Source: Pseudomonas silesiensis (lineage in GTDB: Bacteria; Pseudomonadota; Gammaproteobacteria; Pseudomonadales; Pseudomonadaceae). From it: a DNA stretch of 64,000 nucleotides. The translations under genes and the position numbers were made by a program. Position 1 is the stretch's first letter, and every line of letters begins with the position of its first letter. The notes below the pieces were generated by a model. The model searched no databases and was not told where the DNA came from. It worked only from the letters and a program-made list of their open reading frames with translations. Where the stretch lies: the NCBI RefSeq assembly GCF_001661075.1, contig NZ_CP014870.1, positions 5,027,703 through 5,091,702 of the forward strand, in the 5' to 3' direction. Below, piece after piece: positions 1 to 64,000 of this stretch.

Positions 1-62
1 AGGGAGGAGAAGGGACAAAGCCCGATTCTGACTGTTGACGCAGTACAGATCCGTGGGAGATT

Positions 63-188
63 TCGCCCCTCCTCCTTTCACTCAAGCGCCGATAAAGAAT
101 GCATCAGGCTAAGACCGACGATAGGAACAAGCCTGCGCCCCTGGGTGAGCCCTTCAAGTGTTCAAAACCATATCTCGGGGGAATTTCA
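63..188 (+). ncRNA. IS110 5' non-coding segment, possible bridge RNA
   Basis: About 125 non-coding bases separate the left subterminal repeat from the recombinase start, while only about 20 separate the recombinase stop from the right repeat. IS110-group elements are known to encode a structured guide ('bridge') RNA in the longer non-coding end. Position is the only evidence; I did not establish a fold or the target- and donor-binding loops. Confidence 0.35.
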
Positions 189-1136
189 ATGGCAATGCCA
201 GTTTCTGTCCTGATGCCAATCGTTGGCGTCGATGTCGCCAAGAATGAGTTGGTGATCTTTCAAGCTGAGCTGGATCTGCTTGAGACGATTCCCAACAACA
301 AGACGGCGATCAAGCAATGGCTGAAGGGCTTGCCAGGGGCTGTCGAAGTCGCCATTGAGTCCACCAATATCTATCACTTAGAGTTTGCCGATCTGGCCCA
401 TGAGGCCGGCTGCACGATCTACATGGTGGATGGCTATGAGCTGAGCCATTACCGCAAAGGCGTGAAAATTCGTGCGAAGACCGATGCGCTGGATGCCAAA
501 TTGCTCGCTCGCTACCTGAAGAACGAACACGAAGAGTTGCATCCATGGATCCCGCCTTCCCCCCTGTATCGCAGGCTTTTGAGTCTTTTTCGCCGTCGTT
601 CTGCATTGGTTCAGGCCCGAGTTGGCTTGGTGCAAAGCTGGTCGAATGAACCGCTCCTCAAAACAGCCTTTGCCGCGCAAGTAGCATCAATGCAGAAGCT
701 TGAGGTGCTGGTTGAAAAGATGATCAATGATCACTTGAAAGAGGCTGGCTTACTCGCTCAGTTAAAGCGCTGCATGAAAGTTGAAGGGATCGGATTTCTG
801 ACGGGCGCTCGCCTGATCGCGGCATTTCAACGAGGCGACTTCAGAAACGCGGACGCATTCATCGCTTTTCTAGGAATGGATTTGCGAGTCTCGAAATCAG
901 GACAGAAAGACGGTCGAAGGAGCTTGACCAAACGTGGAGATCCCGAGGCACGCCGACTTCTGCACAACGCGGCCATGTCGGCCAGCCGTACGTCAACCTG
1001 GAACGGGTTTTACCAGGAGCAAAGGGATCGAGGATTCAGTACCACGCAAGCGCTGGTGATACTGGCTCGCAAACTCGCTCGAATCGTATTCGCCCTGCTG
1101 AAAGGGCAGAGCGAATACCAACCGAAAGCAGGTTGA
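189..1136 (+). CDS. IS110-family transposase (DEDD recombinase)
   Basis: A 315-residue recombinase that would excise and integrate the surrounding IS. The N-terminal RuvC-like DEDD domain begins with GVDVAK (Asp15) and continues through AIEST and KTDALDAK, carrying acidic catalytic residues. The C-terminal transposase_20 domain starts near residue 195 at GIGFLTGARL and includes the Ser-containing SKSGQKDGRR segment. I chose the ATG at 189 because a GGGGGA ribosome site lies about 8 bases upstream and homologous proteins begin close to the GVDVAK motif; an in-frame ATG at 99 would add 30 residues unlike the family. The gene looks intact, so the element may be active. Confidence 0.9.
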   Translation: MAMPVSVLMPIVGVDVAKNELVIFQAELDLLETIPNNKTAIKQWLKGLPGAVEVAIESTNIYHLEFADLAHEAGCTIYMVDGYELSHYRKGVKIRAKTDALDAKLLARYLKNEHEELHPWIPPSPLYRRLLSLFRRRSALVQARVGLVQSWSNEPLLKTAFAAQVASMQKLEVLVEKMINDHLKEAGLLAQLKRCMKVEGIGFLTGARLIAAFQRGDFRNADAFIAFLGMDLRVSKSGQKDGRRSLTKRGDPEARRLLHNAAMSASRTSTWNGFYQEQRDRGFSTTQALVILARKLARIVFALLKGQSEYQPKAG

Positions 1137-1196
1137 GGCTTCCCCTCAACCATAGAATCTCCCACATTGGAGTTGTGTTGTTTTACAGATCGCGGA

Positions 1197-2200
1197 TCAG
1201 TAGCTGTTGGCCCCCATCCGGCACGCAATCTCGAACGCTTGGCGGATCGCCCCGACATTCGCCTTACCCTGCCCCGCGATGTCGAACGCAGTGCCGTGGG
1301 CCGGTGTAGTGATCGGGATCGGCAACCCGCCCTGCACCGTCACGCCACGGGAGAAACCCATCAGCTGATCGCGATCTGCCCCTGGTCGTGATACATGGTC
1401 ACCACCGCGTCGAAGGCGCTGGCGTCACCTTGCACCTTGAGGAAAATCGTATCGCCGGGATACGGTCCTTCAGCCGCAATCCCCAGCGCCTGAGCCGAGC
1501 GAACAGCCGGGCCGATGATGTCCAGCTCTTCGCGGCCGAACGAGCCGTTGTCTCCGTTGTGTGGATTCAACCCACACACACCGATGCGCGGTTTCTCCAG
1601 GCCGTTGCGCTTGAGCGCCGTGTCGATCAGCTGGATCGCTTCCACTACCCGCGCCTGGGTGAGCATGCCCGGCACATCGGCCAGGGCGACGTGGGACGTC
1701 ACCCGGGAAGTCCAGAGGTTGTCGAGCACGTTGAATTCGCAGAACGGCCCGTGGAAATCCAGCAGCTCGGCGAACCAGTGCAGTTCGTCGCTATGGGCCA
1801 TGCCGGCCATGTGTAATGAGGTCTTGTTGAGCGGCCCGAACAGCACCGCGTCGGTAGCGCCGGCCTCGGTCAGGCGCAAGGCTTTTTCCAGGGTGTCGAG
1901 ACTGTAGCGGCCACCGATCACACTGGCTTCACTGCGCGCAAATTCGCCAATGGTGTCGCCACGAAAGTCATAGAACAGCGGCGTGTCATCGAGAAAATCC
2001 AACTGGTCCAGAGACTCCACCCGACGATACGGAAACTCTGTCCCGGCGATGCGCATGCCGCGGCGCAATTCCGCCTCGTCGGCAATCAGAATCACATTGG
2101 CCTGCCTGCGCACGTCGGGCTCGCCGAGCAGGCGGGCGATCAGTTCCGGGCCGATGCCCGCCGGGTCGCCCAGGACCATGGCGATGGTTGTCTTGTTCAT
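1197..2200 (-). pseudogene. PdxA-like 4-phospho-hydroxyacid dehydrogenase, frameshifted
   Basis: PdxA-family proteins are NAD-dependent, metal-binding dehydrogenases/decarboxylases; paralogs outside B6 synthesis act on sugar-acid phosphates or diols. The first 279 codons read well: GDPAGIGPE near the start, then LNPHNGDNG and MYHDQGQ. After GQIAI the frame hits TGA at 1361-1363. Restoring one base near 1366 (AGCTG should be AAGCTG) recovers the normal C-terminus, LMGFSRG then GLPIPITTPAHGTAFD, to a stop at 1197-1199. The loss of one A is therefore a clear frameshift, either a real mutation or a sequencing error. The start overlaps the amidohydrolase stop by ATGA, so the two are cotranscribed. 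An IS110 element lies immediately downstream. Confidence 0.85.
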
Positions 2201-3153
2201 GCTTCACTCCTCAAGGGTTCTGGCCGTGTCCGGTCAATGGCGCCAGGCTCGCAACGATAAACCCGCTGCGCGTTGCTGTAGAACAGTTGCTCCTGATCGG
2301 CCAGCGGCAGATCGGCAACGATGGATTTGAAACCGGTGTAAATGTCATTGAATGAGCCGCACAGGCCGTCCACTGGAAAGTTGCTGGCGAACATCACTCG
2401 ACCGGGACCGTACATCGCGATCACTTCGCGCACGATCCAGGCATTGTCTTTGGCGCGCCATACCTGGCCGCGCTGACCAAGGCCGGAGATTTTCACCTGC
2501 ACGTTCGGCCATTCGGCCAGCCGCGCCATCGCCAGTCGCCAACCTGCCAGCCCCTCGGCACTGCGATCACTTGGCAACCCGGCATGGTTGAGAATCAGCG
2601 TAGTGCCGGGAAAGTCCCTGGCAAGCCGTTCGGCTTCGTGCAGGTTCCACCAGGGTGTCTGCAAATCGAAATGCAGCCCCAATCCTTGCAGTGCAGCGTA
2701 ACTGCGCCGCCAATGCTCGTCGCTCATCAGGCTGCGCACATGGCCTACCTGCGCAAGCGCGGTCGGGCCACCGGGTTTGTGGCGAACGCTGCGCACGCAC
2801 TTGTAACTCGCTTGCTCGGTCATGACCGCGATGGCGTCGGGATGGTCCAGCCAGGCTTGCGCCACGATTGCATTCGGTACGCCGTAACGGGCGGCCAGTT
2901 GCTCGATGAAGCGGGTTTCGCCGATCGGGTCTTGCGGGTTCCATTCGGTCTCGATGTACACCGTCTTCACGACGTCATGACGACCGGCATCGGCGAAGTA
3001 ATCCTCGGGAAAATAGCGACGCTTGAGCGCACTGTAGTCACCGTAGCGAAACGGGATGCTGGCCTCGGGCGCCAACCAGGGATGGTCATTGATCGACGGA
3101 TCCCAGAAGTGATGATGGGCGTCGATGATCGGCCCACTCCACAGCTCACCCAT
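2197..3153 (-). CDS. Amidohydrolase (COG3618-type lactonase family)
   Basis: A predicted TIM-barrel metal-dependent hydrolase of 318 residues. The metal-binding DAHHHFWD motif lies near residue 11, and the C-terminal FASNFPVD holds the conserved aspartate. COG3618 members include L-fuconolactonase and other lactone hydrolases. I chose the ATG at 3153, which begins MGELWSGPIIDAHHH as family members do; the longer frame to 3222 has no family-like sequence. It is the first gene of a two-gene unit with the PdxA-like gene and diverges from the TTT transporter, which suggests it hydrolyses an imported lactone or cyclic acid. The actual substrate is unknown. Confidence 0.8.
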   Translation of the reverse strand: MGELWSGPIIDAHHHFWDPSINDHPWLAPEASIPFRYGDYSALKRRYFPEDYFADAGRHDVVKTVYIETEWNPQDPIGETRFIEQLAARYGVPNAIVAQAWLDHPDAIAVMTEQASYKCVRSVRHKPGGPTALAQVGHVRSLMSDEHWRRSYAALQGLGLHFDLQTPWWNLHEAERLARDFPGTTLILNHAGLPSDRSAEGLAGWRLAMARLAEWPNVQVKISGLGQRGQVWRAKDNAWIVREVIAMYGPGRVMFASNFPVDGLCGSFNDIYTGFKSIVADLPLADQEQLFYSNAQRVYRCEPGAIDRTRPEPLRSEA

Positions 3154-3242
3154 AAGGCACCTCGTTGAGGTTAATGATCGGTACTGACGAGCACTATCGA
3201 AGGCACAGTGATAACCGTCCAATCAAAACTTGAAATAAGGCG

Positions 3243-3257
3243 ATAGCCTTGGGTTAT
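3243..3257. promoter_or_regulatory. LysR-type operator dyad 1
   Basis: The 15-base dyad ATAGCC-TTG-GGTTAT fits the T-N11-A pattern of LysR-type operators. It lies about 90 bases upstream of the amidohydrolase start. The same dyad consensus, ATARCC-N3-GGYTAT, recurs at 3372-3386, and a LysR gene is in the same cluster. Confidence 0.6.
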
Positions 3258-3371
3258 GTCAAACCCTGATTTCAGGTGGCTTGCGGGGTATTGCGCCTAT
3301 GCCGACTTTCCACTCAAATGGCTCTGGCGCGGGACTCCTGGCGAGACAGGCGATTTAGATCGTGGCGACCT

Positions 3372-3386
3372 ATAACCCCAGGCTAT
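3372..3386. promoter_or_regulatory. LysR-type operator dyad 2
   Basis: ATAACC-CCA-GGCTAT is a second copy of the dyad, in the opposite sense to the first, about 118 bases upstream of tctC. Two matching dyads between divergent operons suggest shared control. The rest of the 3154-3503 gap holds no gene I can see. Confidence 0.6.
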
Positions 3387-3503
3387 CGGCGTATGTATTG
3401 TTTTGACTAGACGCGCAGGCACTGTCTTCCCACACTCACTCCAGGCTTGCAGCTTTCACCACCGACAAGTCATTTATAACAACTACAAAAACGAGGCCCT
3501 TCC

Positions 3504-4517
3504 ATGCGAAATGCATTCGTCCGTCGCACGTCCCGTCTGGCTCTTGGTTGCACACTGGTCGCAGCAGGGATCCTCCCGGCTCTGGCTCACGCCTGGCAAC
3601 CGGACAAGAACGTCGAAATCGTCGTCGCCGGTGGCCCCGGTGGCGGTACCGACCAGCTCGGTCGCCTGATCCAGTCGATCATCACCACTCACAAGTTCCT
3701 CGACGTCAACACCATCGTCCTGAACAAAGGCGGCGGCAATGGCGCCGAAGCCTTTCTCGACCTGAAAATGAACAAGGGCGATCCGGAAAAACTGGTGATC
3801 GGCACCAACAACATCTACCTGTTGCCGCTGGTGTCCAAGCTCGGTTATCAATGGCAGGAACTGACCCCGGTAGCGGCCGTGGCCGAGGATGACTTCATTC
3901 TCTGGAGCTACAAAGGCGCACCGTGGAAAGATGCCAAGGGCTTCTACGAAGCCGCCAAGGCCGACCCGTCGAAACTGCGCATGGGCGGCAGCCAGTCCAA
4001 GGATGTCGACCAGACCCTGACCCTGCTGTTGAACCAGACCAACAACAGCAAACTGGTGTACATCCCGTTCAAGAGCGGCAGTGAAGCCGCGACCCAACTG
4101 GCCGGCAAGCACATCGCCGCCAACGTCAACAATCCCAGCGAAAGCATCAGCCAATGGCGTGGCGACCAGGTCGAGCCGCTCTGCGTGTTCAGTAAGGAGC
4201 GCATGAGTTATACCGAGAAAGTCGCCGGCGAAAAATCCTGGGCCGACGTTCCGACCTGCCATGAACAGGGCCTGGGCATCGATCAGTACCGCTTCCCGCG
4301 CACCGTGTTCATGCCCGGCGAAGTCACCGCCGAACAGCGCGCGTTCTATGTCGAGTTGATGCGTAAAGTCACCGAGACCCCGGAGTTCAAGGCCTACGTC
4401 AAGCAGAACGCGCTGGTGCCGACTTTCCTCGAAGGCGAGCCACTGACAGCCTACATCGAAAAAGACACCGCACGCGTTACCCCGGTGTTCAAAGAAGCCG
4501 GCTGGCTGAAAAACTGA
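3504..4517 (+). CDS. tctC: Tripartite tricarboxylate transporter substrate-binding protein
   Basis: Periplasmic solute receptor of the TctC/Bug family, 337 residues, which captures a carboxylate for the TctAB membrane complex. The N-terminus has an Arg-rich start, a hydrophobic core (LALGCTLVAAGILPALAHA) and a plausible cleavage site before WQPDKN. The family segment VAGGPGGGTDQLGR follows near residue 50, where the two loops contact the ligand carboxylate. The gene is first in tctC-tctB-tctA-lysR, the usual order for this transporter class. Its divergence from the lactonase and PdxA-like genes suggests the ligand is the substrate of that pathway. Which acid is bound cannot be told from sequence. 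Confidence 0.9.
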   Translation: MRNAFVRRTSRLALGCTLVAAGILPALAHAWQPDKNVEIVVAGGPGGGTDQLGRLIQSIITTHKFLDVNTIVLNKGGGNGAEAFLDLKMNKGDPEKLVIGTNNIYLLPLVSKLGYQWQELTPVAAVAEDDFILWSYKGAPWKDAKGFYEAAKADPSKLRMGGSQSKDVDQTLTLLLNQTNNSKLVYIPFKSGSEAATQLAGKHIAANVNNPSESISQWRGDQVEPLCVFSKERMSYTEKVAGEKSWADVPTCHEQGLGIDQYRFPRTVFMPGEVTAEQRAFYVELMRKVTETPEFKAYVKQNALVPTFLEGEPLTAYIEKDTARVTPVFKEAGWLKN

Positions 4518-4570
4518 GTTGACCGCGGCCGTCCGCCTGCGCACGGCCGCCACCTGCTGGAGGTGCTTTC

Positions 4571-5104
4571 ATGTCCCAATCTTCGGATTCACCGGCGCTG
4601 GTCGGTACCCGCTGGGTCGAACTCGGTCTGACACTCTTCACCACGCTGATCGGCGTGGTGGTGATGTACGGCAGCGTCGAACAGGGTATCGGCTGGGGCG
4701 ATTCCGGCCCCGAGCCGGGTTACTTCCCCTTTTACATCGGCCTGCTGTTAAGCGCCGCGAGTGTAGGCAACGGCGTATTGACCCTGGTGCGCTGGAAAGC
4801 GCTAAGCATCTCATTCGTCAGCCGCAGTGCGTTCAGGCAAGTGCTGTCGGTGTTCATCCCGATTGCGCTGTTCGTGGCGGCCATGCCGTTCACCGGTATT
4901 TACGTGGCCTCGGCCTGCTTCATCGCCTGGTTCATGTGGCATGACAAAACCCGCGTCAAACCCTATGGCAAGTTGATGATCGCTTCTATATCCCTCGGTG
5001 CAGTCCTCGCCAGCTACCTGATTTTCGCACTGTGGTTCAAGGTCCCGCTGGATGCCGGCCCTGTAGGCGACTGGATTGCCCTGGCCGGGAGACATTTCAA
5101 ATGA
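4571..5104 (+). CDS. tctB: Tripartite tricarboxylate transporter small membrane subunit
   Basis: The 177-residue TctB subunit, an integral inner-membrane protein with about four hydrophobic segments (near residues 18-38, 50-70, 90-115 and 135-155). The conserved G-x-G-D-S-G-P-E-P-G-Y-F-P stretch lies near residue 40. It pairs with TctA to form the translocation unit. A GGAGGTGC ribosome site precedes the ATG. The stop overlaps the tctA start by four bases (ATGA), indicating coupled translation. Confidence 0.9.
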   Translation: MSQSSDSPALVGTRWVELGLTLFTTLIGVVVMYGSVEQGIGWGDSGPEPGYFPFYIGLLLSAASVGNGVLTLVRWKALSISFVSRSAFRQVLSVFIPIALFVAAMPFTGIYVASACFIAWFMWHDKTRVKPYGKLMIASISLGAVLASYLIFALWFKVPLDAGPVGDWIALAGRHFK

Positions 5105-6630
5105 GCGAGTTCGATTCCCTGCTGCAAGGCATGAACCTGATCCTGACCCCCGGCCATATCGGCCTGATGGTGATCGGCGTGCTGCTGGGCATTCTGGTCG
5201 GCGTATTGCCCGGCCTCGGCGCCCCCAATGGCGTGGCGTTGCTGCTGCCGCTGACGTTCACCATGTCGCCGGTGTCGGCGATCATCCTGTTGTCGTGCAT
5301 GTATTGGGGCGCGCTGTTCGGCGGCTCGATCACCTCGATCCTGTTCAACATACCCGGTGAGCCCTCATCGGTGGCGACCACCTTCGATGGCTACCCGATG
5401 GCCCGCGAAGGCCGCGCCGCCGAAGCGCTGACCGCGGCCTTCAGCTCGGCGCTGATCGGTGCGCTGGCCGGGGTATTGTTGCTGACGTTCCTGTCGACGC
5501 GGATTGCCGAATTCGCCATGTCCTTCAGTTCGCCGGAGTTCTTCGCGGTGTACCTGTTGGCGTTCTGCACCTTCATCGGCATGAGCAAGAACCCGCCGCT
5601 GAAAACCGTGGTGGCGATGATGATCGGTTTCGCCATGGCCGCAGTCGGCATGGACACGGTCTCGGGCAACCTGCGCCTGACCTTCGACCAGCCGACCCTG
5701 ATGACCGGCATCAGCTTCGAAGTGGCGGTCATCGGCCTGTTCGGCATTGGCGAAATCCTTTGCACGGTCGAGGAAGGCCTGGTGTTCCGCGGCGAGCATG
5801 CGCGCATCACCCCGATGGTCATCCTGCGTACCTGGGCCAAATTGCCCCGTTACTGGTGGACCATTGTGCGCAGCACCCTGGTCGGCTGCTGGATGGGCAT
5901 CACCCCTGGCGGGCCGACAGCTGCATCCTTCATGAGCTACAGCCTGGCGCGACGTTTTTCAAAGAACCGCGAGAACTTCGGCAAGGGTGAACTCGAAGGT
6001 GTGATCGCCCCGGAAACCGCCGACCATGCGGCCGGGACCAGCGCGCTGCTGCCGATGTTGACCCTGGGCATTCCGGGTTCGGCCACCGCCGCCGTGATGC
6101 TCGGCGGGTTGATGATCTGGGGCCTGCACCCTGGCCCGACGCTGTTCGTCGAGCAACATGACTTCGTCTGGGGCCTGATCGCGAGCATGTACCTGGGCAA
6201 CGTGGTGAGTCTGATCGTGGTGCTGGCCACCGTGCCGCTGTTCGCGTCGATCCTGCGCATTCCGTTCTCGATCATTGCACCGATCATCATCATGGTCTGC
6301 GCCATCGGGGCCTACTCGGTGCACAACTCGTTCTTCGACGTGGTATTGATGCTCGGCTTCGGTGCGCTGGGTTATCTGTTCAAGAAACTCGGTTACCCGA
6401 TCGCACCGCTGGTTCTGGCCGCGGTACTGGGGGACAAGGCCGAAGATGCTTTCCGTCAGTCGATGCTGTTCTCCGACGGTCACATCGGGATCTTCTGGTC
6501 GAACCCGTTGGTGGGCGGCCTGACCACGGCAGCGCTGCTGATGCTGTTCTGGCCACTGATTTCCAAAGCGCTGCAAACCCTGATGGGCCTGCGCAAACCC
6601 CAGCTCGCCAAGCCAAAATCGGTGCTGTGA
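5101..6630 (+). CDS. tctA: Tripartite tricarboxylate transporter large permease
   Basis: The 509-residue TctA permease with about 11-12 membrane segments. It carries the family glycine-rich motif GVLPGLGAPNGVALLLPLTF near residue 35 and a second, PGSATAAVMLGG, in the middle; these internally repeated halves form the transport path. I chose the ATG at 5101 because it overlaps the tctB stop and gives the family N-terminus MSEFDSLLQG. It acts with TctB in the inner membrane and takes ligand from TctC by a cation-driven mechanism. Confidence 0.93.
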   Translation: MSEFDSLLQGMNLILTPGHIGLMVIGVLLGILVGVLPGLGAPNGVALLLPLTFTMSPVSAIILLSCMYWGALFGGSITSILFNIPGEPSSVATTFDGYPMAREGRAAEALTAAFSSALIGALAGVLLLTFLSTRIAEFAMSFSSPEFFAVYLLAFCTFIGMSKNPPLKTVVAMMIGFAMAAVGMDTVSGNLRLTFDQPTLMTGISFEVAVIGLFGIGEILCTVEEGLVFRGEHARITPMVILRTWAKLPRYWWTIVRSTLVGCWMGITPGGPTAASFMSYSLARRFSKNRENFGKGELEGVIAPETADHAAGTSALLPMLTLGIPGSATAAVMLGGLMIWGLHPGPTLFVEQHDFVWGLIASMYLGNVVSLIVVLATVPLFASILRIPFSIIAPIIIMVCAIGAYSVHNSFFDVVLMLGFGALGYLFKKLGYPIAPLVLAAVLGDKAEDAFRQSMLFSDGHIGIFWSNPLVGGLTTAALLMLFWPLISKALQTLMGLRKPQLAKPKSVL

Positions 6631-6648
6631 TACAGCAATGCTGGCAAC

Positions 6649-6669
6649 GCCTGACATTTGTTGTCAGGC
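6649..6669 (+). terminator. Hairpin between tctA and lysR
   Basis: A perfect 8-bp stem, GCCTGACA with TGTCAGGC, and a 5-base loop sit 18 bases past the tctA stop. The only T-run (CTTTTT) comes about 13 bases later, so this may be a weak terminator or mRNA-stabilising hairpin that lowers expression of the downstream regulator. Confidence 0.45.
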
Positions 6670-6699
6670 TTGCCGCAGTCCTTTTTCGCGAGCGCGGCC

Positions 6700-7644
6700 A
6701 TGACCCGAATTCCCGTTGCCAATGTGATCCACAGTCGCCTGCGTCTGCGCCAGCTACGGCTGATGCTGGCGTTGCAGGAATTCGGCTCGTTGCGCCGGGC
6801 CGCCGACCACATCGGCATGACCCAACCGGCAGCGACCAAGATGCTGCACGAAGCCGAGGACCTGCTGGGTGTGGAGCTCTTCGAGCGGCTGCCCCGGGGC
6901 ATGCGCTCCACCCCGTTCGGAGAAACCGTCACCTATTACGCACGCATGGTGTTCGCCGAACTCAGCGGCATGCGTGAAGAGCTGGTCGCACTCGAATCTG
7001 GCAACCTGGGCCGGGTTGCGGTCGGCGCAATTCCGGCGCTGGCTTCAGGGTTGTTGACCCGCACCATTGCCACGTTGAAACAAAGTCATCCACGGTTATC
7101 CATGAGCATCCAGGTCGACACCAGCGACGTACTGGTGCAGGCGCTGTTGCAGGATCAACTGGATATCGTGCTGGGGCGGATTCCGGCGGGTGCGCGGGCC
7201 GAGGAATTACTGTTCGACAGCTTGGGTGAAGAAGCGCTCTGCGTGATTGCCGGTGCGCAAAATCCCCTGGCGAAAGAAAAGCAATTGAGTTGGGCGGAAC
7301 TGCAGAACATGACATGGGTGCTGCAGCAGCATCCAAGCCCGATGCGCGCGATCATCAATCAGGTGTTCCACAACGCGCGGGTCGACATCCCCAGCAGCAT
7401 TGTCGAAACCACCTCGATCATGACCTTGCTGTCATTGATTCAGCAGACCGACATGCTCGGCGTAACACCGGTGTCGGTGGTCGAGGACTATCCGGGCCGT
7501 GATCTGCTGGCCGTGTTGCCGATCAAGTTCGAAGCCCGGTTGCCGCCCTATGGGCTGATCACCCGGCGTCATCGCATTCAGTCGTCGGCGATGCAGGCGT
7601 TCATGAATTCAGTGCGGGCGGAACATGCGCGGGTGTTGGCGTAG
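6700..7644 (+). CDS. LysR-family regulator of the TTT cluster
   Basis: A 314-residue LTTR. The winged helix-turn-helix lies near residues 15-75 (LRLMLALQEFGSLRRAADHIGMTQPAATKML), and the effector-binding domain extends from about 95 to the end. It resembles the GbpR/PcaQ-like branch often found at the ends of TTT operons. I chose the ATG at 6700, which puts the HTH at the usual distance from the start. It probably controls the divergent promoters at 3154-3503 through the two ATARCC-N3-GGYTAT dyads. Its TAG stop is formed by the first bases of a REP element (GTAGGAGCG), so the native C-terminus may have been altered by that insertion. Confidence 0.87.
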   Translation: MTRIPVANVIHSRLRLRQLRLMLALQEFGSLRRAADHIGMTQPAATKMLHEAEDLLGVELFERLPRGMRSTPFGETVTYYARMVFAELSGMREELVALESGNLGRVAVGAIPALASGLLTRTIATLKQSHPRLSMSIQVDTSDVLVQALLQDQLDIVLGRIPAGARAEELLFDSLGEEALCVIAGAQNPLAKEKQLSWAELQNMTWVLQQHPSPMRAIINQVFHNARVDIPSSIVETTSIMTLLSLIQQTDMLGVTPVSVVEDYPGRDLLAVLPIKFEARLPPYGLITRRHRIQSSAMQAFMNSVRAEHARVLA

Positions 7645-7757
7645 GAGCGAGCTTGCTCCGGGCGGCGTTCCGACGAAAATTTCAAGGGCGACGCTCTGAT
7701 TCAGGAATTACGCGTCATCGTTAACGTCCATCGCGAGCAAGCTCGCTCCTACAGGGG
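7641..7757. repeat. REP pair (inverted)
   Basis: Two inverted REP arms, GTAGGAGCGAGCTTGCTCC at the left and its variant ending CTCGCTCCTAC at the right, surround a short spacer. The left arm overlaps the stop codon of the LysR gene. Such pairs form mRNA hairpins and are scattered by REP-associated transposases; none is encoded in this window. Confidence 0.85.
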
Positions 7758-7782
7758 ACCGTGTTTGATTCGGGAATATGCA

Positions 7783-8721
7783 TCAACCAAACAACCAATA
7801 CCCCAACAACGTCAAGACAACGACCGCCAATACTGGCCGCATTACGCGGTATGCCTTGGGGTTACGACGCTTCCACTGTCTGATCCCGCCACTGAACCTG
7901 TCACCGAAGTGCTTGGTCCGGGCATAGGCCTGGTTGATCCCGCCAACCCGTTCGTCATCCAGGTTCTGCGGTGCGGTGGCGCGGCCCAGAAAGCCACTGA
8001 CCCAACGGTTGATACGGGTCATGAAGCGGTTACTCAGCGGACGTTCGACATCGCAGAACAGGATGACCCGGGGCATTTGCGTTTCGTTCTTGACCCAGTG
8101 CACATACGTCTCGTCGAACATCACGTCCTCGCCATCACGCCAGGCGTAAATCTGACCATCGACGAAAATGCGGCAGTCGTCGGAGTTAGGCGTCGACAGC
8201 CCCAAGTGATAACGCAGGGAGCCGGCAAACGGGTCGCGGTGCGGGTTGAGGTGACTGCCGCCCGGCAGCAAGGCAAACATGGCGCCTTTGACGATGGGAA
8301 TGCCACTGAGCAGGGCCACGGTTTTCGGGCACAGGGTTTGTGCCGAGGGCAGCGGTTTGTCATACCACTTGAGATAGAAACGCTTCCAGCCCTTCTTGAA
8401 GAACGAGCCGAACCCCGCATCGTTGTTCTTCTTGGCAGCCCGGATGTAACCCTCGTCGAACAGGTGCATCGCTTCGTCGCGGATGACTTCCCAGTTGTCC
8501 TTGAGTACATCCAGTTCGGGGAATTTTCTGCGGTCCAGATAGGGTCTGGACGGCACGCTGGAGAACAGGTACATCAAGGCGTTATAGGGGGCAAACAGCG
8601 CCGAGTGGTTGACGAACTGACGCAGGACCGGCAACCGCGCCTTGCCGCGCAAATGCACATAAAGAGTACTGCCCAGAAACAGCAGCAACAGCGACGCCTT
8701 CGCGGCAAGGGAAAAGGTCAT
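7783..8721 (-). CDS. lpxO: LpxO-like aspartyl/asparaginyl beta-hydroxylase
   Basis: A 312-residue Fe(II)/2-oxoglutarate dioxygenase, similar to LpxO, which 2-hydroxylates acyl chains of lipid A. The N-terminal hydrophobic segment (LAAKASLLLLFLGSTLYV) and the C-terminal one (VLAVVVLTLLGYWLF) would anchor it in the inner membrane. The catalytic core includes HLNPHRDPF (His-x-Asp iron ligands) and FDETYVHWVKN (third His). I chose the ATG at 8721 rather than an upstream one at 8817, as MTFSLAAK fits known LpxO starts. Pseudomonads often have two paralogs, so the paralog number is not assigned. Confidence 0.85.
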   Translation of the reverse strand: MTFSLAAKASLLLLFLGSTLYVHLRGKARLPVLRQFVNHSALFAPYNALMYLFSSVPSRPYLDRRKFPELDVLKDNWEVIRDEAMHLFDEGYIRAAKKNNDAGFGSFFKKGWKRFYLKWYDKPLPSAQTLCPKTVALLSGIPIVKGAMFALLPGGSHLNPHRDPFAGSLRYHLGLSTPNSDDCRIFVDGQIYAWRDGEDVMFDETYVHWVKNETQMPRVILFCDVERPLSNRFMTRINRWVSGFLGRATAPQNLDDERVGGINQAYARTKHFGDRFSGGIRQWKRRNPKAYRVMRPVLAVVVLTLLGYWLFG

Positions 8722-8922
8722 CAGCAACTCCTTGATAGTCGACAACTCTGCACAACGCCATTTACCCAGCGTTGCAGCCGGCATGATAAACACTACCGGC
8801 GTCGGGAAAACCTGCAAGAATCAACATTCACTGTTGAGGAATATGCAACAAAGCACTTCTAACACAAGGCTCCTGAACGGGGGCTGACCTGAGTCATCCC
8901 CCCCCTTTTCACAAGATTGAAA

Positions 8923-8939
8923 GATCGCAGCCTGCGATC
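8923..8939. repeat. GATCGCA palindrome
   Basis: A short inverted repeat, GATCGCA-N3-TGCGATC, lies just past the cysK stop. It has no T-run and may be an mRNA 3'-end hairpin of cysK rather than a full terminator. The rest of the 8722-8948 gap shows no gene. Confidence 0.5.
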
Positions 8940-8948
8940 GTTCGATTG

Positions 8949-9923
8949 TTACTGCTGAGTCTCCTGCTCGGTAAACAGATCACTGAACAACATGCTCGAC
9001 AGGTAGCGCTCGCCGGAGTCGGGCAGGATCACCACAATGGTCTTGCCCTGCATTTCAGGGGTTTCTGCCAGTCGGACCGCTACAGCCATCGCCGCGCCAG
9101 AGGAGATCCCGCACAAAATCCCTTCTTCCTGCATCAAACGCAGGGCCATGGCCTTGGACTCTTCATCGCTGACCAGCTCGACCCGATCGACCATCGACAG
9201 GTCCAGATTTTTCGGCACGAACCCGGCCCCGATACCCTGGATCTTGTGCGGGCTTGGTTTGATCTCCTCCCCGGCCAGGGCCTGGGTGATGACCGGCGAT
9301 GACACCGGCTCCACGGCCACCGAAATGATCGGTTTGCTCTGGGTATTCTTGATATACCGCGAAACCCCGGTAATGGTTCCACCTGTTCCAACGCCAGCCA
9401 CCAATACATCGACCGCACCATCGGTATCGTTCCAGATTTCCGGGCCAGTGGTTTTCTCGTGAATGGCCGGGTTGGCCGGGTTGTCGAACTGCGCGGGCAT
9501 GAAATAGTTGGACGGGGCGCTGGCAACAATTTCAGCTGCTTTCTCGATCGCACCCTTCATGCCCTTGGCCGGTTCAGTCAAGACCAGCTCTGCGCCGAGG
9601 GCCTTGAGCACTTTGCGTCGCTCGATACTCATGGAGGCCGGCATGGTCAGCATCAACTTGTAACCACGCGCCGCGGCAACAAACGCTAGCCCGATACCGG
9701 TATTGCCCGACGTCGGCTCGACGATGGTCATGCCCGCTTTGAGTTTGCCGGAGCTTTCGGCGTCCCAGATCATGTTCGCGCCGATCCGGCACTTGACCGA
9801 ATAACCAGGGTTGCGCCCCTCGGTCTTGGCCAGGATGGTCACGCCGCGCGGGGCGATGCGGTTGATCTGCACCAGCGGCGTATTGCCGATGGAATGGGCG
9901 TTGTCAGCGAAAATACGGCTCAT
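8949..9923 (-). CDS. cysK: Cysteine synthase A
   Basis: O-acetylserine sulfhydrylase, a PLP enzyme that makes L-cysteine from O-acetylserine and sulfide; 324 residues, the usual length. The PLP lysine lies in [13 protein letters not shown] (about residue 44). The substrate loop [11 protein letters not shown] follows near residue 70, and the phosphate-binding [14 protein letters not shown] near 175. CysK is normally subject to sulfur-limitation control, but no CysB site was identified here. It diverges from the DUF748 gene across about 125 bases. Confidence 0.93.
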
Positions 9924-10049
9924 GGCTGGGTCCTTGTACAGCGTTGAATAAGCCCTCCAAGGTAAGCCTGTTGCCTGTGGTCGTCCAGTCAGTCGAACGT
10001 CCTGTTACAACAACAGTCAATGGCTTTACACCGCCAGAGATTTGCCATC

Positions 10050-11126
10050 ATGAAACGGAGATACCGTTGGCCGCTGTGGATGCTAGCCGGCCTGGTCGTG
10101 CTGCTGGTTGCCCTGCATTTCGCCCTGCCCTACATGGTGCGCAACTACCTGAACGACAAGCTGGCGGACATGGGCGACTACCGTGGCCAGATCGTCGATG
10201 TAGACCTGGCCCTGTGGCGCGGCGCTTATAAAATCAACGGGCTGAAAATCGTCAAGGTCGACGGCAAGGTCCCGGTGCCCTTCGTCAACGCGCCGCTGAT
10301 CGACCTCTCCGTCAGTTGGCACTCGCTCTGGTACGACCACGCGGTGGTGGCCGAGGTGCAGTTCATCAAGCCGGAAGTGAACTTCGTCGACGGCGGCGCC
10401 AACAAGCAAAACTCCCAGACCGGCCAGGGCACCGACTGGCGGGCGCAACTGGGCAAGTTGCTGCCGATCACCTTGAACGAAGTGCGCATCAACGACGGCA
10501 AGATCAGCTTTCGAAATTTCAATTCGAAACCACCCGTCAACATGAACGCCACCCAGGTCGACGCCAGTATCTATAACCTGACGAACGTGGCCGACACCGA
10601 AGGAAAACGCGACGCTCGCTTTGAAGGCAAGGCGATGTTGCTGGGACACGCGCCCCTGGAAACCACCGCCACCTTCGACCCGTTGAGCAATTTCGAAGAC
10701 TTCGAGTTCCGGCTGCGGGCGAGGAACATCGAACTCAAACGCATGAACGACTTCGCTTCAGCCTATGGCAAGTTCGATTTCAACGCCGGTCATGGGGATG
10801 TGGTGATCGAGGCGCAGGCCAAAAAGGCAAAATTGACGGGTTACATCAAACCGCTGTTGAAGGATGTGGACGTGTTCAATTGGCAGCAGGACGTCGAGAA
10901 CAAGGACAAGGGGATTTTCCGTTCCATCTGGGAGGCCATCGTCGGCGGCTCCGAAACCGTACTGAAAAACCAGGGCAAGAACCAGTTTGCAACCCGCGTC
11001 GAACTGAGTGGCAATGTGCATCGGCAAGATATCAGCGCGTTCCAGGCGTTTTTACAGATTTTACGCAATGGTTTCGTTCAGGCGTTCAACGCCCGGTATG
11101 AACGACCGAAGCCCGATGCGGGTTAA
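10050..11126 (+). CDS. DUF748 domain protein
   Basis: A 358-residue protein with an N-terminal membrane anchor (WPLWMLAGLVVLLVALHFALPY) followed by a long periplasmic part with alternating strands of the AsmA/DUF748 type. This superfamily is thought to form bridges or scaffolds between the inner and outer membranes; no specific role can be assigned here. I chose the ATG at 10050 (MKRRYRWPLW), which places positive residues right before the membrane segment. The 3' end overlaps the stop region of the opposite-strand DUF2442 gene by four bases. Confidence 0.75.
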   Translation: MKRRYRWPLWMLAGLVVLLVALHFALPYMVRNYLNDKLADMGDYRGQIVDVDLALWRGAYKINGLKIVKVDGKVPVPFVNAPLIDLSVSWHSLWYDHAVVAEVQFIKPEVNFVDGGANKQNSQTGQGTDWRAQLGKLLPITLNEVRINDGKISFRNFNSKPPVNMNATQVDASIYNLTNVADTEGKRDARFEGKAMLLGHAPLETTATFDPLSNFEDFEFRLRARNIELKRMNDFASAYGKFDFNAGHGDVVIEAQAKKAKLTGYIKPLLKDVDVFNWQQDVENKDKGIFRSIWEAIVGGSETVLKNQGKNQFATRVELSGNVHRQDISAFQAFLQILRNGFVQAFNARYERPKPDAG

Positions 11127-11614
11127 GGTTTGCGCGTGACGGTATAGCGACCGGTCTCCTCAGCCGCTCGCGCCGGGTCTCGCTGCTGCAGAAAATCCCA
11201 GCCCAGACACGCCAGGGCCAACGACCGCGGCACCGCTTCACGGCCACTGCTGTAGCGGGTGATGCTTCGTGCACTGACACCCAGCGCCTCGGCAGCCTGA
11301 TTGAGCGCTAACCCGGTGCGAGCGCGCCAATCGATGAAAATCCGGGTGTTTTCGTCCGAAGCGTTTTGTGCCAGGGCATCCAGGTAGAGCGTGTCCGCGC
11401 CAATCTGGATATCCAGTTCAGGCCACTCGACACTCCAGCCATCATCGCCCAGGGTTGCACCTTCGAAAGCGCCGGACTCCAGCAAGGACTGCAAGCCTGG
11501 ATAGGCGCGCAGGTCACGACTCAAATCGAGGGTCAGTTGCTGACCGTCGATAAAGGTCAGTGCGAGGCGATAATCTGGCAATGACTGCACGACCGACAGC
11601 CGCGGGCGTTTCAT
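11123..11614 (-). CDS. DUF2442 / helix-turn-helix protein, candidate antitoxin
   Basis: A 163-residue two-part protein. The first about 85 residues are DUF2442-like (YRLALTFIDGQQLTLDLSRDLRAYPGL), and the second part carries a small HTH (LALNQAAEALGVSARSITRYSSGREAVP). I chose the ATG at 11614 because it overlaps the stop of the DUF4160 gene as ATGA. DUF4160 and DUF2442 genes recur as adjacent pairs and have been proposed as toxin-antitoxin-like modules. The HTH would allow autorepression; this is inference. Confidence 0.75.
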   Translation of the reverse strand: MKRPRLSVVQSLPDYRLALTFIDGQQLTLDLSRDLRAYPGLQSLLESGAFEGATLGDDGWSVEWPELDIQIGADTLYLDALAQNASDENTRIFIDWRARTGLALNQAAEALGVSARSITRYSSGREAVPRSLALACLGWDFLQQRDPARAAEETGRYTVTRKP

Positions 11615-11841
11615 GGGTAACATCGTTTCCAGTCCTCCAACAATTGCACTTGATGAGCCCTTACCCACTCCAGCGCTTCCTTGATGATCAGCGGCGGCGC
11701 CTGGCCCACCAACACTTCGACGGTTTCCAGGCTCAACATCACATCCAGCCCGCCACCGGTAAGGTGGACATGGGGAGGCGGATGATCCTTCTCGCGCAAC
11801 TGGATGCGGTACTTATCGCGAAATCGATATTTAGTAGACAT
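11611..11841 (-). CDS. DUF4160 protein, candidate toxin partner
   Basis: A 76-residue protein with the DUF4160 signature: FRDKYRIQLREKDHPPPHVHLTGG, rich in His around residues 20-30. The start at 11841 (MSTKYRF) puts the DUF4160 core at the N-terminus; a longer frame from 11877 exists. It is coupled to the next gene by a 4-base overlap. No experimentally defined activity is known to me for this family; toxin status rests on the paired arrangement. Confidence 0.75.
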   Translation of the reverse strand: MSTKYRFRDKYRIQLREKDHPPPHVHLTGGGLDVMLSLETVEVLVGQAPPLIIKEALEWVRAHQVQLLEDWKRCYP

Positions 11842-12045
11842 GCCCGGCACGCTATCGCCAAAATGGCGATAGCTCAATACTGGCCCGGAGCCGAGACTGA
11901 GTCAAGATGTGACGCCCCATTCAGAGACTGAATAGGCCGTCTGCGTTCACAGTGGCCCGGGCACCGCGTTATAGTCGGGGTACTACACATTATTGCGCCC
12001 CGCCCTGCCTCGTTCAGGTCGGCGTTAACGTTCGAGGATTAGCAG

Positions 12046-12891
12046 ATGAAGTTCGAAGGCACCCAGGCCTACGTTGCCACCGATGACCTGAAGCTGGCGG
12101 TCAATGCCGCCATTACCCTGGAGCGTCCGCTGCTGGTCAAGGGCGAACCGGGCACCGGCAAGACCATGCTCGCCGAGCAACTGGCCGAGTCCTTCGGCGC
12201 CAAGCTGATCACCTGGCACATCAAGTCCACCACCAAGGCGCATCAGGGCCTGTACGAGTATGACGCGGTCAGCCGCCTGCGCGATTCGCAGCTGGGCACG
12301 GAAAGGGTCCACGACGTTCGCAACTACCTGAAAAAGGGCAAGCTCTGGGAGGCTTTCGAGTCCGAAGAGCGGGTGATCCTGCTGATCGACGAGATCGACA
12401 AGGCCGACATCGAGTTCCCGAACGACCTGCTGCAAGAACTCGACAAGATGGAGTTCTACGTTTACGAGATCGACGAGACCATCAAGGCCAAGAAGCGTCC
12501 GATCATCATCATTACCTCCAACAACGAAAAAGAGCTGCCGGACGCTTTCCTGCGCCGTTGCTTCTTCCACTACATCGCTTTCCCGGATCGCGTCACGATG
12601 CAGCGGATCGTCGACGTGCACTACCCGAACATCAAGAAGGACCTGGTCAGCGAGGCGCTGGATGTGTTCTTCGACGTGCGCAAGGTGCCGGGCCTGAAGA
12701 AAAAGCCGTCGACCTCCGAACTGGTGGACTGGCTGAAGCTGCTGATGGCCGACAACATCGGTGAAGCGGTGCTGCGCGAGCGCGATCCGACCAAGGCCAT
12801 CCCACCGCTGGCCGGTGCCCTGGTGAAGAACGAACAGGATGTGCAGTTGCTGGAGCGTCTGGCGTTCATGAGCCGTCGCGGCACTCGCTGA
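12046..12891 (+). CDS. MoxR-family AAA+ ATPase
   Basis: A 281-residue AAA+ ATPase. Walker A is GEPGTGKT (near residue 37), Walker B VILLIDEIDKAD (near 110), sensor 1 ITSNNEKELPDAFLRRC (near 160). The MoxR clade works as a chaperone that activates partner proteins, often with a VWA protein. The partner gene lies 33 bases downstream. A GAGGA ribosome site precedes the ATG. The 11842-12045 gap contains its likely promoter but no gene I can see. Confidence 0.9.
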   Translation: MKFEGTQAYVATDDLKLAVNAAITLERPLLVKGEPGTGKTMLAEQLAESFGAKLITWHIKSTTKAHQGLYEYDAVSRLRDSQLGTERVHDVRNYLKKGKLWEAFESEERVILLIDEIDKADIEFPNDLLQELDKMEFYVYEIDETIKAKKRPIIIITSNNEKELPDAFLRRCFFHYIAFPDRVTMQRIVDVHYPNIKKDLVSEALDVFFDVRKVPGLKKKPSTSELVDWLKLLMADNIGEAVLRERDPTKAIPPLAGALVKNEQDVQLLERLAFMSRRGTR

Positions 12892-12924
12892 TCCCTCTGT
12901 TTAACCAGATAGAGGGCGATAGCC

Positions 12925-14103
12925 ATGCTGCTCAACCTGTTCAATGAAATGCGCGCAGCCAAGGTGCCGGTCTCGGTGCGCGAGCTGCTGGACCTGATCA
13001 ACGCGCTGAAACACCGGGTGACGTTCGCCGACATGGACGAGTTCTATTACTTGTCCCGGGCGATTCTGGTGAAGGACGAAAAACATTTCGACAAGTTCGA
13101 CCGCGCGTTCGGTGCCTACTTCAATGGCCTGGAAAAACTTGACGACCACCTTCAGGCCTTGATCCCGGAAGACTGGTTGCGCAAGGAATTCGAACGCTCC
13201 CTGAGCGATGAAGAGCGTGCGCAGATCCAGTCCCTCGGCGGCCTGGACAAGTTGATCGAAGAATTCAAGAAACGCCTGGAAGAACAGAAGGAACGCCATG
13301 CCGGCGGCAACAAATGGATCGGCACCGGCGGCACCAGCCCGTTCGGCTCCGGCGGCTTCAACCCGGAGGGCATTCGGGTCGGCGATGCCGGCAAGCGCCA
13401 GGGCAAGGCGGTCAAGGTCTGGGACCAGCGCGAGTACAAGAATCTGGACGATTCGGTGGAACTGGGCACGCGCAATATCAAGGTCGCTTTGCGTCGGCTG
13501 CGCAAATTCGCGCGCCAGGGTGCGGCGGAAGAGCTGGACATCGATGGCACCATCGACCACACCGCACGCGATGCCGGGCTGCTGAACATCCAGATGCGGC
13601 CGGAGCGGCGCAACACCGTCAAGCTGTTGCTGTTGTTCGACATCGGCGGTTCGATGGACGCCCACGTGAAGATCTGCGAGGAATTGTTCTCGGCCTGCAA
13701 GACCGAGTTCAAGCACCTGGAGTACTTCTACTTCCACAACTTCATCTATGAATCGGTGTGGAAGAACAACATGCGCCGGACTTCCGAGCGCACTTCGACC
13801 CAGGATTTGCTGCATAAGTACGGCGCCGACTACAAAGTGATCTTCATTGGCGACGCCGCCATGGCGCCCTATGAAATCACCCAGGCCGGCGGCAGCGTCG
13901 AGCACTGGAACGAAGAAGCGGGTTATGTGTGGATGCAGCGGTTCAAGGAGAAGTACAAGAAGCTCATCTGGATCAATCCGTATCCCAAAGATACCTGGGG
14001 GTATACGTCGTCGACCAATATCGTGCGGGAACTGATTGATGACCAGATGTACCCGTTGACGTTGCGGGGGCTGGAAGAGGCGATGCGGTTTCTTTCCAAG
14101 TAA
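12925..14103 (+). CDS. VWA domain (CoxE-like) protein
   Basis: A 392-residue protein with an N-terminal helical region, a Gly-rich linker (GGTSPFGSGGFNPEG near residue 140) and a C-terminal von Willebrand A domain. The metal-ion site is LLLFDIGGSMDAHV, a DxGGS variant of DxSxS as seen in the CoxE branch, so metal binding may be altered. With the upstream MoxR ATPase it forms a conserved pair in Pseudomonas; CoxE/MoxR pairs elsewhere mature metalloenzymes, but no enzyme gene is beside them here. Confidence 0.88.
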   Translation: MLLNLFNEMRAAKVPVSVRELLDLINALKHRVTFADMDEFYYLSRAILVKDEKHFDKFDRAFGAYFNGLEKLDDHLQALIPEDWLRKEFERSLSDEERAQIQSLGGLDKLIEEFKKRLEEQKERHAGGNKWIGTGGTSPFGSGGFNPEGIRVGDAGKRQGKAVKVWDQREYKNLDDSVELGTRNIKVALRRLRKFARQGAAEELDIDGTIDHTARDAGLLNIQMRPERRNTVKLLLLFDIGGSMDAHVKICEELFSACKTEFKHLEYFYFHNFIYESVWKNNMRRTSERTSTQDLLHKYGADYKVIFIGDAAMAPYEITQAGGSVEHWNEEAGYVWMQRFKEKYKKLIWINPYPKDTWGYTSSTNIVRELIDDQMYPLTLRGLEEAMRFLSK

Positions 14104-14125
14104 TCCTGGTTGTCTGGTCGGACGC

Positions 14126-14234
14126 CATCGCGGGCAAGCCCGGCTCCCACAGGGATTGATGTCGTTCACACAATATGTGAACCACCCCAGTCCCTGTGGG
14201 AGCGGGCTTGTCGGATCGCCGCACCGCCGCGATG
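14126..14234. repeat. REP pair (inverted)
   Basis: The left arm CATCGCGGGCAAGCCCGGCT and the right arm ending GCGGGCTTGTCGGATCG flank about 40 bases that include a smaller dyad around TTCACAC-AATATGTGAA. It lies between convergent genes, where it may serve as a 3'-end structure. Confidence 0.8.
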
Positions 14235-14237
14235 CTT

Positions 14238-15164
14238 TTAGCTGTTTGAAAACTGCTGCAAATACTCGACTTGTTGGCGATGCGCCACCTCCTGCACCAC
14301 CGGCCTCAATCTCACCTTTGATCCGGGCAAACACTGCGCCAGTCGCGCCAGCGCCAACGGCGATAACGCCCCCAACCGCGGATACCCGCCGATGGTCTGC
14401 CGATCATTGAGCAACACGATCGGCTGCCCGTCCGGTGGCACCTGGACCGCGCCCAGCGGGATGCCTTCGGAAATCATGGGTTTGCCCTGGTACTCCAACG
14501 CCGTTCCCAGCAAGCGAATGCCCATGCGATCGGCACGGCTGTCGAGGGTCCAGACGCTGTTGAACGCGTCGAACAGACTCTGCCCGCTGAACTCACCGAT
14601 CTGCGCGCCGAGCACCAGGTCAAGCGGCGCAGCGAGATTGAGGTCCGGCCGCTGATCGGCAGGCAACTCCCGCAGCAGCATCAGCGAGCTCCCCGAATAA
14701 CTCAACGACCGACCCTGGGTCAGCGGGCGCCCCATACCATCCTGACCGCCGAGCTCTTCGCGCACCACCGTCGCCCGGCTGCCCAGGACCTGGGGCGCGT
14801 CGAATCCCCCCGGTGCCGCCAGATAGGCCCGCGCGCCGAGTAACGGCTGGGTGAATTGCAGCCGTTGACCTTTGTGCAATCTGAAACTGCGCCACGGCGC
14901 CAACGCCTCGCCATCGATTTTCGCCCCCAGGTCTGCGCCACCCAGGGCCAGCACGCAATCCTCTTCGGCCAGCACGCTGAAACCGCCGAGGGTAATCTCG
15001 ATCACCGGCGCATCCAGCGCATTGCCCAGCAACCAATTGGCCCAGGACATCGAGCGCCAATCCGCCGCGCCGCCCTGGGTCACGCCCAGATGCCGCACAC
15101 CGAAACGGCCAGCGTCCTGCAACAGGCACAGCGGAGTACTCGTTTCTATCGATAGACGGCTCAT
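14238..15164 (-). CDS. pxpC: 5-oxoprolinase subunit C (biotin-dependent carboxyltransferase family)
   Basis: A 308-residue protein of the KipA/PxpC family, part of the PxpABC complex that hydrolyses 5-oxoproline to glutamate with ATP. Family motifs include QDAGRFGVRHLGVTQGG near residue 15, GGADLGAKIDG near 75 and PDGQPIVLLNDRQTIGGYP near 260. The start overlaps the pxpB stop by ATGA. No pxpA (LamB/YcsF) gene is adjacent, so PxpA would have to be encoded elsewhere, or this pair has another role. Confidence 0.85.
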   Translation of the reverse strand: MSRLSIETSTPLCLLQDAGRFGVRHLGVTQGGAADWRSMSWANWLLGNALDAPVIEITLGGFSVLAEEDCVLALGGADLGAKIDGEALAPWRSFRLHKGQRLQFTQPLLGARAYLAAPGGFDAPQVLGSRATVVREELGGQDGMGRPLTQGRSLSYSGSSLMLLRELPADQRPDLNLAAPLDLVLGAQIGEFSGQSLFDAFNSVWTLDSRADRMGIRLLGTALEYQGKPMISEGIPLGAVQVPPDGQPIVLLNDRQTIGGYPRLGALSPLALARLAQCLPGSKVRLRPVVQEVAHRQQVEYLQQFSNS

Positions 15165-15940
15165 GCCTGCGCCTCCAGTGGCGTGTCGTCACCGCCCAGG
15201 TTGATGAATTCGGCATGACTGACGGCTTCAAAGCGCACGGTATCGCCCGGTTGCATCAGGCTGTAGCCGTCGCGCTCGCGGTCGAACAATTTGGCCGGGG
15301 TCCGGCCGATCAGGTTCCAGCCACCCGGCGACACCACAGGGTAAGCCGCCGTCTGGCGTTCGGCGATGCCGACACTGCCGGCAGCGACCTTTTTACGCGG
15401 CGTGCCCAGACGCGGTGCGGCCAGCGCTTCTTCCACCAGGCCCATGAAGGCGAAGCCCGGCGCGAAACCCAAGGCGAACACCTGATACTCGCGTTCGCTA
15501 TGGCGGCGGATCACTTCATCGACCGCCAATCCGCTGCGCCGCGCCAACAGGCTCAGCTCCGGACCGACACTCAAGTCGTACCAGACCGGCAGCACATGGC
15601 ATTTGCCAGGGGTGCGGGCGTTGGGCGACAGATCGATCAAGGCTTCGGCAATCAGCTCCCGAGCCTGGGCCGGACTCAGCGCGGTCAGGTCGTAATGCAC
15701 CATGATCGTTGTGTAGGACGGCACCAGATCGATCAGGTGCCCGGCGAACGCGGCGCGTAGACTCTCGCTGGCAGCGAGCAGCCACGGCATGTTGGCCTCG
15801 GCGATTTCATCGAACAGACGCACCATCAGGCAGTCCAGCGCGACCACTTCCACGCGCAGTTTCATGATGCGCCCTGCTGATCGAGTCGATAGCAGGCGAT
15901 TCACGGTGAATGGAATGGCGGTGGTGTCGGGCGCACTCAT
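15161..15940 (-). CDS. pxpB: 5-oxoprolinase subunit B (KipI family)
   Basis: The partner of PxpC, with the cyclophilin-like KipI fold. It contains SYTTIMVHYD, the PVWYDLSVGPELS segment and GFAPGFAFMG, all family-typical. The full frame gives 259 residues with a GGAG site 8 bases before the ATG at 15940; an internal ATG at 15865 (MKLRVEVVALD) matches family starts better and has an AGGGC upstream, so the true start is open. It diverges from a LysR gene, the obvious candidate regulator. Confidence 0.85.
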   Translation of the reverse strand: MSAPDTTAIPFTVNRLLSTRSAGRIMKLRVEVVALDCLMVRLFDEIAEANMPWLLAASESLRAAFAGHLIDLVPSYTTIMVHYDLTALSPAQARELIAEALIDLSPNARTPGKCHVLPVWYDLSVGPELSLLARRSGLAVDEVIRRHSEREYQVFALGFAPGFAFMGLVEEALAAPRLGTPRKKVAAGSVGIAERQTAAYPVVSPGGWNLIGRTPAKLFDRERDGYSLMQPGDTVRFEAVSHAEFINLGGDDTPLEAQA

Positions 15941-16099
15941 GGCAAATCTCCACGCTGGTTTTTATTGGTATTGTTCTGAGCCCCGACGACGCCTATCGTG
16001 GGAACCGGATGGCCTGATTCTTGGGCGCAGGGCCCTGCCGCGTCCAACTAATAAAATCCCGCCCTAGACATAAGAAAACTTTATCCACGAGCTGATCCC

Positions 16100-17014
16100 A
16101 TGAACCTGAAGTTTCTCGAGACCTTCGTATGGGTCGCCCGACTCAAGAGTTTTCGTCTGACGGCAGACAAGCTCTTCACTACCCAGGCCTCGATCTCCAG
16201 CCGAATCGCGGTGCTCGAAGGCGAGCTCGGCGTGAAGCTGCTCCTGCGCGACTCCCGCGGCGTGAGCCTGACGCCCGAAGGCCTGAAAGTGCTCGACTAT
16301 GCCGAGCAGATGATGGACACCATGCAGGCGCTCAAACAGTCGATCGAGACGCGCTCGAGCAAGACCGGACGGGTGCGGATCGGCGTGATGGACACGGTGA
16401 TTCACACTTGGCTGAGCCCGTTGGTGGCCCGGATGATGGATCACTATCCGCTGGTAGAGATCGAACTTGTGGCCGATACAGCGCTCAACCTCTGCGATCA
16501 GCTGCAAAAAGGTTTTCTCGATCTGATCCTGCAAACCGACCTGTTGCGCCAGGAAAGTGTGCGCAGCCTGGAGCTGGCCAGTCACCCGATGGGCTGGATC
16601 GTTGCCAGTAACTCGATCTACAACCGCGAGTATTCCGGCGTGGCCGATCTGGCGCACGAGCGGATCATTACCTATTCGAAGAACTCCCATCCGCACCAGG
16701 AGGTTCTCGCGTTGATGCAGGCCAATGGCGTGATGGCGCCAAGGCTGAACTGCGTGAATTCAGTGTCGGCGATCACCCGGTTGCTGCGCGACGGCTTCGG
16801 CATTGGCGCGCTGCCGCCGGTGTTGGTCGCGGAGGAACTGGCGCGGGGAGAACTGACCTTGCTGGCCATCGAGCAACGACCGCCGAATCTGCAGGTGGTG
16901 GTGTCGTGGCGAACCGGGGTGGAGTGGGTCGAGGAGATTGTGGCGTTGTGTCAGCAGGTGTTGGCGGCGTATGCCCGCAAGGTGGGAGAGGATTACGTCG
17001 TCCTGGCCAGATAG
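16100..17014 (+). CDS. LysR-family regulator next to pxpBC
   Basis: A 304-residue LTTR. The HTH is at the very N-terminus (MNLKFLETFVWVARLKSFRLTADKLFTTQASIS), and the effector domain carries a typical RIGVMDTVIH strand near residue 95. It diverges from pxpB over a 159-base gap, the usual arrangement for regulation of a neighbour. The ligand may be an amino-acid-derived acid such as 5-oxoproline; this is inference from position. Confidence 0.85.
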   Translation: MNLKFLETFVWVARLKSFRLTADKLFTTQASISSRIAVLEGELGVKLLLRDSRGVSLTPEGLKVLDYAEQMMDTMQALKQSIETRSSKTGRVRIGVMDTVIHTWLSPLVARMMDHYPLVEIELVADTALNLCDQLQKGFLDLILQTDLLRQESVRSLELASHPMGWIVASNSIYNREYSGVADLAHERIITYSKNSHPHQEVLALMQANGVMAPRLNCVNSVSAITRLLRDGFGIGALPPVLVAEELARGELTLLAIEQRPPNLQVVVSWRTGVEWVEEIVALCQQVLAAYARKVGEDYVVLAR

Positions 17015-17049
17015 CTGCGGGTATGCAGGAAGCCTGGTGGCGAGGGGGC

Positions 17050-17592
17050 CTAAAGGCCCCGCACATCCCGGTCTTCAATCGGCCGGCTCTGGCGCAGGCG
17101 TTTGCCGCCCAGCACCACCCAGTCGATCAGCCGGAACAGGCATTCAATGCCAAAGGACAGCAACAGCGCGCCGCTCATGCCCCAGATCATCGCTTCGGGG
17201 GTCAGCAGGATCTGGTAGCTGTAGCCATTCCAGGTTTCCTTGCGAATATCCGGATCGGCCGCCAGGACCACCTGCAGGAAGCGGATATACCACGGCCCCT
17301 GCATGGCCTGGAACTGTTTATCGAGGGCCTGTCGACGGGTCAGCAGGGTGTTCAGGCTGTCGGCGTCACTGCGAAAAATCGGGTCTTCGCTGGCGCGGTA
17401 ATGGGCCACCAGCGCCTGGATGTCACCCTTGAAAAACTGATTCGCCGTGCCCTGGAAACCGCTCAGGCCGGTCTGCGCCTCGATCAGGTGCGCTTCGACC
17501 CGTTTGGCGTAATCGCTGATGAACCCCGGCACCTGGACACCGATCAACAGGCCCGCCGCAAACAACACCAGCCGTAGGTAACTGAGCAACAT
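17050..17592 (-). CDS. DUF2937 membrane protein
   Basis: A 180-residue protein with two hydrophobic segments (residues 5-25 and about 137-158) flanking a helical, charged middle part. The family occurs in Pseudomonas and relatives with no known function. The topology suggests a periplasmic central domain with both ends in the cytoplasm. It is 12 bases downstream of the glutamine-amidotransferase gene and probably cotranscribed with it. Confidence 0.75.
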   Translation of the reverse strand: MLLSYLRLVLFAAGLLIGVQVPGFISDYAKRVEAHLIEAQTGLSGFQGTANQFFKGDIQALVAHYRASEDPIFRSDADSLNTLLTRRQALDKQFQAMQGPWYIRFLQVVLAADPDIRKETWNGYSYQILLTPEAMIWGMSGALLLSFGIECLFRLIDWVVLGGKRLRQSRPIEDRDVRGL

Positions 17593-17604
17593 GCTTGAGT
17601 GTCC

Positions 17605-18381
17605 TTATTCGGTCTTGCCCTGGCTGACGCATTCACCGCGCCGCCACAGGCTCCATTGGCCCGGTTCGTAGCGGGTCCAGGTTTCGTTTTCGGTCAAGGG
17701 TTCGGTGGCAATCACCGTGACCACGTCGTTGGGCGTGGTTTCGGCCTGGAAGTCGACGATCACATCGACATCCTTCAGGCGCGCCGGGCCGAACGGTGCG
17801 CGGCGGGTGATCTGCGCCAGTTTGGTCGAGCAATAGCAGAACAGCCAGTCGCCGTCGCTGAGCAGGCAATTGAACACCCCTTTGCTGCGGTATTCGGCGC
17901 ACGCGGCCACCAGGTCCGGCAGCAGTTCTTCGACTTCCACCGGTTCCGGGAAGGCGGCACGCACCCGATTGAGCAGGTCGCAAAACGCCGCTTCGCTATC
18001 GGTATCGCCGACCGGGCGGTAGAAACTGGTGATGGGTTGAAAGTCCGCCAGTTGGCCGTTGTGGGCGAAACACCAGTTGCGCCCCCATAACTCGCGCACG
18101 AACGGATGGGTGTTGGACAGGCAGACCTTGCCGACGTTGGCCTGGCGGATGTGCCCGATCACCACTTCGCTCTTGATCGGATAGCGCTGCACCAGGTTCG
18201 CGACTTCCGATTCGCAGCTCGCTGCCGGGTCCTGAAACAAGCGCAGGCCTCGGCCTTCATAGAAGGCGATGCCCCACCCGTCGCGGTGCGGACCGGTGCG
18301 GCCGCCGCGCTGCATCAGCCCGGTGAAGCTGAACACGATATCGGTCGGGACATTGGCGCTCATGCCCAATAACTCACACAT
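17605..18381 (-). CDS. Class II glutamine amidotransferase (YafJ-like)
   Basis: A 258-residue stand-alone Ntn-type glutaminase domain. The nucleophile is Cys2, exposed after Met removal ([10 protein letters not shown]). Other family residues are [21 protein letters not shown], the NTHPF glutamine-binding loop and FAHNGQL. YafJ/EgtC-like proteins act on small amides; the natural substrate here is unknown. It lies upstream of the DUF2937 gene on the same strand. Confidence 0.85.
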
Positions 18382-18413
18382 GTTCTGACTCTCGATTCAA
18401 TGCAGGGGCAAGG

Positions 18414-18902
18414 TTACAAACGCGGTTCGACCCGCAAACGCTGAGGGTTGCTCGGCACCGGCGGGCGACCGTAACGATCGTCGCCGGCACCGCCGAAAGG
18501 CTGGTCTTCTTCAGGTTCGTCGGTCCTGGCCGCGGCTTGGGCGGCGGCCGCCTGGTCCTTGCGAGCGTTGGCGCTGCGCTCGATCATGAAACGGATCGCC
18601 ACGAACACCAGGTAGAGGCCGAACGCGAGGATGCTATACATGAACAGGTCGGAAATCGCCCGCCAGGCGTTGTTGCCGACCTTGAACAACAGATCCAGGG
18701 CCGTGATGGCGATAGCCGGGGCGACCTTTTCCTTCACCGGGTCGATGATGGTCGGGCTGAACAGCAACACGACCATCAGCAGCCGCAGCGGCTCACGCAG
18801 CCAGCGCCACATCCAGCGGGTCATGCGCATCCACACTAACAGGCAGCCTAAAGCGGCGAAGGCGTAGAGGCCCCAAGCGATCAGATAGTCGTTCTCGGTC
18901 AT
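18414..18902 (-). CDS. Conserved membrane protein of unknown function
   Basis: A 162-residue protein I do not recognise beyond being a conserved Pseudomonas type. About three hydrophobic segments lie near residues 7-25, 35-55 and 88-108, with a charged, Ala-rich, disordered C-tail (ARKDQAAAAQAAARTDEPEEDQ). I start it at 18902 (MTENDYLI); an ATG three codons earlier is also possible. It is just upstream of the amidotransferase gene and may start that three-gene unit. Confidence 0.7.
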   Translation of the reverse strand: MTENDYLIAWGLYAFAALGCLLVWMRMTRWMWRWLREPLRLLMVVLLFSPTIIDPVKEKVAPAIAITALDLLFKVGNNAWRAISDLFMYSILAFGLYLVFVAIRFMIERSANARKDQAAAAQAAARTDEPEEDQPFGGAGDDRYGRPPVPSNPQRLRVEPRL

Positions 18903-18969
18903 GGTGTCCATGGCAAGGCAGGCAAAGAGGCGCTTATAGTAACGACTTTTCGCCCATCAGGCTTGCTCC

Positions 18970-19064
18970 CTGTAGGAGCGAGGCTTGCCCGCGAAGAACG
19001 ATAACGCAGTGCGACAGATACACCGCAGCGCTCGGTTCGCCGGCAAGCCTGGCTCCTACAGGGG
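18970..19064. repeat. REP pair (inverted)
   Basis: The left arm TGTAGGAGCGAGGCTTGCCC and the right arm GGCAAGCCTGGCTCCTACA are inverted around a central spacer. It sits in the divergent gap between the membrane-protein gene and the oligopeptidase gene, so promoters there must coexist with the hairpin. Confidence 0.8.
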
Positions 19065-19123
19065 CTGCAGGGCACCAGACATTGCCCGCAAACCCTATTC
19101 CGCACATTGCACGAGAGCCCTTC

Positions 19124-21178
19124 ATGCCCCTATCCGCCAACGTTTCCAACGCCCCGATCGCCCGCAAGGCCGAAGGCGATGACCCGTATGCCTGGCTCCA
19201 GGACCGCGACACCGACTCGGTGCTCGACTACCTGAAAGCGGAAAACCATTATCAAGAGGCGCAAACCGCCGATCAGGCCGGGCTGCGCGAGACCCTGTTC
19301 GAAGAGATCAAGGGCCGGATTCTCGAAACCGACCTGTCGCTGCCCTCCCCCTGGGGGCCGTACCTGTATTACACGCGCACCACGGCAGGTGACGAATACG
19401 CCCGTCACTACCGCTGCCCGCGCCCGGCCGACGACAGCCTGCAGCTCGACGAAAGCCATGAGCAACTGTTGCTGGACCCGAACGAACTGGCCAAGGGCGG
19501 CTTCTTTTCCCTGGGCGCGTTCAGTATCAGCCCGGACCACCAACGCCTGGCGTACAGCATCGACTCCACGGGCGATGAGATTTTCACGCTGTTCGTGAAG
19601 GAATTGTCCAACGGTCGTGTCAGCGAACTGGAATTCCAGGACTGCGACGGCAGCATGACCTGGGCCAACGACAGCCTGACGCTGTTCTTCGGCGAACTGG
19701 ACGACACCCACCGCCCGCACAAACTGTACCGCTATCGACTCGATGGCACGGCGGCCGAAGAAGTGTTCCATGAACCGGACGGTCGATTCTTCATGCACTG
19801 CTACCGGTCCAGTTCCGAGCAGCAATTACTGCTGTCCCTGGGCAGCAAGACGACCAGCGAAGTCTGGGTGCTTGACGCGTTTCAGCCGCAGCAGGGCTTT
19901 GCCTGCGTAGCGCCGCGGGTTGAAGACCATGAATACGATGTCGACCATGGTGTGCTCGACGGTGTCTGGACCTGGTTCATTCGCACCAATCGCGACGGCA
20001 TCAACTTTGCCCTGTACACGGCCGTCGATACCGGCGTCGCGCCAACCCTGGCCGACTGGCAGAACCTGATCCCCCACAGCGACACCACGATGATTGACGG
20101 CATGAGCCTGAATGCCGAGGCCATGACCCTGAGCCTGCGGGTCGGTGGCTTGCCGGTGATCGAAGTGCATCCGCAAGACCTGCCGAGCTACCGTGTGCAA
20201 CTGCCGGATGCGGCCTACAGCCTTCACGTGCAGAACAGCCTGGAATTCGTCAGCGACAGGATTCGCCTGCGTTACGAAGCGTTGAACCGTCCGGCGCAAA
20301 TCCGCCAGCTGGGACTGGCCACCGGCGAGCAGAAAGTCCTCAAGCAAACTCCGGTACTGGGCCCGTTCGATGCCGACGCCTATGTCAGCCAGCGTCTGTG
20401 GGCGACGGCGCCCGACGGTACGCAAGTGCCGATCAGCCTCGTCGTCAAACGCGAAGCCCTCGGAAAGCCGACGCCCCTTTATTTGTACGGCTACGGTGCG
20501 TATGGCGAAAGCCTCGACCCGTGGTTCTCCCACGCGCGCCTGAGCCTGCTGGATCGTGGCGTGGCGTTTGCCATCGCTCACGTGCGGGGTGGCGGTGAGC
20601 TGGGCGAAGCCTGGTATCGCGCCGGCAAACAGGAACACAAGCACAACACCTTCAGCGACTTCATCGCCTGCGCCGAGCACTTGATCGACAATGGCTTCAC
20701 CACATCGAGGCAACTGGCGATCAGCGGCGGTAGCGCCGGTGGATTGCTGATCGGCGCCGTCCTCAACATGCGGCCGGAGTTGTTCGGCGCAGCGATTGCC
20801 GAAGTGCCGTTCGTCGACGTGCTCAATACCATGCTCGACCCGGATCTGCCGTTGACCGTCACCGAGTACGACGAGTGGGGCAATCCACAGGAAGCGGACG
20901 TCTATGAGCGGATCAAGGCTTACGCCCCGTACGAAAACGTCACCGCGCAGGCTTATCCGGCGACCCTGGTGATTGCCGGCTACAACGACAGTCGCGTGCA
21001 GTACTGGGAAGCGGCCAAGTGGGTGGCCAGGTTGCGTGCGACCAAAACCGACACCAATCCCCTGTTGCTCAAGACCGAATTGGGCGCCGGGCACGGCGGG
21101 ATGAGCGGGCGGTACCAAGGGTTGCGTGACGTCGCACTCGAATATGCATTTGTTTTTAAAGTCTTGGGCATTGCCTGA
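19124..21178 (+). CDS. Oligopeptidase B-like S9 serine peptidase
   Basis: A 684-residue S9A-family peptidase: an N-terminal seven-bladed propeller (about residues 65-400) gating a C-terminal alpha/beta hydrolase. The nucleophile elbow is SGGSAGG, the acid VIAGYNDSRVQ and the histidine ELGAGHGGMSGR, giving a complete triad. It should cleave peptides, probably after basic residues as in oligopeptidase B (PtrB), in the cytoplasm. I chose the ATG at 19124; a start at 19082 would extend into REP-adjacent sequence. Confidence 0.9.
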   Translation: MPLSANVSNAPIARKAEGDDPYAWLQDRDTDSVLDYLKAENHYQEAQTADQAGLRETLFEEIKGRILETDLSLPSPWGPYLYYTRTTAGDEYARHYRCPRPADDSLQLDESHEQLLLDPNELAKGGFFSLGAFSISPDHQRLAYSIDSTGDEIFTLFVKELSNGRVSELEFQDCDGSMTWANDSLTLFFGELDDTHRPHKLYRYRLDGTAAEEVFHEPDGRFFMHCYRSSSEQQLLLSLGSKTTSEVWVLDAFQPQQGFACVAPRVEDHEYDVDHGVLDGVWTWFIRTNRDGINFALYTAVDTGVAPTLADWQNLIPHSDTTMIDGMSLNAEAMTLSLRVGGLPVIEVHPQDLPSYRVQLPDAAYSLHVQNSLEFVSDRIRLRYEALNRPAQIRQLGLATGEQKVLKQTPVLGPFDADAYVSQRLWATAPDGTQVPISLVVKREALGKPTPLYLYGYGAYGESLDPWFSHARLSLLDRGVAFAIAHVRGGGELGEAWYRAGKQEHKHNTFSDFIACAEHLIDNGFTTSRQLAISGGSAGGLLIGAVLNMRPELFGAAIAEVPFVDVLNTMLDPDLPLTVTEYDEWGNPQEADVYERIKAYAPYENVTAQAYPATLVIAGYNDSRVQYWEAAKWVARLRATKTDTNPLLLKTELGAGHGGMSGRYQGLRDVALEYAFVFKVLGIA

Positions 21179-21235
21179 GAAAACTGGCCCTGTTGCCCGA
21201 TCTCGGACCAGGGCGGACGGCCAATCGTCCTCGCT

Positions 21236-21526
21236 TTAACCGCCCGGCGACTTGATCTTGGTGCCGTTCTGCTCAAGCCCCGGCAACGTCTGGTCCTTGG
21301 GCGGGTTGGGCATTTCGATCGGCGGCAACAACGGCGGACCGCCACTGCCGGGTCCGGCCTTGGGCACGCTGATCGGGGTGATTTGCGGGTATGGCGTCGG
21401 CGTCGCGGTGCCCGGCGACCCGGGCAATGGCCCGGGGCTGGTGGGAATGGTGGGTTGTTCCTGGGCCTGCACTGCAGTTATCGAGAGCGCGGCCAGGGCA
21501 ATGACCGTTAGAATGGTGCGCTTCAT
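21236..21526 (-). CDS. Small proline-rich secreted protein
   Basis: A 96-residue protein with a clear signal peptide (MKRTILTVIALAALSITAVQAQ) and a mature part made mostly of Pro, Gly, Thr and Ser (TSPGPLPGSPGTATPTPYPQ). It is probably a disordered periplasmic or surface protein. I do not know a function. The ATG at 21526 is chosen because it begins the signal peptide; the longer frame upstream lacks any protein-like sequence. Confidence 0.7.
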   Translation of the reverse strand: MKRTILTVIALAALSITAVQAQEQPTIPTSPGPLPGSPGTATPTPYPQITPISVPKAGPGSGGPPLLPPIEMPNPPKDQTLPGLEQNGTKIKSPGG

Positions 21527-21622
21527 CAATGGCTCCGTTGGCCTTGTGTCTTTTTGCAGGCTACTCTCAACCGCCGCTGTTTGCCTGCCCCTGATTGTCG
21601 AATTCCCCTCAAGAGTGCCCCA

Positions 21623-22309
21623 ATGAAACGTTTCGTCCTGCTCGACACCACTCCGATTCCTGAAAATGGCGGTGCCTTGTGCCTGTTTGAATACGGTGAG
21701 GATTTCGTCATCAAGATTCAGGGAGGCGATGGCGGGCAGTTGATGAACACGCGCATGCACGGGTCCGAAGATGCACTGGCCGAGATCCCGTGCCGCAAGG
21801 TCGCCGGGCGGCCGGCTTCACGGGTGCTGATCGGCGGCCTGGGCATGGGCTTCACGCTCGCCTCGGCCCTCAAGCATCTGGGCAAGACGGCTGAAGTGGT
21901 GGTCGCCGAACTGGTGCCCGGTGTGGTTGAGTGGAACCGTGGCCCCTTGGGCGAGAAAGCCGGCAACCCACTGCTCGACCCGCGCACGGTGATCCGCATG
22001 GAAGACGTGGCCAAGGTGCTGCAAGCCGAGCCACAGGGCTTCGATGCGATCATGCTCGACGTCGACAACGGCCCCGAAGGCCTGACCCAGAAGGCCAACA
22101 GTTGGCTCTACTCCGCTGGAGGCCTGAGCGCATGCGCCAAGGCCCTGCGCCCCAAAGGCGTGCTGGCGGTGTGGTCGGCCAGCGCTGACCGGCAGTTTTC
22201 CGACAAGCTGAAAAAAGCCGGCTTCAAGGCCGAGGAAGTGCAAGTCTTCGCCCATGGCAACAAAGGCACCCGCCACACCATCTGGATTGCCGAGAAGCTC
22301 AAGGGCTGA
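21623..22309 (+). CDS. Spermidine synthase-like SAM-dependent protein
   Basis: A 228-residue Rossmann-fold protein. The nucleotide-binding strand is VLIGGLGMGFTLASAL near residue 70, then VVVAELVPGVVEWNRG and DAIMLDVDNGPEG, resembling spermidine synthases (PABP fold) without the full polyamine-site set that I can confirm. It may aminopropylate or methylate an unknown small molecule. It diverges from the proline-rich protein gene and is followed by yajD on the same strand. Confidence 0.75.
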   Translation: MKRFVLLDTTPIPENGGALCLFEYGEDFVIKIQGGDGGQLMNTRMHGSEDALAEIPCRKVAGRPASRVLIGGLGMGFTLASALKHLGKTAEVVVAELVPGVVEWNRGPLGEKAGNPLLDPRTVIRMEDVAKVLQAEPQGFDAIMLDVDNGPEGLTQKANSWLYSAGGLSACAKALRPKGVLAVWSASADRQFSDKLKKAGFKAEEVQVFAHGNKGTRHTIWIAEKLKG

Positions 22310-22358
22310 GCTAAACTGGGCTCATAACCGTCATTAGTCTTTTTACAAAGGTGAACCC

Positions 22359-22730
22359 ATGAGTTCGTCCACCCCAACCAATACATCGAAGCTGGACCGC
22401 ATCCTCGCCGACAACCAGCGCGACAAGGAAATGGGTTACCGCGACAAGGCCCTGAAGATGTACCCGCATGTGTGCGGCCGCTGCGCCCGCGAGTTCTCTG
22501 GCAAGCGCCTGAGCGAACTGACCGTGCATCACCGCGACCACAACCACGACAACAACCCGCAGGACGGTTCCAACTGGGAACTGTTGTGCCTGTATTGCCA
22601 CGACAATGAACACTCGCGGTATACCGACCAGCAGTACTTTGGTGAAGGCTCGCTGAGCTCGCCGAAGATCGCCAAGGCGACGCATAACCCGTTTGCGGCG
22701 TTGGCTGGGCTGATGAAGAAAGACGAGTAA
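22359..22730 (+). CDS. yajD: YajD-family HNH endonuclease
   Basis: A 123-residue HNH protein. The zinc-type Cys pairs CGRCAREF and CLYCHDNEH frame the catalytic HHRDHNHDNNPQDGSN segment, so all HNH residues are present. YajD homologs are widespread, and their DNA target and role are not settled. A single complete gene ends shortly before a REP hairpin. Confidence 0.85.
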   Translation: MSSSTPTNTSKLDRILADNQRDKEMGYRDKALKMYPHVCGRCAREFSGKRLSELTVHHRDHNHDNNPQDGSNWELLCLYCHDNEHSRYTDQQYFGEGSLSSPKIAKATHNPFAALAGLMKKDE

Positions 22731-22740
22731 TATCTTCAGC

Positions 22741-22857
22741 GCCTGAACCGGCCCCTTCGCGAGCAAGCTCGCTCCCACAAGGTTCTGCGGTGTAAGCAAA
22801 ATTTGTGATCCACATCAATCACTGTGGGAGCTTGCTCGCGAAGGGGCCGGTTCAGGC
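22741..22857. repeat. REP pair with extended arms
   Basis: The arms pair from GCCTGAACCGGCCCCTTCGC at the left to its complement at 22823-22857. The inverted match exceeds the REP core by about 14 bases on the outside. The right arm lacks four bases (CGCT) found in the left. The loop is about 43 bases. Confidence 0.85.
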
Positions 22858-22932
22858 ACCACAAGTTTCAATCTGACCACCCCTCCCCCAATCCCCGTAT
22901 AATCGCGCTTTTTCCCCGAAGGCACCCCGCTC

Positions 22933-23403
22933 GTGGCAGACAAACGGTACAGCTGCATTGGTTTGTATAACCCCAAATCACCGGAAAACGTCGGTTCGGT
23001 GATGCGCGCCGCCGGCTGTTATGGCGCCGCGTCCGTGTTCTACACCGGCAAGCGTTATGAACGGGCCGCGGACTTCGTCACCGACACCAAGCGCGTGCAC
23101 TACGACATTCCGCTGATCGGCATCGACGACCTGAAGAAAATCCTGCCCCTGGGCTGCGTCCCGGTCGCGGTGGAACTGGTCGAAGGCGCCCGTTCGCTGC
23201 CGGAATACACCCACCCGGATCGTGCGCTGTACATTTTCGGCCCGGAAGACGGCTCGCTGGATCAAGATATTCGCGACTGGTGCGAAGACGTGGTCTACAT
23301 CCCGACCACCGGTTGCATGAACCTGGCAGCCACCGTCAACGTCGTGCTGTACGACCGGATGGCCAAGGGCCTCAACACCCGCTCGGGGCCTAAATTTCGT
23401 TGA
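22933..23403 (+). CDS. SpoU/TrmH-family RNA methyltransferase
   Basis: A 156-residue SPOUT methyltransferase that would 2'-O-methylate a tRNA or rRNA nucleotide with SAM. Motif 1 is NPKSPENVGSVMRAAGCYG, motif 2 ALYIFGPEDGSL and motif 3 TTGCMNLAATVNVVLYDR, which form the knot. It is near TrmL in size but its N-terminus differs, so the target is not assigned. The start is GTG at 22933; no in-frame ATG gives a complete motif 1. Confidence 0.88.
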   Translation: MADKRYSCIGLYNPKSPENVGSVMRAAGCYGAASVFYTGKRYERAADFVTDTKRVHYDIPLIGIDDLKKILPLGCVPVAVELVEGARSLPEYTHPDRALYIFGPEDGSLDQDIRDWCEDVVYIPTTGCMNLAATVNVVLYDRMAKGLNTRSGPKFR

Positions 23404-23494
23404 ATCACTGCACATCCGATGGAACAAGCCGCCCGCCTCGGCAGTCAGCTTAATTATCTATTCTTGAAGCAGCCAATCAGCCAGGAGACAGATC

Positions 23495-23872
23495 ATGAGC
23501 GAACTGACACGCGTAGAGCGCATCGAATCCACCCCGTTCCAGACTCATTCCGACCATAACGTACAGGGCTGGGAGCGCATCGGCTCCGTGGCCGGTGGCG
23601 TGGTGATGGTCACCAAGGGCCTGCGTCGCGGCGGTGTGTTCGGGTTGATTCAAGTGGCGATCGGCGGCGTGGCGCTGGCGCGCGGGATTACCGGGCACAG
23701 TTCGGTCAAGAGCCTGCTGGAGAAAAGCCGCCAGGATATGAATAACGTGCGGGCGAAAATCGAGCGGGCCGGGGAAGAGTTGGGGCGGTTGAAGGCGAAT
23801 GCCGAGGCGGCGACCAAGACGGCTACGGTGACGGGTAATGAATCTTTGACGTCGCCTAAGACCGGGGTTTGA
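23495..23872 (+). CDS. YgaP-like/DUF2892 transmembrane protein
   Basis: A 125-residue protein with the YgaP-type membrane region (VGVV then GLRRGGVFGLIQVAIGGVALARG, about residues 30-65) followed by an amphipathic, coiled-coil-like segment (LLEKSRQDMNNVRAKIERAGEELG). The family is of unknown function; the tail may mediate oligomers. AGGAG ribosome site present. Confidence 0.7.
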   Translation: MSELTRVERIESTPFQTHSDHNVQGWERIGSVAGGVVMVTKGLRRGGVFGLIQVAIGGVALARGITGHSSVKSLLEKSRQDMNNVRAKIERAGEELGRLKANAEAATKTATVTGNESLTSPKTGV

Positions 23873-23902
23873 TCCCGGATTTGCGCTGAGGCACAGGGCC
23901 TC

Positions 23903-23992
23903 TTCGCGAGCAAGCCCGCTCCCACAGTATGCGCGGTGATCACATATTATGTGTGCACCGCCGAACCCTGTGGGAGCGGGCTTGCTCGCGAA
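23903..23992. repeat. REP pair, perfect 24-bp arms
   Basis: The arms at 23903-23926 and 23969-23992 are exact complements around TTCGCGAGCAAGCCCGCTC. The spacer holds a second dyad (GCGGTG with CACCGC). It separates the convergent ends of the DUF2892 and the peptidase-like genes. Confidence 0.9.
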
Positions 23993-24000
23993 TGGCGGTA

Positions 24001-25230
24001 TTACTGAAGCAACCCGATGTCGAGGACCTTGGAAGATTCGCCAATGACACTCTCGGCTAACTGAACGAACTCCTTGGTATCGACACTTTCCAAACGCATC
24101 GCCCCACGCATCACATCATCCAGCGAACGCTTGTTGCGGGTCTGCAGGCGAATCTCGCGATCCAGCTCTTGCAGCAACAACACCGCCTTGGAAACCTGTG
24201 CCGGGTTCACTTGCTCACCGCGCAATGTCGTCACCTTCTGGCTGGCCTTGACCAGTTTGCCGTGCAAACTCTCATAGCGCTCATCACTCATGCCACCCGC
24301 CCGGCGCATCAGTTCGATCGCGTAATACTCGGCAAAGCCTTCACTGATCCAGTCACTGCGCTGCCGGTCGTTGACCCGGCCGAACACCTGAGCCAATTCT
24401 CGCACCACCGCGCTGGTACCGCTTTCGCTGACCAGCGGCAGGCGTGTGTTCAGGTAAATCGACTCGCGCAACCCCAGGCTGCCGCGCCACATCGGGTCAT
24501 TGGCACCGACGATCAGCAGCTTGGCGGGATGACGGGGGAACACCGCCTGCACTTGCGGCCAGACAAAGGTCAGCAACGTCAACACGTCCATGCGACGCAT
24601 GCCCTGGCCGCGGGGCGAGGCGACCGTGACTTCGGTTTCCCCCAACCGCGTGCGACGGCTGCCAAGGTGGCCGGCGAGCATCCAGCCGGTGGGCCGGTCG
24701 AACAATCGGGAGACGTTATCGATGCGAAATTTATTCTTGCCGATCCGCGGCCAGGCGGTTTCGACGCTTTTCCAGCCGCCGGGCAATTCGAATTCCAGGC
24801 GTGAAACCAGTTCGATGCCGTCCTGCTGATCGAGTCGGGCGGCCGGCACCAGATCGTCGCCGCGCATCAACGCCCAGGTCGGGGTCATGCGGGTGTCGAA
24901 GCTGCCGCTCTTGCGGCCGTGGCTGACCCGCACGCGGTAGGTCAGGCTGGCCTTGTCGGTGGCGGGTTGCCAGACACCGCGCACCGGCTTGCCCGGCGTG
25001 AGTTGCCATTGGCCGTCAGCCTTGAAGTCGCTGTAGTGGCTACCATCGCCCAGGTCGAAATCCAGACTGCGCACCGCCGAGCCCTGGGCCAGGGTCAGGC
25101 GCACCTCGGCCTGATCGCTTTGCGGCAACAGGCGCACGTGATAATCCAGATCGACCTTCTTCGCCGCCCACACCGGCGAGCTCAGGGCCAGCAGCCCGAT
25201 GGCCAACGCCCGGCGCAATCCCGTAGCCAT
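24001..25230 (-). CDS. M1/M61-like gluzincin with degenerate zinc site
   Basis: A 409-residue secreted protein: signal peptide (LRRALAIGLLALSSPVWAA), a beta-rich N-terminal half, and a helical C-terminal half like M1/M61 peptidases. At the place of HExxH it reads VVRELAQVFGR, so both zinc histidines are replaced (Arg, Gln), while the later WISEGFAEYYAIELM glutamate segment is kept. It is therefore probably not a peptidase, perhaps a binding protein. I chose the ATG at 25230, where the signal peptide begins. It lies 20 bases downstream of the ycgN gene on the same strand. Confidence 0.8.
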   Translation of the reverse strand: MATGLRRALAIGLLALSSPVWAAKKVDLDYHVRLLPQSDQAEVRLTLAQGSAVRSLDFDLGDGSHYSDFKADGQWQLTPGKPVRGVWQPATDKASLTYRVRVSHGRKSGSFDTRMTPTWALMRGDDLVPAARLDQQDGIELVSRLEFELPGGWKSVETAWPRIGKNKFRIDNVSRLFDRPTGWMLAGHLGSRRTRLGETEVTVASPRGQGMRRMDVLTLLTFVWPQVQAVFPRHPAKLLIVGANDPMWRGSLGLRESIYLNTRLPLVSESGTSAVVRELAQVFGRVNDRQRSDWISEGFAEYYAIELMRRAGGMSDERYESLHGKLVKASQKVTTLRGEQVNPAQVSKAVLLLQELDREIRLQTRNKRSLDDVMRGAMRLESVDTKEFVQLAESVIGESSKVLDIGLLQ

Positions 25231-25250
25231 ACACGCTCCTTGGTGAAACC

Positions 25251-25700
25251 TTAACCCGCCCGGAAAATCAGATGGTCTTCCCAATCCTCTTCGGCCACGC
25301 TGCCTTCGGCGAGCATGCGCCCGGATTGTGAAATTCGTTCGTGGTGCACGGCGTCGCGATCGCCGCACACCAGGTGGTGCCAGAGCGGCAGGTCCTTGCC
25401 CTCGCTGACCAGTCGATAACCGCAGGTCGGTGGCAGCCATTTGAACTCGTCAGCCTTGCCTGGCGTGAGCTGGATGCAGTCCGGTACGAAGTCGCGGCGG
25501 TTGGGATAATCGGTGCACTGGCAGGTTTTCAGGTCCAGCAGTTTGCAGGCAATGCGCGTGTAATAAACCGAATTATCGTCTTCATCCTCAAGCTTTTGCA
25601 GGCAGCACAGGCCACAGCCATCGCACAGCGATTCCCATTCCTCTGGATCGAGTTGATCGAGGGTTTTGCGCATCCAGAACGGTTCGACTTTAGCGGCCAT
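25251..25700 (-). CDS. ycgN: YcgN-family cysteine cluster protein (UPF0260)
   Basis: A 149-residue protein with a conserved Cys cluster: [11 protein letters not shown] near residue 26, then [14 protein letters not shown] and a late CGYRL. The pattern suggests metal or Fe-S binding, related to the CxxCxxCC proteins. Function is unknown. It is upstream of the degenerate peptidase gene, and its upstream gap to the nitroreductase gene (25701-25978) shows no additional gene I can support. Confidence 0.85.
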
Positions 25701-25978
25701 GGTTCAACATCGACATCAGGTGGTGAAAAGGCCGCCAGTCTAGTGCCAAGGCCCTTGCGGGCCAAGCATTGGCGACTGCCGGTCGACAGGGCTTGTCAGT
25801 TTTTGCGCCGCCCAGTAGCTTTGCCAGTCGCAAGGAGCCAGACCCGCGTGCCATTAACGCTCGACCGCGTTGCATTCAGGCGAACTGCCCAGGCTCTCGA
25901 CAAACCTTAACGCTCAGCTCAACTGCGCCCGCAGGTTTCAGACGACCCTCATTTCCAACCGTAGCAAGGAACCTCTTG

Positions 25979-26572
25979 ATGAGCGCTAATCCACGCGTTG
26001 CCGACCATGCCATCCATCCTCAGTTCACCGATCGCTGGTCGCCCCGCGCCTTCACCGGCGAAACCATTCCTGTCGAAACCCTGTTGAGCTTCTTCGAAGC
26101 GGCACGCTGGGCACCCTCGGCCTACAACTCGCAACCCTGGCGCTTTCTCTACGCGCGCCGCGACACGCCCAACTGGGAGCGTTACCTGGGCCTGCTGAAC
26201 GAATTCAACCGCAGCTGGGCGCAACACGCCTCGGCGCTGGTGATCGTCATTTCGAAAACCACTTTTGTGGCGCCTGGCGCCAGCGAAGAAACCCCGGCCT
26301 TGTGGCACACTTTCGACACCGGTTCGGCCTGGGGCCATCTGGCGCTGCAAGCGAGCATCAGCGGCTGGCACACCCACGGCATGGCGGGTTTCGATCAGGA
26401 ACTGGCCCGCAAAGAGCTGAACATTCCCGAAGGCTACGCGCTGCATGCAGCGGTGGCGATCGGCAAATTGGGCGACAAGGCAAGTCTGGCGGAGTACCTG
26501 CAAGCGCGTGAAGCGCCAAGCCCGCGTCGTCCGTTGAGCGAATTGGCGGCCGAAGGCGATTTCACCCTCTAA
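25979..26572 (+). CDS. Nitroreductase-family flavoprotein
   Basis: A 197-residue FMN protein of the nitroreductase superfamily. The FMN phosphate motif RWSPRAFTG is near residue 18 and the WAPSAYNSQPWRF segment near residue 40. GSAWGHLALQA and FDQELARKEL complete the family layout. It would use NAD(P)H to reduce nitro or quinone compounds, or act as a dehydrogenase, and the physiological substrate is unknown. The ATG at 25979 follows AAGGAACC. Confidence 0.85.
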   Translation: MSANPRVADHAIHPQFTDRWSPRAFTGETIPVETLLSFFEAARWAPSAYNSQPWRFLYARRDTPNWERYLGLLNEFNRSWAQHASALVIVISKTTFVAPGASEETPALWHTFDTGSAWGHLALQASISGWHTHGMAGFDQELARKELNIPEGYALHAAVAIGKLGDKASLAEYLQAREAPSPRRPLSELAAEGDFTL

Positions 26573-26587
26573 GCCACAAGGTAGAAC

Positions 26588-26678
26588 CCCCTGTAGGAGC
26601 GAGCTTGCTCGCGAGGGTGTGTCAGTAAACGTCACCGTGTCTGACACACCCTCGCGAGCTTGCTCGCTCCTACAGGGG
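26588..26678. repeat. REP pair with 38-bp arms
   Basis: The arms at 26588-26625 and 26641-26678 match over 38 bases with two mismatches at the palindrome centre (TT against AA), including the GGGTGTGTCAG part outside the core. The loop is only about 15 bases, so it forms a very stable hairpin at the 3' ends of two convergent genes. Confidence 0.9.
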
Positions 26679-26692
26679 TTTTACACGCGGTC

Positions 26693-27625
26693 TCAATACC
26701 CGCGACTGAAATCCACTTCCCCGCGCAACGCCTCACCCGCCTGATACGCCCGCACATTCTCGACAAACAACTTCACCATCATCGGTGGCGAAGTCGGTGC
26801 CGAACTGTGCCCTGTCAGCAGCAAGCCCCAGGCGGTCCAGAACGGATGACGTTGCGGCAGCGGTTCCTGACGGCAGACGTCGATCACGGCGCCTGCCAGA
26901 TGCCCTTCCTTCAAGGCCGCCACCAGATCCGCATCGACCACCGCCACGCCGCGTCCGGCATTGATGAACAAGCCGGTCGGCTTGAACAGCTTGAACAGCG
27001 CGGCGTCGTACAGATCATGGGTATTGGGCGTGTTCGGCAACAGATTGATCACGTAATCGACTTCACCGACCAGACGCGGCAAATCAGCTTGCGCCCCTAC
27101 TTCGATAAACGGCGCCTGCTCACGGGCTTCGCTGGCGATGCCATACAGCTGCACGCCAAACGGCAGCAGGAACTGCGCCACGGTCTGGCCGATGTCACCG
27201 GTGCCGACGATCAACACCTTGCGCCCTGCCAGGCTCTGCCCCTGGCGGCTGTCCCACTTGCGCTCGACCTGGCTGACCAGTCGGGGCAGCACTTCGCGCT
27301 CGTGGCCGAGCATGTAGGTGAGCACGTATTCGGCCATGACCTGGCCGAAAATCCCCACCGCCCGGGTCAGGCGATAATGCCGTGGCAAGCCGTCGGCCAA
27401 CAGCGGCGTGATACCGGCCCAGGTCGATTGCAGCCACTGCGGTTGGTGGCCCTGGCGCAACAGGGTCGCCAGCAAATCCGGCTGGCCCAGCCAGATCGGA
27501 CAATCGGCGGCCTGGCTGGCCAGTTCGGCGGAATCGCCGCTGGTCAGCACTTCCAGGTCGGGCGCTGCCTGACGTAGCAGTTGGGCGTATACGGGGTGGT
27601 CGTGTTCAGCAATCAGAACGCGCAT
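26693..27625 (-). CDS. D-2-hydroxyacid dehydrogenase (GhrA-like)
   Basis: A 310-residue NAD(P)-dependent reductase of glyoxylate/hydroxypyruvate type. The nucleotide-binding motif is VLIVGTGDIGQTVAQF near residue 140. The catalytic set includes an Arg in NAGRGVAVVDAD, a Glu in RQEPLPQRHPFW and a His in LLTGHSSAP. It would reduce 2-oxoacids to D-hydroxyacids. It stands alone, so regulation cannot be inferred. Confidence 0.88.
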   Translation of the reverse strand: MRVLIAEHDHPVYAQLLRQAAPDLEVLTSGDSAELASQAADCPIWLGQPDLLATLLRQGHQPQWLQSTWAGITPLLADGLPRHYRLTRAVGIFGQVMAEYVLTYMLGHEREVLPRLVSQVERKWDSRQGQSLAGRKVLIVGTGDIGQTVAQFLLPFGVQLYGIASEAREQAPFIEVGAQADLPRLVGEVDYVINLLPNTPNTHDLYDAALFKLFKPTGLFINAGRGVAVVDADLVAALKEGHLAGAVIDVCRQEPLPQRHPFWTAWGLLLTGHSSAPTSPPMMVKLFVENVRAYQAGEALRGEVDFSRGY

Positions 27626-27770
27626 GGTTCAAACCTTTCGAAAACAGTGCAGACGACCGCCGATGAAGTAACGCTCCATCGCCCTGGCCCGCCAAATTCA
27701 ATTCCAGTGATTCAAGAGCAGACTCTTCACAGGAGCTCTTCACAGACGCTTTGAACAGAAGCCCTGCCGA

Positions 27771-28064
27771 TCACATCGGATCATTGCGTCGCAGCAATTC
27801 TTCCGGCAAATGTTCGATGTATTCGTCCTCGGCCGGCGGCATTTGCAGGTGATAGCCCTGCTTGTCGAGGTTTTCCAGAACCAGGGTGATGTCTTCGCGC
27901 GACAGTTTGCGCTCGGGGGTCAGCACCAGGTCGAAGGCGTGATGGGGTTTGCCGAAAGCAGCCATCAGGCTTTCCGGGACGCGTTCCAGTGCATCGCTTT
28001 TGAGCACGTAGAGATACATCTCGTTTTTCTTCAGGCTTCGGTAGATGGAGCAAATACGTTTCAA
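27771..28064 (-). CDS. ycgL: YcgL-domain protein
   Basis: A 97-residue protein with the YcgL fold: [19 protein letters not shown] at the start and [12 protein letters not shown] in the last third. The start is TTG at 28064, overlapping the rnd stop (TTGA); a later ATG would cut off the conserved CSIYRS strand. Function is unknown; it is widely linked to rnd in gamma-proteobacteria. Confidence 0.85.
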
Positions 28065-29194
28065 GGCTGTTCTCCGGCGGTGGCCAGGCTGTCGAGCAGC
28101 GCCTGGCCCATCAATTCGCGGCGCCAGCCACGCAGCGAATCAGGCAATTGATAGGGACCATTGGGGAAACCGCTCTTGAGCAGCGCTTCCAGGGTTTTCT
28201 TGCGCAGCATCAGTTCCGGCGCAATGTTCAGACGCTCGGCTTCGGCCTGGCCGATCGACCGCAGTTGCTTGACCAGCGCGGCGGCCTCCACCGGCAACGG
28301 CTCCGGCACGGCAGCCGGCCATTGATCCGGCGACACACTGCCAGAGCGCTTGATCAGATCAAGCAGAAACTCGCCGTCCTGACGCACGGTACGCGGGTGC
28401 ATGTCTTCGATTTTCGCCAGCGCGCCCAGGTTGTCCGGCTGAGTTCGCGCCAGCGGCCACAGGGAGTGCTCACGGACAATGCGATTGCGCGGCAGATCGC
28501 GGGCGCGGGCCTCGCGCTCGCGCCAGGCGCAGAGTTCACGCAATACGGCGAGTTGGGCGCGGGACAGTTTCCAGGCCAGCTTGGCATCGCGATAGACCTC
28601 GTACGGGTCGATTTCGCGGCGCAGGTTGGCCACCAGCTCGGCGCCGTCTTCCAGAACCCAGGCGTACTTGTCGTCAGACAGCTTCGGACGCAACTGTACG
28701 AAAACTTCCGCCAGGTGCAGGGCATCTTCGGCGGCGTAGCTGATCTGAGTCTCGGAAAGCGGGCGTTGCAGCCAGTCGGAACGGGTCTCGCCCTTGGGCA
28801 GGTCGATACCGAGCACTTCCTGCACCAGCCGCGAATACCCCATGGAGAAACCCAGGTTCAGGTAAGCGGCGGCCAGTTGGGTGTCGAACAGCGACGCCGG
28901 CAGGCTACCGGTCAGGCGCAACAGGACTTCGAGGTCTTCGCTGCAGGCATGCAGGACTTTGACCACGGCCGGGTTTTCCAGCAACGCGGCCAGCGGCTGC
29001 CAGTCGTCGATGGTCAGCGGGTCAATCAGGTAAGCGCGTACGCCATCGCCGATCTGCAGCAGGCCTGCAATCGGATAAAAGGTGTCGACCCGCATGAATT
29101 CGGTGTCGAGGGCAACGAACGGCAGCTGCTGCCACTCGGTGCAAAACCGACCGAGGCTATCGTTGTCGCGAATCCAGTGAATATCGATGGCCAC
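28061..29194 (-). CDS. rnd: Ribonuclease D
   Basis: A 377-residue 3'-5' exoribonuclease that trims tRNA and other stable RNAs. DEDDy residues are in [10 protein letters not shown] (residue 30 region), [11 protein letters not shown] and YAAEDALHL, and an HRDC domain follows ([19 protein letters not shown]). I chose GTG at 29194 because GGGAGA precedes it and the protein begins AIDIHWIRD as in the family. Cotranscribed with ycgL. Confidence 0.92.
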
Positions 29195-29337
29195 ACGGCT
29201 CTCCCTTGAAGAATGGCGCGCAGTATATATCGCCACAGGCGATTTCCACGCATCCACTGAACAAGAGCTTTAGCGAAAATACCTACCTGTTAGCAAGAAT
29301 TGTCTGACAAAGGGAGGTTATCTGGTCTTAGGCAGCA

Positions 29338-29471
29338 CATGGACCCGCATCAAATCGATGGTGATCGAGAACCAGGCCCGGCTCGCCCGCCACCTTGAGC
29401 GCGTTGCGCACCCACTGCTCGTCGCGCCAGAACGTCCAGCGCCGCCCCAGGTCATGCGGGCGGCACCCGGC
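29338..29471 (-). pseudogene. Remnant of a SAM methyltransferase N-terminal region
   Basis: A 44-codon open stretch reads DLGRRWTFWRDEQWVRNAL then KVAGEPGLVLD. This resembles the start of a Pseudomonas class I methyltransferase just before the SAM-binding LDLPCG motif, but after VLD the sequence is HHRFDAG and then a stop. There is no matching C-terminal part nearby. I read it as a gene fragment with low confidence; it may also be coincidence. Confidence 0.4.
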
Positions 29472-29537
29472 TCATGGCAGACAGATCCAAGGGTTCGACC
29501 TTGCTGTGGACCGGGCATCGAATGAAGCAGGTTGTCC

Positions 29538-30920
29538 TCAGGCCTGGTTCAGGTACCAGCGCCAATCCTGCTCACCAACCTCGCCCATGAACTGTCGATA
29601 CTCGGCACGTTTCACCGCCAGGTACACGCCGAGAAACTCGCCGCCGAATGCGTCCCGCGCCCAGCTCGAACCTTCCAACGCCCGTAACGTCGTCAGCCAG
29701 TCCGTCGGCAACAGTTCCGTGGCCTGGGCGTAGCCATTGCCCTCCACCGGTGCGCCCGGGTCGAGTTGCTCGCGAATGCCGCGATGGATACCGGCCAGGA
29801 TCGCCGCCGCCGCCAGATACGGGTTGGCGTCGGCGCCACAGATACGATGCTCGATATGGCGCGAGAACGCCGGCCCGCCGGGTACACGCAAACTCACGGT
29901 GCGATTGTCCACGCCCCAGGTCACCGCCAGCGGCGCGTAGCTGTTGCTCTGGAAACGGCGGTAAGAGTTGGCGTTGGGACAGAACAGCAACAACGAATCG
30001 AGCAAGGTGCCGAGCATCCCCGCCACTGCCTGTTTCAGCAGCGGCGTGCCATCCGGGGCTTCGCTGGCGAACAGGTTATTGCCGTCCTTGTCCGCCAGGC
30101 TGACGTGCATGTGCATCCCGGTGCCTGCCAGGTCATCGAAAGGTTTGGCCATGAAACACGCCACCATCCCGTGCTTGTGCGCCACGCCCTTGACCAGCCT
30201 TTTGTAACGCACCGCTTCGTCCATCGCCTGCAAGGCGTCAGTACGGTGTTCGAGGGTGATCTCCACCTGCCCCGGCGCGTATTCGGAAATCGCCGTGCGC
30301 GCCGGAATGCCCTGGAGTTTGCAGGCACTGTAGAGGTCGGCCAGGAACGGTTCGATCTGCTCCAGCTCACGCAAGCCGTAGACCTGAGTCGCACGTGGCC
30401 GCCCGCCATCGACATCCCGCGCCGGCTGTGGCCGGCCGTTGCTGTCGCGCTGCTGATCCAGCAAGTAGAACTCCAGCTCCGCGGCCATGACCGGGTAATA
30501 ACCGTCGGCCTGCAAACCTTCGATCACTTTCGCCAGCAGATGTCGTGGATCGGCGACGGTCGCGGGCATGCCCTCTTTCGGGTGCATGCTGACCTGCACC
30601 GCCGCCGTCGGGATCAACCGCCATGGCATGCGCGTCAGACTGCCGCTGATCGGGTAGGCCCGGCAATCGATATCACCCACGTCCCAGACCAGCCCGGAAT
30701 TTTCCACGTCATCGCCGTTGATGGTCAGGCCGAGGATAGTGCTTGGCAAAGGTCGCCCGCTTTCATACACAGCCAGCAACTCATCGCGGTGCAGCAACTT
30801 GCCCCGGGGTACGCCGTTGTTGTCGAGGATGAACAACTCGAACATCTCGATATCCGGGTTCTGTTCGAGAAAGGTCAGGGCTTCTTGCGTGGAGGCAAAG
30901 GAGGTCGTGGCACAACGCAT
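29538..30920 (-). CDS. Glutamine synthetase-like ligase (PuuA type)
   Basis: A 460-residue enzyme of the glutamine-synthetase III/PuuA family, which joins glutamate to polyamines or similar amines. Family marks are MAAELEFYLLD (metal-binding Glu), GQVEITLEH, GTGMHMHVSL (ATP/His site) and NANSYRRFQSNSYAP near residue 320. The ATG at 30920 is chosen because the frame to 30965 has no homologous residues and AGAG precedes the ATG. Polyamine catabolism partners are not adjacent, so the amine substrate is uncertain. Confidence 0.88.
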   Translation of the reverse strand: MRCATTSFASTQEALTFLEQNPDIEMFELFILDNNGVPRGKLLHRDELLAVYESGRPLPSTILGLTINGDDVENSGLVWDVGDIDCRAYPISGSLTRMPWRLIPTAAVQVSMHPKEGMPATVADPRHLLAKVIEGLQADGYYPVMAAELEFYLLDQQRDSNGRPQPARDVDGGRPRATQVYGLRELEQIEPFLADLYSACKLQGIPARTAISEYAPGQVEITLEHRTDALQAMDEAVRYKRLVKGVAHKHGMVACFMAKPFDDLAGTGMHMHVSLADKDGNNLFASEAPDGTPLLKQAVAGMLGTLLDSLLLFCPNANSYRRFQSNSYAPLAVTWGVDNRTVSLRVPGGPAFSRHIEHRICGADANPYLAAAAILAGIHRGIREQLDPGAPVEGNGYAQATELLPTDWLTTLRALEGSSWARDAFGGEFLGVYLAVKRAEYRQFMGEVGEQDWRWYLNQA

Positions 30921-31212
30921 GGGAATTCTCTTTTTCCGTGTCAGGAGGCGCGCAAAAGCACCCACACTTTAATCTCGCGCATCGCTTGAGATCTGTAAGG
31001 ACAATCAGCAGGAAATGTAAGAATCCGGTGGGCGCGCGTGACGACAATGCCACAGCGCCCAGAAGGCGAGTTCGGAAGGGAGTGCGACTGGACAAACGTC
31101 CATAGAGAAGACCGCGTTAAACAGATGAGCAGCAGCGTCCCATGGGTGGTTGAGTCGTTAAATCGGGATTTGAAGAACTTTGGATGTGGGTTGGCTAAAC
31201 ATTCACAGATCA
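30921..31212. other. Non-coding gap upstream of PuuA-like gene
   Basis: About 290 bases without a supportable gene. They must contain the promoter of the PuuA-like gene. I could not identify an operator or promoter with confidence. Confidence 0.5.
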
Positions 31213-31412
31213 TTGTAGGAGCGAGCTTGCTCCGGGCGGCGTTCCGACGATGGTCTTTAACGATAACGCGTGCTTACTAGCTAAACGCGGCGCCCTGTAG
31301 GAGCAAGCTTGCTCGCGATGGTCCTGAACGATAATGCGTATTCACTGGTTAAACGCGGCGCTCTTGAGTCCATCGTCGGAACGCCGCCCGGAGCAAGCTC
31401 GCTCCTACAGGG
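31213..31412. repeat. REP cluster, three to four arms
   Basis: This region holds several REP arms in tandem and inverted arrangement: TTGTAGGAGCGAGCTTGCTC, then CTGTAGGAGCAAGCTTGCTC, then GGAGCAAGCTCGCTCCTACA at the right. Between the arms are repeated spacers such as AACGATAACGCG, AACGATAATGCG and GTTAAACGCGGCGC. It looks like a BIME built by repeated duplication. The 31413-31524 bases before the MFS gene show no other feature. Confidence 0.85.
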
Positions 31413-31524
31413 TGCTGTTTTCCCACAGTGGTATTTAGTTTTTAAATACCGTCCCGGACTTTCTGATTTGCAGCCCCCAGTCCTCCCGCGCCTAATTGAT
31501 CCCTTGTCATCCAGGGCCCGATTG

Positions 31525-32709
31525 ATGGAAAACGTCCGCGCAACATCCCGCCCTGCCTTCTGGCTGATGGCCGGCATCCTTCTCGTCGCCCTGAACCTGC
31601 GCCCCTCCATGGCCGCCGTGGGTCCATTGTTGTCCGCCATTCGCGGCGACATTGCACTGAGTTTCAGCCTGGCCTCGCTGCTGACCATGCTGCCCGTGAT
31701 GGCGATGGGGCTGGCGATGTTCTTCGGTCTCGGGGTCAGCCAACGACTCGGGGAACAGCGCACCGTGACGCTCTCGTTGCTGATTATCGGCGTGGCCACC
31801 GTGTCGCGCCTGTTCCTTGATACGGCAGTCGAACTGATCCTCAGCGCCGTGCTGGCCGGTATCGGTATCGCGCTGATCCAGGCCGTGATGCCAACGCTGA
31901 TCAAGTCTCGCTTCAGCGATCACGTATCCGTGTGCATGGGCCTCTACGTCACCTCGATCATGGGCGGTGCCGCCATCGCCGCTTCGTTTGCGCCGCTGGT
32001 GATGACCCGGACCGGGAGCTGGCGCGTGGGCCTGGCGATCTGGGCGTCGCTCGCGCTGATGGCGCTGCTGTTCTGGTACGGCCGACGCTTGGGGATGTCG
32101 ACGCCAGTTTCGGCGTCATCACCTAACGAATCCTTCTTCGGCAATTCCCGCGCCTGGTTGCTGGCGATCTTCTTCGGTCTCGGAACAGCGTCCTACACCT
32201 GTGTGCTGGCCTGGCTGGCGCCGTACTACGTGGAAAAGGGCTGGAGCGAACAGAATGCCGGGTTGCTCCTGGGTTTCCTGACCGCCATGGAAGTGTTGTC
32301 CGGCCTGTTGACGCCGGCCATCGCCAACCGCAGCCGCGACCGACGCAGCGTGTTGGTGGCGTTGCTGGCACTGATCATGGCCGGGTTCTGCGGGCTGATT
32401 CTCTGCCCGCAACACCTGAGCCTGTTGTGGCCATGTCTGTTGGGGCTGGGCATCGGCGGGTTGTTTCCAATGAGCCTGATCGTGTCGCTGGATCACCTGG
32501 ACAACCCCCGGCGAGCCGGTGGCCTGACCGCCTTCGTGCAAGGCATCGGCTACCTGATCGCCGGTCTCTCGCCGCTGATGGCCGGGATCATCCGCGATCG
32601 ACTCGGCAGCTTCGAATGGGCCTGGTGGTCACTGACCGGCGTCATGGCGCTGATGATCCTGATGGTCCTGCGCTTCGATCCACGGCATTACGCCAGACAC
32701 ATCAGCTAA
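31525..32709 (+). CDS. CynX/NimT-family MFS transporter
   Basis: A 394-residue inner-membrane carrier with about 12 hydrophobic segments. The NLRPSMAAVGPLL entry near residue 25 is typical of CynX-like (cyanate/nitroimidazole) MFS members. It probably exports or imports a small anion or drug. I chose the ATG at 31525 because the longer frame runs back through the REP cluster. A LysR gene lies 223 bases downstream on the same strand. Confidence 0.85.
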   Translation: MENVRATSRPAFWLMAGILLVALNLRPSMAAVGPLLSAIRGDIALSFSLASLLTMLPVMAMGLAMFFGLGVSQRLGEQRTVTLSLLIIGVATVSRLFLDTAVELILSAVLAGIGIALIQAVMPTLIKSRFSDHVSVCMGLYVTSIMGGAAIAASFAPLVMTRTGSWRVGLAIWASLALMALLFWYGRRLGMSTPVSASSPNESFFGNSRAWLLAIFFGLGTASYTCVLAWLAPYYVEKGWSEQNAGLLLGFLTAMEVLSGLLTPAIANRSRDRRSVLVALLALIMAGFCGLILCPQHLSLLWPCLLGLGIGGLFPMSLIVSLDHLDNPRRAGGLTAFVQGIGYLIAGLSPLMAGIIRDRLGSFEWAWWSLTGVMALMILMVLRFDPRHYARHIS

Positions 32710-32932
32710 TCTGGAACAGGCGATCGGGGTCATGCATTGGCACGCCGCCACTGTCGATGGCCAGGCGCCGCGCAGTGCTTGCCGCCGTTCAAAAGCTCAA
32801 AGCTTATGGCAACCGCCTCACAATTATCAGCGAAACTTCCCACAAGGCATTTTCCTGGCACCATCGTTCCGCTAGGATCTTGCGCACACGTTTGCGCATG
32901 TTCAGCGCAAAGAACGCAATGAGACGCAATGG

Positions 32933-33859
32933 ATGCTGAACAGCAATTTGCTTAGAAAGCTCGACATGCAGGACCTCATGGTATTTGTCGCCGTGTACGA
33001 GCAAAGCAGCGTTACCGGTGTAGCCGAGACACTCTGCGTCAGCCAGTCCACCGTGAGCTACTGCCTGAAAAAGCTGCGCACCAGTTTTGAAGACGAGCTG
33101 TTCATCAATACCCGCGCGGGCATGTGCCCCACCTGCAAAGCCAGCACCATGTACACCCACGTGCTGAAGATTCTCGAAAGCATCAACCTGTGTCACGCCG
33201 GCACCCAGACGTTCGACCCGACCTTGCAGCCGGTCACATTCAACATCTGTGCCCCGGAGTACTTCGAGCAACTGATCTTGCCGCGCCTGCTGAAACGCTT
33301 CGATTTCGCCAGCCTGCCGGTGATGTTCAACATGCACAAGTTCGAAACCGACATCCCGGCCGAGGCACTGCGCGATGGCAGCCTGGACCTGCTGATTTGC
33401 TTCGGCCCCAACTTTCATCGCAGCCACAGCGACCTCAAATCCCGGGTATTGCTGGAGGATGACCTGGTCTGCGTCTTCGACAAGCGCGCCACACCGTTGG
33501 AGCCGCGTCTAAGCCTGCAAGCCTTCGTCGCGCGCCGCCATGTGTTCCCGACACCCTGGACATCCAACACCAACATGGTCGATGGCTGGCTGGCGCAGCA
33601 GGCGCAAAAAAGGCAAATCGTCGCCCGCGCCAACAGCTACAGTGCGGCGCTGAAAATGATCACCGGCACCGACTTCATCGTGACCTTGCCCCGACGCATC
33701 CAGCCGTTGCTGGCCAACGAGGCGATCTTCAAGCATTGCGAAGCGCCCAACGGCCTGCCGGGCTTCACCCTGGACATGCAGTGGACTCAAAGTGCCGATC
33801 AGGACAGCGCCAATACCTGGTTACGCGAGCAAGTGGCCCAAGCCTGCATCGAGGCCTGA
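32933..33859 (+). CDS. LysR-family regulator (NahR-like)
   Basis: A 308-residue LTTR with HTH near residues 12-50 (MQDLMVFVAVYEQSSVTGVAETLCVSQSTVSYCLKKL). The effector domain holds unusual Cys residues (MCPTCKAST, FNICAPEYF). It resembles the NahR/LeuO branch with an aromatic- or organic-acid-type sensor. Its likely target is the upstream MFS gene or its own promoter; no clear operator was seen in 32710-32932. Confidence 0.85.
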   Translation: MLNSNLLRKLDMQDLMVFVAVYEQSSVTGVAETLCVSQSTVSYCLKKLRTSFEDELFINTRAGMCPTCKASTMYTHVLKILESINLCHAGTQTFDPTLQPVTFNICAPEYFEQLILPRLLKRFDFASLPVMFNMHKFETDIPAEALRDGSLDLLICFGPNFHRSHSDLKSRVLLEDDLVCVFDKRATPLEPRLSLQAFVARRHVFPTPWTSNTNMVDGWLAQQAQKRQIVARANSYSAALKMITGTDFIVTLPRRIQPLLANEAIFKHCEAPNGLPGFTLDMQWTQSADQDSANTWLREQVAQACIEA

Positions 33860-33862
33860 AAC

Positions 33863-33955
33863 TCAGTGACCGATGGCGATCTTGGTGTAGGACTCGCGAT
33901 CGATATCGAGAATTTCCACGGCCAGCTGGACTTCAATGCCAGTTGGCCATTGATA
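33863..33955 (-). pseudogene. 3' fragment of a 5-carboxymethyl-2-hydroxymuconate isomerase gene
   Basis: A 30-codon stretch reads YQWPTGIEVQLAVEILDIDR and ends ESYTKIAIGH, nearly the same as the C-terminus of the complete isomerase gene at 34812-35177 (CQWPTGVEVQLAVEILDIDR, then ESYVKTAINH). A TGA two codons earlier closes the frame. The copies flank the methyltransferase gene. The amino-acid changes show this is a diverged copy, not a recent duplication, so it looks like a leftover of a homologous gene. Confidence 0.85.
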
Positions 33956-33976
33956 CTGTCAGCGTAACGCCTTGCG

Positions 33977-34747
33977 TCAATCCAAGCGGCGACACAGATA
34001 GGCCTGGGTTTGATACGGAAACTCAATAGTTTCACGCCCGCGCAACGACGGGTGGGTTTGGATCAGACTCTGCAACTGCTCGGTAACTTTCGCCTTTTCG
34101 GAGGGAGGGAGAGCTGCGATGAAACTCACCGACAGAATCCGGTCAATGATGACTTCCTTGGCACTACCAGAATGGGTGTGGCCAAAACAGGTCAGTTCAG
34201 GGTCAGAAAAGTAATGCCCCTTGAATGGCAATCGCCAGGCGCCGGTATGAAAGCGTGGGGTATCGCCTTCGTAGGGAGTAATGATGTCAGTGATGGCCGC
34301 CACCCAGTCCACCGACTCATCGCGTACGTTCCAAATCAGCCCCAGTCGGCCGTTCGGTTTGAGCACTCGATGGATCTCGGCTAGGGCTGTTTCATTCGCA
34401 AACCAGTGGAAGGCTTGGGCGCATATCAATGCTTGCGCCGTTCCTGACTCTACCGGGATAGATTCAGCCGTGCCCTTCAGGACTTTTATGTTCGGCAGAT
34501 CCTTTGCAAACTCGGCTCGCATGGCATCGACGGGCTCGACCGCGACAACATCGCTCTCCATGGAGCTCAACAGTCGAGTGAATTTGCCAGTGCCGGCCCC
34601 CAAATCAATAACCGTTGCTCCCGTATGGATGTCCAGTGCATCTCTAAGCCAAGCTTGTAGTTCGATGGGATAGCTTGGGCGGCCCTTGGCATAGGTGCTG
34701 GCTTGCGATGAGTAGCCGAGTTGGGCAACTTTTTGAATACCTGCCAT
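33977..34747 (-). CDS. Class I SAM-dependent methyltransferase
   Basis: A 256-residue methyltransferase. SAM-binding motif I is TVIDLGAGTGKFTRLL near residue 45; VVAVEPVDAMRAEF and GRLGLIWNVRDESVDW follow, as in UbiE/SmtA-like enzymes (COG2226). The natural substrate is unknown. Its base composition seems less GC-rich than its neighbours, and it lies between two related isomerase sequences, so it may have been acquired. Confidence 0.8.
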   Translation of the reverse strand: MAGIQKVAQLGYSSQASTYAKGRPSYPIELQAWLRDALDIHTGATVIDLGAGTGKFTRLLSSMESDVVAVEPVDAMRAEFAKDLPNIKVLKGTAESIPVESGTAQALICAQAFHWFANETALAEIHRVLKPNGRLGLIWNVRDESVDWVAAITDIITPYEGDTPRFHTGAWRLPFKGHYFSDPELTCFGHTHSGSAKEVIIDRILSVSFIAALPPSEKAKVTEQLQSLIQTHPSLRGRETIEFPYQTQAYLCRRLD

Positions 34748-34811
34748 GAGTAGCGACCCGCGTAGTTAATTGAAGAGGAGCTGATCACCCTGACCAGCGA
34801 GGCGAAACAGG

Positions 34812-35177
34812 TCAGTGGTTAATAGCCGTCTTCACATAAGACTCGCGATCGATATCGAGAATTTCCACGGCCAGCTGGACCTCAACGCCCGTTGGCCACT
34901 GACACAGGTCCTGCAACACCGCCAGCAGGCTGTCCGACAACTGCTTCTTGATCTGCCCTGAGCGACCGCTCAACAACGCCAGCTTCACATGCACGAACGC
35001 CCGCTCAGCCATTGCAGTACCGACCTTGAACGTCTCGACCTTCACCGCCCGGCTCTTGATGTCGAATTCGGCAGCGAACTGACCGGAAGCCACCAGCGCA
35101 TTGTTGAGCCGGATCAGGGCCACGTCGGCATTCAGCTCGGGCAGGTTGGCGGTGTATTCCATGTGCAGATGAGGCAT
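34812..35177 (-). CDS. 5-carboxymethyl-2-hydroxymuconate delta-isomerase
   Basis: A 121-residue tautomerase-like enzyme (HpaF type) of the homoprotocatechuate pathway. The catalytic Pro1 is exposed after Met removal (MPHLHMEYTANLPE). RAVKVETFKVG and VHVKLALLSGRS are family segments. No other homoprotocatechuate gene is nearby, so it may serve an accessory isomerase role. A homologous 3' fragment lies at 33863-33955. Confidence 0.88.
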   Translation of the reverse strand: MPHLHMEYTANLPELNADVALIRLNNALVASGQFAAEFDIKSRAVKVETFKVGTAMAERAFVHVKLALLSGRSGQIKKQLSDSLLAVLQDLCQWPTGVEVQLAVEILDIDRESYVKTAINH

Positions 35178-35233
35178 TACGTTGCTCCTGAAAGTGGGTG
35201 AAAGGTTTTACATATAGCACAGCGGCGCCCTGC

Positions 35234-36160
35234 TCACTCGGGCAGCGGCAGCAACGCGCGCTCACTCATGAACGCCTCCAGTCGCGACCGCAACCAGCGC
35301 TCGGCCGGGTCGGTGTCGACATGGCTGAGCCAGACCATCGACAGGTCCAGGGTCGGCGTCTGGAACGGAAACGGTTCCCTGAATAACACCCCGGACGCTG
35401 CCATCGCTTCGGCGGTGTAATCCGGCAGGCTGGCGATCAGGTCAGTCCCGGCGAGCAAGGCCGGCAACGAACTGTATTGCGGCACCGAGAGCACTACATG
35501 GCGCGTGCGGCCAATTTCCGCCAGCCACTCATCGGCGTAGCCACTGACATTGGCGGTATGGGACACCAGCACGTGGGGACGCTGGCAATATTCATCGAGG
35601 GTCAGCGGCGTGTCGCAAGCATCGGCGCGCAACACATTGGGCTGGATATGCCGCAGCAACTTGCGCTTGGCATTGGCCGGCAGCCCGCGGGTCTGGCTGA
35701 TACCCACGGTGATATCGCCGGACGCCAGCAAATCCGGAATCCGCCAGTAATCGACATGCTGCACCACGAACACCACTTTCGGCGCTTCCTGGCGCAAGGC
35801 CCGCAGCAACGGCGGCAGCAGGCCAAACTCGACATCGTCCGACAGCCCGATACGGAAGGTCATGGCGCTGCTGACAGGATCGAAATCATGGGTCAGGCTC
35901 AAGGCCACCGACAACGAATCCAGCGCCGGCGACAGGTGCCGAATGATCTCCTCGGCCCGCGCCGTCGGCTCCATGCGATGGCCGACGCGAATGAACAGCG
36001 GATCGTTGAACATCGTACGCAAGCGGTTGAGCGCCGAGCTGATGGTCGGCTGACCGAGGAACAGCTTCTCCGCTACCCGCGTGACATTGCGTTCGAGCAT
36101 CAAGGTCTCGAACACCACCATCAGGTTGATATCGGCCTTGCGTAGTTCATTGCGATTCAT
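35234..36160 (-). CDS. LysR-family regulator (NahR/NodD-like)
   Basis: A 308-residue LTTR with an N-terminal HTH (LMVVFETLMLERNVTRVAEKLFLGQPTISSALNRLR), then a typical ligand domain (TFRIGLSDDVEF). It is upstream of the isomerase gene on the same strand with a 56-base gap and may regulate it. No palindromic operator was identified in 36161-36283. Confidence 0.85.
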   Translation of the reverse strand: MNRNELRKADINLMVVFETLMLERNVTRVAEKLFLGQPTISSALNRLRTMFNDPLFIRVGHRMEPTARAEEIIRHLSPALDSLSVALSLTHDFDPVSSAMTFRIGLSDDVEFGLLPPLLRALRQEAPKVVFVVQHVDYWRIPDLLASGDITVGISQTRGLPANAKRKLLRHIQPNVLRADACDTPLTLDEYCQRPHVLVSHTANVSGYADEWLAEIGRTRHVVLSVPQYSSLPALLAGTDLIASLPDYTAEAMAASGVLFREPFPFQTPTLDLSMVWLSHVDTDPAERWLRSRLEAFMSERALLPLPE

Positions 36161-36283
36161 CCACTGATCCCGATCCCTGTGTCTGCCGACAGTTTAGGTA
36201 GGTGTCGCAATCGGCGTCTATGCGGCGATGAGAATAGGCTGATGCGGTTGGCGCTTGAATTTCCGAAAAATGGCTGATGTCGG

Positions 36284-36628
36284 TTACTGATTTTTCCGCT
36301 GAGCTGGATCGTCGGCAGGCAGGGTCGGAGGAGATCCGGGCATCGGCGGCGCATCTTCCTCAGGTGTTGTTTGAGACTTAACCTCTGCTCTGGGGGTGAC
36401 CGGATCAGGGAAAGGCAGGAAAAGTCGTGCAATCCATCCGATCACAGAGAGCAGTACGAAGGTAACGAAGCCGAAGATCAGCCCGACAACCAGAATGCTC
36501 AAAGGGTGAATTTGATCGGCGTCAGGGCTTTCCAGCATGTAGCGAGAAGCCAGGACAGCGACGTACAGGCAGACCGCCACGGCTGCCAGCAGCTTTACGA
36601 CCAACCAAAGCCGTTGCCATCTGTTCAT
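36284..36628 (-). CDS. Small two-span membrane protein
   Basis: A 114-residue protein of unknown function. Hydrophobic segments lie near residues 8-28 and 43-66, with a proline-rich, acidic C-tail (TPEEDAPPMPGSPPTLPADDP). The 36629-36711 gap shows no gene. Confidence 0.65.
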   Translation of the reverse strand: MNRWQRLWLVVKLLAAVAVCLYVAVLASRYMLESPDADQIHPLSILVVGLIFGFVTFVLLSVIGWIARLFLPFPDPVTPRAEVKSQTTPEEDAPPMPGSPPTLPADDPAQRKNQ

Positions 36629-36711
36629 GCACTACCCCGTCAGCAGGTGATTTGCTCTGTATTGCATGATAGCTAATGAGCTGGATGCGCCTTCTCTTGA
36701 TCTGAAAAACA

Positions 36712-36754
36712 ACAAAACCCCATAACTTGTCCAGCTACGAGGCTTTTCTATGTA
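36712..36754. repeat. Decayed copy of the tRNA-Ser terminator
   Basis: ACAAAACCCCATAACTTGTC onward matches 46964-47008 over about 43 bases with few changes (the latter reads ACGAAAAAGCCCCGTAAC). In this copy the CCCC/GAGG stem is partly mismatched, so it no longer looks like a good terminator. The match stops exactly where the tRNA begins at the other copy. Confidence 0.7.
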
Positions 36755-36759
36755 TTACG

Positions 36760-37047
36760 TTATTCAGTCGTATCGACAATCGCCCGCAGGATCGGCTCGA
36801 TACTGACGAGCATGGGAACTCCTCCCCTGGTATCGGGCCCGCTCAGGGATCGAAAACCCAAAGACTCGTAATACGAAACTGCATTCGGCGCCGCGTCCAG
36901 ATACAAACCTCTGATAGGCACCTCGTTGTGAACCTTGGCCGCCTGGATGAATGTATGTCTCAGGATTTCCTGTCCAATTCCAAGCCCTTGATATCGACGG
37001 TCCACACCGAACATCACCATCCGCACCACGGGGGCCGAGGTGTGCAA
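36760..37047 (-). pseudogene. GNAT acetyltransferase, N-terminally truncated
   Basis: About 95 codons hold the acetyl-CoA half of a GNAT protein: VVRMVMFGVDRRYQGLGIGQEILRH (motif A) and a C-terminal AAPNAVSYYESLGFRSL. The first half, about 65 residues in normal members, is missing. The frame is closed upstream by TAA near 37073, and the only usable start is TTG at 37047, so it is most likely a remnant. It resembles TA-type GNATs, and an intact one occurs at 45666-46178. Confidence 0.75.
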
Positions 37048-37089
37048 TGCAGCTTCAGATAAGCCTCCTTAGCTCTGGAACGACCGGAT

Positions 37090-38007
37090 TCAAATTTGCA
37101 GTGTCCCCCTTACCAAGGCTTCCAGCCTGGGCAAAATGCTCGCTTCGTCATTGCCCAAAATGGCAATCGAAGAACCACGCAACCCTGCCGATGAAGCGGC
37201 GGCTGCGTCGCCGGCCAACGCCACTGGGCACGTAACGCCCATTTGAAGGGCACGCAGGCGCTGGTGCGCATCGGCCTGCAGTGGCACCTGGACCCATAAC
37301 ACCAGCGCGGCGGGCTGAATGGCCTTACACAGCAACGGCAGTTCTTCCAGGGGTTGCCCCGTGCCCAGCACCTCGATGCGCAGCTGGTCATTGCTCATCG
37401 ACAAACCGGCACACAACAGCTCCAGTTCGCGCGCATGGCCCGAGCCGTCTGCCAGCAGCACGCAAGCACCGTTGCTCTGATTCATCTGCAGTCGCAATAA
37501 CATCCGCGCACGCAAGAAGGTGTCCAGGAACAGCCACTGACTGCGGCGGCCGAAAGCATTGCCGGATACCAGGCTGCGCCAGACCGGCAGCAGAATGGCC
37601 TCCAGCACCGTAGCCTTCGGGTAGATGGTGAACAGTTGCCCGTGAAGGCGCTCCAACTCGGCGCCATCAAAAGCCTGGGTGGCGCGATGAACGGCCTCTT
37701 GCCATTGGACCAGGGGGGCTTCGGCCGAGCCTGATGCAGCGATACCGGGTGTGTTCTGCTGCTGGACGAGCAATGCGCCGATCTTGCTGATAGGCAGGCC
37801 CCGGCTGGTCCAGAGCATGATGCTGCGGATATGTTCGATGTCCTGTTGCGAATACAGGCGATGCCCGCCCACCGTGCGTACGGGTCGGATCAGCCCGTGG
37901 CGGCGCTCCCAGGCCCGCAGGGTGATCGGGTTGACGCCGGTCAGGCTGGCGACTTCCCGCATGGGGAGCAAAACGTCGTCGGAGGCGGATTCGATGGGCT
38001 CGGTCAT
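37090..38007 (-). CDS. MerR-family regulator, class II LitR-like
   Basis: A 305-residue regulator: N-terminal MerR HTH (REVASLTGVNPITLRAWERRHGLIRPVRTVGGHRLYS, residues 17-53), followed by a helical domain and a cobalamin-binding-like Rossmann domain. The DxHxxG cobalamin ligand is absent (ADGSGHARELELL), as in the Pseudomonas class II LitR/PplR proteins that sense light through a partner LOV protein. A short LOV gene diverges from it, 162 bases away. By analogy it should repress the nearby lipid operon in darkness. The TRTAYA sites described below are the likely targets, by inference. Confidence 0.85.
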   Translation of the reverse strand: MTEPIESASDDVLLPMREVASLTGVNPITLRAWERRHGLIRPVRTVGGHRLYSQQDIEHIRSIMLWTSRGLPISKIGALLVQQQNTPGIAASGSAEAPLVQWQEAVHRATQAFDGAELERLHGQLFTIYPKATVLEAILLPVWRSLVSGNAFGRRSQWLFLDTFLRARMLLRLQMNQSNGACVLLADGSGHARELELLCAGLSMSNDQLRIEVLGTGQPLEELPLLCKAIQPAALVLWVQVPLQADAHQRLRALQMGVTCPVALAGDAAAASSAGLRGSSIAILGNDEASILPRLEALVRGTLQI

Positions 38008-38169
38008 TAAAAGTTGTTGCCTCCTGAGTGTGTCGGCATTCTAAACCAGGCATGACACGTTTTAACCAGCCTCCATCGATGTCCGGTCCCTGCGCCCTGC
38101 CATCTAGGCATGGCTGTCGCTGACGACTACGCTGTGGGGCAAACCTGCGAACCACAGCGAGCCCAGCCC

Positions 38170-38616
38170 ATGATTGACGCCAAACTCCTGCAACTGATGG
38201 TCGAAGCCTCCAATGACGGCATCGTCGTGGCCGAGCAGGAAGGCGATGACAGCATCCTCATCTATGCCAACCCTGCCTTCGAGCGCCTGACCGGCTACAG
38301 TGCCGACGACATTCTCTACCAGGATTGCCGTTTCCTGCAGGCAGACGATCATGCCCAGGCCGGCCTGCAGGCCATCCGCGACGCCATCCGCCTCGGTCAG
38401 CCTTGCCGTCAGGTACTGCGCAACTATCGCAAGGATGGCAGTCCGTTCTGGAACGAGCTGTCGATCACGCCCGTGCACAATGAGGCCGACCAGTTGACCT
38501 ACTACATCGGCATACAGCACGACGTCAGCGACAAGATTGCCGCCCTGGAAAGGATCCAGTCACTTGAGAGCGAAGTGGCTGAGCTGCGCCGCCAACTGGC
38601 CAAGACCGGTGGCTGA
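38170..38616 (+). CDS. Short LOV-domain photoreceptor
   Basis: A 148-residue LOV protein of the PpSB1-LOV type from P. putida. The PAS core begins ASNDGIVVAE and carries YQDCRFLQ with Cys53, which should form a light-induced flavin adduct; NYRKDGSPFWNELSITPV is also conserved. The C-terminal helix (LERIQSLESEVAELRRQL) would dimerise it, as in known short LOV proteins. I chose the ATG at 38170, which gives the MIDAKLLQLMVEASNDGI start. There is no output domain, so it probably signals by binding the LitR-like protein. That partnership was reported for P. putida, as I recall, and is not shown here. Confidence 0.9.
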   Translation: MIDAKLLQLMVEASNDGIVVAEQEGDDSILIYANPAFERLTGYSADDILYQDCRFLQADDHAQAGLQAIRDAIRLGQPCRQVLRNYRKDGSPFWNELSITPVHNEADQLTYYIGIQHDVSDKIAALERIQSLESEVAELRRQLAKTGG

Positions 38617-38646
38617 TACCCGTTACGTTACGACCGGCACAAAAAG

Positions 38647-38721
38647 TGTACAAGAATATTGACTTGTACAATTTTCGACGTAGTCTTCAGGTAAACCTGT
38701 ACAGTTTTCTCGACTTGTACA
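38647..38721. promoter_or_regulatory. Four TGTACA operators in two 18-bp-spaced pairs
   Basis: TGTACA occurs at 38647, 38665, 38698 and 38716. The pair spacing is exactly 18 bases in each pair and the two pairs are 51 bases apart. The last three sites are flanked by CTTGTACAATTTT-like surroundings or a variant of them. A candidate promoter, TTGACT (38659-38664) with TAGTCT (38681-38686), has the second site in its spacer. This arrangement would let a MerR-type regulator block transcription of the operon starting at 38741. Confidence 0.75.
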
Positions 38722-38740
38722 ATTTTGCCTGGAGCCTGCC

Positions 38741-39163
38741 ATGTCCGCGTATCTGCGCCATTTCGCTGACACGTTCGCAACGCTGAACGCTGATAGCCTG
38801 CACCGACTGGGCGAGCTCTACAGCAACGACGTGCAGTTTCGTGATCCCTTGCATCAGCTGGACGGCCTGCCGGCACTGCGCCGTTACTTTGAAAAGCTGT
38901 ACACCCACGTCGAGGATATCCGCTACGACCTCCTTGACGTGGATGAAACCGCGCCTGGCCACGGTTACCTGCGCTGGAACCTGCATTTCCGTCATCCACG
39001 CCTGTCCCGCGGCCAGCCGATCAGTCTGCAAGGCTGCAGCCACCTGCGCTGGGCGCAACAGGTCTACCTGCACCACGACTACTTCGATGCCGGCGCCCTG
39101 CTCTACGAGCACGTCCCGGTTCTTGGCGGGGTGATCGGCTGGCTCAAGGGCAGGCTCGCATGA
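38741..39163 (+). CDS. NTF2-like (SnoaL family) protein
   Basis: A 140-residue alpha+beta cone-fold protein. The pattern LYSNDVQFRDPLHQLDGLPALRRYFEKLY is typical of the SnoaL/NTF2 family. It could be a small hydrolase, isomerase or ligand-binding protein. It is the first gene of the light-linked operon and overlaps the SDR start as ATGA. A GGAG ribosome site precedes the ATG. Confidence 0.8.
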   Translation: MSAYLRHFADTFATLNADSLHRLGELYSNDVQFRDPLHQLDGLPALRRYFEKLYTHVEDIRYDLLDVDETAPGHGYLRWNLHFRHPRLSRGQPISLQGCSHLRWAQQVYLHHDYFDAGALLYEHVPVLGGVIGWLKGRLA

Positions 39164-39909
39164 GCCGCTGCTGGCTGACAGGCGCCAGCAGCGGCCTCGG
39201 TGCGGCCCTGGCTGAACGGCTGCTGGAGCAAGGCCATGAAGTAGCCCTGGGTGGCCGGCGCCCGGAGGCACTGATGCCGCTGGTGCTGCGCTACCCCGGG
39301 GCCCTGCTCGCGATTGGTGATGTGACTGACCCACACCATGTTTCGGCCATCTGCGAGAACATCGAGCATGCGTGGGGCGCGCTGGACCTGGTGATCCTCA
39401 ACGCCGGCACCTGCGAATATCTTGTGCCGGGCCTGTTCGAAGCCGAGACAGTCGAGCGTGTGATGCGCACCAACCTGCTGGGGGTCAGTTACTGCCTGCA
39501 GGCGGCCCTTCCCCTGCTGCGCCGCGGGCAACGACCACACCTGGTAGTGATCGGCAGCTCGGTGACCTGGCTGGCGCTGCCGCGGGCTGGAGCCTATGGC
39601 GCTTCCAAGGCGGCCCTGCGTTATCTGGTCGAATCCCTGCGCCTGGATCTATACGCCGAAGGCATCGATGTAACGCTGGTCAGCCCGGGGTTCATCGACA
39701 CACCCCTGACCCGGCGCAATGCCTTTGCCATGCCCCAACTCTGGAGCGCCGACCGCGCCGCGCGGCATGTCCTCGCGCGCCTGACGCGACGTCCGCTGGA
39801 GATCAACTTTCCACGCCTCTTCATTCTCGTCCTGCGCCTGCTTGGCGCCCTGCCAGCGCGTTGGCGCCTGGCACTGGGCCGTCGCCTGGCGCGAACCGAA
39901 CAGGAATAG
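39160..39909 (+). CDS. Short-chain dehydrogenase/reductase
   Basis: A 249-residue classical SDR. The NAD(P) motif is TGASSGLG near residue 6, NAG lies near 80, and the catalytic Ser...Tyr-x3-Lys are in VIGSSVTWLALPRAGAYGASK. It should reduce or oxidise a hydroxyl/carbonyl on the operon's substrate. The start overlaps the NTF2-like gene stop by four bases, so translation is coupled. The stop is followed by only six bases before the next start. Confidence 0.9.
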   Translation: MSRCWLTGASSGLGAALAERLLEQGHEVALGGRRPEALMPLVLRYPGALLAIGDVTDPHHVSAICENIEHAWGALDLVILNAGTCEYLVPGLFEAETVERVMRTNLLGVSYCLQAALPLLRRGQRPHLVVIGSSVTWLALPRAGAYGASKAALRYLVESLRLDLYAEGIDVTLVSPGFIDTPLTRRNAFAMPQLWSADRAARHVLARLTRRPLEINFPRLFILVLRLLGALPARWRLALGRRLARTEQE

Positions 39910-39915
39910 CGTCAC

Positions 39916-41163
39916 ATGCGTATCGCCATCATCGGTAGCGGGATCTCTGGGCTGACCTGTGCCTATCTACTGTCACGTCGCAATGAGGTGACCGTGTTCG
40001 AAGCCGCTGACTGGATCGGCGGTCATACCCATACCGTCGACATCGAATGGCACGGCCAGCGCTATGCCGTGGACACCGGTTTCATCGTCTTCAACGACTG
40101 GACCTACCCCAACTTCATTCGCTTGCTGGATAGCCTGGGAGTCGTCTCGCGCCCCACTGAGATGAGCTTTTCCGTGAACGATCCGGACAGCGGCCTGGAA
40201 TACAACGGCAATAGCCTGGACTCCCTGTTCGCCCAGCGCGGCAATCTGCTGTCGCCGGGCTTCTGGGGAATGTTGCGCGATATCGTGCGCTTCAACCGGC
40301 AGGCGGTGGCCGACCTTGACGGCCACCGCATCGAGCCCGGCATGGGTCTTGGCGACTACCTGCACACACGAGGCTACGGGCAGCGATTCATCCATCACTA
40401 CATCGTCCCCATGGGTTCGGCCATCTGGTCGGTATCAAGGGCCGATATGCTGCGCTTCCCGCTGCACTTCTTCGTGCGTTTCTTTCGTAACCATGGCCTG
40501 CTCTCGATCAGCCGGCGGCCACAGTGGCGAGTGATCGAGGGGGGCTCGCGCAGCTACGTGGAGCCGTTGTGCAAGACCTTCAGCGAACGCATTCGGCTCA
40601 ATTGCCCGGTGACGAGCGTCCGTCGGGACGACACCGGCGTGGTGATCACTAGCGCCGCAGGCCAGGAGCGTTTCGACAAGGTCGTGTTCGCCTGCCATAG
40701 CGACCAGGCTTTGGCCCTGCTGGAGAAACCGACGACCAGCGAGCACGAGGTACTTGGCGCCCTCGACTATGCCGCCAACGAAGTCTTGCTGCACACCGAC
40801 ACCCGCCTGCTGCCCAGCCGGCGCAAGGCCTGGGCCAGCTGGAACTATCGCCTCGGCGGACCCGCCCACGCTCCGGCGGCCGTGACCTATAACATGAACA
40901 TCCTGCAAGGCCTCGACGCCCCGGTGACCTTCTGCGTAAGCCTCAATCAGGGCGATAGCGTGGACCCGTCGCAGGTGCTGGCACGCTTCAATTATGCCCA
41001 TCCCCAATACAGCCTTGCCGCCATGGCGGCCCAGGCGCGCCAGGGTGAGCTACAAGGAAACCGGCACAGCTACTTCTGCGGCGCTTATTGGGCAAACGGC
41101 TTCCATGAGGATGGCGTGGTCAGCGCACTGGACGTGGCGCAACGGTTCGGGGAGCGCCTATGA
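39916..41163 (+). CDS. FAD-dependent oxidoreductase (amine oxidase/phytoene-desaturase-like)
   Basis: A 415-residue flavoprotein. The dinucleotide motif is IIGSGISGLTCAYLL at the N-terminus with EAADWIGGHTHTVD after it, and an FAD-terminal motif GAYWANGFHEDGVVSAL lies at the end. The family includes phytoene desaturases and the UfaO/UfaD-like enzymes of Rhodobacter fatty-acid modification. It may oxidise or desaturate an acyl or isoprenoid chain. It overlaps the next gene by ATGA. Confidence 0.88.
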   Translation: MRIAIIGSGISGLTCAYLLSRRNEVTVFEAADWIGGHTHTVDIEWHGQRYAVDTGFIVFNDWTYPNFIRLLDSLGVVSRPTEMSFSVNDPDSGLEYNGNSLDSLFAQRGNLLSPGFWGMLRDIVRFNRQAVADLDGHRIEPGMGLGDYLHTRGYGQRFIHHYIVPMGSAIWSVSRADMLRFPLHFFVRFFRNHGLLSISRRPQWRVIEGGSRSYVEPLCKTFSERIRLNCPVTSVRRDDTGVVITSAAGQERFDKVVFACHSDQALALLEKPTTSEHEVLGALDYAANEVLLHTDTRLLPSRRKAWASWNYRLGGPAHAPAAVTYNMNILQGLDAPVTFCVSLNQGDSVDPSQVLARFNYAHPQYSLAAMAAQARQGELQGNRHSYFCGAYWANGFHEDGVVSALDVAQRFGERL

Positions 41164-41972
41164 ACAGCAGCCTTTGCTACGGTTGGGTCAGCCACCGGCG
41201 CCTGGCGCCGCGGCTCCATGCATTCCGCTATCGCAGCGGCATGTTTTACCTGGACCTAGACGAACAGCAACAGTTGCTGGGCCTGTCCCCGCTGCTCGGT
41301 GCCTCTCGCCTGGCGCCGTTGTGCTGGCGAGAAACCGATTACCTGCCAGCCTGGACTCGTCGCGGCATGCCCTTGAAGGACGCGGTGCGCGAAGTGGTGG
41401 CCAAGGCCCTGGGCCAGTCGCCGTGCGGCGCCATTTATTTGCTGACCCAGCCGCGCAGTTGGGGGATTTCATTCAATCCGGTCAGTTTCTATTTTTGCCA
41501 CGACAGCGACGGGCGCCTGGCGGCGATTGTGCTGGAGGTCCGCAACACACCCTGGCGTGAGCGCTTTCACTACGTGTTGCCGGTGCTGCCCGGTCAGCCC
41601 CGGCAATTCTCGGTCACCAAGGCCTTCCATGTCTCGCCGTTCCTGCCGATGGACATGCAGTACCACATGCGCTTCCACATCGATGGCGAGCACCTGCGCA
41701 TCCACATGGAAAACCGCCGCGAAGGGCAAAAAGTCTTCGAGGCCGACCTGGCCCTGCGCCGCCAGCCACTGGATGCCGGCGCGCTACGACGGCACGTACT
41801 GGCCTTCCCCTGGATGAGCCTGCGCACCCTCGGCGCCATTTATTGGCAAGCCATGCGCCTGTTGCTCAAGCGCACCCCGCTCTACGCCCACACGACCCGT
41901 CAGAGCAGCCAAAACCCTGGCCACCCTGTCCACGAGGAGTCCGAGCATGTCCGATCCAACTCTGAGCGTTAG
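41160..41972 (+). CDS. DUF1365 domain protein
   Basis: A 270-residue DUF1365 member, with GISFNPVSFYFCHDSDGRL near residue 105, HYVLPV and HVSPFLPMDMQYHMRF near residue 155. DUF1365 genes regularly sit with cyclopropane-fatty-acid-synthase homologs and FAD oxidoreductases, in Rhodobacter in the singlet-oxygen response. Exact chemistry is unknown. It overlaps the next gene by 26 bases. Confidence 0.88.
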   Translation: MNSSLCYGWVSHRRLAPRLHAFRYRSGMFYLDLDEQQQLLGLSPLLGASRLAPLCWRETDYLPAWTRRGMPLKDAVREVVAKALGQSPCGAIYLLTQPRSWGISFNPVSFYFCHDSDGRLAAIVLEVRNTPWRERFHYVLPVLPGQPRQFSVTKAFHVSPFLPMDMQYHMRFHIDGEHLRIHMENRREGQKVFEADLALRRQPLDAGALRRHVLAFPWMSLRTLGAIYWQAMRLLLKRTPLYAHTTRQSSQNPGHPVHEESEHVRSNSER

Positions 41973-43206
41973 CAAATCCTTTGGCCTGGCGCCGTTGTTC
42001 GGCGGCCTGGCCAGAAGCGCCGTGCTCGCGCAACTTCGCAACCTGCGCCAAGGCCGTCTGCGCCTGATCTGCAAAGGCCGGCAGTGGCTGTTCGGCGATG
42101 CCGGCAGCGCACTGCATGCCGAGGTCGAGATCTTCGACGACGCAGCCTGGAGCATGGTGGCGGCCAACGGCTCGATCGGTGCCGGCGAAGCTTACATCCA
42201 CGGCTACTGGCGCAGTCCGGACCTGGCCGCGGTCACCCGCCTCTTCGTTGCCAACCTTGAGGTGCTCGACGCCCTTGAAGGCGGGATCGCGCGCCTGGGC
42301 CGTCCGGTCCTGCGCTTGCTGCACTGGTTCAACCGCAACAGCCGGCGCGGCTCGCGGCGCAACATCCTGGCCCATTACGATCTGGGCAATGCCTTGTTCG
42401 AGCGGCTGCTGGACCCGACCATGATGTACTCGGCAGCCATGTTCGACAGCCTGGAGCAGAGCCTGGAGCAGGGCCAACTGAACAAGCTCGAGCGTATCTG
42501 CGACAAACTCGCGCTGCACCCCGACGATCATCTGCTCGAGATCGGTACCGGATGGGGTAGCCTGGCGATCCATGCCGCCACCCGCCACGGCTGCCGGGTG
42601 ACCACCACCACGTTGTCCGAGGCGCAGTACGCCCATACCCTGCAGCGCGTCCGCGATCTTGGCCTGCAAGAGCGCATTACCGTCCTGCGCGAGGACTACC
42701 GCGACCTGGGCGGACGCTTCGACAAGCTGGTCTCGATCGAGATGATCGAGGCGGTCGGGCACCGCTATCTGCCGCTTTACTTTCGCCGCTGCGCCTCGCT
42801 GCTCAAGGATGACGGCTTGATGCTGCTGCAGGCCATCACCATCCGCGACCAGCGCTATGAGCAGGCCCAGCGGTCGGTGGATTTCATCCAGCGTCATATC
42901 TTTCCCGGTGGTGCCCTGCCCTCCTTGAGCGTCATGCTTCAGACTGCCAGTCGCCACACCGCGTTGAACCTGGTGCACATGGAGGACTTCGGCCTGGACT
43001 ATGCGCGCACGCTCAAGCACTGGCGCGACAACTTGCGCCAGTCGCGCAGCGCCTTGGTCGAGCTGGGGTATGACGACACCTTTCAGCGCCTCTGGGAGTT
43101 CTATCTGTGTTACTGCCAAGGCGGTTTCGAGGAGCGCGCTATCGGCGTCGCGCAACTGCTCTGGGCAGCCCCGGCCGCCCGCCGCGCATCGCTGCCGGCC
43201 GCCTGA
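41947..43206 (+). CDS. Cyclopropane-fatty-acid synthase-like SAM methyltransferase
   Basis: A 419-residue protein of the CFA synthase family, which transfers a methyl(ene) group from SAM to the double bond of phospholipid acyl chains. NILAHYDLGNALFERLLDPTMMYSAAMF is the substrate region near residue 140, and the SAM motif LLEIGTGWGSLAIHAA follows near 200. LYFRRCASLLKDDGLMLLQAI and the C-terminal HTALNLVHMEDFGLDYARTL are typical. In this operon it is the main clue that membrane lipids are the target. Confidence 0.9.
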   Translation: MSDPTLSVSKSFGLAPLFGGLARSAVLAQLRNLRQGRLRLICKGRQWLFGDAGSALHAEVEIFDDAAWSMVAANGSIGAGEAYIHGYWRSPDLAAVTRLFVANLEVLDALEGGIARLGRPVLRLLHWFNRNSRRGSRRNILAHYDLGNALFERLLDPTMMYSAAMFDSLEQSLEQGQLNKLERICDKLALHPDDHLLEIGTGWGSLAIHAATRHGCRVTTTTLSEAQYAHTLQRVRDLGLQERITVLREDYRDLGGRFDKLVSIEMIEAVGHRYLPLYFRRCASLLKDDGLMLLQAITIRDQRYEQAQRSVDFIQRHIFPGGALPSLSVMLQTASRHTALNLVHMEDFGLDYARTLKHWRDNLRQSRSALVELGYDDTFQRLWEFYLCYCQGGFEERAIGVAQLLWAAPAARRASLPAA

Positions 43207-43207
43207 C

Positions 43208-43699
43208 TTGAGCCGGGCCTGGTTGATCGGCAACGCGCTATGGATGCAGGCCGCCTGGTGGGCTTGCGTGCTGAGCGAACGGCATCCCTGGCTGCTACTG
43301 CCAGTGGTGGCAGGCCTGTTGGTGCATGTGGCTGCTTGCCCACGGCCGGGAGACGAAGCAACCGCACTGGTCTGCGTGGGGCTGACAGGCTGGATGCTGG
43401 ATGCCGGCCTGGGTGCGCTGGGCGTCTTCGATTTTGCCCGGCAACCCCTGCCCCTATGGCTCGCCCTGCTCTGGTTGGTGCTGGCCAGTGGGCTTCGCCA
43501 CAGCCTGGCCTGGGCTCGACGCCCTGTGTGGTACGGCGCGCTACTGGGCCTGTGCGGTGGACCTCTGGCTTACCTCGCCGGCGCACCGCTGGCCGGTGTC
43601 GGCCTGCCTTGGGACACCCTTGGCACGGCCCTGCTGCTCGCGCCACTGTGGGCGGTCTGGATGCCGCTCATCCTGCGAATGGCTGCGCCCCGCTCATGA
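43208..43699 (+). CDS. DUF2878 membrane protein
   Basis: A 163-residue inner-membrane protein with about five hydrophobic segments and the DUF2878 pattern NALWMQAAWWACVL. It begins with TTG at 43208, one base after the CFA-like gene's stop, matching MNxxLLxNALWFQxxW starts in the family; no better ATG exists. The role is unknown; position suggests a membrane component of the lipid pathway. The stop overlaps an ATG (43696), but no sustained coding frame follows. Confidence 0.75.
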   Translation: MSRAWLIGNALWMQAAWWACVLSERHPWLLLPVVAGLLVHVAACPRPGDEATALVCVGLTGWMLDAGLGALGVFDFARQPLPLWLALLWLVLASGLRHSLAWARRPVWYGALLGLCGGPLAYLAGAPLAGVGLPWDTLGTALLLAPLWAVWMPLILRMAAPRS

Positions 43700-43748
43700 A
43701 TCTGTTTGCCCGGGAACGCAAACGCCTGCCTCGGCCCGTCATCGAGGG

Positions 43749-44285
43749 TCACGGAAGCGACTGCGGCTGGCGGCGGAAGAACAGGGTCACTTGTCCCAAC
43801 TCGACGCCAAGCTTGCTCATGCTCGAGCGATTGATCATCGTGTCTTCGTCCATCAAGTACATCCAGTCGTCCAGATCAACTTCCCAATGCCTGCCGTCAA
43901 CCGGCAGGTCAAGACGATAGCGCCAGCGCAGCGCGTTGCCAGCGACCTCGCCCCTGGCCTCTCCGATTACGTCGTCCGCACGACCACGCCAATGCCCGGC
44001 GCCGGCCGGTTCCAGCGTCCAGACGCGCCGCTGACGCGTGCCATCGCTGTAGAGAAAACGCTCGTCGAGGATCAGCTGCCGACCCTCGACGCGGCTTTCG
44101 ATCCGGACATGGAAACGCTTGACCACCTCGCCCGAGCGATTCTGGAACATACCCCAGGCCTGTACCGGCCGGGAGAAGAACGCCACCAGATCCAGGGTCG
44201 GTCGCTCCCTTGCGTAGTGCTCCACGCCAATGTTGTTACAGCTGACCAGCAACAGGCTAACGAGCAGTACCAGTATTTGACGCAT
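43749..44285 (-). CDS. DUF3833 lipoprotein
   Basis: A 178-residue lipoprotein. The signal peptide ends at the lipobox LLVSC, so Cys16 is probably lipidated. The mature part has DUF3833 features such as YDxDLDDWMYLMDEDTMINR-like residues near 145. It is probably outer-membrane-facing and transported by Lol. The 10-base gap from the chalcone-isomerase-like gene indicates a shared transcript. Function is unknown. Confidence 0.85.
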   Translation of the reverse strand: MRQILVLLVSLLLVSCNNIGVEHYARERPTLDLVAFFSRPVQAWGMFQNRSGEVVKRFHVRIESRVEGRQLILDERFLYSDGTRQRRVWTLEPAGAGHWRGRADDVIGEARGEVAGNALRWRYRLDLPVDGRHWEVDLDDWMYLMDEDTMINRSSMSKLGVELGQVTLFFRRQPQSLP

Positions 44286-44295
44286 CTCAACCTCC

Positions 44296-44856
44296 TCACT
44301 CCGCCGGCCCGACTATCCCCAGCAGTTGTTGACGCAATTGCTGATCCCGGGTGCGCGGATCAAGCCAGATGTCGAAGAAGGCGCGGGCGAATGCAGGGTC
44401 CTCGACCCGCCGACGCAGCTGGCCGTCGACGAAGAAACTGCAGCCAAAGCCTGGATGGTAGACCCCGGTAATCCGCATTCCGGGCCGCACATCGACGAAG
44501 GCGCCACGCATTTCACTGGACCAGCGTTGGAGAGTTGAGTCCTCTGGACGAGCCCCTGCCATGCGACGCATTTCCTTGAGACTGGCCTCCACCAGCGTGT
44601 CCCTGGAAAAGGCACGGTGGTAAGTCAGTTCGAGTGCAAAGGGCTGATCCCAGGTCAGCGGCAACCCAGCGCTCCACAACCGCGCGGTGTATAGATTTAC
44701 GCCGAACCAGGTGAAGTCGCCGCTGCCCACCAGACGCCCATCGGGCAGCGCGGGATTCCCATCCGCCCAGGCAGGTAAGGCCAGTACTAGCGCGAACAGC
44801 CAGCATCTCGACCGACGATGTACGAGAAAGCGTCTGGAATCAGCCACGTTCATCAA
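44296..44856 (-). CDS. Chalcone isomerase-like protein
   Basis: A 186-residue secreted protein with a signal-like start (CWLFALVLALPAWA) and the chalcone-isomerase fold: GSGDFTWFGVNLYTARLWS and a late FVDGQLRRRVEDPAFARAFFDIWLDP. Bacterial members of this fold mostly bind fatty acids or lipids rather than isomerise flavonoids. Its upstream TRTAYA pair implies control by the same regulator as the 38741 operon. The start may instead be an in-frame ATG one codon later. Confidence 0.85.
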   Translation of the reverse strand: MMNVADSRRFLVHRRSRCWLFALVLALPAWADGNPALPDGRLVGSGDFTWFGVNLYTARLWSAGLPLTWDQPFALELTYHRAFSRDTLVEASLKEMRRMAGARPEDSTLQRWSSEMRGAFVDVRPGMRITGVYHPGFGCSFFVDGQLRRRVEDPAFARAFFDIWLDPRTRDQQLRQQLLGIVGPAE

Positions 44857-44880
44857 CGTCTCGACCTTTTTTTGAAATAC

Positions 44881-44935
44881 TATACAAGACTAGCTCAATG
44901 TATAGTTTTTGCGCGATAAATAGAGAACATGTACA
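44881..44935. promoter_or_regulatory. TRTAYA operators upstream of the chalcone-isomerase-like gene
   Basis: TATACA (44881-44886) and TGTATA (44899-44904) are 18 bases apart, the same spacing as in the 38647-38721 array, and an unpaired TGTACA lies at 44930. They precede the divergent lipid-associated unit on the minus strand. The rest of 44936-45239 shows no gene. Confidence 0.65.
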
Positions 44936-45239
44936 GCTTTTTTGGGTATGCATTTAGTGCCCAGCCCAAGGCCCTCGGGCGTCTTCGCTGGCGCCATCGC
45001 AGGTCAGCGCTGCCGAGTGGAAGGCGACTTTTGCCCTGAAAATCCCTCAAACAAAACTAATAGAATCGGCATAGGGGCGATCTCATAGGCCACGTCCCTG
45101 CTACATCGCCCGGCATGCGGGTCCACACCGGTCGCCAAGGGAAGGATTTATACCCTGGGCATTTCGGGTCGAGACCACTGCGAAAACCCGGAGTGTCAAG
45201 CAGTTTGTGATATTCTTGCTATTCAACAGGAGCAGCACC

Positions 45240-45656
45240 GTGACTAAGCAAGCACAGAACGAACAACTGCCACCAACGGCAACCAAGAAATCGCCTGTCA
45301 TCGCCCGCCGCGATGACGGTCGCTTTGTGGCTGTGTCTTCGCTCGCAAATGAAGTGGTGGAGCGACAAGCCGCAAAGGCTTTTGCCGGCAGTGCTCTGAG
45401 CCAAACGGGCGCATATAAAGCCCCTCGCGCTCCGCGAGTCCCGCATCTTCAGAATCTGGAGCGCGAGCTTCGCGATCTGAAAAAAGTCGTCGACGCACTC
45501 GCCGTCCGCTCCGTTGTGCACGATCAGTCGGCTCAGCTTTCCGACTCTGTTGATTTCGAGGGCATGACGGTGCTCGATGCTGATACTGCATACCAGATGC
45601 TCGACAATCCCCCTGAGCCCAACAAGGCGCTCCGCAACCTGCTTGCCTTGCGCTAA
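45240..45656 (+). CDS. Antitoxin-like partner of a GNAT protein
   Basis: A 138-residue protein I do not recognise as a known antitoxin family. The start is GTG at 45240, preceded by AGGAG. The N-terminus is basic and low complexity (MTKQAQNEQLPPTATKKSPV), the middle has RDDGRFVAVSS and coiled-coil-like LERELRDLKKVVDAL, and the C-terminus reads DAYQMLDNPPEPNKALRNL-like. It is 9 bases upstream of the GNAT gene, as in TacA-TacT-type operons, but its sequence is not the usual DUF1778 ribbon-helix-helix type. Confidence 0.7.
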   Translation: MTKQAQNEQLPPTATKKSPVIARRDDGRFVAVSSLANEVVERQAAKAFAGSALSQTGAYKAPRAPRVPHLQNLERELRDLKKVVDALAVRSVVHDQSAQLSDSVDFEGMTVLDADTAYQMLDNPPEPNKALRNLLALR

Positions 45657-45665
45657 GGGTTTTCG

Positions 45666-46178
45666 ATGGATTTCATCACTGTCGACTTCGATAAGTCGAT
45701 TGATCGCACTGCGTTCGATTGCGAAGTGCATCCGGCCCTCAATGCATACATTGCCCAGCAGGCTAGCCAGGACGAAAAGCGTAACGTCTCCAGAACATTC
45801 ATGTATCTGCAAGACGGCATTTTGCTGGGCTACTACACGCTGGCCAACGCCGCTGTAGCGCTCGATCAGCTCAGTGATGAGATGAAAAAGAGAATGCCCC
45901 GGTATCCGATGCCGGCAGTGCTGTTGAGCCGACTGGCCGTCGACAAGAGCATGCAGAAGAAGGGGCTTGGTCAGCGGTTGATGGCTGATTTCTTTCGCCG
46001 CGTGTACGCGGTGTCGAAGCATTCTGGCGTGGCTTTCATCGTTGTTGATGCGAAAGATGAGGCTGCTGCAGCTTACTACCAGAACCTGCAGTTCGTGCCC
46101 TCGAAGGACAATCCGCTACGCCTTGTTTTGTCTGCGTCTACGATCATCCAAGGGATGCGTGAGCAGGAAGCCAAGTAG
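45666..46178 (+). CDS. GNAT acetyltransferase, candidate TacT-like toxin
   Basis: A 170-residue GNAT. The Ac-CoA motif is LAVDKSMQKKGLGQRLM near residue 97 and a late YYQNLQFVPSK follows. The early part (GYYTLANAAVALDQLSDEMKKRMPRYPMPAVLLSRLAV) matches the TacT/AtaT toxin architecture, which acetylates charged tRNA. Paired with the upstream gene it looks like a TA module. Toxicity is not shown by sequence. The 3' end at 46178 precedes an unstructured gap. Confidence 0.8.
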   Translation: MDFITVDFDKSIDRTAFDCEVHPALNAYIAQQASQDEKRNVSRTFMYLQDGILLGYYTLANAAVALDQLSDEMKKRMPRYPMPAVLLSRLAVDKSMQKKGLGQRLMADFFRRVYAVSKHSGVAFIVVDAKDEAAAAYYQNLQFVPSKDNPLRLVLSASTIIQGMREQEAK

Positions 46179-46338
46179 ACCTGATTGATTTTCAAAACAG
46201 CCGATTTGATTCGTATAGGGTAATTTTGTCGACCGCAAACATCTGTCAAGCAACGTAGCAAAGTCCTACATCACTCCCGGAAACCCCCTCCCCACCAATC
46301 CCTTGCACAGCCTTCGCCAGGCGGCTTATAGTCCGCCC

Positions 46339-46500
46339 GTCGCCCAAATGGCGACCGGGTTTGGCGACCCGCAGTGGGGTGCAAAAGCGTTTGCTTCGTT
46401 GCAGGCGTTTTTGCATCTGTAGAGTTGCCATTATGGCAGCTGTGCGCGGGAGACCTTCGGGTCTGCCGGCTTCCACTCCGGTTCGCCAACCTGCGCACAG
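46339..46500 (+). ncRNA. Structured RNA leader with a three-way junction
   Basis: Nested stems: GTCGCC/GGCGAC (46339-46355), CGGGT/ACCCG (46356-46371), TGCAAAAGCG with CGTTTTTGCA (46380-46389/46406-46415, one G-T pair), TGCCA/TGGCA (46426-46438). An outer stem CTGTGCGC/GCGCACAG (46440-46447/46493-46500) encloses two hairpins: AGACC/GGTCT with a UUCG loop (46451-46464) and CCGG/CCGG (46466-46481). It ends 61 bases before the small gene at 46562. Such long regular pairing suggests a conserved regulatory or structural RNA; I do not know its name. Confidence 0.65.
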
Positions 46501-46561
46501 TTGCCACCCTTTCGTTTGGCGACGTCAGGTTGGTAAACCTATAAAAGAGTGGAGTTTACCC

Positions 46562-46894
46562 ATGAATGACTATATGGCTTTAACCAGCAACGCCGACGAC
46601 CTTCCTTCTCTGTACGTGAATACCACGCAGCCTCTTCATTCATTGCTCAGTACGGCAAGATATCGAATTGGCGCCGTCACCCAAATTCTGGAAAATCTCG
46701 CAATGCGCGGTGATATCACCACTGACTCGGTGATCCTTAGCGACTTCGCATTGCTCTGCAGCATTCCGTTACGCGATGGCTACGATTTGCTGGATGTCAT
46801 TGCACGACGATTGGATACGGAGCCTTGTCCCTCCAGCGACTCCAGAGCCCCGCACACGAGCGCAAATGAATTTACGCCCTCTTATGCAACATAG
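46562..46894 (+). CDS. Small DUF3077/DUF6124-like protein
   Basis: A 110-residue protein (MNDYMALTSNADDLPSLYVN) with a helical segment DGYDLLDVIARRLD near the end. Its size and gene context match the small Pseudomonas DUF3077/DUF6124 proteins often placed behind a structured leader; the family label is uncertain. GTGGAG and the ATG are well spaced. It is followed by a bidirectional terminator. Confidence 0.6.
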   Translation: MNDYMALTSNADDLPSLYVNTTQPLHSLLSTARYRIGAVTQILENLAMRGDITTDSVILSDFALLCSIPLRDGYDLLDVIARRLDTEPCPSSDSRAPHTSANEFTPSYAT

Positions 46895-46970
46895 GCTTCC
46901 GGCAGAGAGAGCTAAGCCTTCCTGGCCCTCGTAGAAACGAAGCTATTAGCCATAGCGACAGAAACGAAAA

Positions 46971-46998
46971 AGCCCCGTAACTTTTCAGCTACGGGGCT
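46971..46998. terminator. Rho-independent terminator, bidirectional
   Basis: The stem AGCCCCGTA/TACGGGGCT encloses ACTTTTCAGC and is flanked by A-run on one side and TTTTCT on the other. It terminates tRNA-Ser on the minus strand and the 46562 gene on the plus strand. Confidence 0.9.
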
Positions 46999-47009
46999 TT
47001 TCTATGTAA

Positions 47010-47099
47010 TGGCGGAGAGATAGGGATTCGAACCCTAGGTACCGGTGAAGGTACAACGGATTTCGAATCCGTCCCATTCGGCCACTCTGGCATCTCTCC
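47010..47099 (-). tRNA. tRNA-Ser(CGA)
   Basis: A 90-nt tRNA with acceptor stem GGAGAGA/TCTCTCC, G discriminator and encoded CCA. The anticodon arm is ACGGA-TTCGAAA-TCCGT, giving anticodon CGA (serine codon TCG). The long variable arm TTGTACCTTCACCGGTACCT fits class II tRNA-Ser, and the T-arm GGTTCGAATCC is canonical. Confidence 0.95.
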
Positions 47100-47182
47100 A
47101 ACGGCGCGCATCATAACAACACTTTCGCCGGAAGCGAACCCCCTAAGCGAAATATTTCTGTTCTTTCAGATGCTTGCGTCGA

Positions 47183-47896
47183 TTAAAGCGGTACGCCCAG
47201 ACGATTGGCGACTTCTTCGTAGGCTTCGATGACGTCACCGAGGCCCTGGCGGAAGCGGTCCTTGTCCATTTTCTTGCCGGTGGCCTTGTCCCACAGGCGG
47301 CAGCCGTCCGGGCTGAATTCGTCGCCCAGGACGATGGAGCCGTCGCTGAACACGCCGAATTCGAGTTTGAAGTCGACCAGCAGCAGGCCGGCGTCGTCGA
47401 ACAGTTTGCTCAGGACTTCGTTGACCTTGAGCGACAGTTCTTTCATGCGAACCAGTTGCTCGGCGGTGCCCCAACCGAAGGCCACGACGTGGGATTCGTT
47501 GATGAACGGGTCGCCCTTGGCGTCGTCCTTCAGGAACAGTTCGAAGGTGTAAGGGTTGAGCTTCATGCCTTCTTCGACGCCCAGGCGCTTGACCAGGCTG
47601 CCGGCGGCGTAGTTACGCACAACGCACTCGACCGGGATCATGTCGAGTTTTTTTACCAGGCATTCGTTGTCGCCCAGCAGTTTGTCGAATTGGGTCGGCA
47701 CGCCGGCCGCTTCGAGTTTCTGCATGATGAAGGCGTTGAACTTGTTGTTCACCATGCCTTTGCGGTCGAGCTGCTCGATGCGCTTGCCGTCGAACGCCGA
47801 GGTGTCGTTGCGAAACAGCAGGATCAAGCGGTCAGCGTCGTCGGTCTTGTAAACCGATTTGGCTTTGCCGCGGTAGAGTTCTTCACGTTTTTCCAT
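47183..47896 (-). CDS. purC: Phosphoribosylaminoimidazole-succinocarboxamide synthase
   Basis: PurC, 237 residues, the normal bacterial length, joins aspartate to CAIR with ATP in purine synthesis. Family stretches are [13 protein letters not shown] near the start, [19 protein letters not shown] near residue 90 and [11 protein letters not shown] then [14 protein letters not shown]. The gene is 28 bases downstream of the MBL-fold gene and on the same strand as bamC and dapA. No PurR-like site was identified. Confidence 0.95.
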
Positions 47897-47924
47897 GATG
47901 GGCTCCGCTTGCTAAGTAGGTGGG

Positions 47925-48683
47925 CTAGGCGATGTGTCGCCAGTCGAGCCCTGAATCTTGATCGGCCAGTTGCAGCCAGTCCGGGTCGCACCCGAGGGTG
48001 TCGACAAAACATTGCCGGGCCAGCTGCGGCAGGTTGTTCTTGCTGCTCAGATGGGCCAGGACCAGGTGTTGCAGGCCTTGCCAGCCCAACTCGGACACCA
48101 GGAATGCCGCCTGGTGGTTGTTCAAATGTCCCAGCTCGCCGCCCACCCGCTGCTTGAGAAAGTAGGGGTAGTGACCGCGAGCCAGCATGTCACGGCAATG
48201 GTTGGACTCGATCATCAATGCATCGAGGTCCCGATAGCCGTCCAGCACCTTGTTGCAATAGGAACCCAGGTCGGTCAGCAGGCCGAAGCGCCGCTCACCG
48301 TCACTGAAGACGTATTGCGTCGGCTCCTGCGCATCGTGGGCCACGGCAATGACACCGATGTTCAGGTTGCCGATCTGCAGTTGCTCGCCGCCCGCCAGGA
48401 GACCGGCCGGTTCAATCGGTTTGCGCATCCCGCGCAGTGTGCCGCGACTGAGGTAGACAGGCAGATTGTAACGCCGAGACAGCAAACCCACGCCATGCAC
48501 ATGATCGGCATGTTCGTGGGTCACGAGTATCGCGCTCAGTTGCGCCGGGTTTACACCCAGGCGCAACAGGCGTTTTTCGGTTTCCCGCAGGGAGAAACCA
48601 CAATCCACCAGCACGTACGTGTCAGCGCTGGCTATCAGCGTGCCGTTCCCTTGGCTACCGCTGCCGAGAACGGCAAAACGCAT
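47925..48683 (-). CDS. MBL-fold metallo-hydrolase (YycJ-like)
   Basis: A 252-residue beta-lactamase-fold enzyme. The metal motif is THEHADHVHG near residue 55, with SHC (ESNHCRDML) and NNHQAAFL later. It is closest to YycJ/RNase Z-like single-domain hydrolases that may act on nucleic acids or small molecules. It lies between bamC and purC as in other Pseudomonas; the gap to bamC is four bases, so the three genes are cotranscribed. Confidence 0.88.
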   Translation of the reverse strand: MRFAVLGSGSQGNGTLIASADTYVLVDCGFSLRETEKRLLRLGVNPAQLSAILVTHEHADHVHGVGLLSRRYNLPVYLSRGTLRGMRKPIEPAGLLAGGEQLQIGNLNIGVIAVAHDAQEPTQYVFSDGERRFGLLTDLGSYCNKVLDGYRDLDALMIESNHCRDMLARGHYPYFLKQRVGGELGHLNNHQAAFLVSELGWQGLQHLVLAHLSSKNNLPQLARQCFVDTLGCDPDWLQLADQDSGLDWRHIA

Positions 48684-48687
48684 GAGA

Positions 48688-49806
48688 TCAGCCCAGGTTG
48701 TCCTGAATCACGCTCAACACTTTGCGCGCCACGTCAGCCGGCGCCACGGTGTTGATGTTCTTCTCGACGGTGACCTGGACGTTTTCGCCAACCTTGCTCA
48801 GGCGAACCTGATAACGCTCGGCACGGGCTTCGACGGCTTCCTTGTCCGGCGCGCTGCCGAACAGGCTGCTGAAGAAGCCAGGCTTGTCGTCTGCCTTCTC
48901 GGCTTTTTCCGCCAGGTTGATGTAGTACAGGCCCAGGCTGCGGTTGATGTCTTCAACCCGCCATTCGCCCTGCTCCAGCGCACGACCGACGCTTGACCAG
49001 GCACGATCCAGGTCCGTACCGACGTTCAGTACAGGGTTGCCGCTGCCGTCTTCGCTCAGGCTGACGCGACTTGGCGTATCGAAATCACGGGAAGCCAGCA
49101 TGGAGACCGAACCGCCCTTCTCCGACGTACGGCTCATGCTTGCGAGCATGTCGTCGACCAGTGCCGCGTCCAGGCCAGTGTTGACCGAACGGTTGGTGAA
49201 GGCCACGTCGGCGGTGCTGCCGGCAGGACGCTGGGCGCTGACCACATAGACTTCACTGGTGTTGCGCTGAACGCCTGGCTCGATGCGGACCCGCACGCGG
49301 GTTTCGCCGTCAGTGCCGACACCGGCGGCGCTCAGGCGCTTGGCCATCGCAGCCGACAGTTCATCGGAATGTTGCCAGGTGGTGGTGAATTCACCGGTTT
49401 GCGGGCGCTGTTCGTCCAGACGGAAACCGTTGTCCTGGAAGAACTGCACGGCCACTGGCCAGACTTCGGCCGGCGGGCTCTGGGCCACGATCCAGCGCGT
49501 GTCACCGGTCTTCTGCAGCGAGTAGGCGCCAGCGGCGTCGGCTCCGGCGGTCAGCGGCTGTGGACGCGGCACGACGTATTCGCCCTTGGCGGTGTCGTCG
49601 GCCACGTTGCGCGGGATCGGCAGCAGTGGATCCAGACGTTTGGCGGTGGTGACGTCCGGCGGCAATTGCATCGGGGCAGTCTGTTGCGCTTCCAGGTAAT
49701 CGCTGCCACGGTCACGGAAATAACCTTCCGGGCCCCAGACCCATCCACAGCCACTGGTGCTGGAGATAATCAAGGCAAGTGCGGAAAGTCCGGCCAATCG
49801 CTTCAT
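48688..49806 (-). CDS. bamC: Outer membrane assembly lipoprotein BamC
   Basis: A 372-residue lipoprotein of the BAM complex, which inserts beta-barrel proteins in the outer membrane. The lipobox is TSGC, giving lipidated Cys20, then the BamC N-terminal unstructured part (LPPDVTTAKRLDPLLPIPRN) that contacts BamD. Two helix-grip domains follow. Downstream of dapA on the same strand, it is the conserved Pseudomonas arrangement. Confidence 0.92.
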   Translation of the reverse strand: MKRLAGLSALALIISSTSGCGWVWGPEGYFRDRGSDYLEAQQTAPMQLPPDVTTAKRLDPLLPIPRNVADDTAKGEYVVPRPQPLTAGADAAGAYSLQKTGDTRWIVAQSPPAEVWPVAVQFFQDNGFRLDEQRPQTGEFTTTWQHSDELSAAMAKRLSAAGVGTDGETRVRVRIEPGVQRNTSEVYVVSAQRPAGSTADVAFTNRSVNTGLDAALVDDMLASMSRTSEKGGSVSMLASRDFDTPSRVSLSEDGSGNPVLNVGTDLDRAWSSVGRALEQGEWRVEDINRSLGLYYINLAEKAEKADDKPGFFSSLFGSAPDKEAVEARAERYQVRLSKVGENVQVTVEKNINTVAPADVARKVLSVIQDNLG

Positions 49807-49823
49807 GCGTAGTGCTTCCTCAA

Positions 49824-50702
49824 TTAAACCAGGACGCCGGACTGGCGCATGGCCTGCCGCAGCGGTTCGTGACAGGCAGCACTGAGCCAGGTGAGCGGCA
49901 GACGGATACCGTCCGGCATCAAGCCCATTTCATGCAGCGCCCACTTCACGGGAATAGGGTTGGATTCGATAAACAGGGTTTTATTGAGCGGCATCAGCTT
50001 TTCGTGGATCGCGCGGGCGGTGACGGCATCGCCCTTCAGCGCGGCATTGCACATGTCGGCCATGTCGCGCGGCGCAACGTTGGCGGTCACCGAGATATTG
50101 CCTTTGCCGCCCAGCAGCATCAGCTCGACGGCGGTAGCGTCGTCGCCGGATACCACCAGGAAGTCCTTGCTGACGCCATCGATGATGGCTTTGGCACGGG
50201 ACAGGTCGCCGGTGGCTTCCTTGATGCCGATGATGTTCTTCACGGTCGACAGGCGGATCACGGTCTCGGCCAGCATGTCGCACGCGGTGCGGCCAGGCAC
50301 GTTATACAGGATCTGCGGGATGTCGACGGCTTCGGCGATCGCCTTGAAGTGCTGGTACAGGCCTTCCTGGGTCGGCTTGTTGTAATACGGCGTCACCAGC
50401 AGGCAGGCATCGGCACCGGCCATCTTCGCATTGGTGGTCAGCTCGATGGCTTCGCGAGTCGAGTTCGCGCCAGTCCCGGCGATCACCGGAATGCGCCCTG
50501 CAACCTGCTTCACCACGTAACGAATCACTTCGATGTGCTCGTTCACGTCAAGGGTGGCCGATTCACCTGTAGTGCCGACCGCCACGATGGCGTGGGTGCC
50601 GTTTTGCAGGTGAAAGTCCACCAGTTTGCTCAAGCTGTCCCAGTCGAGACGACCTTGTGCATCCATGGGTGTGACCAGTGCCACCATACTGCCCGCAATC
50701 AT
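49824..50702 (-). CDS. dapA: 4-hydroxy-tetrahydrodipicolinate synthase
   Basis: DapA, 292 residues, condenses pyruvate and aspartate semialdehyde in lysine/DAP synthesis. The Schiff-base Lys is in [10 protein letters not shown], and the GTTGESATL and [10 protein letters not shown] motifs are present. I chose the ATG at 50702 ([13 protein letters not shown]); a longer frame lacks homologous residues. It is followed 17 bases later by bamC. The gap 50703-51030 to the divergent gcvR-like gene holds their promoters; I see no further gene there. Confidence 0.95.
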
Positions 50703-51030
50703 GCAACCGCTCCTGCCGGAAAAAGAGAGCGGTAATGGTACTGGCGCCAAGATGCTTGTACAAGCGAAGTACTGCGCTGCTGCCATTCCCCTTGGCGCTG
50801 CTTTTCGCTACCCTTCAGACTTTGATCGGTACTGATAAGCTCGCAAGCCGGGTTCCAGCCTCCATTTTCGGCATCACAAGCCCCGATCCAGCGTTGCCAC
50901 CCCTCGCTCTTGCCACTCTGGAGCAGGTTGCAACCTTCCGGCTCGGGTTTTTTGAATTCGCATCCGCAGGCTCGCCCCGGCAAAAAAAGCCCATAAAAGT
51001 ATCGACCGCTCATCGCTTTAGGAATGCTGC

Positions 51031-51591
51031 ATGTCCACCCCCACAGTTCGCGAACAATTCCTTGTCATCAGTGCCCTCGGCGCCAACCCCATGGAGCTGA
51101 CTAACGTCCTGTGCCGCGCCAGCCATGAAAACCGCTGCGCCGTGGTTACCTCTCGCCTGACCCGTCATGGCGAGTGCAGTGCGTTGGTCCTTGAGATCTC
51201 CGGCAGCTGGGACGCCCTGGCGCGCCTCGAAGGCAGCCTGTCGAGCCTGGCCAAGAAGCACGCCTTCACCGTCAATGTGGTGCGCAGTGCGGCGCTGGAG
51301 AATCGTCCCCAGGCGCTGCCGTACGTCGCTTATGTCAGCTCGGCCTACCGCTCGGACATCATCAACGAGCTGTGCCAGTTTTTCATGGACCACAACGTCG
51401 AGCTGGAAAACCTGACCTGCGACACCTATCAGGCACCCCAGACCGGCGGCACCATGCTCAATGCCACGTTTACCGTGACCTTGCCGGCCGGCGTGCAGAT
51501 CAGCTGGCTGCGCGATCAGTTCCTGGACTTCGCCGACGCGCTGAACCTGGACGCCCTGATCGAACCGTGGCGCCCACAAAACCCAATGTAA
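51031..51591 (+). CDS. Glycine cleavage regulator GcvR-like (two ACT domains)
   Basis: A 186-residue protein with two ACT repeats (starting near residues 6 and 93), each with beta-alpha-beta pattern: QFLVISALGANPMELTNVLC, then YVAYVSSAYRSDIINELCQFF. GcvR proteins sense glycine and block GcvA. Pseudomonas lacks some GcvA genes, so the true partner is uncertain. The bcp gene starts ten bases after the stop. Confidence 0.85.
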   Translation: MSTPTVREQFLVISALGANPMELTNVLCRASHENRCAVVTSRLTRHGECSALVLEISGSWDALARLEGSLSSLAKKHAFTVNVVRSAALENRPQALPYVAYVSSAYRSDIINELCQFFMDHNVELENLTCDTYQAPQTGGTMLNATFTVTLPAGVQISWLRDQFLDFADALNLDALIEPWRPQNPM

Positions 51592-51601
51592 GGAAGCTTT
51601 C

Positions 51602-52075
51602 ATGGCCGTTGCCATCGACCAACCGGTTGCCGATTTCGAAGCATCCGCCACCAATGGGCAGACCGTCAGCCTCGCCAACCTGAAAGGCAAGCAAGTCGTC
51701 ATCTACTTCTATCCGAAGGACAGCACGCCGGGCTGCACCACCCAGGGCCAGGGTTTTCGCGATCAGCTTGACGCTTTTAAAGCGGCCAATACCGAAGTCT
51801 TCGGCGTGTCCCGCGACAGCCTGAAATCCCACGAGAACTTCAAGGCCAAGCAGGCGTTCACCTTTGAGCTGATCAGCGACAAGGAAGAAGCGCTGTGTCA
51901 GCTGTTTGATGTGATCAAGTTGAAGAAGCTGTATGGCAAGGAATACATGGGGGTTGATCGCAGCACGTTCCTGATTGATAAGGATGGGGTGCTGCGTCAG
52001 GAATGGCGCGGGGTGAAGGTGCCGGGGCATGTGGATGCCGTTCTGGCGGCGGCGCAGGCGTTGAACGAGGCCTGA
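51602..52075 (+). CDS. bcp: Peroxiredoxin, Bcp/PrxQ family
   Basis: A 157-residue thiol peroxidase. The peroxidatic Cys is in TPGCTTQGQGF (about residue 45). The usual resolving Cys five residues later is replaced by Gly, and the only other nearby Cys is in ALCQLF, so this is a one-Cys or unusual-partner PrxQ. It is cotranscribed with the gcvR-like gene. The 3' end is overlapped in antisense by the extended perM frame. Confidence 0.9.
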   Translation: MAVAIDQPVADFEASATNGQTVSLANLKGKQVVIYFYPKDSTPGCTTQGQGFRDQLDAFKAANTEVFGVSRDSLKSHENFKAKQAFTFELISDKEEALCQLFDVIKLKKLYGKEYMGVDRSTFLIDKDGVLRQEWRGVKVPGHVDAVLAAAQALNEA

Positions 52076-53144
52076 TTATTTGGCGTCCTTTCGGACGCCT
52101 TCGCGGGCAAGCATCCAGCACAGCCTTGAACAACGTCGCCAGGGGAATCGCAAAGAACACTCCCCAAAACCCCCACAACCCGCCAAACAACAGCACCGCG
52201 CAGATAATTGCCACCGGGTGCAGGTTGACCGCTTCCGAGAACAACAACGGCACCAGCACGTTGCCGTCCAGGACCTGGATAATGCCGTAGACCGCCATCA
52301 AATAGATGAACTGATCGCTCCAGCCCCACTGGAACAGCGCGATCAGCAGCACCGGCACGGTCACCACCACGGCTCCGACATAGGGCACCACCACCGACAC
52401 GCCCACCAGTAGCGCCAGCAGCGCCGCATAGTTGAGCCCCAGCACCACGAAACCGATGTAGGTCGCGCCGCCGCAAATGACGATCTCGATGCCTTTGCCG
52501 CGAATGTAGTTGGCGATCTGTCGGTTCATCTCCCGGGCAACGCGGGTGAGCAATGCCCGCTCGCGAGGCAGGTAACCGCGCACCCACTGGCCGATCATTT
52601 CCCGGTCCTTGAGAAAGAAAAACACCAGGATCGGCACCAACACCAGGTAGATCATGATGTTCACCAGCAGCGGCAGGCTCGACAGCGAGTACGTCAGCGC
52701 CCACTGGCCGAAATTGCCGATCTCGCCCCGCGCCACTTCGATGGCCCGCAGCACCTGCTCATCGGACACCAGATGCGGGTAACGCTCGGGCAGCAGCAAT
52801 AACAGTGACTGCCACTTGGCGAGCATGCCGGGCAGTTCGTTGAACAAGGTGATCAACTGATGCCAGAGCAACGGCACCACGACCACGATGAACACCAGCA
52901 GCAGCCCCATGAATAACGCAAAGACCAGCCCGACCGCCGCGCCGCCCGGCACACGCAAGCGCTCCAGCGTCGCCACCAGGCCCTGCATCAGATACGCCAG
53001 CACCATCCCGGCGAGCACCGGCGCGAGCATGCCACCGAGCGTCAGTACCGCGGTGAACGCCAGCACCAGCAGCACGGCAAGCACCACGGCTTCTTCGTCG
53101 GAAAAATAACGCTGAATCCAGTCGCGTAACACCTTGAACATCAA
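51915..53144 (-). CDS. AI-2E/PerM-family transporter with a REP-derived C-terminus
   Basis: A 409-residue membrane protein of the AI-2E exporter family with about eight membrane spans. Typical features are the GGLWGFWGVFFAIPLATLFKAVLDA end of the last transmembrane region. The usual protein ends soon after this. Here the codons from about 344 on run through a REP sequence and then antisense to bcp, giving about 65 extra residues (CPRRRPKGRQIIRPRSTP). The native end is therefore replaced; the functional core is probably intact. Confidence 0.85.
   Translation of the reverse strand: MMFKVLRDWIQRYFSDEEAVVLAVLLVLAFTAVLTLGGMLAPVLAGMVLAYLMQGLVATLERLRVPGGAAVGLVFALFMGLLLVFIVVVVPLLWHQLITLFNELPGMLAKWQSLLLLLPERYPHLVSDEQVLRAIEVARGEIGNFGQWALTYSLSSLPLLVNIMIYLVLVPILVFFFLKDREMIGQWVRGYLPRERALLTRVAREMNRQIANYIRGKGIEIVICGGATYIGFVVLGLNYAALLALLVGVSVVVPYVGAVVVTVPVLLIALFQWGWSDQFIYLMAVYGIIQVLDGNVLVPLLFSEAVNLHPVAIICAVLLFGGLWGFWGVFFAIPLATLFKAVLDACPRRRPKGRQIIRPRSTPAPPPERHPHAPAPSPRAIPDAAPHPYQSGTCCDQPPCIPCHTASST
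52080..52115. repeat. Partial REP element
   Basis: The hairpin GGCGTCCTTTCGGACGCC, followed by TTCGCGGGCAAGC, has a REP-like arm without a paired second arm. It joins perM directly at 52113, where GCATCC begins perM-type sequence. It creates the changed 3' end of perM. Confidence 0.75.
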
Positions 53145-53172
53145 TAATCCCTTAGAAACGAACGCAGCGGGT

Positions 53173-53412
53173 TCAGGCTTTTTTCAACCAGTAGCGGTAA
53201 ACACCCGCCTCATCTTCTTCGCGCAGCAGCGTATGACCGGCCAATCGGGCAAAGGTGCGAAAGTCGCGCTGCGAGCCCGCATCCGTGGCGATTACCTTGA
53301 GCACCGCGCCGCTGGCCATGCGATTGAGTTCCAGCTTGGCCTTGAGTAACGGTAGCGGGCAATTGAGGCCGCTGGCGTCGAGTTCGGCGTCATGGGCTAC
53401 AGCGTCGGTCAT
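53173..53412 (-). CDS. TusA-family sulfurtransferase
   Basis: A 79-residue sulfur carrier. LDASGLNCPLPLLKAKLEL holds the conserved CPxP active Cys (Cys18). It may move sulfur to tRNA thiolation or other acceptors. It lies 28 bases upstream of perM on the same strand and faces away from the bepA-like gene. Confidence 0.88.
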   Translation of the reverse strand: MTDAVAHDAELDASGLNCPLPLLKAKLELNRMASGAVLKVIATDAGSQRDFRTFARLAGHTLLREEDEAGVYRYWLKKA

Positions 53413-53509
53413 TGCATCACTCCGGTCAGGTGGTTAAGGGGCTTAGAATATCTGGTCCCGAGCGTACTGTCCGGCTACAGTAAGGTCTTTGTCGACTAAG
53501 GCTTTGTGC

Positions 53510-54943
53510 ATGACATTTCTGCGCCCTACCCTGCTGACGCTCGCTTGCCTGCTCGCCTCTCCGGGCTTCGCCGACGACCTGCCGTCACTCGGCGACGCCA
53601 GTTCTGCCATCGTCTCGCCGCAACAGGAGCACCAGTTGGGCCGGGCCTGGCTGGCGATGTTACGTAGCCAGGTGTCCCAGCTAAACGATCCACAGCTCAA
53701 GGACTACGTCGAATCCAGCGTCTACCGCCTGGTGGAGACCAGCCAGGTCAATGACCGGCGCCTGGAATTCATTCTGATCAACAGCCCGCAGCTCAACGCC
53801 TTCGCGGCACCGGGGGGCATTGTCGGGGTCAACGGCGGTTTGTTCCTCAATGCCCAGACCGAAGGCGAATACGCCTCGGTCATGGCTCACGAATTGGCTC
53901 ACTTGTCGCAGCGCCACTTTGCCCGTGGCGTCGAAGCCCAACAGCGGATGCAGGTACCGATGATGGCCGCCCTGCTGGCCGGGATCGTGATTGCCGCTGC
54001 CGGCGCCGGCGATGCCGGGATCGCCGCCATTGCCGGTTCGCAGGCGGCGGCGATCCAGGAACAGCGACGCTTCTCGCGGCAGAACGAACAGGAAGCCGAC
54101 CGTATCGGCATCCTCAATCTGGAAAAGGCCGGTTACGACCCGCGCTCGATGCCGACCATGTTCGAGCGCTTGTCGCGCCAATACCGCTTCGACGCCAAGC
54201 CACCGGAATTCCTGCTGACTCACCCGGTGACCGAATCGCGGATCGCCGACACCCGCAACCGTGCCGAACAGGCCAAGCCGGGCGGTATTGAAGACAGCAT
54301 GCGTTACCAGCTGATTCGTGCCCGGGTCCAACTGATCTACGAAGAAACCCCGGGCCTGGGGGCCAAGCGCTTCCGTGCCCAGCTGGATGAAAATCCGAAA
54401 AACGATGTCGCGCGTTACGGCCTGGCAATCGCCCAGATCAAGGGTGGCCAGTTGAACGAAGCCCGGGAAAACCTGGCGTCGCTGCTGGCCAAGTCGCCGA
54501 ACGAGATCATCTATAACCTGGCCCAGGTCGATCTGGACATCACCAACAATCGGCTGCCCGATGCTCAGTCCCGGGTGGACCGGATGTTGACCCAGTATCC
54601 GGGCAACTATCCGCTCAACTCAGTGCGTGTCGACTTGCTGCTCAAGCAAAACCGGGCGCCCGAAGCGGAGAAAGCCCTGGAGAGCCTGCTCAAGAATCGG
54701 CCGTACGATCCGGACGTCTGGTACATGGTGGCCGAGACCCGTGGTTTGTCGGGCAACATCATTGGCCTGCACCAGGCCCGCGCCGAATACTTCGCCCTGG
54801 TCGGCGACTACCGCCAGGCCATTCAGCAACTGGACTTCGCCAAGCGCAAGGCCGGCACCAACTTCCCGTTGTCGTCGCGGATCGACGCGCGGCAACGGGA
54901 GTTGATGGAGCAGGAGCGCATGATCAAGGACATGATGGGCTGA
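53510..54943 (+). CDS. M48 metalloprotease with TPRs (BepA-like)
   Basis: A 477-residue periplasmic protease/chaperone. The signal peptide ends near PGFADD. The zinc motif is MAHELAHLSQRH (HExxH) with the third ligand Glu in EQEADRIG. A C-terminal TPR part follows from about residue 300 (LNEARENLASLL, APEAEKALESLL). BepA helps and checks outer-membrane protein assembly. I chose the ATG at 53510, seven codons into the frame, because it begins the signal peptide. It ends before a strong terminator. Confidence 0.9.
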   Translation: MTFLRPTLLTLACLLASPGFADDLPSLGDASSAIVSPQQEHQLGRAWLAMLRSQVSQLNDPQLKDYVESSVYRLVETSQVNDRRLEFILINSPQLNAFAAPGGIVGVNGGLFLNAQTEGEYASVMAHELAHLSQRHFARGVEAQQRMQVPMMAALLAGIVIAAAGAGDAGIAAIAGSQAAAIQEQRRFSRQNEQEADRIGILNLEKAGYDPRSMPTMFERLSRQYRFDAKPPEFLLTHPVTESRIADTRNRAEQAKPGGIEDSMRYQLIRARVQLIYEETPGLGAKRFRAQLDENPKNDVARYGLAIAQIKGGQLNEARENLASLLAKSPNEIIYNLAQVDLDITNNRLPDAQSRVDRMLTQYPGNYPLNSVRVDLLLKQNRAPEAEKALESLLKNRPYDPDVWYMVAETRGLSGNIIGLHQARAEYFALVGDYRQAIQQLDFAKRKAGTNFPLSSRIDARQRELMEQERMIKDMMG

Positions 54944-54960
54944 CGCTTTTGCGAACGCGT

Positions 54961-54991
54961 AAAAAAACCGCCCTTTCGAGGCGGTTTTTTT
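54961..54991 (+). terminator. Rho-independent terminator
   Basis: AAAAAAACCGCC-CTTTCGA-GGCGGTTTTTTT makes a stable hairpin with T-run. It ends the bepA-like transcript and may work in both directions. Confidence 0.92.
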
Positions 54992-55021
54992 ATGCTGGCA
55001 ACAACTGACATGTCTTGCCTT

Positions 55022-55138
55022 TTGTAGGAGCAAGCTTGCTCCGGGCGGCGTTCCGACGATGGACGTCAACGATAACGCGTTCTTTCTGCATGAACGCGTC
55101 GCCCTTGAGACCATCGCGAGCAAGCTCGCTCCTACATT
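55022..55138. repeat. REP pair (inverted)
   Basis: The arms are TTTGTAGGAGCAAGCTTGCT and GCAAGCTCGCTCCTACA, with the spacer AACGATAACGCGTTC in between that is like the 31213 cluster. It lies between convergent bepA-like and mucD genes. Confidence 0.85.
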
Positions 55139-55155
55139 CCTACATTCCTACATTC
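55132..55155. repeat. Three tandem CTACATTC units
   Basis: The octamer CTACATTC is repeated three times in direct order at the outer edge of the REP arm, followed by CGACAACC. It looks like slippage at the REP border. Confidence 0.9.
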
Positions 55156-55166
55156 CGACAACCGGA

Positions 55167-56594
55167 CTATTCAGCCAGCTTGAAGGTGATGAAGCTGGCG
55201 CGACCTTGACGCAGAACCCGCATCGATACCGAACGGTTCTTTGGCAGTGCCTCGGCGATGTCGGTGAACTCCTTGGTGGAGCCAATCGCCTGATTGTTCA
55301 GGTGAGTGATCACATCGCCAGGCTGCAAGCCGATCAGGGCAGCAGGACCGTCCTGAACTTCCTTGATGACCACGCCACCCTTGAGGTCGTAGGTTTTCTT
55401 CTGCTCGGCGGTCAGCTCGGCCACGGCAACGCCCAGGCGATTGCTGCTGCGCTCGACACTGGATTTTGGCAGGGCGTCCAGCTCTTTGCCCTCTTCGGGA
55501 ATAGCGCCCACCGTCAGCTGGACATTCTTGCGCTTGCCTTCGCGGATCACTTCCAGATCAGCCTTCGAGCCGGACTTCAGCGCGCCGACCAGGTGCGGCA
55601 GATCGGCAGACATGACGATCGGTTGGCCGTTCATGCTCAGGATTACGTCGCCGACTTGCAGGCCACCCTTGGCCGCCGGGCCGTCATCCTGGATCTGCGC
55701 TACCAGCGCACCGGCAGGCTTCTCGAGACCGAACGACTCGGCCAGGTCCTTGTTCACTTCCTGAATGACCACGCCCAACCAGCCACGACTGACTTTGCCG
55801 CCGGTTTTCAGCTGGTTGGAAACGTCCATGGCCACGTCGATCGGAATCGCGAACGACACGCCCATGAAGCCGCCGGAACGGGTGTAGATCTGCGAGTTGA
55901 TCCCTACTACCTCGCCCGCCAGGTTGAACAGCGGACCACCGGAGTTACCCGGGTTGATCGGCACGTCGGTCTGGATGAACGGCACATAGTTTTCGTTCGG
56001 CAGGCTACGACCGACGGCGCTGACGATGCCCTGGGTCACAGTGTGGTCGAAACCGAACGGCGAGCCGATCGCCACTACCCATTGGCCGGCCTTCAGGTCC
56101 TGGGATTTACCGAGCTTGAGCACCGGAAGGTCCTTGCCTTCGATTTTCAGCAGGGCCACGTCGGAACGCGGATCGGTGCCGACCAGCTTGGCTTTCAATT
56201 CGCTGCGGTCAGCCAGGCGGACGAGGATTTCGTCGGCATCGGCAATTACATGGTTGTTGGTCAGGATGTAGCCGTCGGACGAGATGATGAACCCCGACCC
56301 CAGGGACTGGGCTTCACGCTGACGATCACCCCGTGGCGTACGTGGTTGAGGCGGCATGCCGCGCTCGAAGAACTCACGCAGCATCGGCGGCAAGCCCTCA
56401 AGGTCGGGCATCTGCTCGTTCACTTTTCGGTCTGGCAGTTTCTGCGTGGTACTGATGTTCACGACCGCCGGCGAGGCCTGCTCGACCAACTGCGTAAAAT
56501 CAGGCAGTTCGACCGCTTGCGCAGGAACCGCCTGGCCAAGCACCAGGACGGTGGCAACAACGGAGAGATAAGACTTCAAACTGAGTATCGACAT
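55167..56594 (-). CDS. mucD: Periplasmic serine protease MucD (DegP family)
   Basis: A 475-residue HtrA-type protease: signal peptide ending VPAQAVE, catalytic triad in TNNHVIADAD (His), DVALLKIE (Asp) and NPGNSGGPLFN (Ser), then two PDZ domains (near residues 265-355 and 385-470). It degrades misfolded envelope proteins and restrains AlgU activation. I chose the ATG at 56594 (MSILSLKSYLSV). It follows mucB after 207 bases, with no mucC between. Confidence 0.93.
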   Translation of the reverse strand: MSILSLKSYLSVVATVLVLGQAVPAQAVELPDFTQLVEQASPAVVNISTTQKLPDRKVNEQMPDLEGLPPMLREFFERGMPPQPRTPRGDRQREAQSLGSGFIISSDGYILTNNHVIADADEILVRLADRSELKAKLVGTDPRSDVALLKIEGKDLPVLKLGKSQDLKAGQWVVAIGSPFGFDHTVTQGIVSAVGRSLPNENYVPFIQTDVPINPGNSGGPLFNLAGEVVGINSQIYTRSGGFMGVSFAIPIDVAMDVSNQLKTGGKVSRGWLGVVIQEVNKDLAESFGLEKPAGALVAQIQDDGPAAKGGLQVGDVILSMNGQPIVMSADLPHLVGALKSGSKADLEVIREGKRKNVQLTVGAIPEEGKELDALPKSSVERSSNRLGVAVAELTAEQKKTYDLKGGVVIKEVQDGPAALIGLQPGDVITHLNNQAIGSTKEFTDIAEALPKNRSVSMRVLRQGRASFITFKLAE

Positions 56595-56801
56595 ACAGCT
56601 CCCATTACGACGAGCAGGGTTAAGCGATATGGAGCATAAAACACCGGTCACGACAGGTCGGCATTTTTGTTCCGGGAACAACAAACAAGGCCAGAGCCGA
56701 GATGCTCTGACCTATAAAAAATTTTCGGGATATTTGCAAATGAAAATGCTCAGCAAACATTTCGACGTCTGGCCGACGAAGTGAAAATCGCCGAAGTCAG
56801 T

Positions 56802-57764
56802 TCACTGCTTGCTGGTGGCAGCACTATCGCTACGCATGGACAGCGCAATGCGTTCAGCGGTGCCGGCGGGAATTTCACCGACCACGGTGACCATCATTTC
56901 GCCTTCAGAGGTACTCAAGCGTCGGGATACAGCCACGGTAGGGCCTAACTGGACGCGAGTATCGATGACGGTTGCGCCATTCAATGGCTCTAGAAAGACC
57001 GAGAAACGGGCAAGGCCGTCGCCATACATCAGGCTATTGACCTGCGCCTTGGTCTCGGGATCCTTGCGCGTGGTGCTGCTGGTCAGCTCGAAACCGGGCG
57101 GCAACCAGTCCGAATGCCAGGCCTGGGCAACCTTGGCGGCGGAGGCCTTGTCGCTAACGACAGCAACGGCCTTGCAGTCATCGCCCGGCTGCACGTCTTT
57201 GTCTGCCGGCATGTCAGTGGTATCGAGCTGCGTGAACTGGAATCGCTCCAGCAACTGCCCTTTGTCATTGAGCAACAATGACTTGAGAGGCAGGCCGGTT
57301 TCTTTATCCAGATGCAGTTCGAATCCATAGCGATGCTGGTCTCGAGGCGTCAGGGAAATGATCACTGCCGAACGCCCGGCCACACGCGACTTGCCAATGA
57401 CGGCAAGGTCATACCAATTCTTGAGCTTTTGAGGATCGAGTGCACGAGCAGTGGAATTCGGGGTGTCCCCGAGTCCTGCAATCAGGGTGCCGCTGACGCA
57501 TTGAGTCTGTCCATCAATGCGCACGACTTCCTGGGCCGAGCCATCGAGCTGGAGTAAACGCTCGTGGACCTTGCCATCCTGGACGCGGTGCCAGATGTTG
57601 TGGGTAGAAAAACTACCGTTACGCTCGTAGACGAATGTACCGTGAAAGCTTTGCTGTTGCTCGGCCTGGCCCAGACGGGTCAACCAGTCCTGGGCTTCAT
57701 CGGCATGGGCTGGAACAATGAACCAGCCACCGAGCAGAAGCGTAAGTAGAGGTATGGAGCGCAT
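56802..57764 (-). CDS. mucB: Sigma factor regulator MucB (RseB family)
   Basis: A 320-residue periplasmic protein with a signal peptide (MRSIPLLTLLLGGWFIVPAHA). It binds MucA and shields it from proteolysis; family sequences FHGTFVYERNGSFSTHNIWHR and the LolA-like N-terminal half are clear. It starts 8 bases after mucA. Senses lipopolysaccharide or lipids in known systems. Confidence 0.92.
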   Translation of the reverse strand: MRSIPLLTLLLGGWFIVPAHADEAQDWLTRLGQAEQQQSFHGTFVYERNGSFSTHNIWHRVQDGKVHERLLQLDGSAQEVVRIDGQTQCVSGTLIAGLGDTPNSTARALDPQKLKNWYDLAVIGKSRVAGRSAVIISLTPRDQHRYGFELHLDKETGLPLKSLLLNDKGQLLERFQFTQLDTTDMPADKDVQPGDDCKAVAVVSDKASAAKVAQAWHSDWLPPGFELTSSTTRKDPETKAQVNSLMYGDGLARFSVFLEPLNGATVIDTRVQLGPTVAVSRRLSTSEGEMMVTVVGEIPAGTAERIALSMRSDSAATSKQ

Positions 57765-57772
57765 GGTCCTCC

Positions 57773-58360
57773 TTAACGGTTTTCCAGACTTGCTGCACGA
57801 GCGTACGGCAACGCGCTTTCAGTACCTTTCAGTGCGGCCTGCTGAGCATGTTGGCGCAAGTAGCCTGGCAAACGCTGATCGTGCCAGCCTGGCTGGCCTT
57901 GCAATACGCCATTGGCCATGGGACCGGTGGCATCCGAACTCTCACTATAGCCTGCCAAAACAGCTGGACCCTTGACCTGAGGAGCGGCCAGGCCTTGCTG
58001 AGTGGATTGCTGGGCCAGTTCGACACCGGCGATCTCGTCCTGGTTGTACAGACGAACACCTGCCAATACTGCAACGGTGACCGAAGCGGCGACTGCCAGG
58101 CGACCCAGGCTGCGCCATGGACCACGGGAAGCTTTTGCCGGTACCGCTTCTTCCGCCAACGCAGCGGAAACTGCCGCGGCAATGTCCAGGCGTGGAAGCA
58201 GCAGATCCTTGTGCATCACTGCCCGAGCGATTTGATAACGAGCCCACGTTTCACGGGTTTCAACATCGTCAAAGGCATTCAGTACCCGACGCAATTCCAG
58301 TTCGTCCGCTTCGTTATCCATCACCGCGGACAGCGATTCCTGCAGGGCTTCACGACTCAT
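57773..58360 (-). CDS. mucA: Anti-sigma factor MucA
   Basis: A 195-residue inner-membrane anti-sigma factor. The cytoplasmic N-terminus (SREALQESLSAVMDNEADELELRRVL) binds AlgU, and a single transmembrane helix (LAVAASVTVAVLAGVRLY) near residue 90 leads to a periplasmic C-terminus that MucB protects. No frameshift is seen, so the strain is presumably non-mucoid. I chose the ATG at 58360; upstream frame is overlapping algU. Confidence 0.93.
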   Translation of the reverse strand: MSREALQESLSAVMDNEADELELRRVLNAFDDVETRETWARYQIARAVMHKDLLLPRLDIAAAVSAALAEEAVPAKASRGPWRSLGRLAVAASVTVAVLAGVRLYNQDEIAGVELAQQSTQQGLAAPQVKGPAVLAGYSESSDATGPMANGVLQGQPGWHDQRLPGYLRQHAQQAALKGTESALPYARAASLENR

Positions 58361-58391
58361 GGCGTTCCTCTCTTGGCTATCGCCGCTGTCT

Positions 58392-58973
58392 TCAGTTTTC
58401 CTGCAACAACGGCTGCAGGGCTTTATCGATGGCTTCCCGAGCGCGGAAGATCCGGGAGCGCACGGTACCCACCGGACATTGCATGACGGCTGCAATGTCC
58501 TCGTAACTCAGACCATCGAATTCACGTAAAGTTAAAGCCGTACGCAAATCTTCTGGAAGTTGCTGGATGGTTCGATGGACAGTGCCTTCGATCTCATCGC
58601 GCAGCAATGCACGCTCTGGCGACTCGAGATCCTTGAGGCCATGATCGCCATCGTAGAACTCTGCATCCTCGGAACTGACATCGCTATCAGGCGGCCGGCG
58701 GCCGCGTGAAACCAGATAGTTTTTCGCCGTGTTAATGGCGATGCGGTAAAGCCACGTATAAAACGCGCTGTCTCCGCGAAAATTTCCAAGTGCACGGTAC
58801 GCCTTGATGAAGGCTTCCTGTGCCACATCCTGGGCTTCATGGGTGTCGTGCACGAATCGCACGATCAACCCGAGAATTTTGTGCTGGTATTTCAGCACTA
58901 GCAGATCGAAAGCTCGCTTGTCGCCGCGCTGAACGCGTTCGACCAGCTGCTGATCCTCTTCCTGGGTTAGCAT
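58392..58973 (-). CDS. algU: Envelope-stress sigma factor AlgU (RpoE)
   Basis: A 193-residue ECF sigma factor. Region 2 is LGNFRGDSAFYTWLYRIAINTAKN and region 4 FDGLSYEDIAAVMQCPVGTVRSRIFRARE. It directs alginate, stress and envelope genes and its own operon. I chose the ATG at 58973 (MLTQEEDQQLVERV) with GGAG ahead. It heads algU-mucA-mucB-mucD. Confidence 0.96.
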   Translation of the reverse strand: MLTQEEDQQLVERVQRGDKRAFDLLVLKYQHKILGLIVRFVHDTHEAQDVAQEAFIKAYRALGNFRGDSAFYTWLYRIAINTAKNYLVSRGRRPPDSDVSSEDAEFYDGDHGLKDLESPERALLRDEIEGTVHRTIQQLPEDLRTALTLREFDGLSYEDIAAVMQCPVGTVRSRIFRAREAIDKALQPLLQEN

Positions 58974-59032
58974 GAACACTCCTCGATAAGCTCGGAGGAG
59001 GCTTGCATGACTAAACGACCAGGCTTGCAAAC

Positions 59033-59059
59033 ATAGACTCGGGCTTTTCGCAAAAGTTC
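59033..59059 (-). promoter_or_regulatory. AlgU-type promoter, proximal
   Basis: On the minus strand GAACTT (59054-59059), N16, TCTAT (59033-59037), about 60 bases before the algU ATG. It matches the AlgU/RpoE consensus GAACTT-N16/17-TCtgA well, which implies autoregulation. Confidence 0.7.
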
Positions 59060-59225
59060 TCCCCCTCCAAGCAAGTTTCCTGCGGGCTCTGATTTGGCAC
59101 GCACGAAAAGCGCAGCGCGAGTTAACCCGGCTGCGCGAATAATCTTGTCATCGGTTTCGCCGGTAAGGACCAGACCACGATCCAACACAGAAGCCGACAC
59201 TGTCCCTTGATTCAGGCAACCGTCT

Positions 59226-59253
59226 ATTGATCTTGGGCCTTTGGCAAAAGTTC
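59226..59253 (-). promoter_or_regulatory. AlgU-type promoter, distal
   Basis: A second minus-strand match, GAACTT (59248-59253), N17, TCAAT (59226-59230). The divergent gap 58974-59530 also serves nadB; no other gene in it is supported. Confidence 0.55.
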
Positions 59254-59530
59254 AAATATTTATAGCCGTACCAACCCGACATTGTGCAACCGTGGAGCGA
59301 AAAAGAGTGTTAAATCCACGATACAGTGCCGTCGTCGCCGAACCGGAGGAGAAAGCATCCGACGAAGCGTCCCCTTTTTTACGTCACAGTAGTTTCACAA
59401 TGCCATACAGGCTCGGCTATTGTGCCGCTCCCCCCCTCTATATACTAGTGGGCTGAGTGGCTGTCTTGACTCGCCGACCCCGGTGTCATGCGCCAACCCC
59501 GACCCGGGTCGCTTTGAGCGGAATCCTGAA

Positions 59531-61147
59531 ATGAGCCAACAGTTTCAACATGATGTTCTGGTAATTGGCAGCGGCGCTGCCGGCTTGAGCCTTGCGCTGA
59601 CCTTGCCCGATCATCTGCGCATCGCCGTCCTGAGCAAAGGCGACCTCGCCAATGGCTCGACGTTCTGGGCCCAGGGCGGCGTCGCAGCCGTCCTGGATGA
59701 CACCGACACCGTTGAATCCCACGTCGATGACACGCTCAATGCCGGCGGCGGCCTGTGTCACGAAGACGCCGTGCGCTTTACTGTCGAGCACAGTAAAGAG
59801 GCGATTCAATGGTTGATCGACCAGGGCGTGCCGTTCACTCGCGACGAACAGTCAGGCACCGAGGACGGTGGCTTCGAGTTTCACCTGACCCGTGAAGGGG
59901 GTCACAGTCACAGGCGCATCATCCATGCCGCCGATGCCACCGGCGCCGCGATTTTCAGGACCTTGCTCGACAAGGCCCGGCAGCGACCGAACATCGAACT
60001 GCTGGAACAGCGGGTCGCGATCGACCTGATCACCGAAAAACGCCTGGGCCTTGAAGGCGACCGTTGCCTCGGCGCCTACGTGCTCAATCGGGGCACCGGA
60101 GAAGTCGACACCTACGGTGCGCGCTTTGTGATCCTCGCGTCCGGCGGCGCCGCCAAGGTCTACCTCTATACCAGCAACCCCGACGGCGCCTGTGGTGATG
60201 GCATCGCCATGGCCTGGCGTTCCGGCTGCCGGGTGGCGAACCTGGAATTCAACCAGTTCCACCCCACCTGCCTCTATCATCCGCAAGCCAAGAGTTTCCT
60301 GGTCACCGAAGCCCTGCGCGGCGAGGGTGCGCATTTGAAGCTGCCCAACGGCGAACGCTTCATGCAGCGCTTCGACCCACGCGCCGAACTGGCCCCCCGG
60401 GACATCGTCGCCCGGGCCATCGACCATGAAATGAAGCGCCTGGGTGTCGATTGCGTTTATCTGGACATCAGCCATAAGCCCGAAGCCTTCATCAAGGCTC
60501 ATTTCCCGACGGTGTACGAGCGCTGCCTCGAGTTTTCCATCGACATCACCAAGCAACCGATTCCGGTGGTTCCGGCGGCGCACTACACCTGCGGCGGCGT
60601 GATGGTCGATCAGCAGGGCCGCACAGACGTGCCAGGCCTGTACGCCATCGGCGAGACCAGTTTCACCGGCCTGCACGGTGCCAACCGCATGGCCAGCAAC
60701 TCCCTGCTGGAATGCTTCGTTTATGCGCGCTCGGCGGCGGCGGACATTCTTGAGCAATTGCCCCTGGTGTCGATTCCTGTCGCCCTGCCCGTCTGGGATG
60801 CGAGCCAGGTCACCGATTCCGACGAAGACGTGATCATTGCGCACAACTGGGATGAGCTGCGGCGATTCATGTGGGACTACGTGGGTATCGTGCGCACCAA
60901 CAAGCGCCTGCAACGGGCCCAGCACCGTGTGCGACTGCTGCTGGACGAAATCGACGAGTTCTACAGCAATTACAAGGTCAGTCGCGACCTGATCGAGTTG
61001 CGCAACCTGGCCCAGGTGGCCGAGCTGATGATCCAGTCAGCCATGGAGCGCAAGGAAAGTCGCGGCCTGCATTACACCCTCGACTACCCGAACATGCTGC
61101 CAGATGCCCTGGACACTATTCTGGTGCCGCCCACCTACGTCGACTGA
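59531..61147 (+). CDS. nadB: L-aspartate oxidase
   Basis: NadB, 538 residues, oxidises L-aspartate to iminoaspartate for NAD synthesis with [18 protein letters not shown] is the FAD motif near residue 9, [10 protein letters not shown] and [13 protein letters not shown] are active-site parts, and [21 protein letters not shown] closes the FAD site. I chose the ATG at 59531 (MSQQFQHDV). Its 3' end overlaps ygfX by 32 bases on the other strand. Confidence 0.95.
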
Positions 61148-61568
61148 ACTTGAGCCGGACCCGCAGGCGTCGGTGCAGATCCGCCGCCTGCGAGTCCCGG
61201 GGCACACAGATCGATCGGTCATACCGCTCACCCCGCAGGCGAAAACGCAGCACCACGATCAAGGGCAGCGCCAGGCTGTCCGGCCGCAGTTGCACCGGTT
61301 GCCAGCCCGCTGCCTGGTTCCACAGTTGCCAGCCATCCCCATCGCGACGCAAGCCGCGAAACGCCCGGGGATGCGTCAGCAGAATCTGCCGTGGCAACGC
61401 CCACACGCCATGAGCCACGCACAGCGAAGCGCCGAGCAGAGTGGCCCAGAGCGGTATAGACAGAAGAAACAACGCAGCCAGCGCGAACAGCTGGGCCGAC
61501 AGATACACCGCCAGCAGCTGCCGTGAGGCCTGCCAGCGGCATTCGAACGAGTTACTTGGGCTGGACAC
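61116..61568 (-). CDS. ygfX: YgfX/CptA-like membrane protein
   Basis: A 150-residue protein with two hydrophobic segments near residues 18-36 and 40-60 ([32 protein letters not shown]). YgfX was reported in E. coli as a toxin counteracted by its neighbour YgfY, but YgfY is SdhE, so that is disputed. It overlaps the sdhE stop by 17 bases. The 3' end overlaps nadB. Confidence 0.8.
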
Positions 61569-61806
61569 GATCCAGGATCATGCGCACCATGCGCTGCAGC
61601 TCCGGATCTTCCGATTCGGCGCGTTCCATGAACCAGCCGAACATGTCCTGATCTTCGCATTCGAGCAGCCTGACGTAGCAGGCACGGTCAACTTCGTTGA
61701 GGTGCGGATAAACCTCTTTCACGAACGGCACCAGCAACACGTCAAGTTCAAGCATGCCGCGACGGCTGTGCCAGTAGAGGCGATTCAGTTCAACAGCTTC
61801 GACCAT
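61552..61806 (-). CDS. sdhE: FAD assembly factor SdhE
   Basis: An 84-residue SdhE (YgfY/CptB) protein, which helps attach FAD covalently to succinate dehydrogenase. [17 protein letters not shown] includes the RGxxE motif, and [16 protein letters not shown] follows. I chose the ATG at 61806 ([12 protein letters not shown]). It is translationally coupled to ygfX and diverges from ygfZ. Confidence 0.92.
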
Positions 61807-61954
61807 GGAGCGCTCCTCAAATAGGCGGCAAGTATACAGCCCCATGCTCGGTCGAACACTCGGCTTTGGTCGGGCAACAGGGTCTTTTGTGAACTACCCA
61901 TTTCATGGGCGCCCCCTTATGATGTCCCCCAGACTCTTTATCCTGCGATGACCC

Positions 61955-62896
61955 ATGGCCGATTCTGCTTTTTTCTGCACCCTGTCTCACGAAGGCGTTC
62001 TCGCGGTCCGCGGCGCGGATGCGGGTAAATTCCTGCAAGGTCAGTTGACCTGCAACCTTGACTACCTGGGCGACACCCGGGCCAGCCTTGGCGCGCGCTG
62101 CACGCAGAAAGGCCGGATGCAGTCGAGTTTCCGCATCCTGCTCGAAGGTGACGGCGTGCTGATGGCCATGGCCACCGAACTGCTGGAACCGCAACTGGCG
62201 GACCTGAAAAAGTACGCAGTGTTCTCCAAATCGAAACTGACCGATGAAAGCGCCGCCTGGGTGCGCTTCGGCATCGAGCAGGGCGATGCCGCACTGCGCG
62301 GCCTGGGCCTTGAGTTGCCGGCAGAAACCGACAGCGTCGTGCGCAATGGCGGGCTGGTTGCCATCCGCGTTTCCCCTGATCGCGTCGAACTCTGGGCCCC
62401 CGCCGATCAAGCGGACGTCCTCAAGGGCAAACTCTCGGCGCTGCTGGCCGAAGGCGATCTGAATCAGTGGCTGCTGGGCCAGGTCCGCGCAGGCATCGGT
62501 CAGGTCATGCCGGGCACGCGTGAACTGTTCATCCCGCAGATGCTTAACCTGCAGGCAGTCGGTGGTGTGAGCTTCAAGAAAGGTTGTTACACCGGCCAGG
62601 AAATCGTTGCGCGGATGCAGTACCTGGGCAAACTCAAGCGCCGCTTGTATCGCCTGAGCCTGGATGCCGGGGAATTGCCGCAACCCGGTACGCCGCTGTT
62701 TTCGCCGACCCATGGCAGCGCTATTGGCGAAGTGGTGCTGGCCGCCCGCACCGCGCAAAACATTGAACTCCTGGCGGTGCTGCAGGCCGAAGCAGCAGAA
62801 GGTGGCGATATTCATCTGGGCGCGCTCGAAGGGCCCGCCCTGCACCTGCTCGACCTGCCTTATCAACTGGATCGCGATCGCGAAATCCAGCGCTGA
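61955..62896 (+). CDS. ygfZ: tRNA-modifying protein YgfZ
   Basis: A 313-residue folate-binding protein that supports Fe-S enzymes such as MiaB. The signature KGCYTGQEIVAR with the conserved Cys is near residue 207, and the N-terminal domain has the aminomethyltransferase fold (VRGADAGKFLQGQLTCN). It diverges from sdhE. Confidence 0.93.
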   Translation: MADSAFFCTLSHEGVLAVRGADAGKFLQGQLTCNLDYLGDTRASLGARCTQKGRMQSSFRILLEGDGVLMAMATELLEPQLADLKKYAVFSKSKLTDESAAWVRFGIEQGDAALRGLGLELPAETDSVVRNGGLVAIRVSPDRVELWAPADQADVLKGKLSALLAEGDLNQWLLGQVRAGIGQVMPGTRELFIPQMLNLQAVGGVSFKKGCYTGQEIVARMQYLGKLKRRLYRLSLDAGELPQPGTPLFSPTHGSAIGEVVLAARTAQNIELLAVLQAEAAEGGDIHLGALEGPALHLLDLPYQLDRDREIQR

Positions 62897-62930
62897 ATGC
62901 AGCACTTGTCGCAATACCCAGAGATACGAA

Positions 62931-63752
62931 ATGAGCAATCTGGCGGATAAGGTCCAACAGGATTTGGTTGCGGCCATCGATAACGATGACCTGGTTCTGC
63001 CAACGTTACCGGAAGTGGCCTTGCAGATTCGCAAGGCCGCCGAAGACCCGGAAATCAGCGTCAGCACCCTCAGTAAAGTGATCGCCCGGGATACCGCGTT
63101 GTCGGCGCGCCTGATCAAAGTGGTCAATAGCCCGCTGCTGCGCGCGACCCGGGAAGTCACTGACCTGCACACGGCGATCACTCGCCTGGGTGTCAATTAC
63201 AGCAGCAACCTGGCGATCGGCCTGGTGATGGAGCAGATTTTCCATGCCCGCTCCGAGGTCGTGGAACAGAAAATGCGCGACGTCTGGCGCAAAAGCCTGG
63301 AAATCGCCGGGATCAGTTACGCGCTGTGCCGCCGTTACACCCAACTCAAACCCGACCAGGCCGCACTCGGCGGGCTGGTGCATCAGATCGGCGTGCTGCC
63401 GATCCTGACCTACGCCGAAGAACACAATGAACTGTTGTCCGACTCGATCAGCCTGAACCATGTGATCGACCAGATCCATCCATTGATCGGCGACAAACTG
63501 CTCAGGGTCTGGGAGTTTCCGGAGATGCTGATGCAGTTGCCCGGGAAGTACCTGGACTTCGAGCGCCAGTCGGTGCGGGTCGATTATGTCGACCTGGTGC
63601 AGGTGGCGTGCCTGTTTTGCTACAGGGGCACGGACCACCCGCTTGGCGGAATCGACGCGTCCAGCGTGCCGGCGCTCAAGAAGCTGGGAATCGATCTGGA
63701 GAACGAGGTGCAATGCAGGGCGCTGGAAGAATCGCGGTCGATGTTTTATTGA
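62931..63752 (+). CDS. HDOD domain signalling protein
   Basis: A 273-residue protein with an HDOD domain across most of its length: LPTLPEVALQIRKAAEDPEISVSTLSKVI, RDTALSARLIKVVNSPLL and GGLVHQIGVLPIL. HDOD proteins regulate motility, stress or c-di-GMP signalling, usually as adaptor or without detectable hydrolase activity. I chose the ATG at 62931 (MSNLADKVQQDL). It is 34 bases after ygfZ, so cotranscription is possible. Confidence 0.9.
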   Translation: MSNLADKVQQDLVAAIDNDDLVLPTLPEVALQIRKAAEDPEISVSTLSKVIARDTALSARLIKVVNSPLLRATREVTDLHTAITRLGVNYSSNLAIGLVMEQIFHARSEVVEQKMRDVWRKSLEIAGISYALCRRYTQLKPDQAALGGLVHQIGVLPILTYAEEHNELLSDSISLNHVIDQIHPLIGDKLLRVWEFPEMLMQLPGKYLDFERQSVRVDYVDLVQVACLFCYRGTDHPLGGIDASSVPALKKLGIDLENEVQCRALEESRSMFY

Positions 63753-63770
63753 TCGAGACCGCGTCGCGCC

Positions 63771-63883
63771 CTTCGTCGGAACGCCGCCCGGAGCAAGCCC
63801 GCTCCCACAATTAATCGCATTTCTCCAGGAGGAACTCTATCAATTGTGGGAGCGGGCTTGCTCCGGGCGGCGTTCCGACGAAG
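63771..63883. repeat. REP pair with perfect 42-bp arms
   Basis: The arms at 63771-63812 and 63842-63883 are exact complements around a 29-base loop, including CGTCGGAACGCCGCCCGG and the AATTGTGGGAG end. It is the longest perfect hairpin in the window and sits between the convergent HDOD and kinase genes. Confidence 0.92.
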
Positions 63884-63901
63884 AGGCCGGCACAAACACC
63901 C

Positions 63902-64000
63902 TCAATCTCCGGCAATAAAACTCACCCGCACCTTCAACCCCGCCTGCTCGCCATCATGCAAGCTGATCTGCGCCAGATGTGCGCGGCAGATTTCGCCGAC
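63902..64000 (-). CDS. Probable sensor histidine kinase, C-terminal end (partial)
   Basis: The last 33 codons of a gene running off the window: EICRAHLAQISLHDGEQAGL then KVRVSFIAGD. This resembles the end of a HATPase_c domain of two-component kinases. Identity is provisional because the catalytic H, N and G boxes lie outside. Confidence 0.55.
   Translation of the reverse strand, partial: VGEICRAHLAQISLHDGEQAGLKVRVSFIAGD

Follow-up and report, generated by a model that had tools for sequence, protein, structure and literature searches.

The locus at positions 37090..44856 of the analysed window, a stretch of 64,000 nucleotides of the Pseudomonas silesiensis genome, very probably encodes a system for furan fatty acid synthesis that is induced by blue light. 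It belongs to a known kind, in which a class II LitR and a short LOV protein are combined with furan fatty acid genes. The gene content, the operator sites, the conservation and the active-site type of the methyltransferase UfaM were established in this analysis, together with a predicted barrel of DUF3833. The LOV/LitR mechanism, the light induction and the chemistry of UfaM, UfaD and UfaO were established in relatives, and by analogy they should work alike in this strain. All ten reading frames were verified, and Pfam matches were obtained for each of the families that had been named in an earlier reading of the letters (the sequence-only reading). The gene for LitR is accompanied, in frame order, by genes with matches to PAS/LOV, SnoaL_2/NTF2-like, adh_short, Amino_oxidase (FAD), DUF1365, CMAS and DUF2878, and this ufa operon is faced by a convergent pair, a chalcone-isomerase-like (CHI) gene and a DUF3833 gene.

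The regulator is a MerR repressor of 305 aa (37090..38007, minus strand; Pfam MerR_1, PF13411 E=2e-15) of the PplR2/PmlR2 type. As the sequence-only reading had claimed, the cobalamin-ligand motif E-x-H-x-x-G/A is absent from its sequence, and neither PF02310 nor PF02607, the B12-binding families, was matched at E 0.001. It has the features of a class II LitR, i.e., an N-terminal MerR-type HTH, no functional B12-binding domain, and an operator at the target promoters. In contrast to published class II LitR proteins, which have retained a weak PF02607 match, the window LitR has none. Two paralogs with 46% and 33% identity are encoded in the same genome, and the one at 861 kb, unlike the window LitR, has the weak PF02607 match. 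The next gene encodes a short LOV blue-light receptor of 148 aa (38170..38616, plus strand), with a match to Pfam PAS_9 and a match to an NCBIfam YtvA-family model below its cut-off. Only PAS families were matched and an effector domain is absent, as is typical of a short LOV protein. The start codon is most likely the ATG at 38170, judged from the sequence, so that the photoactive cysteine becomes residue 53. This Cys53 lies within YQDCRFLQ and is intact, as had been noted before. A second short LOV protein with 58% identity is encoded at 5.608 Mb of the genome. In P. mendocina it was demonstrated that a class II LitR repressor is released by a light-activated LOV protein, which acts as an anti-repressor (PMC9758184).

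The LitR operator was searched with the pattern TRTACA-N12-TGTAYA, i.e., T(G/A)TACA-N12-TGTA(C/T)A. In the genome of 6.82 Mb it matched exactly five times: two matches precede the window operon, one precedes the CHI-DUF3833 unit, and two precede a distant rudS-pplR1-phrB operon. The three copies in the window compare with none in 100 dinucleotide shuffles of the window. Operator 1 (TGTACA-N12-TGTACA, 38647..38670, plus strand) has the layout of the published Site 1 of P6650 and contains a -35-like TTGACT (38659-38664); operator 2, with the same exact half-sites (38698..38721, plus strand), follows 51 bp after operator 1 and has the layout of the published Site 2. The operator of the CHI-DUF3833 unit is TATACA-N12-TGTATA (44881..44904, minus strand), and a copy precedes this unit in six of the seven loci in which it is linked. 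The spacing of 12 bases was specific: 40 matches were found in 20 loci of the same genus, versus 0-2 at every other spacing from 6 to 20. When one mismatch was allowed, 19 places were found in the genome compared to 13 in a reversed control, which is little excess. In L065 and L101, the two LOV-LitR loci outside Pseudomonas, no such operator was found. A promoter TTGACT-N16-TAGTCT (38659..38686, plus strand) was predicted by eye, with TTGACT-N16-TATGAT of P. mendocina as the model; its -10 element (TAGTCT) is poor, and it was absent from the output of a strict automatic promoter scan. The predicted operator copies are positioned as in a P. mendocina promoter, the one at which PmlR2 and PmSB-LOV were tested (PMC9758184), and thus support the previously claimed control by LitR and LOV.

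The operon begins with genes for an NTF2/SnoaL-like protein of 140 aa (38741..39163; Pfam SnoaL_2 E=2.8e-13) and a short-chain dehydrogenase/reductase (SDR) of 249 aa (39160..39909; Pfam adh_short E=1.5e-36), both on the plus strand like the genes that follow. Next come a UfaD-type FAD oxidoreductase, a fatty acyl desaturase of 415 aa (39916..41163; Pfam Amino_oxidase, NAD_binding_8), of which a second copy exists elsewhere in the genome, a UfaO-type DUF1365 protein of 270 aa (41160..41972; E=1.7e-77, 260.7 bits), the sole DUF1365 match in the genome, and a UfaM-type SAM methyltransferase of 419 aa (41947..43206; Pfam CMAS E=2e-83, 280.3 bits). The three enzyme families of the furan pathway are thus encoded together in the window, and in R. 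sphaeroides UfaM, UfaD and UfaO are sufficient for furan fatty acid synthesis (PMC7380195). UfaM belongs to the CMAS family, NCBIfam models of cyclopropane fatty acid (CFA) synthases match it below their cut-offs, and a blue-light-induced gene of V. cholerae was described as a CFA synthase (PMC5241685), which would fit an operon for cyclopropane or other ring-containing lipids instead of furans. It is very improbable that the methyltransferase is such a synthase, since another gene, at 6.724 Mb, encodes the CFA synthase of this genome, with a higher CMAS score. At the position where this CFA synthase keeps a His, which we take to be part of the bicarbonate site, the window UfaM and 143 of 144 relatives have a Gln, although 16 of the 144 retain the neighbouring Cys. 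This residue may decide the product type; the alignment covered the window UfaM, its relatives and the genome's own CFA synthase. Overexpression of the Halomonas genes yielded a furan fatty acid intermediate with ufaM and cyclic fatty acids with cfa. The lipid modification proposed by the sequence-only reading is thus supported by the UfaM/UfaD/UfaO set, with an active site of the UfaM rather than the CFA type.

Small-molecule pathways often contain proteins with SnoaL-like, SDR and CHI folds, and all three are present in the set. UfaD is similar to phytoene desaturases. The set could thus act on another hydrophobic substrate, e.g., a polyketide-like or carotenoid-like molecule, with the NTF2-like, SDR and CHI-like proteins doing the chemistry. 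This is highly unlikely, because the steady core is UfaD-UfaO-UfaM: of 163 mapped loci, which had been selected for DUF1365 or DUF3833, 152 have all three. By contrast, 63 of these 152 ufa loci lack NTF2 and 49 lack SDR; both genes are jointly present in 86. The last gene of the operon encodes a DUF2878 protein with an uncertain start codon (43208..43699, plus strand; E=5.2e-36, 124.7 bits). Among the 41 DUF2878-bearing genomes of the class, 11 lack DUF1365, and thus DUF2878 is less tied to the ufa set.

The convergent unit is encoded on the minus strand. The DUF3833 protein of 178 aa (43749..44285; E=2.1e-67, 226.2 bits) is a predicted lipoprotein with the lipobox LVSC, and the lipobox Cys16 was invariant in 36 compared sequences. 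Its model is a ten-stranded calycin-like barrel (pLDDT 94.6), and so the protein has the lipobox Cys and, in the predicted model, the closed beta barrel of a calycin-like barrel lipoprotein. The CHI-like protein of 185 aa (44296..44853; Pfam Chalcone_3 E=4.6e-12, 46.8 bits) most likely starts at the ATG 44853 rather than at the TTG 44856, and it is probably secreted, judging by eye from a signal-like N-terminus. Among 22 compared sequences five columns were invariant, and the label CHI-like refers to the Chalcone_3 fold match. As had been stated before, the roles of DUF2878, DUF3833 and the CHI-like protein in the light response seem undescribed: no paper on them was found in a search of open-licence papers.

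The unit could adjoin the operon by chance, because it lies on the opposite strand and many genomes of the genus have its homologs at other places; in a chosen set of 40 DUF3833 units distant from DUF1365, 23 had no operator at up to one mismatch. The other 17 had one, exactly in 14 cases and with one mismatch in three, and the mirrored pattern as a control gave 0 matches. A mere bystander is quite unlikely, because the window unit has its own exact operator and because CHI-DUF3833 and the ufa set form a single gene run in Shewanella insulae, Pseudoalteromonas phenolica, Aeromonas sanarellii, Salinivibrio siamensis and others. In addition, DUF3833 occurs in 83 of 109 DUF1365-bearing genomes versus 0 of 40 other genomes among the 149 of the genus, i.e., all 83 genomes with DUF3833 also carry DUF1365. 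In two relatives, the CHI and DUF3833 frames are still open beside a decayed ufa copy. Together with the 152 of 163 loci, these numbers bear out the conserved co-occurrence on which the sequence-only reading depended. A functional connection of the unit with the operon is thus preferred, and two genes of unknown function would be placed under the same light switch, which is the added news. By operator, gene order and co-occurrence, the DUF3833 and CHI-like families are linked to the furan fatty acid response to light and singlet oxygen.

In other genomes, the same operon is connected to other regulators, either ECF-ChrR or a LitR with the B12 motif. ECF-ChrR genes were found at 23 of the 152 ufa loci, and they head the operon in Shewanella insulae, Pseudoalteromonas phenolica and others, which supports the proposed link to singlet oxygen. 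Among the ten locus genes no ECF sigma factor or ChrR was found with Pfam, and thus the window locus does not itself belong to an RpoE-ChrR regulon by gene content. One lipid-protection cassette is thus found under several unrelated light or oxidation regulators. The earlier statement that a photolyase gene is lacking holds for the ten locus genes, but elsewhere in the genome there is a phrB (at about 860-861 kb), which follows rudS and pplR1 in an operon with the same operator. An eroded SDR-UfaD set accompanies it. The cassette is thus present in this genome in two divergent versions, of which only one is still complete.

In the proposed mechanism, LitR would occupy its operators in the dark: the pair that covers the promoter of the NTF2-SDR-ufaD-ufaO-ufaM-DUF2878 operon, and the single one that precedes CHI-DUF3833. 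Blue light would lead to a Cys53-FMN adduct in the LOV protein, which would then bind LitR and remove it from the DNA. UfaM would methylate cis-vaccenoyl chains of phospholipids, UfaD would add a second double bond, and UfaO would insert oxygen derived from O2, yielding a methyl-furan acyl chain as a singlet oxygen scavenger. As envelope proteins, the CHI-like protein and DUF3833, a lipoprotein, would most likely bind or move furan or oxidised acyl chains; this is the least certain step. Tentatively, and as a possibility rather than a probability, DUF3833, alone or with the CHI-like protein, may form an envelope module for lipid handling that is induced by light or singlet oxygen and goes along with the synthesis of furan fatty acids. 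Its membrane-anchored calycin barrel would bind, move or clear furan or oxidised acyl chains and be dispensable for making them, the lipocalin Blc would stand in its place in another version of the operon, and the whole would be a portable photo-oxidative membrane kit with a regulator swapped between lineages (LOV-LitR, LitR with B12 motif, ECF-ChrR).

Several known systems are similar. The PplR/PpSB-LOV light regulon of P. putida KT2440 was reportedly described by Sumi in 2020, and PP_2734-2740 of this strain presumably have a similar LOV-ufa layout. The pmlR1/pmlR2-PmSB-LOV regulon of P. mendocina NBRC 14162 shares the class II LitR, the short LOV protein and the operator/promoter layout, and it includes a light-induced operon with SDR, FAD oxidoreductase and ufaM (ufaM 25- to 33-fold) and a separate folM-folE-folX target (PMC9758184). 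There, phrB and pmlR1 lie within the same nine-gene region and the LOV gene lies with the fol genes, whereas here LitR and LOV adjoin the ufa operon, phrB is 860 kb into the genome with the eroded set, and the operator is also present on the CHI-DUF3833 unit. The UfaM-UfaD-UfaO pathway of Rhodobacter sphaeroides and Rhodopseudomonas palustris has the same three enzyme families, but the work on it used a chrR mutant (RpoE-ChrR, singlet oxygen) and not a LOV-LitR system, and the window adds the NTF2-like, DUF2878 and CHI genes (PMC7380195). As here, the Rhodobacter operon has further genes of SDR- and DUF3833-like length: RSP1087, RSP1088 and RSP1089 encode 245, 186 and 402 aa, which together with the gene order suggests an SDR, a DUF3833 protein and a transporter. 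Their single deletions left the fatty acid profile unchanged, so that DUF3833 is unlikely to take part in synthesis. The blue-light response of Vibrio cholerae shares a MerR-like regulator, and the CFA-like VC1122 and photolyase-family genes are induced, but it has two regulators of different kinds, ChrR and the MerR-like protein, and the section available mentions no LOV protein (PMC5241685). The rudS-litR-phrB arrangement of RudS light operons corresponds to the second locus of this genome, whereas the window operon has no rudS (PMC11417400).

Taken together, the mechanism of the sequence-only reading was largely right, but mostly known already, because it had been published for P. mendocina and P. 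putida (LOV/LitR, induction) and for Rhodobacter (UfaM/UfaD/UfaO). The novelty it had implied did not hold, as publications already covered the light induction of such an operon, the action of LOV as an anti-repressor and the furan pathway of three enzymes (PMC9758184, PMC7380195). Added to these systems here are the co-occurrence of DUF3833 with DUF1365, the operators on distant DUF3833 units, the predicted DUF3833 barrel, the exchanged regulators, and the two divergent versions in one genome.

The ten genes that the sequence-only reading had placed at this locus were all recovered at their positions by Pfam matches (MerR, PAS/LOV, SnoaL_2, adh_short, Amino_oxidase, DUF1365, CMAS, DUF2878, DUF3833 and Chalcone_3). 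The window covers bases 5,027,703-5,091,702 of a single-contig genome of 6.82 Mb, and its relatives belong to Pseudomonas; among named relatives of the DUF3833 protein the best is from P. lini (94% identity). The first two genes encode the class II MerR repressor LitR (37090..38007, minus strand) and the short blue-light receptor LOV (38170..38616, plus strand). As claimed, LitR lacks the cobalamin-ligand motif: Pfam gave no B12-binding match at E 0.001, and inspection of the sequence did not reveal E-x-H-x-x-G/A, the mark of B12 binding. Cys53 of LOV is indeed intact and lies in YQDCRFLQ of the 148-residue protein read from the ATG at 38170. LOV residues 61 and 66 (38350-38367) are His and Leu, in contrast to the slow PpSB1-LOV, which has Arg at these residues, and this may lead to fast dark recovery.

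The adjoining ufa operon (38741-43699, plus strand) encodes an NTF2-like protein, an SDR, UfaD (FAD oxidoreductase), UfaO (DUF1365), UfaM (SAM methyltransferase) and a DUF2878 protein, and the window contains one protein each of the three Ufa families. In R. sphaeroides, UfaM, UfaD and UfaO, the latter a DUF1365 protein, were reported to suffice for making the 9M5-furan fatty acid from cis-vaccenoyl phospholipid (PMC7380195). The furan oxygen derives from O2, the fatty acid is lost upon singlet oxygen exposure, and singlet oxygen is bactericidal to cells that cannot make it (PMC7380195). UfaM residues were compared among CMAS proteins of the same genome and relatives from mapped loci. The top-scoring CMAS protein of the genome, at 6.724 Mb, has kept Cys and His at two positions that belong to the bicarbonate site in E. 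coli CFA synthase, and the window UfaM has Ala and Gln there. Gln replaced His in 143 of 144 UfaM-type proteins, and the Cys position was occupied by Ser (78), Ala (49), Cys (16) or Gly (1). Of the lower-scoring CMAS proteins from the same loci, 41 after 5 of 46 had been excluded on length, 30 had His and 9 had Gln.

The predicted conserved co-occurrence was also found. Within the genus (149 genomes), DUF1365 was present in 109 and DUF3833 in 83 genomes, and all 83 were among the 109. Within the class (229 genomes), DUF1365, DUF3833 and DUF2878 were found in 68, 35 and 41 genomes, respectively; DUF1365 was present in 32 of the 35 genomes with DUF3833 versus 36 of the 194 others, and in 30 of the 41 with DUF2878. 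The P values were tiny, but they ignore shared ancestry. Altogether 163 stretches were mapped (80 by DUF1365 or DUF3833 in genus or class genomes, 80 via the DUF1365 profile, two other loci of the same genome, and the window), and 152 contained UfaD, UfaO and UfaM.

At these 152 ufa loci, which include many near relatives, LitR was found in 59, ECF-ChrR in 23, both in one (counted in each) and neither in 71. Six loci, the window among them, have LOV no more than 2.5 kb from LitR. The B12 motif is absent from all six of these LitRs but present in 17 of 60 LitR proteins overall, a count in which the motif of L034 is probably due to chance and the LitR of L089 is truncated where the contig ends. 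At a single locus (L174) a LOV-like gene lies about 9 kb from a LitR with the motif. In two Enterobacterales a nearby MerR-type gene matched the LitR profile (L117, 5175-5903; L128, 5642-6370); that of L117 is MlrA-like according to Pfam.

The chalcone-isomerase-like gene CHI (44296..44853) and the gene of the DUF3833 protein, a predicted lipoprotein (43749..44285), both on the minus strand, are convergent to the ufa operon. In Shewanella insulae, Pseudoalteromonas phenolica, Motilimonas pumila and a Vibrionales strain the order is ECF-ChrR-RudS-Phr-NTF2-SDR-UfaD-UfaO-UfaM-DUF2878-CHI-DUF3833 in a single direction. The gene set is the same in Aeromonas sanarellii and Salinivibrio siamensis, except that ECF-ChrR is absent and LitR separates RudS from Phr. 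The split layout of the window therefore looks like a rearranged form of one operon. CHI accompanies DUF3833 in 47 of 57 loci and SDR accompanies NTF2 in 86 of 89. NTF2 was seldom found together with DUF1295 (1 of 30) or Blc lipocalin (2 of 21), and two loci carry both DUF3833 and Blc. Thus, the accessory set seems to exist in two versions. The other version, with DUF1295 (L055, L057, L058, L080, L081, L095, L105, L110 and others), often adds a Blc lipocalin, a fatty acid desaturase or a second CMAS gene, and NTF2 is almost always missing. On the Klebsiella plasmid NZ_CP014763 (L234, 8929-10436) a DUF3833-RudS pair adjoins transposases; of the 147 plasmid records that matched DUF3833, 95 are from Klebsiella.

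The operator published for PplR1/PmlR2 reads T(G/A)TACA-N12-TGTA(C/T)A (PMC9758184). A genome scan revealed five exact copies, at 863255 and 863306 and at window positions 38647, 38698 and 44881; the three in the window compare with none in 100 shuffles. With up to one mismatch, 19 places were found versus 13 for the reversed pattern. Copy 2 ends 19 bases upstream of the NTF2 gene. No operator was found in the window sequence between LitR and LOV, which agrees with the report that light hardly changes pmlR2 and pmSB-LOV expression in P. mendocina (PMC9758184). In 19 of 20 same-genus ufa loci the first operon gene has an operator with at most one mismatch at its start, the contig of the 20th starting within ufaO; in L034, L037 and L041 this operator lies inside the called rudS frame, near the 5' end. 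Over these 20 loci the 12-base spacing gave 40 exact matches, versus 0 to 2 for the other spacings from 6 to 20 and none for the mirrored pattern. No exact copy was found in 59 class loci of other genera; thus, the operator is a feature of Pseudomonas.

The genome encodes two further LitRs (46% and 33% identity to that of the window) and one further short LOV (58%). Its second light locus, L029 (G000:C1:855000-872000, 2725-9531; about 857-865 kb), contains rudS, pplR1, phrB, SDR and a second UfaD on the same strand, with two exact operators at the rudS start. In L029 an operator with one mismatch precedes a renalase-like FAD gene and recurs in relatives. In a tree of 39 UfaD proteins a branch (support 95/92) set the window protein and seven others apart; these eight come from loci without a rudS-litR-phr head, and four have LitR-LOV in the stretch. 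The second UfaD grouped among P. fluorescens proteins from rudS-type operons. At 63.3% GC the cassette comes close to the highest value reached by a stretch of its length in the window (63.3; mean 60.3, sd 1.1). From tree placement and GC content, L029 seems to be a resident operon that has lost NTF2, ufaO, ufaM and DUF2878, and the window cassette seems to be a second, complete, divergent version. A single UfaD was found in each of seven other genomes with window-type loci and in 10 of 11 searched genomes with rudS-type operons. Two genomes, G274 and G286, show the reverse, with decayed ufa pieces beside open CHI and DUF3833 genes. The relics are of NTF2-SDR-UfaD-UfaO or UfaO-UfaM-DUF2878 genes (L235 of G274, 6900-11900; L236 of G286, 8355-10654), and a complete ufa operon is present at another locus of G274 (L047).

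Taken together, the window carries a real, well-conserved locus, predicted from its sequence to be light-controlled and to make furan fatty acids, and it illustrates well how regulators are exchanged on a single cassette. The connections drawn to DUF3833 and the CHI-like protein are new and useful; in the open-licence literature no paper was recognised that gives either a role in the light or furan response, and in Erwinia a DUF3833 gene adjoining a CFA-like gene was named an infection marker (PMC8465259). The mechanism is mostly known already. RudS within such operons had been noted (PMC11417400), and in V. cholerae blue light is reported to induce a CFA-like gene, with regulation via ChrR and a MerR-like protein (PMC5241685). 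The nine-gene operon and the anti-repressor role of LOV have been published, with light induction at 6 h of 10-fold for pmlR1, 28-fold for phrB and 25-fold for ufaM (PMC9758184). In P. mendocina, operator Site 1 overlaps the -35 region (TTGACT) and Site 2 lies between the start site and the ATG (PMC9758184); the window pair has the same layout, with TTGACT within copy 1. Locus L030 (about 5.608 Mb), which contains the second LOV, an unnamed gene, a LitR and folM-like, GTP cyclohydrolase I and FolB-family genes, is much like the pmlR2 region described for P. mendocina (PMC9758184).
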